DNA of 41,751 nucleotides from Saprospiraceae bacterium (lineage in GTDB: Bacteria; Bacteroidota; Bacteroidia; Chitinophagales; Saprospiraceae), in the NCBI GenBank assembly GCA_022844265.1, contig JALHMA010000004.1, forward strand, positions 15,182-56,932. Direction: 5' to 3'. The translations under genes and the position numbers were made by a program. The notes under the pieces were generated by a model. That model was not told the DNA's origin. It saw only the letters and a program-made list of their open reading frames with translations, and searched no databases. Positions within the stretch are counted from its first letter, which is position 1. Each line of letters starts with the position of its first letter. Below are positions 1 through 41,751 of the stretch, one piece after another.

Positions 1-1595
1 GCAGGATTATCTGAAATAACGGATAATGTAGCGCCGGTGCCGGTTATGATGACCGTATCGGAAGGGAAAAACGCCGTAAAATCCACCGGCGGCGGTACGA
101 TAAAATCGGCTATCGACTCACAGTCGTTGGCGTCTTGTATGGTAACGCTGTAACTGCCTGGCGCGATGCCTGTCGCGACAGAATCTTGTTGTCCGTCGCT
201 CCACAGGTATGTTAAAGGAGGTGTGGCGCCTTCAATTTGCAGAGATACGGTCGCTTCAGGCGTGTCCAGACACCCCGGGGTGACATCCACCGAAAGGGTG
301 ATCTGGCAACAATCCTCTACAAGTATCTGGCGGGTGGTACTTATTTCACAACCAAGCGAGGTTTTGATGGTCATGGTGATTAATTTCTGCCCCGGCGCCT
401 GGTAAGTAACCGTATGCGGCCCGGAGGTAGTGGCAAAACTGGGCGAAGCGCCCTCCCCGAAGGTCCATCCCCAATCCGTAATTATACCTTGTTGGAAACT
501 GGAAGAATCGGAAAATATAATACTATCGCCCAGACAAATGTTGTCATCGGGGTCATCGGTTTTAATGGCAGCCACAGGCCCCGTGAATATTACGGTTCCG
601 CCCCAATCCACCTGAAATCCGTTTCCGCTGGAAGTGAAGTTGTTGACAACCAATGCGTAGGTGTTGCCCGCCTGTACATCCATAAACCGCAAAAAATTAT
701 CCTCGTTCGTACCCAGGCAGCCCGCGCCATGGTCAATATCGGTGGAAGAAGCGTTTAGTCCGGTAGGCCCCATACAAGGACTTGCCGGGTCAAAATCGCC
801 GGCTGCCATACAGCGTTCAACGATTTTTCCGGCGCAATTTCCCATTCCGTTCGGCAACCGGTACACTATAAAATCGAGGTCGTCGGCAGCGTTGTTGGGC
901 GTTAATTTGAATTCCAGTGTGCCATTGTTGGCCGCAGTAAATGTATACCAGGTTGAATTGGATTCTGCAAATGCGCCGCCAAAACAGGGGGCATCGTCTA
1001 ATTCAAACGGGTCTGCACCCGGCCCGGCCACTGCCTGCACATTAAAAGACGATTTGTCGCACAGCGGAATAGCCGTAGGGCAATCGCCTGCAATCCCTCC
1101 GTCAAAAAAGAAATTGCTCACACAAAACTGGAAAGTGCCGGGTGTTGCGCCGTCTACCCTGAAAAAATAACTGTTGCCGGGAATCAGGTTTTCTACCCGC
1201 AATTCTGTCACGCCGAATCCGAAGAACAGTGGATCCGCTTCACAACCCAACAGATTCAGGGCATCGCAGGATCCTTCATACAGGGCCACTGCCGGGGATA
1301 GCAAGGTGCCGCCCGGGGTACTGCTGGCTCCATTGATGACGATCACCACATTCGGTGCAATCGCCGTAAATTGGTACCAGACATCGTGCGGAGCACCGGT
1401 AAAACAGCCTGGTACGGGTACATTGCTCGGCGTTGCAAAAAGGTTGTTACCCGCATTGAGCGGCGAACAAAAGTTGCTCGGGTCTGCTATCTCAAATGCT
1501 CCGGAGCAATCATTGTTGGATTGAGCGATGAGTGTTGATACAGTACAGAAAAAAAGTAAAATACCAAAGGCCAATCGTTGGGTAAATGTTTGCAT
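1..1595 (-). CDS. Secreted PKD / SprB-repeat surface protein, C-terminus beyond window
   Basis: The reading frame is open from an ATG at 1593-1595 to the left edge, so about 531 residues of the N-terminal part are visible and the C-terminus is missing. It begins with a signal peptide (MQTFTQRLAFGILLFF, ending near LIAQ). Two successive beta-rich modules follow, of the kind that starts NDCSGAFEI... and is repeated near GDCPTAIPLC, with paired cysteines. A PKD-like domain lies around residues 365-430 (WGWTFGEG, then a YQAPG turn). An SprB-type repeat comes next, with the signature SYSVTIQDANDCES. Such proteins in Bacteroidota are large cell-surface or secreted adhesins that usually end in a gliding-motility/T9SS sorting domain; that end would be off the window, so T9SS export is inference. 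It starts 19 bp after the stop of the PPC-domain gene on the same strand, so the two may be co-transcribed. Confidence 0.85.
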   Translation of the reverse strand, partial: MQTFTQRLAFGILLFFCTVSTLIAQSNNDCSGAFEIADPSNFCSPLNAGNNLFATPSNVPVPGCFTGAPHDVWYQFTAIAPNVVIVINGASSTPGGTLLSPAVALYEGSCDALNLLGCEADPLFFGFGVTELRVENLIPGNSYFFRVDGATPGTFQFCVSNFFFDGGIAGDCPTAIPLCDKSSFNVQAVAGPGADPFELDDAPCFGGAFAESNSTWYTFTAANNGTLEFKLTPNNAADDLDFIVYRLPNGMGNCAGKIVERCMAAGDFDPASPCMGPTGLNASSTDIDHGAGCLGTNEDNFLRFMDVQAGNTYALVVNNFTSSGNGFQVDWGGTVIFTGPVAAIKTDDPDDNICLGDSIIFSDSSSFQQGIITDWGWTFGEGASPSFATTSGPHTVTYQAPGQKLITMTIKTSLGCEISTTRQILVEDCCQITLSVDVTPGCLDTPEATVSLQIEGATPPLTYLWSDGQQDSVATGIAPGSYSVTIQDANDCESIADFIVPPPVDFTAFFPSDTVIITGTGATLSVISDNP

Positions 1596-1614
1596 ACAGT
1601 AGGAAGATTTTGGT

Positions 1615-2010
1615 TTAACGTGGACTGATTTTTAATTCTTTATAAGTGGTTACAGGGTCGGTTTCACGGCTGAATTTAAGGTGATTGGCTTCTCCAATCA
1701 CAATTTCTGCCGTTGTATGAATGATACTTCCTTCCAGCAAATGTCCGCCAATGGTATTGCCCAGGTTGTCGGATATCGAAATATGCAGGTGTGAGCCGTC
1801 TGGCGATAAGGTACCGACAAGTGAAACAATCTCAAACATCTCCACCCGGCTGAGGGCATCGGGTTGGTTGGCGGGTCGTATCATGGCTTGCCGAAGGCTG
1901 CCTACACAAGTGACTATAAAACCGGCTTGTAGATGTTGCGCTCGGGCAAAAGCATCAATTGCGCGTTTTAAATCTTGACCAGGTAATAAGCGAAGGGCAT
2001 GAACCGTCAT
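1615..2010 (-). CDS. PPC (DUF296) domain protein
   Basis: This 131-residue protein consists of a single PPC domain, the fold found in plant AT-hook nuclear proteins and as stand-alone bacterial proteins. Characteristic features are the N-terminal LRLLPGQDL strand, the loop after [10 protein letters not shown], the [11 protein letters not shown] strand and the conserved [18 protein letters not shown] block near residues 88-105. Bacterial stand-alone members form trimers; their ligand and role are not established, so no function is assigned. The start codon (1608-2010 frame, ATG at 2008-2010) is 87 bp from the TonB receptor start on the other strand. A 7-of-8 match to the Bacteroidota -7 box (GAATTTTG, minus strand, 2045-2052) lies upstream. 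It is probably the first gene of a unit with the PKD protein downstream. Confidence 0.85.
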
Positions 2011-2097
2011 AATTTGAATTTTTTTTGGGAGAAATACAAGGTGGCAAAATTCTTTACTTTTACGCCGTTTCCAAATTCATTTTCCAAAAACTTAACC

Positions 2098-4437
2098 ATG
2101 AGAATTCTTTTTGCCATTCTTCTTTTTTTTACAAATTATACCTTTTTTGCCCAAAATGCCACCCTGCAAGGGACGGTAACCGATACCAGGACCTCCGAGG
2201 TATTGCCTGGCGTGACGGTACGGGTCGGTTCAGGAGGCGCGGCTACGGATGCAAACGGCAATTATAAATTATCGTTGTCCGCTGGCGCCCATACTGTTGT
2301 TTTTTCTTTTGTTGGATATGAATCCAGGACACAGGATATTCGCCTGGAGGTTGGACAAACCCTGGAACTGAACGTAACCCTCGGCGATGCCGACAACCTG
2401 CTGCAACAGGCCACCGTGACGGCAGGGAAATTTGAAAAGCCGTTGGGGGAGGTAACCGTTTCCCTGGAAGTACTCAAACCACGCCTGCTGGAAAACACCA
2501 ACACTACCTCCGTCGATGACGTTTTGGCCAAGGTGCCCGGCGTGAGTATGATAGACGGACAGGCATCAATCCGGGGCGGTTCGGGTTTCTCTTACGGAGC
2601 CGGCACCCGCGTGCTGTTGTTGGTAGACGATATTCCTGCCTTGCAGGTCGATGCAGGTTACCCCAACTGGGATGACTTCCCGGTGGAAAATATCGCGCAG
2701 ATTGAGGTGTTGAAAGGCGCCGCGTCTTCCTTGTACGGTTCTTCTGCCATGAACGGCATTATTAACATCCGAACCGGTTTTGCAAAAGATAAACCCGAAA
2801 CGGAAGCCGCTTATTTCGTCCGTACCTGGGGCGATCCGAAAGACGCTGGTAAAAAATGGTGGGGACAGGATACTTCAGGCCTGGCACAACCCTTTGAAAC
2901 GGGAGCCAGTTTTGTACACCGCCGCAAAGCAGGCAAATTGGATTTTGTGTTCGGAACGTACGGACTTATTCGCGATAGTTACAACAGGGATACGTACAGC
3001 AGGTACGGCCGTATCACGCCCAATTTTCGTTATCGCGTCAACGACCGGCTCACCCTGGGCCTGAATACCAATTTCAACTTTGGCCGCAGCGGTAGTTTCT
3101 TCATTTGGGGCAACGACAGCACAGGGGCCTATCAACCGGGATTAAACTCTTCTTCCAAATCATTGGGCCGCTTCCGGTACAATATAGACCCAACCGTTCA
3201 ATACTTCGATGCTGCAGGCAACCGGCACAAATTCCTGGGTCGTTTTTTCTCCGTTAACAACAACAACGACGGCAACCAAAGCAATAGCAGCAAGATGTTA
3301 TACGGTGAATACCAGGTGCAGCGGCAGGTGAAAAACCTGGTGGCGACCGCCGGCATAGTGGGCATTTATACCACCGTTACTGCCGGTTTGTATGGAAATG
3401 CCGATTATACCAACCGCAACCTGGCCGGTTATTTTCAGATGGATTATAAAGCATTTAACCGGCTGAATCTGTCCGCCGGAGTGCGATACGAACAAAACAG
3501 GCTTAGTAGTCCCGACTCGACGCTGCTCCCCGACAATACCATATATGTCATTCCCGGCGGCGTGACCAAAGAAGCCAAACCTGTTTTTCGGTTGGGCGCC
3601 AATTATCAGGCGGGCAAGGCAACCTATTTCCGCGCTTCCTGGGGACAGGGCTACCGCTATCCGACCATTGCCGAAAAATTTATCAATACCAGTTTCAGCG
3701 GCGCCAATTCCGTAGCGCCCAATCCTGCGCTCGTAAGCGAAACCGGCTGGTCGGCAGAATTAGCCCTGAAACAGGGGTTTCGCCTGGGCGCCTGGCAGGG
3801 TTACGTCGACGTTGCCGGATTTGTGCAGGAATACGAACAAATGATGGAGTTTGTGTTTTCAAAAATACAATTTGTGCCCGGGCAGGGACTGGGCGCATTG
3901 TTTCAGTCTCAAAACCAGGGTAATACCCGCATCCGTGGCGCCGAGATTTCCGTTTTGGGACAGGGAAAACTCGGTCCGGGTACCTTGTTTCTGATTGCAG
4001 GATACACCAACATCAATCCCCAATACAAAAACTGGAGCCGGGACGCCGGTTATGTTGAATCGAGTGGCGAAATCAGCCGCTATTGGGGCAGCTCGGACAC
4101 CCTGGAGAATGTGTTGAAATATCGTTTCAAACACACCGTCAAATGGGATTCGGAATACCAGGTCGGACGCACGTCCTTCGGGCTTTCCGTACAGTACAAC
4201 AGCAACATGGATGCCGTCGACCGGGTGTTTGAGTTCTTTTTGCCGGGGGTAAAAAACTTTAGAGATACACACAACAACGGTTTCAGCGTGGTAGATATTC
4301 GCGCAGCACATCGCTTTGGCAAGCACCTTAAAATCAGTGCTTTATGTAACAACATACTCAATGAAGAGTACAGTTACCGACCGGCTCAACTCGAAGCGCC
4401 CCGAACATATACCCTTCGTTTTGACTGGAAAATGTAG
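2098..4437 (+). CDS. TonB-dependent outer membrane receptor
   Basis: A TonB-gated outer membrane beta-barrel that imports a substrate from the medium; the substrate cannot be told from sequence. I start at 2098 because [19 protein letters not shown] is a clean signal peptide; an in-frame ATG at 1999 would run into the divergent PPC gene. Order of domains: signal peptide 1-19; carboxypeptidase-D regulatory-like domain about 22-105 ([17 protein letters not shown], ending [10 protein letters not shown]); plug about 120-240 ([47 protein letters not shown]); then a long barrel with alternating aromatic strands. It ends in an aromatic/hydrophobic strand ([10 protein letters not shown]) as barrels recognised by BAM do. 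The length of 779 residues is usual for this class. No SusD partner is adjacent, which argues against a polysaccharide-utilisation locus. A near -7 box TACTTTTA lies at 2055-2062. Confidence 0.95.
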
Positions 4438-4474
4438 CAAATGTGGCCCGGTATTCGTAGCATTGCCCCGCTTT

Positions 4475-4585
4475 ACCCGCCGAAGCCTTTTTAGGCGAAG
4501 GAGGGTTATACCACTAAAACCTTACCCGCCGAAGCCTTTTTAATCGCCATAGCCCACGGGCGAAGGTGGTGAGGCGAAGGAGGGT
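4475..4585. repeat. REP-like GCCGAAGCC palindromic repeats, two copies
   Basis: Two copies of an imperfect palindrome with the pattern ACCCGCCGAAGCC-T-rich centre-AGGCGAAGGAGGGT lie at 4475-4506 and 4524-4585. The second copy is expanded in the centre by a related piece (ATCGCCATAGCCCACGGGCGAAGG). Related copies occur at 5264-5307 and 35677-35709. They follow the TonB receptor stop. The rest of the 4438-4756 spacer holds only the GAGTAT palindrome at 4630-4724 and an A/T-rich leader. Confidence 0.75.
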
Positions 4586-4629
4586 CAAACCACTCAAACC
4601 TGACTATAACCTAATACAGAGTCGCCTGA

Positions 4630-4724
4630 TTTTTTTGAGTATCTGAAGATTTGAGTATTCGAGTATCTGACTGATAACGAATCATTTATACTCAAATGCT
4701 CGCATCCTCGAATATTCAAAAATT
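4630..4724. repeat. Imperfect inverted repeat, GAGTAT family
   Basis: The arms 4630-4666 and 4688-4724 pair at roughly 29 of 37 positions by eye. Each arm is built of short imperfect units of the type TTGAGTATTC / GAGTATCTGA. It lies between the TonB receptor (ends 4437) and the lipoprotein gene (starts 4757) and probably folds into a long weak hairpin in the transcript. Confidence 0.65.
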
Positions 4725-4756
4725 TAGATGACACAGTACTAAACACTAAATAACCC

Positions 4757-5194
4757 ATGAAGAAACTACTTTACTTCGTCCTGTTATTTGCGGTAGTGCA
4801 GGCGGTCGCATGTCGAAACCGCAATCAAAACCAGGCTGTAGCCACTGAAGTTTCGGAACAATCCAGGTCTGCTCCTGACAACAATGATTTGCTGGAGGCA
4901 TTGCAGGGCAAGTGGAGAAGCGACTCGGATTCGACATATGTGCTGGAAATTTCAGACGATACCCTGCGCCATATCAACAACGGACAATTGAGTGCTGAAA
5001 CGGCTATAGAAGTTGACGGCTCCTGCATCAATACGGCTTGCCCGGACGCCGATGCAGCCGATGGCTGGTGCTTTTTGGAAAAAGGGCAGTTTGATATTCA
5101 GTGTCATTTGGTTTTAAAATGCAATGAAAATGAATTGAAATATGTCGCAACCGGGGCCGCAAACGGACAGTTGTCATTTAAAAAAGTCAGATAA
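4757..5194 (+). CDS. Small lipoprotein of unknown function
   Basis: The protein has 145 residues. It starts with a lipoprotein signal peptide (MKKLLYFVLLFAVVQAVAC), with the lipidated cysteine predicted at residue 19, followed by a short Asn/Gln-rich linker. The mature part (about residues 48-145) reads as a small beta-rich domain (GKWRSDSDSTYVLEIS, LRHINNGQLSAE) and contains four more cysteines (CINTAC, GWCFLE, IQCHLVLKC), perhaps forming disulfides. The pattern 'residual amount needed, display of state' resembles small lipocalin-like lipoproteins of Bacteroidota, but I do not recognise a family and assign no function. It stands alone between repeat-filled spacers. Confidence 0.8.
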   Translation: MKKLLYFVLLFAVVQAVACRNRNQNQAVATEVSEQSRSAPDNNDLLEALQGKWRSDSDSTYVLEISDDTLRHINNGQLSAETAIEVDGSCINTACPDADAADGWCFLEKGQFDIQCHLVLKCNENELKYVATGAANGQLSFKKVR

Positions 5195-5263
5195 CCGTTT
5201 TTTAAGGCGCCACTTCTTTATTTTCGCCCCGGAAAGGCAAAAGGCAATGCTTCCTCAACTTTT

Positions 5264-5307
5264 ACCCGCCGTAGCCCAGGGCCGAAAAGGGTAAGGCAAA
5301 GGAGGGT
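5264..5307. repeat. REP-like GCCGAAG-family repeat, diverged copy
   Basis: A diverged copy of the palindromic family seen at 4475: it begins ACCCGCCGTAGCCC and ends AAGGCAAAGGAGGGT. It lies downstream of the lipoprotein gene stop at 5194 and just before the 94-nt TAATAAC element. Confidence 0.6.
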
Positions 5308-5339
5308 ACTCAACATGCTCAACTGCTTCACTTTTAGTC

Positions 5340-5433
5340 TAAGTAATCAGGCAAAATTAGTTTTGGCTAAATTATTTGTAAATGATTGATTATCAACACA
5401 AATAACCAATAACTAATAACGAATAACTACTTA
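5340..5433 (+). mobile_element. 94-nt TAATAAC element (MITE-like), copy 1
   Basis: This element runs from TAAGTAATCAGGC to AATAACTACTTA; its ends form a short inverted repeat, TAAGTA at both outer ends. The inner part carries TTATTTGTAAATG, TTGATTATCAACAC and then a run of ATAAC words (AATAACCAATAACTAATAAC). It is the same length as, and matches by eye at about 89 of 94 positions, the minus-strand copy at 16954-17047. It ends 17 bp before the start codon at 5451. Confidence 0.8.
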
Positions 5434-5450
5434 AATATCCATTTCAATAA

Positions 5451-6065
5451 ATGTTTACGATCAATATTTATCTTCGTTTTGCCCTGATTGCGGGCGGTAT
5501 ACTGTCCGGTATTGTGTTGTGGGCGATATATGGTTTCTGGTACGGATTCCCTTTCTTACTGGTTGGTATTATTTTGCTGATCGGGTATCTCATGCTGGGT
5601 ACCATACTTTCTACCAATATGTTGGTGAGCCAACAGCGGCTCGACGAAGCCGAACAACGTTTGAAACTCACTTTTTTCCCAAAACTGCTGCTGGTGGGTT
5701 ATAAAGGGGTATATTTTATGACGCATGGAGGAATTGCGATGCAAAAGCGCGACTTTGTAACGGCAGAGGTATGGGTAAAAAAAGCCCTGGATGCAGGATT
5801 GCCCTCCGACAATGAACGCGGCGCGGCGCTTATGCAAATGGTCATGATTGCTGCCGGCAAAAACAACATCAAAGCGGCCCAGTCGCATTTCGCCGATTTG
5901 AAAAAATTGAATATCACAGAGCCTACGCTAAAGGAGCAGGTAAAAGAAATCGAAAAACAACTCAAACAAGCCGGTCAGGGCATGAATCCATCTACTATGG
6001 CTATGATGGGCGGGCGAAACGGTTTCAGGCCGGGCGGAAAACGCAGGCAACCAAAAATGCGCTAA
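5451..6065 (+). CDS. Small membrane protein with TPR-like tail
   Basis: The protein has 204 residues. Two hydrophobic helices at about 8-27 and 30-52 (LRFALIAGGILSGIVLWAIY and FPFLLVGIILLIGYLML) form a membrane hairpin. A soluble part follows with helical pairs that look like degenerate tetratricopeptide repeats (HGGIAMQKRDFVTAEVWVKKAL, then RGAALMQMVMIAAGKNNIKAAQSHF). The tail is basic and rich in Gly/Arg (GGRNGFRPGGKRRQPKMR). I do not recognise a named family; a membrane-anchored protein-protein interaction role is inference. The start codon lies 17 bp after the end of a TAATAAC element, which therefore forms the 5' leader. Confidence 0.8.
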   Translation: MFTINIYLRFALIAGGILSGIVLWAIYGFWYGFPFLLVGIILLIGYLMLGTILSTNMLVSQQRLDEAEQRLKLTFFPKLLLVGYKGVYFMTHGGIAMQKRDFVTAEVWVKKALDAGLPSDNERGAALMQMVMIAAGKNNIKAAQSHFADLKKLNITEPTLKEQVKEIEKQLKQAGQGMNPSTMAMMGGRNGFRPGGKRRQPKMR

Positions 6066-6090
6066 TGCTATAAGTTTTCATTTCTTTTTG

Positions 6091-6098
6091 CACTTTTG
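6091..6098 (+). promoter_or_regulatory. Probable -7 box of the transhydrogenase operon
   Basis: CACTTTTG matches the Bacteroidota -7 consensus TAnnTTTG at all but the first base, and is followed by CC as in other promoters of this window. It lies 23 bp before the pntA alpha1 start. No good -33 TTTG was found at the usual spacing. Confidence 0.45.
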
Positions 6099-6121
6099 CC
6101 TCTTACTTAATTTCTTCATCC

Positions 6122-7234
6122 ATGCAGATTGGCGTTCCAAAAGAAAATTATCCCGGCGAATTGCGCGCCGCACTTATTCCAAACGACGTAAAAAAACTGA
6201 CTGGCCTGGGCGCTTCCATACTCATTGAGTCGGGGTTGGGCGATGGTATTCGTGTGCCTGACAGCGAATATGAAAAAGCCGGAGCGGTTGTTACAAAAGA
6301 CCGGAACGCCGTGCTGCAATCCGATATGGTGCTGCGTCTCCGCAAACCGGAAGATGCAGATGTCGCCTTGCTGAAACCCGGCGCAATTCACGTCAGTTAC
6401 CTCGATCCGTTTAATGAAAAAGCCCTGCTGAATAGTCTGGCTGAACGCGGTGTGACTGCTATTTCCATGGAATTGATCCCGCGCAGCACACGTGCCCAAA
6501 AAATGGACTCGCTCAGTTCGCAAGCCAGTCTGGCCGGTTATGCGGCAGTTATCCTGGCTGCCGAACGGACCGATCGCGTTTTCCCGATGATGACAACCCC
6601 GGCAGGCACCATTTCTCCGTCGCGTGTATTTATTATCGGAGCAGGCGTAGCCGGTTTGCAGGCTATCGCAACAGCCAAGCGCCTCGGCGCACGCGTGGAT
6701 GCCTTTGATACCCGCCCCGTAGTGGCCGAACAGGTCAAATCGCTGGGCGCCCGTTTTGTTGAAGTTGACCTGGGTGAAACCGGACAAACAAAAGACGGAT
6801 ATGCCAAAGCGCTGACGGAAGAACAACTGCAAAAACAACGGGAAGTGATGGCCAAACAATGCGCAATGAGCGATATTGTGGTGACGACGGCCCAGGTGTT
6901 CGGCCGTAAAGCGCCTGTTATTATTACCAAAGAAATGGTTGCCGGGATGCGCCCGGGCAGTATTCTGGTCGATCTGGCTGTGGAAAGCGGCGGCAACGTG
7001 GAAGGCGCCGAACTGGGCAAGGAAGTGGACGTAAACGGCGTTAAAATACTCGGTTTAGCCAATCTGCCGGGTCGCGTGGCAGTGCATGCCAGCCAAATGT
7101 ATTCGGCCAACCTGTACAACCTGACGGATGAATTCTGGGACAAGGAAAACAAAGTTATTCGTGTAGATATGGAAGACGATATCCTGCAAAGTTGCGTGGT
7201 AACCCATGCCGGAAAAGTGCTCCGGGAGTTCTGA
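6122..7234 (+). CDS. pntAA: NAD(P) transhydrogenase alpha1 subunit (NAD-binding)
   Basis: This is the soluble NAD(H)-binding domain I of the proton-translocating transhydrogenase, which moves hydride between NADH and NADP+ using the proton gradient and supplies NADPH. The N-terminus MQIGVPKE is that of the AlaDH/PNT family. RAQKMDSLSSQ at 124-134 is the conserved mobile-loop segment, and the Rossmann motif VFIIGAGVAGLQA sits near 169-181. The length of 370 residues is that of a stand-alone alpha1 chain; the membrane helices that follow in E. coli PntA are encoded by the next gene. It is the first gene of a three-gene operon. Confidence 0.96.
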   Translation: MQIGVPKENYPGELRAALIPNDVKKLTGLGASILIESGLGDGIRVPDSEYEKAGAVVTKDRNAVLQSDMVLRLRKPEDADVALLKPGAIHVSYLDPFNEKALLNSLAERGVTAISMELIPRSTRAQKMDSLSSQASLAGYAAVILAAERTDRVFPMMTTPAGTISPSRVFIIGAGVAGLQAIATAKRLGARVDAFDTRPVVAEQVKSLGARFVEVDLGETGQTKDGYAKALTEEQLQKQREVMAKQCAMSDIVVTTAQVFGRKAPVIITKEMVAGMRPGSILVDLAVESGGNVEGAELGKEVDVNGVKILGLANLPGRVAVHASQMYSANLYNLTDEFWDKENKVIRVDMEDDILQSCVVTHAGKVLREF

Positions 7235-7282
7235 TCCCAACTATCCAAGCTCAACTTTATTATTCACATTCAATTAGTTATC

Positions 7283-7588
7283 GTGGAAACAACCGTACTT
7301 ACTTTCCTGCTTTTCATCCTGGTACTGGCTATTTTTCTGGGTGTCGAAATTATTTCCAAAGTGCCGTCCCTGTTGCACACGCCGCTGATGTCAGGTTCCA
7401 ATGCCATTTCAGGTATTACCGTTTTGGGGGCGATTTTAGCCGCAGGTTTGGCAAAGGGTGTTGGTAACAACGATTTTGCAGCCTTGCTGGGCGGAATTGC
7501 AGTCGCGCTGGCTATGATTAATGTGGTAGGCGGTTATTTTGTGACCGACCGCATGTTGGACATGTTCAAGAAAAAAGAAAAAAAATAA
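7283..7588 (+). CDS. pntAB: NAD(P) transhydrogenase alpha2 subunit (membrane)
   Basis: The protein has 101 residues with three to four hydrophobic helices: VLTFLLFILVLAIFLGVEII, the SGITVLGAILAAG segment and GGIAVALAMINVVGGYFV, ending in a lysine-rich tail (KKKEKK). This matches the membrane part of PntA (domain II, alpha side) as a separate polypeptide, as in Rhodospirillum-type split enzymes. The start is GTG at 7283, supported by the conserved N-terminal hydrophobic segment following immediately. It lies 48 bp after alpha1 and 9 bp before beta. Confidence 0.93.
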   Translation: METTVLTFLLFILVLAIFLGVEIISKVPSLLHTPLMSGSNAISGITVLGAILAAGLAKGVGNNDFAALLGGIAVALAMINVVGGYFVTDRMLDMFKKKEKK

Positions 7589-7597
7589 GCGCTCCTT

Positions 7598-8989
7598 ATG
7601 GATCTGAATACACTGATTAATATCGTTTATATCCTTTCGGCGATCACTTTCATCCTCGGTTTCAAATTGATGAGCAGCCCGGAATCTGCCAAACGAGGCA
7701 ATCTTATTTCGGGCGCCGGCATGGCTGCGGCCATCATTGTTACGTTGATGGACCTGCATGTCGAACGATACGAGTATATCTTGATCGGGGTTGCTGTGGG
7801 TACGGCGATTGGCCTTTGGCTCGCTTACAAAACGCCTATGACTGGTATGCCCCAAATGGTGGGCCTGCTCAATGGTTTTGGCGGCCTGGCATCACTTTTT
7901 GTGGCTTGGGGCGAATACCACGCACATCCGGAAGGGCAGGGTATTTCCGGCGGCCTTATTCTGTGGCTGACAGCCATCATCGGGGCTGTTACCTTTTCCG
8001 GTTCACTTATCGCCTGGGCAAAACTGGAAGAAAAATTTATTTCAGGTAAACCTATTACCTATAATGGACAACAGATCGTAACCGGAGCAATTCTTCTCGG
8101 TATACTTGCTACCGGCGTTTTGTTTGCCATGGACACGGTAGCGCCGGAGGCTTATCGCTATTTTGCAGTATTTGCCGTGCTGGCGCTGGCATTGGGTATT
8201 GCCCTGGTAATACCTATTGGTGGGGCTGACATGCCTGTGGTGATCTGTTTGCTGAACAGTTATTCCGGTATGGCTGCCTGTGCCTCCGGTTTTATCGTGC
8301 AGAACAACCTGCTCATTGTAGCAGGCGCTCTGGTGGGCGCCAGTGGTATTATCCTGACACTCATCATGTGCAAAGCCATGAATCGCTCGGTAGCAAATGT
8401 ATTTCTGGGCGGATTCGGCGCCGCTCCGACGGGCGCCTCGGCAGAAGTTTTTGGTGAAATCAAGGAAGTAAAAGCAAGCGATGCTTACCTGATTCTGGAA
8501 GCGGCCAACCGCGTCGTCATTGTACCCGGATACGGTCTGGCCGTATCACAGGCCCAACACGCCGTACGTGAGTTGACCGAAGCGCTGGAAAAAAACGGTG
8601 CGGACGTCAGTTTCGCCATTCACCCGGTAGCAGGACGTATGCCCGGCCACATGAATGTATTGCTGGCAGAAGCCAACATATCTTATGATGCGATGGTGGA
8701 AATGGACGCCATCAATCCTCAAATGGATAGCGTCAATGTCTGTATGATCATCGGCGCCAACGACGTCGTGAACCCTGCCGCGCAGGAAGATAAAAACAGC
8801 CCCTTGTGGGGTATGCCTATCATTCAAGCCAGCCGCGCCCAAACGGTGATCGTTATGAAACGCGGTAAAGGCAAAGGTTTTGCCGGCGTGGAAAACCCGC
8901 TCTTTTTCAAAAACAACTGCCGGATGCTGTATGGCGATGCCAAGAGTAGTTTGCAGACACTGGTAGCGGAGTTTAAAGGCGGCAGTTGA
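7598..8989 (+). CDS. pntB: NAD(P) transhydrogenase beta subunit
   Basis: This chain has 463 residues. The N-terminal two thirds (about 1-265) are a bundle of hydrophobic helices forming the proton channel, with the conserved GLLNGFGGLAS segment. The C-terminal domain III binds NADP(H): VVIVPGYGLAVSQAQ carries the GYGLAVSQAQ fingerprint, and IIGANDVVNPAAQ is the second nucleotide loop. The end KSSLQTLVAEF is typical. The length is normal, so the split three-gene enzyme looks complete and functional. The stop is followed by the long CACATAG palindrome that separates it from the convergent amidohydrolase. Confidence 0.96.
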   Translation: MDLNTLINIVYILSAITFILGFKLMSSPESAKRGNLISGAGMAAAIIVTLMDLHVERYEYILIGVAVGTAIGLWLAYKTPMTGMPQMVGLLNGFGGLASLFVAWGEYHAHPEGQGISGGLILWLTAIIGAVTFSGSLIAWAKLEEKFISGKPITYNGQQIVTGAILLGILATGVLFAMDTVAPEAYRYFAVFAVLALALGIALVIPIGGADMPVVICLLNSYSGMAACASGFIVQNNLLIVAGALVGASGIILTLIMCKAMNRSVANVFLGGFGAAPTGASAEVFGEIKEVKASDAYLILEAANRVVIVPGYGLAVSQAQHAVRELTEALEKNGADVSFAIHPVAGRMPGHMNVLLAEANISYDAMVEMDAINPQMDSVNVCMIIGANDVVNPAAQEDKNSPLWGMPIIQASRAQTVIVMKRGKGKGFAGVENPLFFKNNCRMLYGDAKSSLQTLVAEFKGGS

Positions 8990-9012
8990 TTTAAGTAAAA
9001 TATGAATTATCC

Positions 9013-9222
9013 CTAATTGAGTACTAAAAGACTGCGAAGCAGTCAAATCTAAGTGTTATACAACAACCGTAGAGTAATTTTACCACATAGACACATAGTT
9101 TTTACACATAGAACACATAGCGTAGAGTACTCTAAAAACTATGTGTTCTATGTGTAAAAACTATGTGTCTATGTGGTAAAATTACTCTACGGTTGTTGTA
9201 GAACACTTAGTACCCAAATTAG
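9013..9222. repeat. Long perfect palindrome, CACATAG family
   Basis: The core arms 9059-9120 and 9139-9200 are perfect reverse complements over 62 bp, separated by an 18-nt loop (CGTAGAGTACTCTAAAAA) that itself holds the palindrome TAGAGTACTCTA. The pairing continues outward to about 9013 and 9222 after one mismatch, except that the left side carries an extra small hairpin (GACTGC-GAA-GCAGTC, 9030-9044). Each arm is a string of ACACATAG-type words. It fills the space between two convergent genes (pntB and the amidohydrolase), where a bidirectional terminator would be expected. Confidence 0.9.
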
Positions 9223-9248
9223 AAAAGACTCATATTTGCCCTTTTTCC

Positions 9249-10547
9249 TTACTTCTTCTCCCCAAAATAATCCAGCACTAAGTAACAAAACGTTTTTACC
9301 CCCAGCGCCATACCGCTTTCATCGATAAAAAAATCGGGCGTGTGGTGCGCCGCAGCCGCTTCGGGCTTCATGCCTTTGGGCATTCCTCCGAGGAAAAAGA
9401 AAAAGGAGGGAACATGCTGTGCATAAAAGGCGAAGTCTTCGGCGCCGGTGCGCGGCCTGTTTTCAGAAACATTTTCTTTCCCGGCGGCGGCCTGTAGGGA
9501 ACCCAACATGCGGGCCGTCAGTACAGGATCATTGTAGGTAACAGGCGTTTTGTTTTCAAAACGCACTTCCGCCCGGGCGCCGGCGCTTTCCGCAATTTTT
9601 TCGGCAGTCAGTCGTATTTTCTGGTGAATGATCCGTTGCATGGCCGTATCGAGGGTACGAATGGTGCCCACCATTTCTGCCATTTCGGGAATGATGTTTG
9701 CACGAACGCCGCTTTCTATTTTACCCACTGTGATAACAGCCGGATGTAATGTCAGGTCGGTTTGGCGGCTGACGATCGTTTGCAGTCCCTGAATAATTTC
9801 AGCCGATACTACAATCGGGTCAATGCCGCTCCAGGGCTGAGAACCGTGGGTTTGTTTGCCGTAGACATTGATGTAGAACCAATCGGAAGCAGCCATGATG
9901 CCCCCGGCCCGGTAGGTGATTTTACCCACTTCTGTCTGGGAGTTTATATGTAAGCCAAACATCGCCTCAATCTTTGGATTGTCGAGCACACCTTGTTTGA
10001 TCATCAGTTCGGCGCCGCCTTCCTCACCGGCGGGCGGGCCTTCTTCCGCAGGTTGGAATACAAAAACAACGGTTCCCGCCAGTTCGGCGCGTATTTGAGT
10101 CAAAACTTCCGCAACCCCCATCAGGATGGCAACATGGGTATCGTGCCCGCAGGCATGCATCACACCCACCGGTTCGCCGTTGTATTCAGATTGTACGGTC
10201 GATTTGAAAGGCAGGTCGCCGCGTTCGACCACCGGCAAAGCGTCCATATCGGCGCGCAGACCGATGACCGGCCCGAGTTTTCCACCTTTTAATATGCCTA
10301 CTACACCGGTATATGCGATGCCTGTGCGCACTTCCATGCCGAGGCTTTTTAAGTGTGCAGCCACCTTTTCAGCGGTTTTAAATTCCCGGTTAGAGAGTTC
10401 GGGGTACTGATGGAAATCGCGCCGCCAGGAAACGATTTTGGATTCTATCTGCGCACTCATCCGGTCGGCCTTGGTTTTTAGCGGCGATTGTGCACATATA
10501 CTGCTGATAAACAGGATATTAAGAAACAGTGGGAAGAAATTTTTCAT
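9249..10547 (-). CDS. Exported M20-family amidohydrolase
   Basis: This is a metal-dependent hydrolase of the M20D type (N-acyl-amino-acid / hippurate hydrolase group), which releases an amino acid from an N-acyl or dipeptide-like substrate; the exact substrate is not visible. The 432 residues begin with a signal peptide (MKNFFPLFLNILFISSICAQ), so it acts in the periplasm or outside. Metal ligands and catalytic residues appear in ADMDALP (100-105), HACGHDTHVA (131-140) and FQPAEEG (165-170). The lid domain follows (DWFYINVYGKQTHGSQPW), and the last ligand region is AAAAHHTPDF near the C-terminus. The length is normal and no key residue is missing. It is transcribed divergently from the methyltransferase gene, with a near -7 box at 10579-10586. 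Confidence 0.93.
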   Translation of the reverse strand: MKNFFPLFLNILFISSICAQSPLKTKADRMSAQIESKIVSWRRDFHQYPELSNREFKTAEKVAAHLKSLGMEVRTGIAYTGVVGILKGGKLGPVIGLRADMDALPVVERGDLPFKSTVQSEYNGEPVGVMHACGHDTHVAILMGVAEVLTQIRAELAGTVVFVFQPAEEGPPAGEEGGAELMIKQGVLDNPKIEAMFGLHINSQTEVGKITYRAGGIMAASDWFYINVYGKQTHGSQPWSGIDPIVVSAEIIQGLQTIVSRQTDLTLHPAVITVGKIESGVRANIIPEMAEMVGTIRTLDTAMQRIIHQKIRLTAEKIAESAGARAEVRFENKTPVTYNDPVLTARMLGSLQAAAGKENVSENRPRTGAEDFAFYAQHVPSFFFFLGGMPKGMKPEAAAAHHTPDFFIDESGMALGVKTFCYLVLDYFGEKK

Positions 10548-10608
10548 GGTAAAATTGCTTGTGAATAGTTTACTCCGGCCAAAGTAAACAGATAAACATG
10601 GATATTTC

Positions 10609-10616
10609 TACTTTTG
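10609..10616 (+). promoter_or_regulatory. -7 box of the methyltransferase gene
   Basis: TACTTTTG is an exact match to TAnnTTTG, followed by CCC. It lies 54 bp before the ATG at 10671; transcription would start inside the T-rich leader, which supports 10671 rather than 10614 as start codon. Confidence 0.55.
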
Positions 10617-10670
10617 CCCGTGCCGCATTTGTTGTTTGCTTTTTGCCAACTTGCTTTTTGTTTCTTCACT

Positions 10671-11411
10671 ATGTCCCTCTATCGAAAACTGCTGCTCCGG
10701 CTTTATCCTTATAAAACCCTTCACGATGATTATATTGCCCGCATGCGGAGTGCCATAGGCGGCGCAGGGATGTTGCACGATGGCAATATTTTTGCGTTTG
10801 ATTACGCGTTCCAGCGCCTTCCTCAAACCGGTGGAATACTGGAAATCGGCTCCTTTGCAGGATTGTCTGCAAATGTGATGACCTGGTTGCTGCGAAAACA
10901 CGGGATCAATCGCCCGTTTTTCACTTGTGACCCGTGGGTATATGAAGGTTATCACGACCCGACGCGCAAGGACGATGCGGTTTATATGGCCCATTTCGAG
11001 GCTTGCCGGCACATCACCCGGGATGATTTTAATGATTTTATCCGGGAAAGTTTCAGAAGGAACACACTCTTTTTCAGCCGCGAATACCTGCCGCATACCA
11101 TCCGGCTTTCTTCAGATGCCTTTTTTGATACCTGGCAAAAACAAGCGCGTAAAACGGATGTTTTTGGCCGAAAAGTCACTCTTGGTGGGCCACTATCTTT
11201 TGTATACGTCGATGGAGATCATTCCTACGAAGTGGCACGCCGAGATGTGGAGCACAGTCTGGAACACCTGGTTCCGGGCGGTTTTCTGCTGCTCGATGAT
11301 TCCGCTGATTTCTGGACATACGGCAGTGTGCAATTGGCGCAGGAAATGAAACGATGGAAAGGGCTGGAACTGGTCATGAAAAACCCCAACTACCTCTACC
11401 GAAAATTGTGA
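10671..11411 (+). CDS. Class I SAM-dependent methyltransferase (Methyltransf_24 type)
   Basis: The protein has 246 residues with a Rossmann methyltransferase fold. Motif I for S-adenosylmethionine is GGILEIGSFAGLSANV (54-69), the acidic motif II region is FFTCDPWVYEG, and VYVDGDHSYEVARRDV followed by LVPGGFLLLDDS matches the class that modifies sugars, antibiotics or lipids. The acceptor cannot be told. I use the ATG at 10671 because the segment before it is leader DNA downstream of a good -7 box. Its stop codon TGA (11409-11411) is part of the first unit of the GTGAGTGG palindrome that separates it from the convergent cyclase gene. Confidence 0.85.
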   Translation: MSLYRKLLLRLYPYKTLHDDYIARMRSAIGGAGMLHDGNIFAFDYAFQRLPQTGGILEIGSFAGLSANVMTWLLRKHGINRPFFTCDPWVYEGYHDPTRKDDAVYMAHFEACRHITRDDFNDFIRESFRRNTLFFSREYLPHTIRLSSDAFFDTWQKQARKTDVFGRKVTLGGPLSFVYVDGDHSYEVARRDVEHSLEHLVPGGFLLLDDSADFWTYGSVQLAQEMKRWKGLELVMKNPNYLYRKL

Positions 11412-11528
11412 GTGGTGAGTGGTGAATATTGAGTAGTGAGTGGCATATCGTTAGAGGAATATTGGGAATGTTCTTCTAACGATATGCCACTCACTATTCA
11501 CCACTCACCACTCACTACTCACCACTCA
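11408..11528. repeat. Long inverted repeat, GTGAGTGG family, overlapping two stop codons
   Basis: The left arm 11408-11455 and right arm 11475-11515 are perfect complements over 41 bp except that the left carries 7 extra bases (TTGAGTA). The inner end of the arms is CATATCGTTAGA and the loop is about 19 nt. The arms are strings of GTGAGTGG / GTGAATA words, and further words continue on the right into the end of the cyclase gene. Both convergent genes stop inside the repeat. Confidence 0.88.
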
Positions 11529-12767
11529 CAATTCACCACTCACATAATACATATCCACCTCCCCGATGTGTTTTGCCGGAAAACGTCCCCGGTAGACACA
11601 ATCGAACCGGTGGCGAATCAGTGCATGGGTTGCTTCTGAAATATTAATCATATCGGGTTCGCAGGCCTGTTCGATACGGGAAGCAATATTGACGGTTTCA
11701 CCCCAGATGTCGAATGCCATTTTAGTGCTGCCGACTACGCCTGCTACCACCGGGCCGGTGTGTATTCCGATTCGGATATCAAATGGGTAGTTATACTGTG
11801 ACATTTTGTTATCTCTGTGATTAACAACGAATTGTCTGATTTCCAAAGCGGCGCGTACCATATCGTGGGCATGACTATCCGTGAACGTAGGAATGCCGCC
11901 CACACACATGTAGCTATCGCCGATGGTTTTTATTTTCTCCAGACCGTAGCGCGTCATAATGTCGTCGAAAGCGCCGAAATAAAAGTCGATCTGTTCCACT
12001 AGTTCCTCGGCAGTCAGCGTGCGGGCAAAAGCGGAAAATCCGACAAAGTCCGTAAATAGCACCGTTGCCTGCTGGTAACTTTTGGCAGCCACCCGTCCGC
12101 GCTCTTTTAGTTCACGAGCGGTTTCATCGGGAAAAATATTGAGCAACAGCGTATTGGCAACCTGATGCTCTTCCCGGATCATGGCTAACAAAGAGGCTTT
12201 GTTTTTTAAAAAGCCTTCCATGAGGAAATAAGCCACTGTAGCGATAAATGCAAAATTGAATTCAAAAAAGAGCAGGTGTATTTCCGGAGGGAGGTTATTA
12301 GGGTTCGATCCGGCAACGTATTCCCAAATCCCTGCGGCAAATAGGGTAAACAGGTAGCAGAAAAAAGTGAGCCGTGCCGTATGTATTCCCGCGAACATCA
12401 GGGCGCCCAAAGGCGCTAAAAAAGCCGCCAGTACCACTCCGCTGCTCCCCACAAAACCGCCATGGGTAATTTGTGCGGCCAATGGCAGCGCTATTGTAAG
12501 CACCAATTGTGTATTCCGAAAAAAACGAAAATGCCCCTTGAGTTTAAAATAAGCCAGGTTAAGCAGTGTGGCGATCAGATAGATAGCAGTGGTCCACCAG
12601 GTGAAAGGCTGGCCGAAAAGAAAGTATGCCAGGTTGTAGGTGAAATCCAGCAGGGTAATCAACACAATGATCGTCAGCGCGAGGGTTCGATACTCGATTT
12701 CCTCAGCCGATAGGTGCTGGTAGCCGAAAAAGCGACTGAAGGTGTTTTTCAAACGAGCAGGTAACAT
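11526..12767 (-). CDS. Membrane-bound class III adenylate/guanylate cyclase
   Basis: The protein has 413 residues. The N-terminal half (about 25-187) holds six hydrophobic helices. A short coiled linker (REEHQVANTLLLNIFPDETARELKE) leads to a class III catalytic domain at about 228-410. Visible residues: metal-binding Asp in ATVLFTDFVGFS (D240) and in KTIGDSYMCVGG (D284), the purine-contacting Lys of EKIKTIGD, and FDIWGETVNIASRIE carrying the Asp of adenine-specific cyclases plus the transition-state Asn and Arg. It probably makes cAMP. The last five residues (VSGEL) and the stop are encoded by GTGAGTGG-type repeat DNA. A -7 box lies only four bases before the ATG (12772-12779, minus strand), which would give a nearly leaderless mRNA. 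Confidence 0.93.
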   Translation of the reverse strand: MLPARLKNTFSRFFGYQHLSAEEIEYRTLALTIIVLITLLDFTYNLAYFLFGQPFTWWTTAIYLIATLLNLAYFKLKGHFRFFRNTQLVLTIALPLAAQITHGGFVGSSGVVLAAFLAPLGALMFAGIHTARLTFFCYLFTLFAAGIWEYVAGSNPNNLPPEIHLLFFEFNFAFIATVAYFLMEGFLKNKASLLAMIREEHQVANTLLLNIFPDETARELKERGRVAAKSYQQATVLFTDFVGFSAFARTLTAEELVEQIDFYFGAFDDIMTRYGLEKIKTIGDSYMCVGGIPTFTDSHAHDMVRAALEIRQFVVNHRDNKMSQYNYPFDIRIGIHTGPVVAGVVGSTKMAFDIWGETVNIASRIEQACEPDMINISEATHALIRHRFDCVYRGRFPAKHIGEVDMYYVSGEL

Positions 12768-12771
12768 TGGG

Positions 12772-12779
12772 CAAACATA
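12772..12779 (-). promoter_or_regulatory. Possible -7 box of the cyclase gene, very close to ATG
   Basis: On the minus strand TATGTTTG matches TAnnTTTG exactly and is followed by CCCA and then the ATG. If used, transcription would start at or within a few bases of the start codon. An alternative is TAATATTG further upstream (one mismatch). Confidence 0.35.
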
Positions 12780-12794
12780 AGGAAAAGGGCAATA

Positions 12795-13175
12795 TTAACT
12801 TTCCTCTACTTCGTCTTCAATGTGGAAGCGATGGAAAATTCGGTGTGTTACCGGCGCTACGATGATACCGATGGCCGTGATAAAAACCACACCGCTTACC
12901 AATGCATAACAAGAGGCAAACCATTTGCCACTCGCTGTTTCGATGGGTGTTACCGGCCCCATACCGGACAGGATCATGGAGGCATTGAGCAGACTATCCA
13001 GCCAGGCTATATTACAGGTGTAGTGATAGCCTGTAACGCCTACGCCAAGAAATAGCAATATGATGAGTATACCTGCCAGCATACTTTTGAATAATCGATT
13101 GTAAAACAACCTTTTAGGAAGCAATTGCTGGTGCCTGGATTCGAAATGTAAAAGTCGATGTATCATAGGGAGCAA
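12795..13175 (-). CDS. Small two-helix membrane protein resembling a potassium-channel pore module
   Basis: The protein has 126 residues and two membrane helices (about 33-51 and 84-108). Between them, residues 58-75 (AWLDSLLNASMILSGMGP) have the length and layout of the pore helix and filter of two-TM potassium channels: an aromatic-acidic start, a small/hydrophobic helix, then a Gly-X-Gly. The canonical TVGYGD is replaced by LSGMGP. The second helix starts WFASCYALVSGVVF, where channels have W/G.. A...L.G. The tail is charged. Family membership is inference from this layout. The gene lies just upstream of the cyclase gene on the same strand (27 bp), so the two may form one unit. Confidence 0.75.
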   Translation of the reverse strand: MLPMIHRLLHFESRHQQLLPKRLFYNRLFKSMLAGILIILLFLGVGVTGYHYTCNIAWLDSLLNASMILSGMGPVTPIETASGKWFASCYALVSGVVFITAIGIIVAPVTHRIFHRFHIEDEVEES

Positions 13176-13190
13176 ATCATTAAGTTAAGG

Positions 13191-13198
13191 CAAAATTA
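13191..13198 (-). promoter_or_regulatory. -7 box of the channel-like gene
   Basis: The minus strand reads TAATTTTG, an exact match to TAnnTTTG, followed by CC. It lies 15 bp upstream of the ATG at 13173-13175 and touches the edge of the ATATTGGG inverted repeat. Confidence 0.5.
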
Positions 13199-13200
13199 TT

Positions 13201-13284
13201 GAGATATTAAAATATTGGGATATTCTATTGACAATCAATAATTTGAGTGATAATATCGCAATATCCCAATATCAATTAATATCG
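13201..13284. repeat. Inverted repeat, ATATTGGGATATT family
   Basis: AATATTGGGATATT on the left and its complement AATATCCCAATATC on the right form the centre of imperfect arms (13201-13224 and 13260-13284), rich in GATATT words. It occupies most of the 150-bp spacer between glpD and the channel-like gene on the minus strand. Confidence 0.7.
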
Positions 13285-13325
13285 TACTTGTTCTTAAAAA
13301 CTGTAAATCTATATTTGAACTGACC

Positions 13326-14972
13326 TTAAGCGTGTGTTTTGGATTTGAAAAATTCCAGCAGTGCCATGTATTCATCCGTTTGCCGCTGCATTTCAAGTGC
13401 CGACCAGCCCAATTCCCGTCCCATAAGTTGCGCTACAACCGGACTGGCAGCAAGCGTTTGCTGCCAGTCCGTGATTTCCAGCCGGATACGCCTTGCCAGG
13501 AAATCGCGCAGGGTGCAGGCCATTTCTTCCCGGACCGCATACACCACTTCGGCTTTCAGGAATGGGTAATGCGGCAAAATTCTATCCTTCCATTCGTTTT
13601 GTTCTTGTGCCAGCCGAGCCACCAGATGCGCACGCGCGCCGTATTTTTGGCTGAGGTGCAGGCAAATATCATAATCGAGGCCAAAGGTGGATTGCAGTTC
13701 TGACGCAAGTTGGGCGCTCCAGCCTGCTGCTCCGACCAGCAGGTGCGTTTCACTCCGGCATGTAGCGCTGATGCCCAGAATCTTGCAGGCAGTATCTATC
13801 GTGTCTTTTGCCATCAGCCGGTACGTGGTCCATTTGCCGCCGAGCAGGCTGAGCAACCCGGAACTGGAGTCATGTTCCACTTCGTGGTCGCGAAGCATTG
13901 TTTTGGTCATGGCGCCGTTGCTGTGGTAGATATTGGGCGCCAGCAAAGGCCGCAAACCGCCAAACCCGGCAGATACGTCCTTTTTGTCCACTTTTGCTGC
14001 CAGAAAGGGTTGAAGGGTTTCCAGGAGAAAGTCTATTTCGGCAGATTCCAGCACAGGCTCTTGTTCGGGATTGGGATACGGTTCATCCGTGGTTCCCAGT
14101 AGCAAGACACCTTCAAAAGGCACTGCAAAAACAACCCGGCCATCTTTTGTTTTAGGAATGAGCATGGCGTCGGTACTGTTCAGAACACCTGCTGGAAGCA
14201 CGGCATGAACGCCCTTGGATGGCCGGATACGCAGCCCCCGACCAGGGTTGGCCAGGCGCCTGATTTGATCCGCGCCGACGCCGGTGCAATTCACAAACAA
14301 CTTCGCGCGGATAAGAAAAGAATCCCCTTTGAGGGTGTCTAATACCTGTGCCGCCTCTATTTTTTGATGCGTATCTTTTTGAAAATCAACTACTTTTAGA
14401 TAATTTGCAACGCTTGCGCCTTGCTCGTCGGCGCTGTGCGCCAGCGCCAGGCAATAACGCGCGTCATCCAGTTGCCCGTCGAAATACAGTACGGCGCTAT
14501 GGATGTTGTGGCTGAGGCCGGGCATACGACGCAAGGCCTCTTTTTTTGAAAGCCAGCAACTTCTCGGCAGATGGTCTTTGCCGGATGCAAACCAGTCGTA
14601 GAGCCTCATGCCAATCCTGAAATACAAACCTTCCCACCAACTAAAAACAGGCGTAATCAGCCCCAGCGGCCTTGCCAGGTGCGGCGCGTTGGCGAGTATG
14701 ATGTGGCGTTCTTCCAGGCCGTGGCGCACCTGCCGGAGTTGTGCAAAATCCAGTCTTTTGAACGCCTGTTCCAGGTATCGCACGCCGCCATGCACCAATT
14801 TGGTGCTTTTGGAGGAGGTTTCCGCAGCGAAGTCGCTTTGATCTATCAATGCTACCCTCAATCCGCGCAAGGCGGCATCCAGGGCACAACCGGCGCCAGA
14901 TGCTCCGCCTCCGATAATGCAGAGGTCGAAATTTTCATGTTTTAAACGCCGGATATTTTCGTTGCGGTTCAT
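13326..14972 (-). CDS. glpD: Glycerol-3-phosphate dehydrogenase/oxidase (FAD)
   Basis: This enzyme oxidises sn-glycerol 3-phosphate to dihydroxyacetone phosphate at the membrane and passes electrons to the quinone pool (here probably menaquinone). The FAD-binding motif is CIIGGGASGAGCALDAALRG (18-37), followed by the family signature ETSSKSTKLVHGGVRYLE. Later landmarks are LLLGTTDEPYP and the SLLGGKWTTYRLMA segment before the C-terminal helical domain. The 548 residues are the expected length. It is flanked by inverted repeats or terminators on both sides and appears to be transcribed alone. Confidence 0.95.
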   Translation of the reverse strand: MNRNENIRRLKHENFDLCIIGGGASGAGCALDAALRGLRVALIDQSDFAAETSSKSTKLVHGGVRYLEQAFKRLDFAQLRQVRHGLEERHIILANAPHLARPLGLITPVFSWWEGLYFRIGMRLYDWFASGKDHLPRSCWLSKKEALRRMPGLSHNIHSAVLYFDGQLDDARYCLALAHSADEQGASVANYLKVVDFQKDTHQKIEAAQVLDTLKGDSFLIRAKLFVNCTGVGADQIRRLANPGRGLRIRPSKGVHAVLPAGVLNSTDAMLIPKTKDGRVVFAVPFEGVLLLGTTDEPYPNPEQEPVLESAEIDFLLETLQPFLAAKVDKKDVSAGFGGLRPLLAPNIYHSNGAMTKTMLRDHEVEHDSSSGLLSLLGGKWTTYRLMAKDTIDTACKILGISATCRSETHLLVGAAGWSAQLASELQSTFGLDYDICLHLSQKYGARAHLVARLAQEQNEWKDRILPHYPFLKAEVVYAVREEMACTLRDFLARRIRLEITDWQQTLAASPVVAQLMGRELGWSALEMQRQTDEYMALLEFFKSKTHA

Positions 14973-15038
14973 GGTGCGTGGATCTTACAATAATCGTTCC
15001 TTTTGGTTTCAGGCACAAAAAATGCGAGGTGAAAAGAG

Positions 15039-15074
15039 AACGGGTCAACCAATGTTTATCTTGGATGACCCGTT
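15039..15074 (-). terminator. Hairpin terminator downstream of the small DNA-binding protein
   Basis: AACGGGTCA (15039-15047) pairs with TGACCCGTT (15066-15074). The stem continues after one mismatch with CCAA/TTGG, leaving an 8-nt loop. On the minus strand it is followed by CTCTTTTC. It lies between the 84-residue gene and glpD, both on the minus strand. Confidence 0.65.
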
Positions 15075-15119
15075 CAAAAGAATTGTTGATAAGAACGACA
15101 ACGTTTGTGTTTGTCTGCT

Positions 15120-15374
15120 TTAATGTATACTTCTGTGCTCGTTCAGAATATGTTGAGCATGTTCAAGAATAGTAGTGTCTTCTAAATGTACAATGCCGCC
15201 GTTCGGACCGGGTTCAAGATGAAATTCCACCACTTCTCCGTCTTTGTATTGTTGTGCGCCAAAATAATTGCGTACCGTTTGCTCCTCAAGACTCAGGTCT
15301 TGTGCGATTCTTGAGATGCTTCCACTTGGAAGCGCGTGCTTAATACGGCGTAATTCTTCAAATGTAATGTTCAT
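15120..15374 (-). CDS. Small helix-turn-helix-like DNA-binding protein
   Basis: The protein has 84 residues from the ATG at 15372-15374; an upstream in-frame ATG at 15470 would add a segment unlike protein. The N-terminal half MNITFEELRRIKHALPSGSI, then ISRIAQDLSLEEQTVRNYF reads as a helix-turn-helix: alternating helix, the A-x-x-L-x-x-x-x-x-T-V-R pattern of a recognition helix. The C-terminal half has a short beta segment (GEVVEFHLEPGPNGGIVHLE) and a final helix. Small proteins of this type are common in Bacteroidota as presumed regulators; target genes are unknown. Confidence 0.75.
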   Translation of the reverse strand: MNITFEELRRIKHALPSGSISRIAQDLSLEEQTVRNYFGAQQYKDGEVVEFHLEPGPNGGIVHLEDTTILEHAQHILNEHRSIH

Positions 15375-15641
15375 AATCCTAAAAGTTTGGTGAACAATAT
15401 AATTTCTAAGGCAACAGGATTTGCCCCGAAAAGTTTCCCTAAGGTATGCGTATTGCCAAAGAAAAAACAAGAAAATGATTTGAAAAATTTTGCGGACGCC
15501 TGCTTTTTATCGGGGCTTTTTGGCGACGTATGTGAATCGTGAACAGATTTGCTGGAGGCATAAGCGCGATATCGGGCAGAACTATATCCGAAAAACGATT
15601 ATTTCACGTTTATTGCCTTTTTCACGGCGGCGAAAAGGCCC

Positions 15642-15649
15642 TACCTTTG
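15642..15649 (+). promoter_or_regulatory. -7 box of the glycosyltransferase gene
   Basis: TACCTTTG matches TAnnTTTG exactly and is followed by CC; TTTT stands near the expected -33 position (15619-15622). The mRNA would carry a leader of about 130 nt that includes the whole TAATAAC element. Confidence 0.55.
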
Positions 15650-15688
15650 CCGTATTAAACCACATTTTTAAAGCGACTCGATAACCGG

Positions 15689-15780
15689 TAAGTATATCAG
15701 GCAAAATAGTTTAGATTTAATTCTTTGCAAATGCTTGATGTTGAGCTCGGATAACCAATAACTAATAACGGATAACAACC
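15689..15780 (+). mobile_element. TAATAAC-family element, copy 2 (diverged)
   Basis: Begins TAAGTATATCAGGCAAAAT, then TTCTTTGCAAATGCTTGAT, and ends in ATAACCAATAACTAATAACG. It aligns with the element at 5340 in its first part and with those at 38915-39094 in its second. It ends just before the start codon of the glycosyltransferase (15784). Confidence 0.7.
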
Positions 15781-15783
15781 CAT

Positions 15784-16917
15784 ATGTTTTTGCACATTGT
15801 TTCTTTTGATATTCCATATCCTGCCAACTATGGCGGGGTGATCGTTATTTTTAATCAGATCAAGGCACTCCAGCAGCAGGGTGTAAAAGTGATTTTACAT
15901 TGTTTTCAGTATGGCGACCGCAAGCCGCAGCAGGAACTGGAACGTTATTGCCACGAGGTACACTATTACAAACGCAGCCGCTCTATTTATTATCAATTGA
16001 GCCTTTTACCTTTCATCATGCGCACCCGGGAAAACAGCAATTTGTTGAAAAGACTGCGCAAAGACAACCATCCCATTCTTTTTGAAGGAATGCACACTGC
16101 TGCTTATGTCTGGCACAAAAAACTGCGCGGACGCCAAAAGATCGTACGGATGCACAATGTGGAGTGGCAATATTATGAAAACCTCTCGCGCCTTACTCCG
16201 CCTTCCGAACCCTTGGAAAAAACCTATTACTTCGTGGAAAGTATAAAACTCCAGCGCATCGAGCCAAAAGTGGTGTTACATACGGACGAGATTATCACTT
16301 TGTCGACCAACGATGCCAACTATTACCGCGAAATAAAGGCCAATACACATTATATCCCCGCTTTTCACCCCAATGCAGCGGTGGAAAGTCAAATCGGCCG
16401 GGGTGAATATGTCCTCTTTCACGGGAAATTAAGCGTGCCCGACAACGACCAGGCAGCCACCTGGCTGATTGAGGAGGTTTTTTCTAAAATTGATATCCCG
16501 TTTATCATTGCAGGCATGGAACCAACCGGTGGACTGCGTGACCTGGTGCAGCGCTATGAACATATTCAATTGATCGAAAACCCCGACGAACGCCGGATGA
16601 ATGAACTGATCTCTTCGGCACACATCAATTTGCTCGTTTCCTTCCAATCGGCGGGTATCAAACTCAAGTTGATCAATGCCTTGTTCCGCGGACGTTTTTG
16701 TGTGGTAAACAAACTGATGATAAGCGGCACCGGGCTTGCCGAATTGTGTTATGTGCGCAATTCAGCCGCAGCGATCCGCCAGACGATAGAAGCGCTCATC
16801 AATGCGCCATTCGAACGGAGCAGGGTAGAGGAGCGGCGAACGCTGCTTGAAACCGAGTTTTCCAATGAACGCAATGCAAAGAAACTGATGGAAATTATCA
16901 AGTTTCAGGATGGGTGA
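15784..16917 (+). CDS. GT-B glycosyltransferase (family 4-like)
   Basis: The protein has 377 residues without signal peptide. The N-terminal Rossmann-like half starts FLHIVSFDIPYPANYGGVIV, with the glycine-rich acceptor loop, and includes VRMHNVEWQYYENLSR, the His-containing segment typical of these enzymes. The C-terminal half starts YVLFHGKLSVPDN and contains FIIAGMEPTGG and the donor-binding region MNELISSAHINLLVSF, followed by GIKLKLINALFRGRFCVVN, the position of the E-x7-E-like loop. It probably transfers a sugar to a lipid or polysaccharide; donor and acceptor are unknown. It stands alone, with repeat elements on both sides. Confidence 0.88.
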   Translation: MFLHIVSFDIPYPANYGGVIVIFNQIKALQQQGVKVILHCFQYGDRKPQQELERYCHEVHYYKRSRSIYYQLSLLPFIMRTRENSNLLKRLRKDNHPILFEGMHTAAYVWHKKLRGRQKIVRMHNVEWQYYENLSRLTPPSEPLEKTYYFVESIKLQRIEPKVVLHTDEIITLSTNDANYYREIKANTHYIPAFHPNAAVESQIGRGEYVLFHGKLSVPDNDQAATWLIEEVFSKIDIPFIIAGMEPTGGLRDLVQRYEHIQLIENPDERRMNELISSAHINLLVSFQSAGIKLKLINALFRGRFCVVNKLMISGTGLAELCYVRNSAAAIRQTIEALINAPFERSRVEERRTLLETEFSNERNAKKLMEIIKFQDG

Positions 16918-16924
16918 GGGGTTT

Positions 16925-17116
16925 TACCACATAGTTCACATAGGACTACCACATAAGTAGTTATTGGTTATTCGTTATTGGTTATTCGTGTTGATAATCA
17001 ATTATTTACAAATAATTTAGCCAAAACTAATTTTGCTTGATTACTTAGATCACATAGATTTTAGTGTACTCTACGCTATGTGATCTATGTGGTAGTCCTA
17101 TGTGAACTATGTGGTA
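16925..17116. repeat. CACATAG palindrome interrupted by an inserted TAATAAC element
   Basis: The right arm 17076-17116 (41 bp) is a perfect complement of 16925-16955 joined to 17048-17057. The 92 bases between those two pieces are a TAATAAC element. The 18-nt loop at 17058-17075 is, on the minus strand, CGTAGAGTACACTAAAAT, matching the loop of the palindrome at 9121-9138 at 16 of 18 bases. It lies between the glycosyltransferase and mqnE. Confidence 0.9.
16954..17047 (-). mobile_element. 94-nt TAATAAC element (MITE-like), copy 3, nested insertion
   Basis: Read on the minus strand it runs TAAGTAATCAAGC to AATAACTACTTA, 94 nt including one TA at each end. By eye it differs from the copy at 5340-5433 at five positions. 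Removing 92 nt (the element plus one TA) restores a perfect CACATAG palindrome, so the boundaries are defined to the base. A TA duplication is the target signature of IS630/Tc1-mariner-type transposition; no transposase is present. Confidence 0.85.
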
Positions 17117-17218
17117 AACCCCCAAAATTTAATTTTCAAAAAAAATTGAAAGTTATGAACAATACCCTTTGACATGGGTTTACATGACAGTATCAAATTT
17201 TCAAATTCAAATCATTTT

Positions 17219-18421
17219 ATGCGCAGCGCGGAACAAATAGACATACTGCTCCAGGATTCGAAATTAAGTGCCGATCATCGCCAGGTAGCACAGAAAGTAC
17301 TTGATAATCAGCGGGTTACTTTCGATGAGGGCGTTTTTTTGTTTGAACATGGCGATTTGTCTTTTGTAGGCGCATTGGCCAATTATGTGCGGGAGCGGAA
17401 AAATGGCGACCAGACCTTTTTCAATCGCAATTTCCACATCGAGCCGACCAACCTGTGTGTGTACGACTGCAAATTTTGTTCGTATTCCCGCCTCATCAAG
17501 CAGCGCAACGATGCCAATGCCTGGGCTTTTTCCATGGAAGAAATGCTGGACATGGTGTATAAATACGACGGAAAACCGGTGACGGAAGTCCATATCGTCG
17601 GAGGCGTTCTGCCGCAATACGATCTGCCGTTTTACCTCGATTTTTTCAAAAAAATAAAGGAACACCGCCCGGAACTACATGTGAAGGCGCTGACGCCGGT
17701 GGAATATCACTACATCTTTAAAAAGGCCAAAGTGAGCTATGAAGATGGGATGCGCATGATGAAAGAAGCAGGTCTGGACAGTATGCCCGGCGGCGGCGCG
17801 GAGATTTTTCACCCGGAAATAAGGGAACAAATTGCAGCTGACAAATGTGATGCCGATCAGTGGTTGCGCATCCATGAAATCTGGCACGAACTGGGTATGC
17901 GCTCGAATGCTACTATACTGTATGGTCACATCGAACAATTCCGGCACCGGGTCGATCATATGGAGCGTTTGCGCCAATTGCAGGACAAAACGGGTGGTTT
18001 CCAGACCTTTATCCCGCTGAAATTCCGCAATCAGGATAACCAGATGAGCCATATTGCCGAAAGCACCGCGGTGGAAGACCTGCGGAATTACGCCATCAGC
18101 CGCATCTATTTGGACAATTTTGACCACCTCAAAACCTACTGGCCGATGATCGGTCGCCAGATTGCACAGATGTCGCTGGCATTCGGCGTAGATGATATGG
18201 ATGGCACCATCGATGATACGACCAAAATATACTCGATGGCCGGTTCGGAAGAGCAACACCCGACCCTGACCACCCAGCAATTGGTCGATATGATTCGCCG
18301 GGTAGGTCGCCGCCCCATCGAGCGGGATACGCTGTACAACGTGTTAAACGATTTTACGGATACCGTTTTTGAAGAAGACAAGGCATTTCGGGGTTATGTT
18401 GAGCTGCCTGTTCTTTCTTGA
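17219..18421 (+). CDS. mqnE: Aminofutalosine synthase MqnE (radical SAM)
   Basis: This radical SAM enzyme joins 3-(1-carboxyvinyloxy)benzoate to S-adenosylmethionine to give aminofutalosine, the second step of the futalosine route to menaquinone. The cluster-binding cysteines are in LCVYDCKFCSYS (C80, C84, C87, the CxxxCxxC pattern). Landmarks include HIVGGVLPQYDL, KALTPVEYHYIFKKA, GLDSMPGGGAEIFH and FIPLKFRNQDNQMSH. I prefer the ATG at 17219 (400 residues), which fits family length; an upstream in-frame ATG at 17174 would add 15 residues and lies within three bases of a TACCC-TTTG motif (17163-17171) that may be the promoter. The stop is one base before the palindrome at 18422. It precedes a phosphatase gene and mqnA on the same strand. 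Confidence 0.95.
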   Translation: MRSAEQIDILLQDSKLSADHRQVAQKVLDNQRVTFDEGVFLFEHGDLSFVGALANYVRERKNGDQTFFNRNFHIEPTNLCVYDCKFCSYSRLIKQRNDANAWAFSMEEMLDMVYKYDGKPVTEVHIVGGVLPQYDLPFYLDFFKKIKEHRPELHVKALTPVEYHYIFKKAKVSYEDGMRMMKEAGLDSMPGGGAEIFHPEIREQIAADKCDADQWLRIHEIWHELGMRSNATILYGHIEQFRHRVDHMERLRQLQDKTGGFQTFIPLKFRNQDNQMSHIAESTAVEDLRNYAISRIYLDNFDHLKTYWPMIGRQIAQMSLAFGVDDMDGTIDDTTKIYSMAGSEEQHPTLTTQQLVDMIRRVGRRPIERDTLYNVLNDFTDTVFEEDKAFRGYVELPVLS

Positions 18422-18527
18422 GTTATTGGTTATTGGTTATTCGTTATTGGTGTGGTAACCATTGGCCACACAAATAACTCAAACCAAAAGTGACCACACC
18501 AATAACAAATAACAAATAACTAATAAC
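18422..18527. repeat. Inverted repeat of ATAAC words filling the mqnE-phosphatase spacer
   Basis: The arms 18422-18456 and 18493-18527 pair at about 32 of 35 bases. Left arm: GTTATTGGTTATTGG and so on, ending GGTGTGGT; right arm: ACCACACCAATAAC followed by ATAAC words. It begins directly after the mqnE stop and ends seven bases before the next ATG. It lacks the TTGATTAT core of the 94-nt element, so only the repeated words are shared. Confidence 0.85.
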
Positions 18528-18533
18528 GAACAC

Positions 18534-19163
18534 ATGACGCTTTACATCCTCCGCCACGGAGAAACAGAATTCAATCGCCTGCAGATCGTGCAGGGTAGCG
18601 GGGTGGATTCTGATCTGAACGATACCGGCCACGAACAGGCACACGCTTTTTTTGAAACGTACCAGGATATTGATTTTCAATTGGTTGTCACGTCCAAATT
18701 GCGTCGCACCCATCAAACCGTGCGGCGTTTTCTGGATAAAAACATCCCCTGGATCGAAACACCCGACATCAACGAAATCAGTTGGGGTAAACACGAGGGA
18801 CTGCCCTCCACACCGGAACGCATCGCTTTGCATGCCGAAATGATCAATCATTGGAAACAGGGTAATTTTGATGCTTCTCTGCCGGACGGTGAAACGGCTG
18901 CCCAGCTCCGGGCGCGGGTTGATCGCTTTCTGGAATGGCTCAGAAAAAGGCCGGAAGAATATATCCTGATTGCCACCCACGGCCGTACCCTGCGCTGCCT
19001 TATTACGGCGCTGAAGGGCCTTGGGCCTGCCGATATGGAGGGCACATTTCATTCCAATACCGGATTGTATGTCATTCATTATCAGGATAATAAGTTTGTT
19101 TTTGAAAAGGAAAACGATACCGGCCACTTAGAGCGAATGCTTAAAGCAAGTGCCAGTGCATAG
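18534..19163 (+). CDS. Histidine phosphatase family protein
   Basis: The protein has 209 residues and is a phosphoglycerate-mutase-like phosphatase. The phosphohistidine motif is LYILRHGETEFNR at the N-terminus; EISWGKHEGLP carries the acidic catalytic residue; PDGETAAQLRARV and ILIATHGRTLRCL carry the second catalytic His. All residues needed for phosphatase activity are visible; the substrate (phosphosugar, nucleotide or protein) is not. Its place between mqnE and mqnA, 17 bp before mqnA, suggests co-transcription with mqnA, but no phosphatase step is known to me in the futalosine pathway. Confidence 0.9.
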   Translation: MTLYILRHGETEFNRLQIVQGSGVDSDLNDTGHEQAHAFFETYQDIDFQLVVTSKLRRTHQTVRRFLDKNIPWIETPDINEISWGKHEGLPSTPERIALHAEMINHWKQGNFDASLPDGETAAQLRARVDRFLEWLRKRPEEYILIATHGRTLRCLITALKGLGPADMEGTFHSNTGLYVIHYQDNKFVFEKENDTGHLERMLKASASA

Positions 19164-19179
19164 ATAACAGCCTTGAAAC

Positions 19180-19974
19180 ATGAAGGACAAAAAAATTCGG
19201 CTGAGCGCCGTGAGTTACCTGAATACCAAGCCATTTATTTACGGTTTGTTTCGCAGCGAAATGGCCGATGAAATGGAACTGAGCCTGGATATTCCTTCTG
19301 TGTGCGCGCGAAAATTATTGCAGGGAGAAGTTGATCTGGCGCTTACGCCGGTGGCGATCATCCCTGAATTACCTCAGGCATTTCTGGTTTCTGATTATTG
19401 TATAGGTTCAGTAGGGGCGGTAAAAACAGTCTGCCTGTTTTCTGAAAAACCGCTTACAGAGATCAAAAGGATATTACTGGATTTTCATTCCAGGACCTCC
19501 GTTGCACTTACCCGTATACTATGTGAACAGTACTGGCATATCCAGCCGGAATTTGTGCCGGCAGTGGAAGGTTTTGAAACGCAGATCACCGGCGAAACAG
19601 CAGCGCTGGTTATCGGCGACAGAACCATCGGCCTGGAACACCGCTTCCCATTTGTATATGATCTCGGGGAAGCATGGACAGCCTGGACGGGGCTGCCTTT
19701 CGTTTATGCCGCATGGGTAAGCACCAGGCCTCTGGAACCGGAAGTGATTGGGCGTTTTAATGCCGCACTTGCCACGGGTCTGGATCACCTGCCGGAACTC
19801 ATCAAAATTCTGCCTAACATGCCGGGTTTCGATCTGGAAAAATACTACCGCGAGAACATCAGTTATGAACTGGATCAGGCCAAGTGGCTGGCATTGAACC
19901 GTTTTCTGCAACTCCTGGCCGGTGAAAACGGTTACCATTTGCAGCGGCAAAATGTTGCGATGGCGACAGTTTAG
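19180..19974 (+). CDS. mqnA: Chorismate dehydratase MqnA
   Basis: MqnA dehydrates chorismate to 3-(1-carboxyvinyloxy)benzoate, the first step of futalosine-dependent menaquinone synthesis, and the product is the substrate of MqnE upstream. The N-terminus IRLSAVSYLNTKPFIYGL is the family signature. GEVDLALTPVAIIPEL, ALVIGDRTIGLEH and the FVYDLGEAWTAWTGLPFVYA segment belong to its periplasmic-binding-protein-like fold. The length of 264 residues is normal. Together with mqnE this shows that the host uses menaquinone made from chorismate via futalosine; the remaining steps (MqnB, C, D) are not in the window. Confidence 0.95.
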   Translation: MKDKKIRLSAVSYLNTKPFIYGLFRSEMADEMELSLDIPSVCARKLLQGEVDLALTPVAIIPELPQAFLVSDYCIGSVGAVKTVCLFSEKPLTEIKRILLDFHSRTSVALTRILCEQYWHIQPEFVPAVEGFETQITGETAALVIGDRTIGLEHRFPFVYDLGEAWTAWTGLPFVYAAWVSTRPLEPEVIGRFNAALATGLDHLPELIKILPNMPGFDLEKYYRENISYELDQAKWLALNRFLQLLAGENGYHLQRQNVAMATV

Positions 19975-20034
19975 CCGTACTGTGCGGTATTTCAAAACCA
20001 AAATGCAGCAATACGCGTTTGTTTTTACATAAAA

Positions 20035-20703
20035 ATGTCGTCCATGAAATACAAATTCATCTTGTTGGCGATGATCGCCACAACAGGTGTATCCGCACAA
20101 ACAACAACATCAGAAAAAGTAACTACCATGACTACAACATCCCAATCCGACATACAGACGACCACGCCTTCCGGCCAAACTGAAATTGCAACCCTTGGTG
20201 CGGGCTGCTTCTGGTGTGTGGAAACCATTTATCAGGATCTTCAAGGTGTATCGAAAGTAGAAAGCGGCTACTCCGGCGGTCGTGTCGACAACCCGACGTA
20301 TGACGCCGTTTGCTCCGGTACAACCGGGCACGCTGAGGTGATTCAGGTGACGTTCGATCCGGCTGTTATTACGTTCAGGGAAATACTGGAAGTGTTTTTT
20401 ACCGTACATGACCCGACCACGCTGAATCGCCAGGGCAATGACGTTGGGACGCAATACCGATCCGTCATCTATTACCATTCCAAGTTACAAAAAACTGTGG
20501 CTGAAGAAGTTAAAGAGGCTTCGAAAGAAATCTGGGATAATCCGATTGTCACTGAAATCAGCGCTTTTGATAAGTTTTATAAAGCCGAAACGTACCACCA
20601 AAACTATTACAAAACCAATCCGAATCAGGGCTACTGCTCTATTGTGATTGCACCCAAGGTGAAAAAGTTCAGGCAGAAATGGGCGCACAAGTTGAAATCG
20701 TAG
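20035..20703 (+). CDS. msrA: Exported peptide-methionine (S)-S-oxide reductase
   Basis: MsrA reduces methionine S-sulfoxide in proteins. The catalytic motif is GAGCFWCVE, with the nucleophilic cysteine at residue 58, and GYSGGRVDNPTYDAVCSGTT and RSVIYYH are family segments. The C-terminal NQGYCSIVIAPKVKKFR holds a probable resolving cysteine. An N-terminal signal peptide (MKYKFILLAMIATTGVSAQ, from the second Met at 20044) is followed by a Thr/Ser-rich linker, so the enzyme is exported and would protect periplasmic or surface proteins. An intrinsic terminator follows at 20706. No MsrB is fused or adjacent. Confidence 0.94.
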   Translation: MSSMKYKFILLAMIATTGVSAQTTTSEKVTTMTTTSQSDIQTTTPSGQTEIATLGAGCFWCVETIYQDLQGVSKVESGYSGGRVDNPTYDAVCSGTTGHAEVIQVTFDPAVITFREILEVFFTVHDPTTLNRQGNDVGTQYRSVIYYHSKLQKTVAEEVKEASKEIWDNPIVTEISAFDKFYKAETYHQNYYKTNPNQGYCSIVIAPKVKKFRQKWAHKLKS

Positions 20704-20705
20704 CG

Positions 20706-20749
20706 CCGAACCCTGTTCGGCCGCTTTTTTCACTCCGAACAGGGTTCGG
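20706..20749 (+). terminator. Intrinsic terminator with duplicated hairpin
   Basis: CCGAACCCTGTTCGG (20706-20720) forms a 6-bp stem with a 3-nt loop and is followed by TTTTTT (20725-20730). A second copy in the opposite orientation, CCGAACAGGGTTCGG, lies at 20735-20749, so the two can also pair over 15 bp. It follows the msrA stop. Confidence 0.8.
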
Positions 20750-20785
20750 AGGTACATTTACTCAACAATTCCGCCTTTTCGTGGT

Positions 20786-20793
20786 TATCTTTG
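20786..20793 (+). promoter_or_regulatory. -7 box of the NifU-like gene
   Basis: TATCTTTG is an exact match to TAnnTTTG, followed by CA. It is 16 bp before the ATG at 20810, just downstream of the msrA terminator. Confidence 0.55.
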
Positions 20794-20809
20794 CACGAAA
20801 TTATAGAAA

Positions 20810-21061
20810 ATGACCGACCGACAGCAAATGCTTGACAGAATTGAAGATGCATTGAGTACCGTTCGCCCGCACCTGCGGGTAGATGGAGGAGATGTGGAAT
20901 TTGTGGAATTGACAGATGATATGCACGTCAAAATACGCTGGAAAGGCATGTGCGAATCCTGCACCATGTCCGCCATGACTTTGCGGGCCGGCATCCAGGA
21001 AACTATTCGCAGCAAAATCCCGGAAATTGTCGGGGTGGAAGCGATCAACGGATTACGGTAA
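20810..21061 (+). CDS. NifU-type iron-sulfur scaffold domain protein
   Basis: The protein has 83 residues and consists only of the NifU C-terminal (Nfu) domain, which carries a Fe-S cluster to target enzymes. LRVDGGDVEFVELTDD is the family start, and KGMCESCTMSAMTL holds the CxxC cluster ligands (C48, C51). Stand-alone Nfu proteins of this length are common in Bacteroidota. The adjacent radical SAM enzyme MqnE needs a 4Fe-4S cluster, but a direct link is only inference. Confidence 0.93.
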   Translation: MTDRQQMLDRIEDALSTVRPHLRVDGGDVEFVELTDDMHVKIRWKGMCESCTMSAMTLRAGIQETIRSKIPEIVGVEAINGLR

Positions 21062-21083
21062 TTGCCCCAATGGTTTTGATGGT

Positions 21084-21131
21084 AGATGCTTGATTATCGG
21101 CACTAATAACGAATAACTGATAACGAACAAC
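21084..21131 (+). repeat. Partial TAATAAC-family element
   Basis: AGATGCTTGATTATCGGCAC is followed by TAATAACGAATAACTGATAACG. It corresponds to the second half of the TAATAAC element. It sits between the NifU-like gene and the convergent HhH outer membrane protein gene (ends 21135). Confidence 0.65.
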
Positions 21132-21134
21132 CAC

Positions 21135-23189
21135 TCACCATCTCATACGCACCTGTAGTTTCCAGAACAGTCTTTTCCCGGTTACACCGGAACTTGTTAC
21201 GGCTTGAAGTTGGTTCGTTCGTTCGGCGCGCCCTTCGAGCCGTAACCATTTATTGACGCGCCAGCTCAGGTTGAGGTAGGCCCGCGACCCGCGACCTGAC
21301 AGGGCAGGGATCGAGATGGCGGAGAAAAGATCAGTTTCAAACGCAAAAACCCGGGTATCGAAGTTGTCGGTATCATACACCGCATACCGCACAGTAGCAG
21401 TCACCGGAAAACTGAGGGGTTTAATGGCGGCCTCCTGGTAGGCAATAAAACCATTGTTGCGCGGACCATCCTGTACAGTAAACGTGGTCCACTCGATACG
21501 GCTGCGAAATTCGACCCCCGGACTCACTTTGTAAGCAGCATGCAGTCGCAGGCGTTCGCGGCGGTTTTCCCGCAATCCAAAAACGCCTTCCACATCGCTG
21601 TCGCGTTCTTTTGTTTCCGCCTGCCAAAGCGCATAGGCAGAAAAATTCCTGCTTTTGGTCCAGATGAGCCGGGCCAGAAACTCGCGGCCCCGTGAAGGTG
21701 CGCTCACCCCGAATCGCAGCCAGGGATGTTGCCAAATATCTGCATAAACATTTAACTGCCACCGCCTTACATAACGAATATCGGCGCCGAGATAAAGTCC
21801 GCGTTCGTTCGAGGCGCCGGTTACTTCTGCAAAAGGGGCACCATAAACGGACTGATAATCTTTCCCCAGGGAACGGTGTACAGCCGTCAGGGTAATATGC
21901 TGATCGGGAGAGAGCAGCAGGCCGTTGACGGCGGCCATGCCGCCATTGTCGCTGCGGGCAGTTTCTCCAAAGAGCAGGAAGTTGCGAAAGCGCCAGTTAT
22001 AGTCGAGGCTGGCCCCGGTCAGCGATTGTCCCTGAAAAACGAAGCGGCGGTAGGCCGCAGGCAAAGGCGACAGGGTTTTGTCATATCTGATATAAAGTCC
22101 GTTGGCGGTGATTTGCCCGTTTTTCCAGTTGAATGCCGTCGAAACCCCGGCCACCTGTTCATGCAGGGCTTTTTCATCCTCCACTTCGCCCGGCGTGCGA
22201 TGCAGCCCGGAGGTTTGCAGGGACGTAAATTCAATTTCAGATGATTCCAGGTCGATCGAATCGGGTACTACCACATTGCCGTCGCGGCGGCGGTTGGAGT
22301 ACAGGGCTGTGACTTCCACGTTTTTGTTGATAGCAATGGTTGTGGCCGCGCCCCTGAAAAAAAACGCTTCGCCAAATGCACCGTAAGCGTTCAATTTGCG
22401 ACCGCCGCGTGTGACCGAGACTGTTTCTGCCGATTTGCCAGGCGCAAATCCGGTTTGAAGCAATACGCCCTGGCCAAACCGAGCCGAATAATCACCTAAA
22501 GCGATGGTTTTAACCGTGCTGTTGAGGTTTTGCAGAAACAGGTGGGCGCTGTAAAAATCGAATCCCTGCCGGTTGCTGCCAAAAAAAAGCGCTTCACCGG
22601 GGTCGTTTTCTGCGGTGAAGCCAAAGCGCAGCCGATTGTCGTAGGTATGCCGGTAACGCAAAGCCAGGTTGTATGGGCGGCCTTCTACGTTATCGGAAGG
22701 GTAATTGGGCGGTTGCGGCGCGCCCCAGCGGAGCAACGCTTCATTGTCGCCTTTGTAAAGACCTTCGAGCAAGTTGGTGTTGCGCGCGTCGAGTCCGCTG
22801 CGAATCCGGGTAAAATTGAGCATCCGCCGGATATCGGATATTTCCCAGCCCGGGATGGCCTGGAGTTCGTATTCATTAAGAAAAGGCCCGAATTGTGTCC
22901 TGTAAGTGAGAAAACTTTCAATTTGCAGGTTATTCAACAGGTGCAGGCCCAGCAAATCATCCCTGCTGATCGTATTGAGGTTGAGCGGCCTGTTGCGCCA
23001 GTTTTCCAGGTTTTCGAGGTATTGCAACGCATCTGACTCGGAGGCCGTTTCGTTATCGCGGAAAAAGTTTTCCAGCAATTCAGCAGTAACGGGGTCGTCT
23101 GTTTGCGCTTCTACCAATACTACTGTGGTGCAGCAAAGCAGTAGAGTCAGGAAAAAACGGGCAAGAGCAGGAAGTATTATTTTTCTCAT
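21135..23189 (-). CDS. Helix-hairpin-helix outer membrane protein
   Basis: The 684 residues start with a signal peptide (MRKIILPALARFFLTLLLCC, ending VEAQ). Residues about 45-130 contain two helix-hairpin-helix motifs of the ComEA type (NRPLNLNTISRDDLLGLHLL and FLNEYELQAIPGWEISDIRR). The remaining 550 residues are rich in alternating aromatic and polar beta strands and end in KLQVRMRW, a beta-barrel C-terminal signature. This layout is common in Bacteroidota, where the function is unknown; the HhH part need not bind DNA at this location. It is a single gene flanked by a convergent neighbour and by the CACATAG-type repeat upstream. Confidence 0.85.
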   Translation of the reverse strand: MRKIILPALARFFLTLLLCCTTVVLVEAQTDDPVTAELLENFFRDNETASESDALQYLENLENWRNRPLNLNTISRDDLLGLHLLNNLQIESFLTYRTQFGPFLNEYELQAIPGWEISDIRRMLNFTRIRSGLDARNTNLLEGLYKGDNEALLRWGAPQPPNYPSDNVEGRPYNLALRYRHTYDNRLRFGFTAENDPGEALFFGSNRQGFDFYSAHLFLQNLNSTVKTIALGDYSARFGQGVLLQTGFAPGKSAETVSVTRGGRKLNAYGAFGEAFFFRGAATTIAINKNVEVTALYSNRRRDGNVVVPDSIDLESSEIEFTSLQTSGLHRTPGEVEDEKALHEQVAGVSTAFNWKNGQITANGLYIRYDKTLSPLPAAYRRFVFQGQSLTGASLDYNWRFRNFLLFGETARSDNGGMAAVNGLLLSPDQHITLTAVHRSLGKDYQSVYGAPFAEVTGASNERGLYLGADIRYVRRWQLNVYADIWQHPWLRFGVSAPSRGREFLARLIWTKSRNFSAYALWQAETKERDSDVEGVFGLRENRRERLRLHAAYKVSPGVEFRSRIEWTTFTVQDGPRNNGFIAYQEAAIKPLSFPVTATVRYAVYDTDNFDTRVFAFETDLFSAISIPALSGRGSRAYLNLSWRVNKWLRLEGRAERTNQLQAVTSSGVTGKRLFWKLQVRMRW

Positions 23190-23217
23190 GGGTTATCATT
23201 GCCTGATGTTATCTTTT

Positions 23218-23319
23218 TACCACATAGTTCACAGTAGGTTTACCACATAGGGCACATATGCTGGAAAGTAATCAAAACGGGCTATGTGATCTATGTTTTT
23301 TCTATGTATCTATGTGGTA
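23218..23319. repeat. Imperfect CACATAG-family inverted repeat
   Basis: TACCACATAGTTCACAGTAGG opens on the left and CTATGTATCTATGTGGTA closes on the right. The outer 10 bp are perfect complements while the interior is degraded. It looks like an older member of the family at 9059 and 16925. It lies upstream of the HhH protein gene. Confidence 0.7.
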
Positions 23320-23340
23320 TTCAGATACGTCTGGGGAATA

Positions 23341-23387
23341 AAAAATCCCGAATTGTTCCCACAAGGAGAAATTCGGGATCCTTTTTT
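23341..23387. terminator. Bidirectional intrinsic terminator
   Basis: ATCCCGAATT (23345-23354) pairs with AATTCGGGAT (23370-23379). The stem is flanked by A-run on the left and CCTTTTTT on the right, so it can end transcription from both strands. It lies downstream of the DksA-like gene (minus strand, ends 23441). Confidence 0.75.
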
Positions 23388-23440
23388 AGCAGCATACGCC
23401 AGGCATTGATTGCTTTGCCCATTGTCTTTTGCGCTATTAC

Positions 23441-24025
23441 CTATTCTTCGTCGTCCTCGAATTTGCGTCTGTCATAACTGGTATCTTCCAGTGTTTCATT
23501 TTCATTTTCCCAGTCGTCGCCATTGGGTTGCGTCGGGCGTTTGCCGGGCAAGCGCACTTTATCGCCAATGGGTTTGCCGATGGGGCGGTCGTTTTCTTCC
23601 ACGCCGGTGGTGAAGAAGTCGCCCGTAGTGTCAGTAGCGTATTCTTTGCCGGAGTTTGCCAGGTTTTTGCCGTCGATACTTTTGGTAGCATGCGGCACGA
23701 GGCGCAGACGGCTTTTGTCAATCAAAACACCTGTAACACTACAGATGCCGTAGGTTTTATTGTGAATACGAAGCAGAGCGTTTTTCAAATCCTGCACATA
23801 GCGCTGCTGACGCACCAGCATCCGCTGAAGCATTTCAAGGTCGGTATGTGTGGTAGAGTCGTCGTACCAGTCGCCGCCCTGCTGATTGAAACCATTTTCA
23901 TTGAGGTCGGCAATCTGCTGTTGCGTGGTATTCAGTTCTTCCTGCGCCTGGGCTAGTTTGGCATCGATCAGTACTTTAAACTCCTGAAGGTCTTCGTCAC
24001 TATACCTTATTTTAGGCTCGTTCAT
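23441..24025 (-). CDS. TraR/DksA-family protein without full zinc finger
   Basis: The protein has 194 residues from the ATG at 24023-24025. A coiled-coil hairpin (about 10-45 and 55-90: FKVLIDAKLAQAQEELNTTQ, DLEMLQRMLVRQQRYVQDLK) leads to the DksA-type C-terminal signature NKTYGICSVTG, LIDKSRLRLVPHATKS. Of the four zinc cysteines only C95 remains; the others are T98 and T/S positions near 114-116. As I recall, this substitution is usual in the Bacteroidota branch of the family, so it is not damage. The acidic, disordered tail ends KFEDDEE. DksA-like proteins act on RNA polymerase in the secondary channel; that role is inferred here. It is divergent from the E1 gene. Confidence 0.88.
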   Translation of the reverse strand: MNEPKIRYSDEDLQEFKVLIDAKLAQAQEELNTTQQQIADLNENGFNQQGGDWYDDSTTHTDLEMLQRMLVRQQRYVQDLKNALLRIHNKTYGICSVTGVLIDKSRLRLVPHATKSIDGKNLANSGKEYATDTTGDFFTTGVEENDRPIGKPIGDKVRLPGKRPTQPNGDDWENENETLEDTSYDRRKFEDDEE

Positions 24026-24082
24026 AATTGTCAGGTTAAAAATTAAGGAGTGATTGATATTATCTGTGGGTCTTTCGGGGGG

Positions 24083-24090
24083 CAAAATTA
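24083..24090 (-). promoter_or_regulatory. -7 box of the DksA-like gene
   Basis: The minus strand reads TAATTTTG (exact TAnnTTTG) followed by CC. TTTC lies 18 bp upstream at 24109-24112, close to the -33 TTTG consensus and spacing. The start codon is 57 bp downstream. Confidence 0.6.
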
Positions 24091-24287
24091 GGTCAAAAAA
24101 AACATTGGGAAAGAGGAGTTTTCAAAAATTTAATATTTTGATAAGTGCTTTACACTATTAGTTATTTTTGAAAAAGGTTTTTTCAACCTGAAATTCAACT
24201 GTTTGATACTAAATCTTCTATGGAACATTGTAGACGATAAAATCCATTTGTACCCAGTCCGGTATATTCAAACGCTGAAATTTGCTT

Positions 24288-24295
24288 TACTTTTG
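24288..24295 (+). promoter_or_regulatory. -7 box of the E1 fusion gene
   Basis: TACTTTTG matches TAnnTTTG exactly and is followed by CTC. It lies 54 bp before the ATG at 24350, supporting that start over in-frame codons further upstream that would lie before the promoter. Confidence 0.55.
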
Positions 24296-24349
24296 CTCGC
24301 CTTTTCAAATACAAGCTATCGAAATATTGCCAACTTTTATAAAATAAGT

Positions 24350-26746
24350 ATGGTCGCAACCACCACATCCTCCCGCCACAAAAAACCGCCTGCTCCACAA
24401 GATGAAGCATATCGCCAGGAAGTTTTGCACGATTTCCACATCTGTTGCATCAGCCGGGAAGCAAGTGTTGTTGCCCGTCGGGAAGTACTGATGGGCAAAG
24501 CCAATTTCGGTATTATCGGCGATGGGAAAGAAGTTGCTCAGGTCGCCATGGCAAAAGCCTGGCGAAAAGGAGACTTCCGCTCCGGTTATTACCGGGATCA
24601 GACGCTCCTGTTTGCACTAGGGCAAATGTCGCTCGACAACTTTTTCGGACAGTTGTACGGCGATCCGTATGGCGATCCGTTTTCAGGGGGGCGCCAGATG
24701 AACAGCCATCCGGCTACTGCTTTTGTGGATGAAGCGGGCAATTTTGTGGATCAAAAAAACCGCTACAACATCACCTCTGATATTGCGCCGACGGCGGGTC
24801 AGGTGGCCCGCGGCATTGGTCTGGCTTTCGCCTCCAAAAAATTTCGCGAAAACCCCGCCCTCTGCGGCGAATTATCCAACGGTGGCAACGAAGTCACTTT
24901 TGTAACCATTGGCGACGCTTCCACTTCGGAAGGCGCATTCTGGGAAACCCTGAATGCCGCCGGCGTATTGCAGGTGCCGATGGCTGTCAGCGTTTGGGAC
25001 GACGGATACGGTATCAGTGTGCCCAAAAAGTACCAGACGATCAAAGAAAGTATTTCCGATGCGCTGGCCGGCTTTGAAGTGGAGACCTCGCGCAATACCA
25101 ACGGCATCAATATTTATAAAGGCAAGGCCTGGGATTATCCCGCGCTCTGCCAACTTTACAAGGATGCGATAGATGCAATGCGGGTGAGCCACCGCCCCGC
25201 CTTGATTCATATTCAGGAAGTAACCCAACAACTGGGCCATTCCACTTCGGGCGACCACCGTCGGTACAAAAGCCCGGAACGCCTGGCCTTTGAGGAAGAA
25301 TATGATTGCAACCGCCGCATGGCAGAGTGGATGCTGGAAAGCGGTATCGCCACAGCGGAAGAAATTGAAAAAATAAAATCGGATGCAAAACGCCAGGTGG
25401 TGGAAGCCGCGCAAGCCGCTTACCGCAATTACCACGACCGGGTGGGAGCACTGAAAAACCAACTACTTCCCCTGCTTCAGACATTACAAACAGCGCATCC
25501 TGAATTGCCTGCCCTGGGATTATTATCGAATGAATTGACCCAGAAAAGGGAGCCGCTTCGGTTTGAATTGTTGCAAATTGCCCGACGTGCCCAGGCAGTG
25601 CTGAACGGAAAAAACAGCGATGCCCTGTCTGCATTGGCCGGTTTCGTACAGAGCGAAACAACGGAAGGCGACCGTATCTATTCGCGTTTCCTCTTAAGCG
25701 AATCGCCAAAATCGCCGCTTCTGGTTCCGGTAGTACCGGCGGTTTATGCTCCAGATGCGCCCATGAAGGATGGTTATGAAGTGCTCAACGCTTGTTTCGA
25801 CTACCAATTTACACACCGCCCAGAAGTTTTTGCTTTCGGCGAAGATGTCGGACATATCGGGGATGTGAACCAGGGCCTGCGCGGTATGCAGCAAAAACAC
25901 GGTGCAGAACGCGTATTTGATACCGGTATCCGGGAATGGACCATCATGGGCCAAGCCATCGGGATGGCCATGCGCGGACTGCGACCCATTGCTGAAATTC
26001 AATACCTCGATTACCTGTTGTACGGCCTTGCCCCACTGTCCGACGACCTGTGCACCCTGCGCTGGCGTTCCAACAACCTGCAGGCTGCTCCGGCCATCAT
26101 ACGGACGCGCGGACACCGTTTGGTAGGCGTCTGGCACAGCGGCTCTCCGATGGGGCTGATGCTGGGTTCACTGCGCGGTATGCACATCTGCGTGCCCCGC
26201 AATATGGTGCAGGCAGCCGGTATGTATAACACCCTCCTGCGCGGCGACGATCCGGCTATTGTGGTGGAAGTGCTGAACGGCTACCGTTTGAAGGAGCGCC
26301 TGCCCGACAATGTTGGCGAATTCACGGTGCCGCTGGGCATTCCTGAAATATTGCGCAGTGGCACAGACCTGACGCTGATTACTTACGGCGCTTGCGTTCG
26401 TATTGCGGAAGAAGCCGCAGCGCAGTTAGAGCAATTCCATGTTTCTATTGAAATAGTGGATATTCAGACACTTTTACCCTTCGATCTGCCTCAAACCTGT
26501 CTTGCAAGTTTGAAAAAGACAAATCGGGTGCTGGTACTCGACGAAGACTTTGAAGGTGGCGCATCCGCGTATATCCTGCAGCAGTTGCTGGAAAAACAAG
26601 GCGGCTACGGTTACCTGGATGCTGCGCCTGCAACGCTTGTCGCCAAACCGCATCGCCCAGCGTATGGCCAGGACGGCGATTACCATTCCAAACCACAGGT
26701 GGAAGATGTGGTGCAAAAAGTGCTGCAAATCATGCAGGCAAATTAA
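24350..26746 (+). CDS. 2-oxoacid dehydrogenase E1, fused alpha and beta subunits
   Basis: This thiamine-diphosphate enzyme decarboxylates a 2-oxoacid (branched-chain or pyruvate) and passes the acyl group to lipoyl-E2. The 798 residues contain E1 alpha (about 1-430) joined to E1 beta (about 465-798). In alpha, YYRDQTLLFALG and the cofactor motif TIGDASTSEGAFWETLNAAG (a GDx...N pattern) are visible, then WDDGYGISVPKKYQ. In beta, FAFGEDVGHIGDVNQGL, GVWHSGSPMGLMLGS and VLDEDFEGGASAYI are family landmarks. Fused E1 of this kind is common in Bacteroidota. The start at 24350 is set by the promoter. E2 and E3 genes are not nearby. A stem of AAAAGGCAA-type words with a final T-run follows as terminator. 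Confidence 0.93.
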   Translation: MVATTTSSRHKKPPAPQDEAYRQEVLHDFHICCISREASVVARREVLMGKANFGIIGDGKEVAQVAMAKAWRKGDFRSGYYRDQTLLFALGQMSLDNFFGQLYGDPYGDPFSGGRQMNSHPATAFVDEAGNFVDQKNRYNITSDIAPTAGQVARGIGLAFASKKFRENPALCGELSNGGNEVTFVTIGDASTSEGAFWETLNAAGVLQVPMAVSVWDDGYGISVPKKYQTIKESISDALAGFEVETSRNTNGINIYKGKAWDYPALCQLYKDAIDAMRVSHRPALIHIQEVTQQLGHSTSGDHRRYKSPERLAFEEEYDCNRRMAEWMLESGIATAEEIEKIKSDAKRQVVEAAQAAYRNYHDRVGALKNQLLPLLQTLQTAHPELPALGLLSNELTQKREPLRFELLQIARRAQAVLNGKNSDALSALAGFVQSETTEGDRIYSRFLLSESPKSPLLVPVVPAVYAPDAPMKDGYEVLNACFDYQFTHRPEVFAFGEDVGHIGDVNQGLRGMQQKHGAERVFDTGIREWTIMGQAIGMAMRGLRPIAEIQYLDYLLYGLAPLSDDLCTLRWRSNNLQAAPAIIRTRGHRLVGVWHSGSPMGLMLGSLRGMHICVPRNMVQAAGMYNTLLRGDDPAIVVEVLNGYRLKERLPDNVGEFTVPLGIPEILRSGTDLTLITYGACVRIAEEAAAQLEQFHVSIEIVDIQTLLPFDLPQTCLASLKKTNRVLVLDEDFEGGASAYILQQLLEKQGGYGYLDAAPATLVAKPHRPAYGQDGDYHSKPQVEDVVQKVLQIMQAN

Positions 26747-26833
26747 AAGGCAAAGTGCAAATATGCCATCTCAATGAATGCTTAATTTGCCCTTTGTCCT
26801 GTGCTTTTTGCCCTTTGCTCCTTGCCTTTTTTA
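26745..26833. terminator. Inverted repeat of GGCAAAG words with T-run
   Basis: AAAAGGCAAAGTGCAAA on the left pairs imperfectly with TTTGCTCCTTGCCTTTTTT on the right; the right arm repeats words such as TTTGCCCTTTG. It begins at the E1 stop and ends in TTTTTT, as expected for an intrinsic terminator. It occupies most of the spacer before the next gene (26867). Confidence 0.65.
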
Positions 26834-26866
26834 ATACACGCCTAACCAGATTGACCATAATTATTC

Positions 26867-28072
26867 ATGTTGAAAGTTGGAATTATCCGTGAAGGAAAAG
26901 TGCCGCCCGACGAGCGGGCGCCGCTAAGCCCCGATCAATGCGCCAAAGCACAAGCCTTGCTACCTGTTCAAATTGTTGTTCAGCCGTCTCCGATACGTTG
27001 TTTTAAAGATGAAGATTATACTGCTCAAGGCATTGCCTTACAGGAAGATATGAGCGATTGTGATGTACTTATGGGTGTCAAAGAAGTGCCTGCCGATTGG
27101 CTGATACCTGAGAAGACCTACCTCTTTTTCTCGCACACCATCAAGAAACAACCGTATAACCGAGCTTTGTTGCAGACAGCCATAGCCAAAAACATCCGGC
27201 TGATTGACTACGAAGTGCTGACCAATGAAAATGGCGAACGTTTGGTAGCATTCGGTTATTATGCTGGTATCGTAGGCGCCCACAATGCGTTGTGGACCTG
27301 GGGACGTCGAACCGGCCAGTTTTCATTGCCTCGGTTATATGAAAGCCATAATTACGCTGAGATGCTCCATGTTTATCAGCAAACACCTTTGCCGCCCCTG
27401 CGCATCGTACTGACAGGTTCCGGGCGCGTTGCCTCCGGCGCAGCCAAAAACCTGCTGGATATGGGTATCACCCAGGTGCCGCCGGAAGCGTTTTTGACGC
27501 AGGATTTTACGAAGCCTGTATTCACGCAGGTTCATGCGGAGCATTATGTGCAGCATCGCGAACCCGGACAGCCGTTTGATAAAAAGGATTATTACCGGCA
27601 CGGCGAAAATTATATAAGCGTATTTGCACCGTATTACCGCAGAACCGATATTTTTATCAACGGTATTTTTTATGATAAAAAAGCGCCGGCGTTTTTTACC
27701 GTGACAGATATGCAACAGCCTGATTTTCATATTCGGGTGGTGGCTGACATCTCCTGCGATATTATGCCGGGCTCTTCCGTACCATGTACCATCCGACCGA
27801 GTAAAATCACCGATCCGGTGTATGGTTTTGACCCCGCAACAGGTTTGGAAACAGCGCCTTATCTTTCCGCTTCGGTAGATGTGATGGCCATAGACAACCT
27901 GCCTTCCGAACTCCCGCGGGATGCGTCTGTGTTTTTCGGGGAGCAGTTGTTGCAGCATATTTTGCCCGAATTAGCCCGTGATAACCAAAGTGCAGTGCTC
28001 CGGCGCGCCACAATTGCCGATAAAGGCACTTTAACACCCGCATTTGAATACCTTCAGGATTACGTAAACTAA
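26867..28072 (+). CDS. Saccharopine/alanine dehydrogenase-like NAD(P) oxidoreductase
   Basis: The 401 residues begin like the AlaDH/PNT and LYS1 families (LKVGIIREGKVPPDERAPLS). The catalytic-site region includes LMGVKEVP and FFSHTIKKQPYNRALL, a lysine and histidine pair like that of saccharopine dehydrogenase (NAD+, lysine-forming). The nucleotide-binding motif is IVLTGSGRVASGAAKNLL near residue 180. Later VVADISCDIMPGSSVPCT is typical of the LYS1-type C-terminal domain. It probably cleaves or forms saccharopine or a similar imino-acid product. It is followed eight bases later by an unknown exported protein, so the two likely share a transcript. Confidence 0.85.
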   Translation: MLKVGIIREGKVPPDERAPLSPDQCAKAQALLPVQIVVQPSPIRCFKDEDYTAQGIALQEDMSDCDVLMGVKEVPADWLIPEKTYLFFSHTIKKQPYNRALLQTAIAKNIRLIDYEVLTNENGERLVAFGYYAGIVGAHNALWTWGRRTGQFSLPRLYESHNYAEMLHVYQQTPLPPLRIVLTGSGRVASGAAKNLLDMGITQVPPEAFLTQDFTKPVFTQVHAEHYVQHREPGQPFDKKDYYRHGENYISVFAPYYRRTDIFINGIFYDKKAPAFFTVTDMQQPDFHIRVVADISCDIMPGSSVPCTIRPSKITDPVYGFDPATGLETAPYLSASVDVMAIDNLPSELPRDASVFFGEQLLQHILPELARDNQSAVLRRATIADKGTLTPAFEYLQDYVN

Positions 28073-28080
28073 TACTAGTT

Positions 28081-28815
28081 ATGAAATACGCCCTTTTGCT
28101 GATCCCGGTACTTGTATCCGGCGCTTTATTTGCCCAAAAAAACACCGTCAAAACACTGGACAAAGCCTCGTTTCTGCGCGAGATACTGGGCGCCCGATAT
28201 GTCAAATCGGACAAGGCCTGGACGCTGCCCCGTACGCAGGCAGTGCTCGACACGTTTGAAGTGGAAGCCCACGGAGGACTGTATGTGGCAGTAGACACCA
28301 TTGCCATCCGCGATGTGGGCGGCGACAAGGAAGCCTGGGTGCTGTTCACCGTAGAGGGTTATTTTTTCAATTTCGCCCGCCTGGAAAAAACGCAGGATGG
28401 CTGGAGGGTCAAAAACATGTACTACCGCCTGCATGAGGGCGCACCCGGCCAGTACGCTCCTCTTGCATTTTATATCCAGATGATAGGTTCCAAAACTTTT
28501 ATTGCTATACAGGAAGATTGGCATGCCAGCGGCGTCATCACCACCAAATGGGTGTTGTACGAACCGTTCAGCGCCAAATTAGCGGCAGAGATAGATATGG
28601 CAAGGCTCGGTGAAAAAGAACAGAATCCGGCCCAGTACAGCGAAGTTTCATTTGTTCAGGTCAGATACGAAACCGTTCAGCCACCGCTGCCGGATATTAT
28701 GCTTACGCAAAACGTGGAATCGAAAAAGAAAGGTTCACCGGTTGCAACGACTTCCCGGACGCTGCGATACCGCTGGGATGCAAGGCGGGCAGTTTTTTAT
28801 AAAGTGGGAAAATAA
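28081..28815 (+). CDS. Exported protein of unknown function
   Basis: The protein has 244 residues. A signal peptide (MKYALLLIPVLVSGALFAQ) precedes a mature part with no family I recognise. The middle is beta-rich (YFFNFARLEKTQDGWRVKNM and YAPLAFYIQMIGSKTF), with alternating hydrophobic strands that could form a calycin-like or small barrel domain; the end is basic (TLRYRWDARRAVFYKVGK). There are no cysteines for lipidation. It starts eight bases after the dehydrogenase gene, so it is probably translated from the same mRNA, but no shared function is evident. Confidence 0.8.
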   Translation: MKYALLLIPVLVSGALFAQKNTVKTLDKASFLREILGARYVKSDKAWTLPRTQAVLDTFEVEAHGGLYVAVDTIAIRDVGGDKEAWVLFTVEGYFFNFARLEKTQDGWRVKNMYYRLHEGAPGQYAPLAFYIQMIGSKTFIAIQEDWHASGVITTKWVLYEPFSAKLAAEIDMARLGEKEQNPAQYSEVSFVQVRYETVQPPLPDIMLTQNVESKKKGSPVATTSRTLRYRWDARRAVFYKVGK

Positions 28816-28820
28816 TGCGC

Positions 28821-28920
28821 ATTTGATTTATTTATAAAGTTTTTACTAAAATGTATCTATTTATATTTTTCGTTTAAGATATTTGCCAAAACAATACATT
28901 GGCAAAACGATAAATCAAAT
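28821..28920. repeat. Two nested short inverted repeats before the OmpA gene
   Basis: ATTTGATTTAT (28821-28831) pairs with ATAAATCAAAT (28910-28920). Inside it TTTGCCAA (28882-28889) pairs with TTGGCAAA (28899-28906). The arrangement spans almost the entire spacer between the unknown exported protein and the OmpA gene. A near -7 box GATATTTG is at 28878-28885. Confidence 0.65.
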
Positions 28921-28925
28921 TACAC

Positions 28926-29732
28926 ATGAAGATTCCACTCTGGTTAATTGCCCTGCTGCTGGTCGGGTACACCATTTGGTGCGCCAACTTTTGGCACTCC
29001 TATCAGGTACGACACTGCTGCGGCGATGATGCAGCGCTCGCTGCCGGTACGCAAAGTTCCGGCGTACCCTTATTTAAATGGAACGCGGATAAACCCGTCG
29101 AGGACGCAAATTTTGCTGCCTGGAAAAAAAGTCTGCTGGCAAAAGGCGGACAGGGCGACACCCTCGTAATCACCGGTTATTACCGAAGCGGTGAAGCTGA
29201 TGGCGAAAAACTCGCCCTGGCCCGGGCTGCGGCCATTCGCGATATGCTCGCGCCGGAATTCCCCGCCAGCCGCGTCCGACTCGCCACTTCACTGGTGAAA
29301 GACGGCCTCGTTGAAAACGGCGATCCGAAAGAATCCGCCTCCTTCTCCTGGTCGAAAATGGTGCTGAAAAAAGAAGACAGCGCTATTATCGAGTCGGATA
29401 AAGACGTCATTCTCCTGTTCCCGTTCAATTCGACGGAAAAAGAACACGATCCTAAAGTGGATGCCTACCTGAAAGAACTGTGCGACAAACACAAAAGCAC
29501 CAATGCGACTTTCATCGTAATTGGTCATACCGACGATGTAGGGGAAGATGCAAGCAATATGACCTTCGGCCTCAAACGCGCACAGTCTGTTGTTAAAATC
29601 CTCCAGGACAACGATATCGCTGCCAGTCGCATCCAGACAGGCTCCAAAGGCGAATCCGAACCGGTGGCTGATAACAGCACTGAAGGTGGACGCCACCAAA
29701 ACCGCCGGGTAGTTATCACCGTCAACCGTTAA
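28926..29732 (+). CDS. OmpA-family peptidoglycan-binding protein
   Basis: The protein has 268 residues. A single N-terminal membrane segment (MKIPLWLIALLLVGYTIWCA) anchors it. Residues about 45-130 resemble a degenerate first OmpA-like module (TLVITGYYRSGEADGEKLAL, AAAIRDMLAPEFPASRV). The C-terminal OmpA domain (about 155-268) is complete: FPFNSTEKE, IVIGHTDDVGEDASN, LKRAQSVVKIL, TGSKGESEPVADN and GRHQNRRVVITV, with the Asp and Arg that hold diaminopimelate visible in the GHTDD and NRRV segments. It links the envelope to peptidoglycan. The HhH coiled-coil gene follows 22 bp later, suggesting one operon. Confidence 0.9.
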   Translation: MKIPLWLIALLLVGYTIWCANFWHSYQVRHCCGDDAALAAGTQSSGVPLFKWNADKPVEDANFAAWKKSLLAKGGQGDTLVITGYYRSGEADGEKLALARAAAIRDMLAPEFPASRVRLATSLVKDGLVENGDPKESASFSWSKMVLKKEDSAIIESDKDVILLFPFNSTEKEHDPKVDAYLKELCDKHKSTNATFIVIGHTDDVGEDASNMTFGLKRAQSVVKILQDNDIAASRIQTGSKGESEPVADNSTEGGRHQNRRVVITVNR

Positions 29733-29754
29733 ACTTTCAAAACGAACTTAAGCC

Positions 29755-30417
29755 ATGCTTTTTTCTTATATTTTCCTGCAATGTAGTTTCATGGACCACC
29801 TGCCTGTGGCCCTCGCCTTATGCCTCCTGCCCTTCCTTTTAGGCTGGCTGGCTGCTTATGCCTTTTATAATGTCGGCGGACTGAAAGGTCAGATCAATGA
29901 CCTGACTACTCAAAACGGGGCATTGAATACGAAAGTGACTTCGCTCAATGGCGAACTGACCGACCTGCGCGTACAACTCACGCAGCGCGATGCTGAAATA
30001 GAGCGTCTGAATGACCTGCTTCGCAAAACAAAAAGCGATCTGATCATGGCAGAAAGCGAACGCAATGCCTTGCGCGAACAATTGGCCAATGCGGGCGGCG
30101 GCGCTGCCTCCAAAGTCGCCAAGGCGGCTGCCGTGGCTACGATTCTGTTTGCCGGAACGAAATACAAAACGGACGATCTGAAAATTGTAGAAGGTATCGG
30201 ACCAAAAATCGCCGACCTGCTCATCAAAGAAGGTATCACAACCTGGAAAGCGCTGTCCGGAACTTCGCCCGAGACCCTCACAGGAATCCTGCAGGCCGCA
30301 GGCCCGAACTTCCAGATTCACAACCCGGGTTCCTGGCCGCATCAGGCCCGCCTCGCCGATGAAGGCAAGTGGGATGAATTGAAGGCACTCCAGGATGAAT
30401 TGAGCGGAGGCAAGTAA
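29755..30417 (+). CDS. Membrane-anchored coiled-coil protein with helix-hairpin-helix end
   Basis: The protein has 220 residues. A membrane helix lies at about 17-37 (ALALCLLPFLLGWLAAYAF); an alternative start at 29791 would shorten the tail before it. A long coiled coil follows (about 45-115, QINDLTTQNGALNTKVTSLN, REQLANAG), then an Ala/Lys-rich hinge, and a C-terminal domain with LKIVEGIGPKIADLLIKEGI, a helix-hairpin-helix like that of the ribosomal-protein/DNA-repair type. The end GSWPHQARLADEGKWDELK is a conserved Bacteroidota pattern I have seen as 'HhH domain protein' of unknown role. It probably works with the OmpA protein upstream. Confidence 0.8.
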   Translation: MLFSYIFLQCSFMDHLPVALALCLLPFLLGWLAAYAFYNVGGLKGQINDLTTQNGALNTKVTSLNGELTDLRVQLTQRDAEIERLNDLLRKTKSDLIMAESERNALREQLANAGGGAASKVAKAAAVATILFAGTKYKTDDLKIVEGIGPKIADLLIKEGITTWKALSGTSPETLTGILQAAGPNFQIHNPGSWPHQARLADEGKWDELKALQDELSGGK

Positions 30418-30442
30418 TTAGAAGTGAGAGGTGAGAAGTGAG

Positions 30443-30554
30443 AACGGTAGCATGGCCTTCAGGCCGTCGGGAAAAGGGGCATTTATGCCCTGAAAACTAT
30501 AAAAAGCGCCATAAATGGCGCTTGTCCCGACAGTCTGAAGGCTGTGCTACCGTT
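30443..30554. terminator. Inverted repeat containing the galE stop codon
   Basis: The arms 30443-30472 and 30525-30554 pair at 25 of 30 bases by eye. Inside is a perfect hairpin AAGCGCCA-TAAA-TGGCGCTT and a GGGCA/TGCCC pair. The right arm ends in a T-run on the plus strand, so it can terminate the HhH gene, while its complement carries the galE stop TAG (30547-30549). The short preceding stretch repeats GAGAAGTGAGAGGTG. Confidence 0.75.
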
Positions 30555-31569
30555 TTTTTTCCATTAACGCCTGTTGCCAGCGCCAGGCATCGGTCAACGC
30601 TTCTGCTACGTTGCGTTTGGCTTTCCAGCCCAATTGTTCTGCCGATTTTTGTACATCGGCATATACAGCCGTCACATCGCCGGATCTGCGCGGCCCCAGT
30701 TTGTAATTTAATGGTTGCCCGCTCACTTGTTCGAAGGTCTTGACCAACTGCATCACGCTGACGCCTTCACCTGTGCCGATATTAAAAACATCGTAGTAGT
30801 TGTCAATATCCTTTTTGAGCAGAAATTGTAAAGCCGCCACATGCGCTTCCGCCAGGTCGAGCACATGAATGTAGTCCCGGATACAAGTGCCGTCGGGGGT
30901 AGGGTAGTCGTGGCCGAAAATAGTCAGCGATGCGCGCTGACCCGCTGCCGTTTGGGTGATAAAAGGAATCAGGTTGCCCGGTACGCCGCGTGGTAATTCG
31001 CCGATAGCAGCAGAAGGATGGGCTCCGATGGGGTTGAAATAGCGCAATGAAATGATTCTCAATGCATTGCCGGCGGCTACGGTGTCGTGCAGTATTTCCT
31101 CTCCGATCTGTTTGGTGTTGCCATAAACCGAGGACGCGGGTTGGACGGGCGTTTCTTCCGTTACAGGCAGTGTGTCAGGCTCTCCATACACGGTGCAGGA
31201 AGACGAAAAAATCAGGTTGGACACCCGGCATTCGAGCATGGTTTGCACCAAAACGATGAGCGAACCGAGGTTGTTGTCATAGTATTCCAGGGGTTTTTGC
31301 ATGGATTCGCCAACGGCTTTAAATGCCGCAAAATGAATCACACCTTCAATGTTTTCTTCGCGGATGATGCGTCGGAGCGTTTCCCTGTTGTGGCAATTTT
31401 CCGCGTATATGATTGGTTTTGAACCCATTATTTGTTCCAAACCATCCAGGACACCTTGTTCCGAATTGGAGAAATCGTCTAAAATTACCGGGCGGAAACC
31501 TGCTTCAGTGAGGGCTATCACGGTATGCGAACCGATGAATCCGGCGCCGCCGGTAACGAGTATGTTCAT
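30547..31569 (-). CDS. galE: UDP-glucose 4-epimerase
   Basis: GalE interconverts UDP-glucose and UDP-galactose and supplies galactose units for polysaccharides and lipids. The NAD-binding motif is VTGGAGFIGSHT (5-16); the catalytic Ser is in FSSSCTVYGE (S122-S124) and the YxxxK pair in YGNTKQIGEE (Y149, K153). LRYFNPIGAHPS and GTCIRDYIHVLDLAEAH are strong family landmarks. The length of 340 residues is normal. The last residues KKR and the stop lie inside the palindrome at 30525-30554. The start codon is at the edge of another palindrome (31574-31679). Confidence 0.96.
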   Translation of the reverse strand: MNILVTGGAGFIGSHTVIALTEAGFRPVILDDFSNSEQGVLDGLEQIMGSKPIIYAENCHNRETLRRIIREENIEGVIHFAAFKAVGESMQKPLEYYDNNLGSLIVLVQTMLECRVSNLIFSSSCTVYGEPDTLPVTEETPVQPASSVYGNTKQIGEEILHDTVAAGNALRIISLRYFNPIGAHPSAAIGELPRGVPGNLIPFITQTAAGQRASLTIFGHDYPTPDGTCIRDYIHVLDLAEAHVAALQFLLKKDIDNYYDVFNIGTGEGVSVMQLVKTFEQVSGQPLNYKLGPRRSGDVTAVYADVQKSAEQLGWKAKRNVAEALTDAWRWQQALMEKKR

Positions 31570-31573
31570 GTTG

Positions 31574-31679
31574 AGTGTTTAGTGTATGGTGTTTAGTGTT
31601 TAGGGGTGCTTCGCTTTCGGCGACCGTGTGTGGTTTGGGCGGAGCTCCCCCAAACACTAAACACCATACACTAAACACT
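31574..31679. repeat. Inverted repeat of TAGTGTTTAG words filling the spacer before galE
   Basis: The arms 31574-31601 and 31652-31679 are perfect complements over 28 bp and continue inward after one mismatch with GGGG/CCCC. They are strings of AGTGTTTAGTG words. The element fills the 114 bp between the galE start codon (31567-31569) and the stop of the PspA-like gene (31684), both on the minus strand. Confidence 0.88.
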
Positions 31680-31683
31680 AAAG

Positions 31684-32673
31684 TCAGTCGAACAATTTAG
31701 TGTAGTCGTTGTCGTCGCGCAGGATTTCTTTAGGCGGCGTATTCAGGTCGAGCGGTTTTTCCATGGGAGTGGCTTTTTTCTCTTTCCCACTCGGCGCATG
31801 CAGCGGGCTTTCTTTTTCCCACTTTTCCAGTAACAGAAGACCTTCTTCTTCAAATACGCCGTTTTGCAGGTCGATAGAAGCCATCAGGTTTTTACTGGTA
31901 TCCATAAAGCGCTCCATTTCACCTACTTTCTGGCCCACGTCTTCCGCCAGCGCTTCGAGCGCCTGATCATACAGGGCGCGCTGATCGGGGTCGCCGCTGA
32001 TGATGCTCATGGCAGAACGGATAGCGCTGTGGCTGGCAGCGATGGCTTTGTATTCCTGTTCTTTCAGGCTGACCTGATCCTTGGTATCTTCGAGCACCAG
32101 TTCCGAGTTTTCATACATCTTCGTCAACACCCGGTACAGAATCTCCATTCGTTTGTACAGCACATCGTATTTGGCATTGGCTTCCTGCAAACGACCGGCT
32201 TTTCTGGCGGAAAGCGCCATATTTTTTTCATCTTGCTGCTTTTTGGCACGGTCGGCAATGGTCATGTTCTTCTGGATTTCGGCGTTGTTGCCATCCATAG
32301 TGCCTTTGAGTTGGCGCATCTGACCGCGCAAGGCGCCGATTTGTTTGCTCATCGAACGCAAATTGTTTTCCAGGTCCTCGATATAGGATTTCAGGATAGA
32401 AATAGGGTCGATTTTTACAAATAGTCCGGTTATCCAGCGCATGACCGATTTGTACATGTACCAGAACAGGTTGCGCGTTTTCGGATCGAGCACAACAAAA
32501 ACAACCGCCGCCAATGCAGCCAGCATACCCGCCAGGTACAAGGTATTTTGCGCCAGTACAATCAATGTGGGAAGCAAGGCGCTGAGCAGCACGCCTCCTC
32601 CAATAACGCCTGCTGCCAGAAAAAGCAAGCCTGTAATACCTTCCGGTCTACTCCAAAACGATTTTTGCTCCAT
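31684..32673 (-). CDS. PspA/IM30-like protein with N-terminal membrane hairpin
   Basis: The protein has 329 residues. Two hydrophobic helices (about 13-40 and 44-62) are followed by VKIDPISILKSYIEDLENNL near 86-106. That layout, DP then a long helix starting with I-x-x-x-I-x-x-L/M-E, is like the start of PspA/IM30, the bacterial relatives of ESCRT-III. A long coiled-coil core (about 91-270) has the internal AARKAGRLQEANAKYDVLYK -type break at the place where PspA has its short helix. The C-terminus is acidic and disordered. I infer membrane-binding polymer activity, but homology needs a profile search. The gene is preceded by a coiled-coil gene on the same strand. Confidence 0.65.
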   Translation of the reverse strand: MEQKSFWSRPEGITGLLFLAAGVIGGGVLLSALLPTLIVLAQNTLYLAGMLAALAAVVFVVLDPKTRNLFWYMYKSVMRWITGLFVKIDPISILKSYIEDLENNLRSMSKQIGALRGQMRQLKGTMDGNNAEIQKNMTIADRAKKQQDEKNMALSARKAGRLQEANAKYDVLYKRMEILYRVLTKMYENSELVLEDTKDQVSLKEQEYKAIAASHSAIRSAMSIISGDPDQRALYDQALEALAEDVGQKVGEMERFMDTSKNLMASIDLQNGVFEEEGLLLLEKWEKESPLHAPSGKEKKATPMEKPLDLNTPPKEILRDDNDYTKLFD

Positions 32674-32690
32674 GTATATTTTTTTATTCG

Positions 32691-32780
32691 TTTGATGGTT
32701 TGGGCGGTTTGATGGTTTGAGGTGGTAACCAAAGGCTTTAAGTTACCACCCCAAACCATCAAACTTTCCAAACTATCAAA
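32691..32780. repeat. Inverted repeat of TTTGATGGTTTGG words filling a spacer
   Basis: The arms 32691-32729 and 32742-32780 pair at 34 of 39 bases; the centre is GGTGGTAAC/GTTACCACC with a 12-nt loop. The words are TTTGATGGTTTGG. It fills nearly all of the 115 bp between two minus-strand genes, the PspA-like gene (starts 32673) and the coiled-coil gene (ends 32789). Confidence 0.85.
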
Positions 32781-32788
32781 CCATTCAT

Positions 32789-33334
32789 TTACAGATATTT
32801 ATGCAAATTTTCCACGTCCTTATCCATTTGCAGCAAAACGGCCTGATGCGTGCGTTCAAAGGCTGATTTGGCTTTTTCCAGTTTTTCCGTTTCTGCCTTG
32901 ACAGAGGTTTCGGCCAGGTTGATCTGGTTGAGATAATCAGCCATTTCATCCTGCAAGCGTACTATTTCAGCCTTATGGCGTTCAATCTGGTCGCGCAGGC
33001 GTTTGATGTCGGCTTGTTTGCCCGTAACTTTTACAACATTTTGATTTTCAAGGGCGTTATCGAAATGCTCTTTTTCTTTACTGACGAGATTGCGGTAGTA
33101 ACCGGCCGTCTCTATCAGTTTTTCTTTTGTCACACCGAGGGTTGCTGCTGTTGTAAACGCGCTTTTAAAGGCAATGGTTTCGTCTAATTCCATCAAAAGC
33201 AGGTTGTGAACCGCTCTTTTGAATTCAAAATAATCAAAACCCGGCAGGTTATTTTTTTCAAGTGCGGCAATCAGGAATTCCAGGCTGCGGTCATCGAGTC
33301 CTTCGGCGGAAAAAAGCGACTTGGTCGTTGTCAT
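32789..33334 (-). CDS. Coiled-coil protein, probable partner of the PspA-like protein
   Basis: The protein has 181 residues, is almost entirely helical and has no signal or membrane segment. Residues 1-90 are a compact helical domain (SAEGLDDRSLEFLIAALEKN, LPGFDYFEFKRAVHNL, TLGVTKEKLIETAGYY); residues about 95-181 form a long coiled coil (DIKRLRDQIERHKAEIVRLQ, AETEKLEKAKSAF). I do not recognise a named family. It sits directly upstream of the PspA-like gene on the same strand, separated only by a palindrome, so they are likely to be co-expressed; a role in binding that protein is inference. A good -7 box lies upstream at 33430-33437. Confidence 0.75.
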   Translation of the reverse strand: MTTTKSLFSAEGLDDRSLEFLIAALEKNNLPGFDYFEFKRAVHNLLLMELDETIAFKSAFTTAATLGVTKEKLIETAGYYRNLVSKEKEHFDNALENQNVVKVTGKQADIKRLRDQIERHKAEIVRLQDEMADYLNQINLAETSVKAETEKLEKAKSAFERTHQAVLLQMDKDVENLHKYL

Positions 33335-33429
33335 ATTTTATTTTTTGTGATGTATAGAATGTCATTCAATTTGAAAGGGCGAAGAAGCGGGTATTTCGGT
33401 TTTGCAGCTGCAAAAAAGCGACGAAAGGG

Positions 33430-33437
33430 CAAAATTA
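33430..33437 (-). promoter_or_regulatory. -7 box of the coiled-coil gene
   Basis: The minus strand reads TAATTTTG, exact TAnnTTTG, followed by CCC. It is 95 bp upstream of the ATG at 33332-33334. Confidence 0.5.
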
Positions 33438-33534
33438 CCGGAATAGTGCATTCATTGCACCGTGTAACTTAGGTAATTTGGAAAAATTTGATTTAATTTG
33501 TAGGGTTTTACTTAGTAACGCTCAAAAAACAAGC

Positions 33535-33692
33535 TCACGATTTTACTAACCCCCGCGCTTTAGCCGGGGGTATTGAAGAAACTAAACCCAAAGGGGTTTT
33601 AACCCCAGATCACCCATTTTGGGTTAAAACCCATATGTGATTGTCCCGTTCATTTCCCCCCGGCTAAAGCGCGGGGGTTAGTAAAATCGTGA
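33535..33692. repeat. Palindrome with perfect 36-bp arms in a divergent region
   Basis: The arms 33535-33570 and 33657-33692 are perfect complements (TCACGATTTTACTAAC, then CCCCCGCGCTTTAGCCGGGGG region). Inside lie GGGGTTTTAACCCC and GGGTTAAAACCC, further self-complementary words. It ends 29 bp before the TIR-like gene start. As both flanking genes start here, it is not at the end of any gene. Confidence 0.9.
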
Positions 33693-33721
33693 ACTATCTG
33701 AGAAACAGATAAAATAACAAT

Positions 33722-34564
33722 ATGACCCCGGTAAAAATAAACGTGTATATTTCCAGTGATAAAGCCGATGGCAAATACCGCCAGATGCTGCTGGACTGGT
33801 TGTATCCCATGCGCGACGAGGTGAATCTGTGGTATGACCAGCCGCCCGCTCCGCCGCCTGCTTTGCCGCTGCCCTGGCAAATTCTGCTTTTCTGGTATGT
33901 GCCGAGGGATCACAGTCGGGAGGATTATTTCAAAAAAATGCAAAAACGGAAGGAACGGGCGCACATCTACCTGTTCCTGACGAGTTATAAGTCATTGATC
34001 AACAATGGAATACAGGGCGATATTTCCCTTGCCGTTAATCGGCGTATCGCTACAGGCGATGATCTGAACCCTCTTGTTTTTCCGGTGCTGCTGTCGCCTT
34101 CTCACTGGCAGCAGTACTCCGGATTGGCCGGTTACAAACCATTAGGGCCTAAAAAAACGCTGGCCGAAGCAAAACCTGTGGAAGAGGGTTTTCTGCAACT
34201 GACCGATCAATTGGCCAAATACATCAAAGTGTTGCAACGACGGCTGACGGAAGAACGGTTCTACCAATCAAGGCCGGTTCAGGCTGATGCGGGTTTGCCC
34301 GCTCCTCCGATTCGGGCAACTCCTTATCTGGGCGACGACGATGAGGCGACGGAAATCCCGGAATCCATAGAACTTGAACTGCCGGAGTGGCTGGGCTGGG
34401 CTTTAATCGCCTTTCTGATCGTGCTGACTTACAGGAGTTTGCAACCTGCTATCCCGCAGCCGACGACGCGCTACCGGTCTTTTGATGAGCGCCAGATTGA
34501 ATACCAGCGCACGGTTCCGATGATCCCTTCGGAAGAGCCGATTGAGTTTCCACCGCCGGATTAA
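33722..34564 (+). CDS. TIR-like protein with C-terminal membrane anchor
   Basis: The protein has 280 residues. The N-terminal domain (1-130) follows the TIR plan: VKINVYISSDKADGKYRQML at strand A/helix A, VNLWYDQP after it, then AHIYLFLTSYKSLINN at strand D and PLVFPVLLSPSHW at strand E. The position where NAD-cleaving TIR domains have a catalytic Glu is occupied by Asp in GDISLA (D100), so activity is uncertain. A Pro-rich loop (APPPALPLPW) is unusual. A membrane helix lies at 222-238 (EWLGWALIAFLIVLTYRSL), leaving a short Pro-rich tail. The layout suggests a signalling or effector protein held at the membrane. Its neighbours across the divergent promoter are a coiled-coil and a PspA-like protein. 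Confidence 0.65.
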   Translation: MTPVKINVYISSDKADGKYRQMLLDWLYPMRDEVNLWYDQPPAPPPALPLPWQILLFWYVPRDHSREDYFKKMQKRKERAHIYLFLTSYKSLINNGIQGDISLAVNRRIATGDDLNPLVFPVLLSPSHWQQYSGLAGYKPLGPKKTLAEAKPVEEGFLQLTDQLAKYIKVLQRRLTEERFYQSRPVQADAGLPAPPIRATPYLGDDDEATEIPESIELELPEWLGWALIAFLIVLTYRSLQPAIPQPTTRYRSFDERQIEYQRTVPMIPSEEPIEFPPPD

Positions 34565-34572
34565 GGCAACTT

Positions 34573-35613
34573 TTATTCCCCGCTGCGCATATTTACCCGG
34601 ATGCCATTCGCAGCCGGATCTTCAAACATTCCCAGCCGTGTTTGCAAGACCATCTGGTCGCGCACTTCCAGGCAGGAATATTCTGTTTCTATTATTTTCT
34701 GCAACTCAGCCAAAATTTTCTCTGCTGGTTGCCAATAACCAACATCTTTTCCTGCAATATCTGCCAGGATACTTTCTTTCCAACGCAATATTTCAGGTTT
34801 GAATAAATCGCCGGTCGCCAGGTTTTTTTCAATCCGGGTCAATGTGTTCAGGTGCGCGCCCGCTCCTAATTGGCTGGCAGAGGCGACATCATCCAGTTGA
34901 AATTTCCAGACCGGAAAAAACGATTCGATACTGTCCGGTGGAAAAATACTTGTACAGGTCTCGAAAAACAGGTCATCCTGATCGCCGGCACTTTGCCGGG
35001 CCAGTTGCATCCAGTACTGATAATCGGCAAAAAGGTATGGATTGATGTAGGTTGTCACTTTTTGAGCAATAAAACCTGGCAAAACAGGGTGTAGCCAGGC
35101 ATAGTCTAATGGCACAGTAGTTTCATTGGGTTCGGCCCGGCGCAACATAACCGACATAAAGGTATCCCGAAGCACAACGGCTTCCCGGTAATGCGCCGCC
35201 ACATCCGCATCTGTAGTCAGTGCACTTGCCGCAGTCAGCCAATTAGCCCTTCGTTGTGTCAGCGATTCGCCAAAATAACAAATCAGCCGCTTGGTTTCGA
35301 GCCAGGCAGCATATTCCTCTTCGGCAGGTAACAAGAGCGACGCCATGATCCAGCCCTGTTGTCCACTGCTTGTTTTCACTTTAATCCAGGGTGATTGCAG
35401 GACGCCGCCTTGTAATTGCAGGACTGTTTCAAAATGGCTGACCTCACCCAGATCCTCCAGATGTTCTCCTTTTTTAAGGATCAGTATTTCCTTGCTTTTC
35501 TGACCGGCGGTATCGCGCAAAGCCAGTTGTTCCGGCACAACGGTCAGTTGATTTTCCGCCTCCTGGCAGGTGGTAAAAAACAGTACGGGGAATAAAAATA
35601 TCAGGTAGCGCAT
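34573..35613 (-). CDS. Lipoprotein with SH3-like domain
   Basis: I start at 35611-35613 because MRYLIFLFPVLFFTTC is a lipoprotein signal with the lipidated cysteine at residue 16; an upstream Met (35667) would break it. The 346-residue protein has an SH3-like segment at about 25-90 (LALRDTAGQKSKEILILKKG, QSPWIKVKTSSGQQGWIMAS), as in bacterial SH3 domains. The rest is helical without a family I recognise (CYFGESLTQRRANWLTAA, YLFADYQYWMQLARQ). It probably sits in the outer or inner membrane facing the periplasm. It converges with the TIR-like gene (8 bp apart) and is divergent from the lamin-tail gene. Confidence 0.8.
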   Translation of the reverse strand: MRYLIFLFPVLFFTTCQEAENQLTVVPEQLALRDTAGQKSKEILILKKGEHLEDLGEVSHFETVLQLQGGVLQSPWIKVKTSSGQQGWIMASLLLPAEEEYAAWLETKRLICYFGESLTQRRANWLTAASALTTDADVAAHYREAVVLRDTFMSVMLRRAEPNETTVPLDYAWLHPVLPGFIAQKVTTYINPYLFADYQYWMQLARQSAGDQDDLFFETCTSIFPPDSIESFFPVWKFQLDDVASASQLGAGAHLNTLTRIEKNLATGDLFKPEILRWKESILADIAGKDVGYWQPAEKILAELQKIIETEYSCLEVRDQMVLQTRLGMFEDPAANGIRVNMRSGE

Positions 35614-35676
35614 CCTGCAAAATTCGGTAAAATCTACAAACGACGTACCTTCCCGATACCAAACCATTTAACATTC

Positions 35677-35709
35677 ACCCGCCGAAGCCTTTTTTAGGCG
35701 AAGGAGGGG
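35677..35709. repeat. REP-like GCCGAAGCC palindromic repeat in a divergent region
   Basis: The sequence has the pattern ACCCGCCGAAGCC-T-rich centre-AGGCGAAGGAGGG, the same family as 4475-4506. Here it lies between two gene starts (35613 minus and 35735 plus), so it does not act as an ordinary terminator. Confidence 0.75.
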
Positions 35710-35734
35710 CAAATCATTCCAAGCCTGTCAAAAT

Positions 35735-38356
35735 ATGTGTACCCGATTTTTGTTGATAATCGCCTTTATGATACCGTTTGCGGCGGCCAGCGGACAGATT
35801 ACCGATGACTTTTCTGATGGAAATTTCACGGGTAATCCAGCCTGGACAGGTGATGTGGCGGCATTTACGGTCAATACTTCCGGTGAATTGCAATTAAATG
35901 CTCCGGCAGCAGGTGCTTCCATACTGGCTGTGCAGGGCAATATACCGGACAGCGCTGTCTGGAATCTGCGTTTCCGGTTAAATTTTTCACCTTCCAATCA
36001 AAATTTACTGCGCATTTATCTGCTGGCCGATCAGCCGGATTTGTCTCAGGCCAACGGATATTTTCTTGAAATCGGCGAAACGGGTAGCCAGGATGCGTTG
36101 CGTTTTTTCCGGCAGGAAGCCGGGGTAAAAACGCTGATTGCTATCGGGCAGGCGGCGCTGGTTGCTACCAATCCCAATATCCGGCTTCGCATCAAAAGAA
36201 CGGTTTCGGGCGACTGGACGGCTGAAGCGGCACCGCCGACCGGTGCGCTGCAACCGCAATTTGTGGTGTCAGACGCTACTTTTAGCGGCGGTATTGATCG
36301 TTTTTTCGGATTTCAGTGCCTGTACACCACTACAAATATTGCCAATTTCTTTTTTGATGATGTTTCCATTTTACCCGATCTGCCGGATGTAACGCCTCCC
36401 GTTTTAATCGGCGCATCGGCAGTGAATGAATTGCAGGTTCTGGCCATTTTTGACGAAGACCTGGACCCGGTTTCTGCGAATACAACAACGAATTACAGTT
36501 TGTCCGGAGGGGTGGGGGAGCCGCAGTCGGCTTTTTTGCAAAGCGACAACAAATCTGTTTTACTTACCTTGAATGCACCGCTCACAACAGGAAATTATAC
36601 CTTTCAAAGTGTTGGAATCAAAGATGTGAGCGGTAATACAAGCCTTACGCAAACATTTGATTTTCAACATGTAAGGGTAGAAACGGCGACAGAATTTGAT
36701 ATAATAATCAATGAAATCATGTCGGACCCAAGCCCTTCTGTCGGATTGCCGGACATGGAGTGGCTGGAATTGCTGAACCGCTCCGACAAAATCATCGACC
36801 TGGCTACTTTGCGTATTTCGGAAGGATCCGGTGCTGCGCTGCCGCTGCCCGCTCACCTGATGTACCCGGGTACAAGTGTTGTACTGACCACAGCTGCCAA
36901 TGTGGCTACACTTCGCCCTATTGCGGCTGATACTGTTCTGGCCGGACCTTTGAGTAGTACGGCCCTGAATAATGATGGAGAAGTGCTGACCATCAGCCAT
37001 ACGAATGGACAAACCATCGACCGGGTAGCATATTCCACAGATTGGCATACGGAACCCGATAAAGAGGATGGCGGCTGGACTTTGGAGCGTATCAACCCGG
37101 ATTTGCCTTGTATTGGCGCTGAGAACTGGGCATCCTGCCCCAGGCTTCCGGGTGGTACTCCGGGCGCCGTCAATGCCGCTTTTGCTCAAACAACTGATAC
37201 ACAGGCGCCAAGGCTGTTGTATGCGTTTCCGGAATCCGCGACAGTTGTTGTACTTGTTTTTTCCGAGGGCCTGGATAAAAGTACGGCCCTGAACCCGCAG
37301 GCGTACCGTTTTATTCCCGGTCGAAATATTCTTTCGGCGCAAATCAGCGCTGATCCCACCCGGGTTCGGCTGACACTTTCCGAGCCCTTGCAAGCGGCAA
37401 GTATTTATGCGCTGCTCTTGCAAAGCAGCGTTCTGGATTGTAGCGAAAATGCGTTCAACGCTACGGATACCACTTATACAGGGCTCCCGGAAAAGCCTGA
37501 TTATCAGGATATTGTCATTAATGAAATCCTTTTTAACCCACCGACCAACGGCGAGCGTTACGTAGAGTTGTATAACCGCAGCCAGAAGATTTTTAAATGG
37601 TCGGAGTTTTTTATAGCCAGTTTCAGGGGCGGATCAGATATCGAACCCTTTACCACAGAACAATTGTTGTTGCCGGGCGTATACCAGGTGTTTACGGCAA
37701 ACCGGAAATCCGTACTGAATCGTTTTCGAAATATTAAACAGGACGATGTACTGCGACAAACCCTTCCGTCTTTGTCCGACGATGCGGATAATTTGACTTT
37801 GTATTGGGCGCAAAGCGGTCAGACTGTCATAGTCGATTCCTTGAATTACGTGGACGAATGGCACAATGGCCTGTTTTCCAGCAGCGACCGCGACGGCGTG
37901 GCGCTGGAACGAATCCGCTCCGGTGCACCGACCAATGATCCGGCAAACTGGACCTCGGCTTCGCCCTTGCTGACAGGTGCGCCGGGAACGCCGACATTGC
38001 CCAATTCACAGCGACTGGCCCCCTTGGACGCCGTCGGCGACGACCTGATAATTCTCCCTGTGGAGCGACTTTCGCCGGACGACGACGGCTACGAGGATTT
38101 TCTGGAAATACAATACAAACTGCCCTTGGAAGGTTACGCCGCTACGATGACTATTTTTGATTCCGGGGGTGTTCCCGTTAAACGCCTGATTCGCCAGGAA
38201 CTCATCGGAACGGAAGGCGCCCTGCGCTGGGATGGCGACTTTGACGACGGTACCCGTGCCCGTCCGGGTATTTACATTCTGTTTCTGGAAATTTACAGCC
38301 CATCAGGAGTGGTAAAAAATATAAAACGAAGCGTCTCTGTAGTACGAAGATTTTGA
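35735..38356 (+). CDS. Secreted lamin-tail domain protein with T9SS-like end
   Basis: The 873 residues begin with a signal peptide (MCTRFLLIIAFMIPFAAASG). A laminin-G-like beta sandwich follows (about 22-215), then a bacterial Ig-like domain (PPVLIGASAVNELQVLAIFD). Two lamin-tail domains are marked by IIINEIMSDPSPSVGLPD near residue 325 and DIVINEILFNPPTNGERYVE near 590, with a second Ig-like domain between them. The C-terminal 85 residues (RLSPDDDGYEDFLEIQYKLP, GIYILFLEIYSP) are of the FlgD/gliding-motility C-terminal type used for surface sorting. It is a surface or secreted protein, perhaps tied to extracellular DNA or glycan, but no enzyme motif is present. The two lamin-tail domains are not close copies of each other. 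Confidence 0.85.
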   Translation: MCTRFLLIIAFMIPFAAASGQITDDFSDGNFTGNPAWTGDVAAFTVNTSGELQLNAPAAGASILAVQGNIPDSAVWNLRFRLNFSPSNQNLLRIYLLADQPDLSQANGYFLEIGETGSQDALRFFRQEAGVKTLIAIGQAALVATNPNIRLRIKRTVSGDWTAEAAPPTGALQPQFVVSDATFSGGIDRFFGFQCLYTTTNIANFFFDDVSILPDLPDVTPPVLIGASAVNELQVLAIFDEDLDPVSANTTTNYSLSGGVGEPQSAFLQSDNKSVLLTLNAPLTTGNYTFQSVGIKDVSGNTSLTQTFDFQHVRVETATEFDIIINEIMSDPSPSVGLPDMEWLELLNRSDKIIDLATLRISEGSGAALPLPAHLMYPGTSVVLTTAANVATLRPIAADTVLAGPLSSTALNNDGEVLTISHTNGQTIDRVAYSTDWHTEPDKEDGGWTLERINPDLPCIGAENWASCPRLPGGTPGAVNAAFAQTTDTQAPRLLYAFPESATVVVLVFSEGLDKSTALNPQAYRFIPGRNILSAQISADPTRVRLTLSEPLQAASIYALLLQSSVLDCSENAFNATDTTYTGLPEKPDYQDIVINEILFNPPTNGERYVELYNRSQKIFKWSEFFIASFRGGSDIEPFTTEQLLLPGVYQVFTANRKSVLNRFRNIKQDDVLRQTLPSLSDDADNLTLYWAQSGQTVIVDSLNYVDEWHNGLFSSSDRDGVALERIRSGAPTNDPANWTSASPLLTGAPGTPTLPNSQRLAPLDAVGDDLIILPVERLSPDDDGYEDFLEIQYKLPLEGYAATMTIFDSGGVPVKRLIRQELIGTEGALRWDGDFDDGTRARPGIYILFLEIYSPSGVVKNIKRSVSVVRRF

Positions 38357-38499
38357 TTCTATTCGTATGTTTCGGACTTGTAAAGTATGTATCCCTGGAA
38401 AACAACCCTTTACCCGTTTAATCCGAAATACGATACACCAAACACGAAACACCAGTTTTTACCGGTTTTATTTACCCACTTTTCCAATTTAATCGCCAC
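38357..38499. other. Short spacer with a small inverted repeat
   Basis: TTCGTATGTTTCGGA (38362-38376) pairs imperfectly with TCCGAAATACGAT (38422-38434), a possible weak terminator of the lamin-tail gene. The remaining bases are an A/T-rich leader; no TAnnTTTG box matches well. Confidence 0.45.
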
Positions 38500-38907
38500 A
38501 TGTCTACACATCCTATTTTCCGCCTTTTGCTCTTTTTACCCCTTTTACCGTTGTCGGGTCATGCTCAAACCAGTATTCCTGTCCAGCAGACTACAGAAAG
38601 CGAAATATTATCATTCAAATCGACTGGTACCGCAGACAACAACAGGGCGGTTTTGCACGTCCAGATTTTTGAAACCGCCACCAGAGAACCTATTCTGGGC
38701 GCTACGGTGCTCTTGCGCCGCGATGTTGATAAAATGCACGGAAAAGTAACCAACGAATACGGCGCATGCACCTTTTTTGTGTCGCCCGCTGATTATTCCT
38801 TTCGCGTACAAATGACAGGGCTTAAAAGCCTGGAACAACAGAGCCTGGTGCTGGAAGCGGGAAAGATTTATGAAATGAAATTAGTTTTGGCTTCCACCAC
38901 CCGCTGA
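38500..38907 (+). CDS. Small exported carboxypeptidase-regulatory-like protein
   Basis: The protein has 135 residues. After a signal peptide (MSTHPIFRLLLFLPLLPLSGHAQ) and a short Thr/Ser-rich linker it has one CarboxypepD_reg-like beta sandwich: VLHVQIFETATREPILGATV, then KVTNEYGACTFFVSPADYSF, ending LVLEAGKIYEMKLVL. In larger proteins this module precedes TonB receptors; here it stands alone, with no barrel downstream. The next gene is a peptidase-like protein, beyond two facing TAATAAC elements. Function unknown. Confidence 0.8.
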   Translation: MSTHPIFRLLLFLPLLPLSGHAQTSIPVQQTTESEILSFKSTGTADNNRAVLHVQIFETATREPILGATVLLRRDVDKMHGKVTNEYGACTFFVSPADYSFRVQMTGLKSLEQQSLVLEAGKIYEMKLVLASTTR

Positions 38908-38914
38908 CGCCCTG

Positions 38915-39094
38915 GTAGTTATCGGTTATTAGTTATTGGTTATCAGTGTTCATAATCAAGCATTTGTAAAGAACTAAATCTTATATATTTTGCCTGAAAT
39001 TCTTAAATAAGTGTGTAAAATTAGCCTTGCTCAAATTCTTTACAAATGCTTGATTATGAACACTAATAACCAATAACTAATAACCGATAACTAC
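38915..39094. mobile_element. Two TAATAAC elements head to head, forming a 59-bp-arm palindrome
   Basis: The arms 38915-38973 and 39036-39094 are complements at 58 of 59 bases. The common words are GTAGTTATCGG, TTATTAGTTATTGG, GTGTTCATAATCAAGCAT. Between them lie the AT-rich inner parts of the two elements (GGCAAAATATATAAG on the minus strand of the left copy). It fills the spacer between the small exported protein and the M1-like gene, ending two bases before its ATG. Confidence 0.88.
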
Positions 39095-39096
39095 TA

Positions 39097-40632
39097 ATGA
39101 TTTATTACCTGAGAACGATTTGTTTAGTTATCCTGCTGGTAACAGGAAACGCCAGAACTCTGTACAGCCAAACATGGCATCAACAAGTTGATTACCAGAT
39201 AGATCTGCGTTTAGACGACAAGGCGCATGCCGTGCAGGGACGTGAACGCGTCCGGTATGTCAACCATTCGCCGGATACTTTACGGCAGGTATATTTTCGC
39301 GTAGCCTGGCAAGGCAGGGCGCCGCAGGTGGCGTCGAAACACGCGGTGTATGCGGTTCAGCAGAACGGTATTGCCATCGACTTTCTGTTACATGAGTCAA
39401 AACCTGACCCTGCCATACCACCGCAGAGCCTGAGTCAGACCTTGCTGGAAATTCAGTTGAGCAGGTCGCTGTTGCCCGGCGATTCGGATGTGTACACCAT
39501 CGCATGGCAGGCAGATATACCCAATTTCAGCGGCGGATTCGGGCGCAACAGTCCGTCGGGTGTGGATTACACTTTTACCAACTGGTACCCACAGGTTTGT
39601 GTGTACGACCATCTTGGCTGGCGCCTCGGCTCTCCTTTTGAAGCGGATTTTTCGAGTGAATTCGGCACGTATAAAGTAGAAATTACGCTACCGAAGAGAT
39701 ATATGGTCGCGGCAACCGGTGTTTTACAGAACGTCAATACCATCGGTTTTGGTTATGAAAATCCGGGCGAGGCGGTTCAACCAAATTACGGTTTGGTACA
39801 TGTCTGGAAATTTCAGGCGGAGCAGGTGCGCGATTTTGCCTGGGCGGCAGACCCTGAATGGCAACACGAAAAAAATCAGATCCGCGATAGTCTTACCCTG
39901 CACGCCTTTTATTTTAAAAATGAAAATCAACTGGCTGCTCTGGAGACGGTTTTGCGCAATTATGAGCAAATCTCTGCTCCCTATCGGCACCCGCAATTGT
40001 CCGTTGTGCAAATGGGGGAACTGCGCGCAGAAATACCCATGCTGGTTTTTGCGGGCAGTTCCGTGCCGCATCTCGATCCTGCCATTTCCTGGGATTTTCA
40101 GAACAATCTTTTGAAAAGCACTTATTTGTTGCGGCAATTCCGATATGTCATGGGTGACAACGCTTTCAGGAAAGGGCTTGAAGCCATCAGGAGCCGTTAT
40201 TTGTATGGTAGTCCGCCGGCAGCGGAATGTATTCACCTGTTTGAGCGCAGCTCCGGATTAGAATTGGACTGGTTGTGGGAGCAGCAATGGAATACGCGTT
40301 CGCAGGTGGATTATGCCATCGAATCTGTACAGGCAGACGGGCCGGACGCCACCTCGATTGTGCTGCAACGGGCACGGGGTACTGTTTTGCCGGTTGTTTT
40401 GGAGTTGTTTTTTGCCGATGGAAGCCTGGAGCGGCACTATATCCCGGTGGATTTGTTGCGTACTAAACACCCCAGCGGGTTCAATGCCATTCCTCAGGCG
40501 GTGTGGCCTGCTGCGGATACAAAATATATGTTCAAATTGCCGAAACCATTGGGCGCTATCAGGTCGTTGGTGATTGACCCGCAATTGTTATCCGGTGATG
40601 TGGACAGGGAAAATAATCGAAAGGATTTTTAA
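39097..40632 (+). CDS. M1-peptidase-fold protein lacking the zinc active site
   Basis: The 511 residues have a signal peptide (MIYYLRTICLVILLVTGNAR) and the N-terminal beta domain of M1 aminopeptidases (VDYQIDLRLDDKAHAVQGRE and YVNHSPDTLRQVYFRVAWQG, later VDYTFTNWYPQVCVYD). At about residues 311-350 the text passes from GELRAEIPMLVFAGSSVP, the place just before the catalytic helix, straight to LLRQFRYVMGDNAFRKGLEA, which normally follows the active site. HEXXH and the downstream Glu are absent; the only HE (in LLHESKPD) is not part of such a motif. The rest of the helical domain and a beta end are present. The frame is intact, so it may be a stable binding or pseudoenzyme protein. Confidence 0.8.
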   Translation: MIYYLRTICLVILLVTGNARTLYSQTWHQQVDYQIDLRLDDKAHAVQGRERVRYVNHSPDTLRQVYFRVAWQGRAPQVASKHAVYAVQQNGIAIDFLLHESKPDPAIPPQSLSQTLLEIQLSRSLLPGDSDVYTIAWQADIPNFSGGFGRNSPSGVDYTFTNWYPQVCVYDHLGWRLGSPFEADFSSEFGTYKVEITLPKRYMVAATGVLQNVNTIGFGYENPGEAVQPNYGLVHVWKFQAEQVRDFAWAADPEWQHEKNQIRDSLTLHAFYFKNENQLAALETVLRNYEQISAPYRHPQLSVVQMGELRAEIPMLVFAGSSVPHLDPAISWDFQNNLLKSTYLLRQFRYVMGDNAFRKGLEAIRSRYLYGSPPAAECIHLFERSSGLELDWLWEQQWNTRSQVDYAIESVQADGPDATSIVLQRARGTVLPVVLELFFADGSLERHYIPVDLLRTKHPSGFNAIPQAVWPAADTKYMFKLPKPLGAIRSLVIDPQLLSGDVDRENNRKDF

Positions 40633-40642
40633 ATTCCACAAC

Positions 40643-41077
40643 ATGATTTACAGAGAAGCCAGCATCGAAGACATTCCTCAAATCCAGATCGTCCGGCATT
40701 CCGTCAGGGAAAATATACTATCCGATCCTGCTTTGGTAACCGATCAGGATTGTGTAGACTACCTGACCATCCGGGGTAAAGGCTGGGTTTGCGAGATAGG
40801 CAGCCGCATAGTGGGTTTTTCGATCGCAGATCTTCAAGATAACAATATCTGGGCCTTGTTTGTACACCCGGAATTTGAAGGCCGGGGCATAGGCAGGCGC
40901 CTGCACGACACGATGCTGGACTGGTATTTTTCCCAAACGAAAGATAAGGTGTGGTTGGGAACCGAATCTGGTACCAGGGCAGCACAATTTTACCGGAAAT
41001 CAGGTTGGACGGAAGCAGGGACGCATGGAAAAGGAGAAACCAGGTTTGAAATGACTTTTGAAAACTGGAATAATTAA
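40643..41077 (+). CDS. GNAT family N-acetyltransferase
   Basis: The protein has 144 residues from the ATG at 40643, 10 bases after the M1-like stop. It is a single GNAT domain: MIYREASIEDIPQIQIVRHS at the start, WALFVHPEFEGRGIGRRLHD with the acetyl-CoA-binding R-G-I-G loop, and AAQFYRKSGWTEAG, the typical FYxxxGF-like end. It acetylates an amine, but the substrate is unknown. Its stop TAA overlaps the stop of the convergent protease gene by four bases (TTAA at 41074-41077). Confidence 0.9.
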   Translation: MIYREASIEDIPQIQIVRHSVRENILSDPALVTDQDCVDYLTIRGKGWVCEIGSRIVGFSIADLQDNNIWALFVHPEFEGRGIGRRLHDTMLDWYFSQTKDKVWLGTESGTRAAQFYRKSGWTEAGTHGKGETRFEMTFENWNN

Positions 41078-41751
41078 GGCGCTTTGGTTCCAGTGGCTGA
41101 GGCCAAATTCACCTCAAACCAGCGCTCATTATAAGTTTTGCCCATCGTCAAATCAAAAATGGCATTGCGGCGAACGGTCAGTTCTCCTTCCCCATGTCCA
41201 TTCTGAACAACCTCCTGCAAGCGGCCGTTCACTTTTCTCAGAAACGTCGTTTTGGTGCGTATAGCATAGGAATAACTGCCGTTCTTAGGTAAATTGAACG
41301 TGATTTTACCTGCCTGGTAGTTGGATTTGTCCAGTACAAAAGTTCTGGTAACACCGTCCACCGTGACCCATACCTGTTCCCGTTTTTGATTGGCTGACAA
41401 TTCATTTCGAATGGTGAGCGTAACAGGCGTCGTGGCAGTAGTTGTTGGACGAGTTGTCGGGCGGGTCGTGGTTGTGACTGGTTTGTTGGTGGTGGTTGTA
41501 ACCGGTTTATTGGTCGTCGCGGTCGTATTTTTCGGATAAACTTTGGCCACGAATGCGCGGTCGGTCGGCGACAAATTCATATTCATGCCGACTTCAAAAT
41601 CGCCAACCGTCAGTGCGTTTGGAATAGGGTAGTGCATGATGGAGTAAGGATCGTACCGGCTGTATTGGGTTTTGCCGGATTTGTAATTGCCCAGCACCTG
41701 CTGGTCCACCATCGCCTGATCCCAGCCCTGGGTGCGTTGGTAAAACGAGTA
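41074..41751 (-). CDS. Astacin-like (M12A) metalloprotease, N-terminus beyond window
   Basis: The frame is open to the right edge, so about 225 C-terminal residues are visible. YDPYSIMHYP is the Met-turn of astacin proteases, followed by NLSPTDRAFVAKVYP, the conserved end of the catalytic domain. The zinc-binding HExxHxxGxxHE would lie off the window, so activity cannot be checked. A Thr-rich linker (NKPVTTTT repeated, then RPTTRPTTT) leads to a small beta domain of about 110 residues (TLTIRNELSANQKREQVWVT, YSYAIRTKTTFLRKV), possibly a binding module. The last residues show no clear sorting signal. Confidence 0.85.
   Translation of the reverse strand, partial: YSFYQRTQGWDQAMVDQQVLGNYKSGKTQYSRYDPYSIMHYPIPNALTVGDFEVGMNMNLSPTDRAFVAKVYPKNTTATTNKPVTTTTNKPVTTTTRPTTRPTTTATTPVTLTIRNELSANQKREQVWVTVDGVTRTFVLDKSNYQAGKITFNLPKNGSYSYAIRTKTTFLRKVNGRLQEVVQNGHGEGELTVRRNAIFDLTMGKTYNERWFEVNLASATGTKAP

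Follow-up and report, generated by a model that had tools for sequence, protein, structure and literature searches.

A 94-nt unit that is bounded by TA on both sides, carries no transposase gene and interrupts a CACATAG palindrome raises the question of how it came to lie there, and what moved it. The unit is part of a 41,751-nt stretch of Saprospiraceae bacterium DNA, hereafter called the window. In our reading, to which we assign a probability of nearly nine in ten, it is an IS630-type MITE that inserted with duplication of TA and is specific to its lineage.

The interrupted palindrome and its empty site

The unit, a non-autonomous element located at 16954..17047 on the plus strand, was defined by its letters, an empty site, end sharpness and a deletion scan. 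Its first letters are TAAGTAG and its last TTACTTA, and the duplicated TA occupies 16954..16955 and 17046..17047. The left end consists of the terminal tag TAAGTAG (16954..16960, plus strand), recognized by left-end pattern counts, end conservation and comparison with plasmid IS630s, and of an array of four TTATTNG heptamers evident in the letters (16961..16988, plus strand). The right end forms a putative IS630-like terminal repeat of subfamily A, TAAGTAATCAAGCAAAATTAG..., on the minus strand at 17022..17047, resembling IS630 ends of plasmids and, weakly, those of the genus. The two ends of this 94-nt form have only TAAGTA(G) in common; other members of the family carry heptamer arrays at both ends.

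The deletion scan placed the outer portion of the left palindrome arm at 16923..16955, the remainder of this interrupted arm at 17048..17057 and the right arm at 17076..17118. Perfect arms extend over 33 bp with the insert kept and over 43 bp after taking out 16956-17047. A preliminary description, which had recognized the TA-bounded unit inside the palindrome from the letters alone, was hence right that removal of 92 nt restores the palindrome, with the arm length corrected from 41 to 43 bp. Arms of at least 35 bp resulted from 13 of the 8165 combinations of deletion length and start tried, all starting at the insert site (seven of 101 nt, three of 92 nt, and one each of 83, 126 and 130 nt), and only the 92-nt deletion matches the length of the unit.

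Window positions 2000-21900 were aligned to three relatives of the same genus (G048, G015 and G043), and four sites were read. At the position of the unit, the CACATAG palindrome of G048 is uninterrupted and has one TA, compared with two around the window unit, whereas G015 and G043 contain neither palindrome nor unit. Therefore, the palindrome is older and the unit inserted later with TA duplication, in agreement with the order of events and the type of target duplication proposed before; exact loss of the unit in G048 is a less likely explanation. The arms of the G048 palindrome (contig C325, L166) are perfect over 46 bp, those of the window (16923-17118) over 43 bp with the insert ignored, and their sequences differ between the species. 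Since both are perfect despite these differences, palindrome arms seem to change together, as in template-switch correction.

Further copies are present in the window. The inverted copy reported at 5340..5433 (minus strand) was recovered by BLAST and profile as a second full-length copy with 95% identity; G015 and G043 lack the unit there and G048 has other sequence. An older, decayed copy at 15689..15779 (minus strand; alignment and profile) is missing in all three relatives. An inverted pair detected by profile consists of a copy at 39005..39095 (minus strand), whose heptamer end adjoins the ATG at 39097 according to ORF calls, and a partner at 38915..38982 (plus strand) with its heptamer end close to the end of the upstream ORF. 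A partial copy was found by profile at 21076..21135 (minus strand). A related form at 18421..18528, identified by alignment, has heptamer arrays on both sides of a different core; G043 is empty at this site, and G048 and G015 contain other heptamer structures. Three loci elsewhere in the genome were read likewise: at L183:13226 the unit is missing in all three relatives with diverged flanks, at L184:8775 G048 retains a truncated remnant and G015 and G043 lack the unit, and at L184:1458 it is missing in G048, the sole relative aligned there, within a larger length change. Looking for empty sites in relatives, as had been suggested, thus yielded one that is fully clean among seven sites read, that of the window unit in G048.

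Other repeats in these regions also have a period of seven. Intergenic palindromes at window positions 11404-11544 and 31571-31682 have arms made of heptamer runs (GTGAGTG, TTTAGTG), indicating that this period recurs in unrelated repeats of the genome. The G048 sequence corresponding to window site 18421 (L167, near 440-700) combines two heptamer families in one intergenic region, with TTATCAG heptamers in the left arm and ACTCACA units in the right arm reaching a start codon. A further CACATAG palindrome at 9050-9209 has the ends TAAGTGTTATACAAC.../...CACTTA with a TAAGTG tag and TA at both edges, and may be another element of the same end type.

A family with sharp ends close to genes

The genome of the window (G000) is a 6.05-Mb draft of 561 contigs, 95% complete. 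Searching it with the unit, as the preliminary description had advised, gave at least 41 BLAST matches (40 of 476 first-look candidates scored), far more than chance would give. Allowing one mismatch, the left-end pattern TAAGTAGTTATYNGTTATYNG was counted at 250 places in this genome and its reversed control at none. Including G000, six of 42 genomes of the genus (five of the 41 others) contain the pattern, with 135 places in G048, 37 in G015, five in G043, three in G046 and one in G021, and it is absent from the remaining 36; high numbers are limited to three of the 42. The only match of the reversed control across the 42 genomes also fell in G021, so the lone left end there means little. BLAST of the unit in 40 relatives additionally returned heptamer-only matches, for instance 29 in G021.

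A profile built from 16 full-length seeds was used to search the window and 95 loci of its genome, identifying 124 unique copies, of which 74 are left-complete and 64 right-complete. Conservation stops at TA on either side of the unit: the first left column holds 1.65 bits compared with 0.15 just outside, and the last right column 1.57 compared with 0.16, figures biased in that 58 of the 96 searched sequences were chosen by the left-end pattern and the cut-offs favor intact ends. Among the 49 copies of the window and of loci selected by BLAST, TA was present at 26 of 41 left edges and 31 of 42 right edges, after profile matches that stopped close to an edge had been extrapolated to it. Left ends have the heptamer consensus TTATYNG, the array constituting one end of the element, and contain four units in 55 of 71 counted cases (range 1-6). 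Loose string rules sort the right ends into 28 ACACCTACTTA-like (subfamily B), 24 TTGATTACTTA-like (subfamily A, including the window copy) and 20 others. At four loci (L138, L140, L141, L143) the common ends flank a different core, and each end carries a heptamer array; membership of the family thus seems to depend on the ends and not on the core.

The core pattern was found in 46 public stretches, a number that may leave out records of the window's own genome. The largest group, 14, belongs to the MAG Saprospiraceae bacterium SJ208, whose copies have heptamers and family ends, one of them (L099) with 11 heptamer units, which makes a Saprospiraceae-like host likely. Short contigs of a MAG called Cyclobacteriaceae (L081, L098) hold copies close to both subfamilies, either because the element is shared between families or because the bin is contaminated. 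Bacteroides, Prevotella and other Bacteroidota (L071, L074, L097, L104 and others) contain the 22-nt core TTGATAATCAATCATTTACAAA as well, with neither heptamers nor TAAGTAG ends and several times shortly upstream of a reading frame; it is either a more widespread motif or a product of chance in AT-rich sequence. Heptamer arrays of the element are themselves interrupted at three loci (L110, L115, L142) by another palindromic family (TAC-ATAGTCGCC... / ...GACATAGTA), whose arms contain roughly heptameric GAGTATY runs. Element copies at L025, L031 and L055, as well as an IS630 (L174), adjoin a repeat TTAACYCAAG(C/T)TGTGACCTAT that looks like a shared landing place.

To locate copies relative to genes, a script was used to call ORFs that begin with ATG and span 100 codons or more in the fetched loci. 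Only three of 110 copies with a left end overlap an ORF. Both neighbors were called for 93 copies; in 51 of these the heptamer end is no more than 10 nt from an ORF boundary, and in five the other end (sign test, 49 versus 3, p = 5e-12), compared with an average of 16.7 and a maximum of 26 for random TA sites of the same regions in 200 rounds. This nearness holds whether the boundary is a start or a stop codon, and for each of the four gene arrangements. In eight cases the TAA of the element itself serves as stop codon, and in seven of these the flanking base gives a native TAA or TAG. Insertion beside a reading frame spares promoters and terminators, a reason for the closeness though not for the orientation; our guess is that the heptamer end survives best beside genes as a harmless or useful leader. 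The sequence TTTG-N19-21-TAnnTTTG, which we take to be a promoter motif, points outward in 11 of 77 copies and inward in none (shuffled mean 0.16). As most copies do not contain it, an outward promoter was dropped as the function of the element. A hairpin function was likewise rejected: the single-stranded unit (95 nt folded) shows no excess folding over shuffles (z -0.87 and -0.63). Rfam at gathering scores gave no match in the window.

These data bear on an account without transposition, in which slippage would create and lengthen heptamer arrays locally at ORF ends and intergenic recombination would spread the core. The hugging of ORF ends by heptamers, the existence of arrays of 11 units and the different heptamer structures of related genomes at 18421-18528 would fit such local growth. 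It does not account for a complete unit within an unrelated palindrome that is intact in G048 with one TA less, nor for sharp ends on both sides or an end sequence common with IS630 elements (see below), and we consider it very unlikely.

IS630 ends in the genus and on plasmids

The window genome was searched with the transposase profiles PF13358, Y1_Tnp, PF13586 and PF01609. PF13358 (DDE_3, IS630) had no match in this 95% complete draft, and no cognate IS630 was found there. A cognate IS630 in the same genome is usual for MITEs, yet it is not strictly needed, as MITEs can outlive a lost partner. Across the genus, PF13358 matches 13 of 42 genomes. Presence of IS630 and of the element do not coincide: G015 and G043 have no IS630, and G008 has 25 without a left-end match.

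The other profiles did yield candidates for a different mover. Three Y1_Tnp matches, together with the GTAG inside the TAAGTAG tag, would suit a REP-like repeat spread by a RAYT (Y1_Tnp, IS200-like) with GTAG as REP tag. None of the three loci contains two adjacent heptamers of this kind; two lie among other repeats and the third at a contig start, and at none of the three is a RAYT gene flanked by the unit. Moreover, the unit folds no better than its shuffles, and the TA duplication apparent from the comparison with G048 is, to our knowledge, not expected of the Y1_Tnp/IS200-like class, making this origin extremely unlikely. Two Y1_Tnp genes (L059, L060) adjoin GCCCTGAAAGGGC repeats, which likely constitute a separate REP-like system. 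One gene was matched by both PF13586 and PF01609, which would allow a TA-inserting transposase of another family (e.g., IS5/IS427-like) to move the unit. We give this idea very little credence, given that the IS5-type locus has no heptamer array but one bare TAAGTA hexamer, and that IS630 ends already match.

IS630s with such ends are indeed present in two relatives, G046 and G021, with TAAGTAG ends that align with the commoner right end of the family, subfamily B. The G046 element (L172) has the ends TAAGTTC.../TAAGTAGGTGTTCAAGATTG, in full TAAGTTCTTTGACAGG and TAAGTAGGTGTTCAAG, and is located at the TA of one TTATTAG heptamer within an array; the G021 element (L174) has the ends TAAGTTC.../TAAGTAGTGGAACAAG, with the left end in full TAAGTTCATTGACAAG. 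Both are matched by NCBIfam IS630, although one half of the split G046 gene, the first, scores below the cut-off; comparison of their second frames gave 66% identity. The right 60 nt of each subfamily were aligned to 20 ends of 10 IS630s and scored against 500 shuffles. Subfamily B aligned best to the right ends of G046 (z 6.2, 0/500 shuffles) and G021 (z 4.7, 1/500), in an alignment extending into the 3' end of the transposase gene, compared with a z of at most 3.2 for the other 18 ends. For subfamily A, to which the window copy belongs, the match to these two right ends is weak (z 1.9 and 2.9), and the best of the 20 ends is one of another type at L181 (z 3.2). In a plain 26-nt comparison, B scores 19 at the G046 end and shuffled queries reach 18 somewhere in that locus; the score still counts because its best place is the element end itself. 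The seven best of 3317 TA-ending windows from 12 IS630 loci lie between 4 nt inside and 14 nt outside the right ends of L172 and L174. Of the right-complete copies, 43 of 72 match these two right ends best and 29 prefer other ends. The left end has about 11 nt in common with the best IS630 end and then differs.

Among the 10 other IS630 loci of the genus fetched, seven (L171, L173, L175-L178, L181) have quite different ends and two (L180, L182) no clear pair. An intermediate case is L179, an IS630 of G044 with the ends TAAGTATG/TGAGTATG, which matches right end B at 17 of 26 positions (0/2000 shuffles). Because the best repeat at its ends begins 4 nt farther inward, it was not counted as having the same end type.

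Plasmids of other genera provided a second comparison. From 531 records with a tblastn match, six of the 20 matches listed were taken (H1, H2, H3, H5, H8, H9), representing IS630s of Runella, Oscillatoria, Nostoc, Cylindrospermopsis, Rippkaea and Hymenobacter. The ends taken start with TAAGT, once with TAAGC; for Nostoc and Hymenobacter, the pair starting with TAAGT was used in preference to an equally scoring one that begins 4 nt farther inward. Against all 12 ends, right end B matches at 15-21 of 26 positions (a score reached by 0-7 of 2000 shuffles), right end A at 16-22 (by 0-13 of 2000) and the left end at 13-19 (0-59 of 2000), compared with null means of 8.3-10.0. The Hymenobacter ends do not contain the CAAAATTAA part. 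Searching plasmids with the window unit itself gave two matches of just 30 nt of heptamers each (Euhalothece, Salmonella). A scan of viral contigs with one part of the G046 transposase found no relative, and the exact three-heptamer left-end pattern occurs in no viral contig, on which ground a viral vehicle for the element was rejected.

Given the similarity of its ends to IS630s of the genus and of plasmids from other genera, the IS630 idea holds at the level of sequence. The suspicion that IS630 might be the mover is accordingly backed by terminal sequences of two genus and six plasmid elements, and IS630s with such ends, which it had been suggested to look for, were found in G046 and G021 but not in the window's own assembly. 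In the mechanism we propose, a transposase of this IS630 subgroup would have moved the unit, the partner IS630 being predicted to have TAAGTAGG...GCAAAATTA ends. The present lineage may have lost the transposase, or its gene may lie in the unassembled part. The right ~50 nt of the family would go back to the 3' end of an IS630 of this kind, and the heptamer units may grow and shrink by slippage, with 1-6 units in the window genome and 11 in SJ208.

Heptamer arrays beyond the genus

Scanning the Rippkaea and Cylindrospermopsis plasmid stretches for IS630-type ends identified, by its ends alone, a 122-bp MITE in Rippkaea pP880101 (L222:976-1097). Over 26 nt, its left end does not differ from that of an IS630 on the same plasmid, and, judging from the sequences, the two are a direct case of element and partner together. 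The core of this MITE has a period of seven, with 30 matches at lag 7 and 14-20 at other lags from 3 to 12, and its best window was reached by 3 of 2000 shuffles at any lag from 4 to 11. BLAST with the Rippkaea MITE and two of its matches, some listed matches being the same records or left out, added 15 loci, resulting in 16 with Rippkaea. Ten of these have two ends 91-129 bp apart, each matching the Cylindrospermopsis end at 14 or more of 26 positions, and six do not. In the ten two-ended loci, the lag-7 value was equaled by at most 8 of 1000 shuffles in seven, by 14 in Sphaerospermopsis, by 45 in TIOX110 b and by 420 in Tolypothrix un4; as the matches are related and were sought with array-bearing queries, they represent one family and not ten independent cases. 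Planktothrix p4 and p2 carry (GGGAACA)3 and (GGGAACA)6, respectively, between identical right ends and similar left ends. Saprospiraceae and Cyanobacteria are thus apparently two lineages with two heptamers, and in both the array lies inside one end.

Plain arrays were also considered. TAACNRA arrays of at least two units were sought in 187 kb of plasmid stretches and six ~3-kb loci, two of them overlapping these stretches, and only one was found (L223:32434). As there is no TAAGT end beside this array, a MITE origin of cyanobacterial TAACTGA arrays finds no direct support in these sequences. A heptamer array in Euhalothece pEu3 (L229) is located close to an annotated start codon, without a TAAGT tag.

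Small MITEs of this type have precedents. ERIC and Correia elements insert at TA and, like Nezha, are small MITEs that can be likened to the window unit by description only. Our cyanobacterial MITEs may be Nezha or its kin; ISNpu3-like elements are the proposed mover of Nezha (PMC3049150). RUP of Streptococcus pneumoniae, an AT-rich element of ~107 bp with 110 copies, target duplication and ends similar to IS630-Spn1 (PMC3049150), resembles the window family as a short AT-rich MITE with IS630-like ends. It differs in that S. pneumoniae commonly carries the IS630 with matching ends, whereas none was found in the window genome; the word “heptamer” does not occur in that paper (PMC3049150). BrickBuilt of Porphyromonas gingivalis, with 19 copies at 49-591 nt from genes, is likewise a Bacteroidota MITE holding a tandem array between leader and tail (PMC4596501). 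Its minisatellite unit is 23 nt long, unlike ours, its target duplications are not uniform, and neither “IS630” nor “heptamer” appears in the text (PMC4596501).

For the TAACTGA arrays of Beggiatoaceae, Cyanobacteria and Bacteroidetes, the report describing them found no transfer mechanism evident (MacGregor 2015, PMC4679880). On the reverse strand, the heptamers of the window family belong to the same class (TAACNRA), and the Beggiatoaceae arrays lie mostly just upstream of start codons; they are plain arrays, however, whereas the heptamers described here are one end of a TA-inserting unit (PMC4679880). TAACTGA is also reported from the MITE-rich genome of Thiomargarita, where it was not found in the repeat consensus sequences (PMC4853749). 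No paper tying heptamer arrays to IS630 MITEs was found among the top-listed papers of the openly accessible literature, a scope outside which most subscription papers fall. IS630-type MITEs are a known kind of element, and the heptamer-array end, the orientation rule and the cyanobacterial parallel were not found in the literature searched.

We tentatively propose, although we consider it rather doubtful, that in at least two phyla intergenic heptamer arrays are both made and carried by one IS630 subgroup with TAAGY...CAAAATTAA ends. The array would lie just inside one MITE end, as TTATYNG in Saprospiraceae and GGGAACA in Cyanobacteria, and TAACTGA arrays and the cyanobacterial STRR heptamers would in part be its expanded or decayed remains, kept by ORF ends through an action on translation or mRNA. 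A heptamer-ended MITE gives such arrays a testable origin and a route of transfer, and the orientation of the heptamer end toward the closest ORF boundary, whether a start or a stop, is a strong and measurable rule. The family may help to explain the source of puzzling seven-letter repeats in bacteria.
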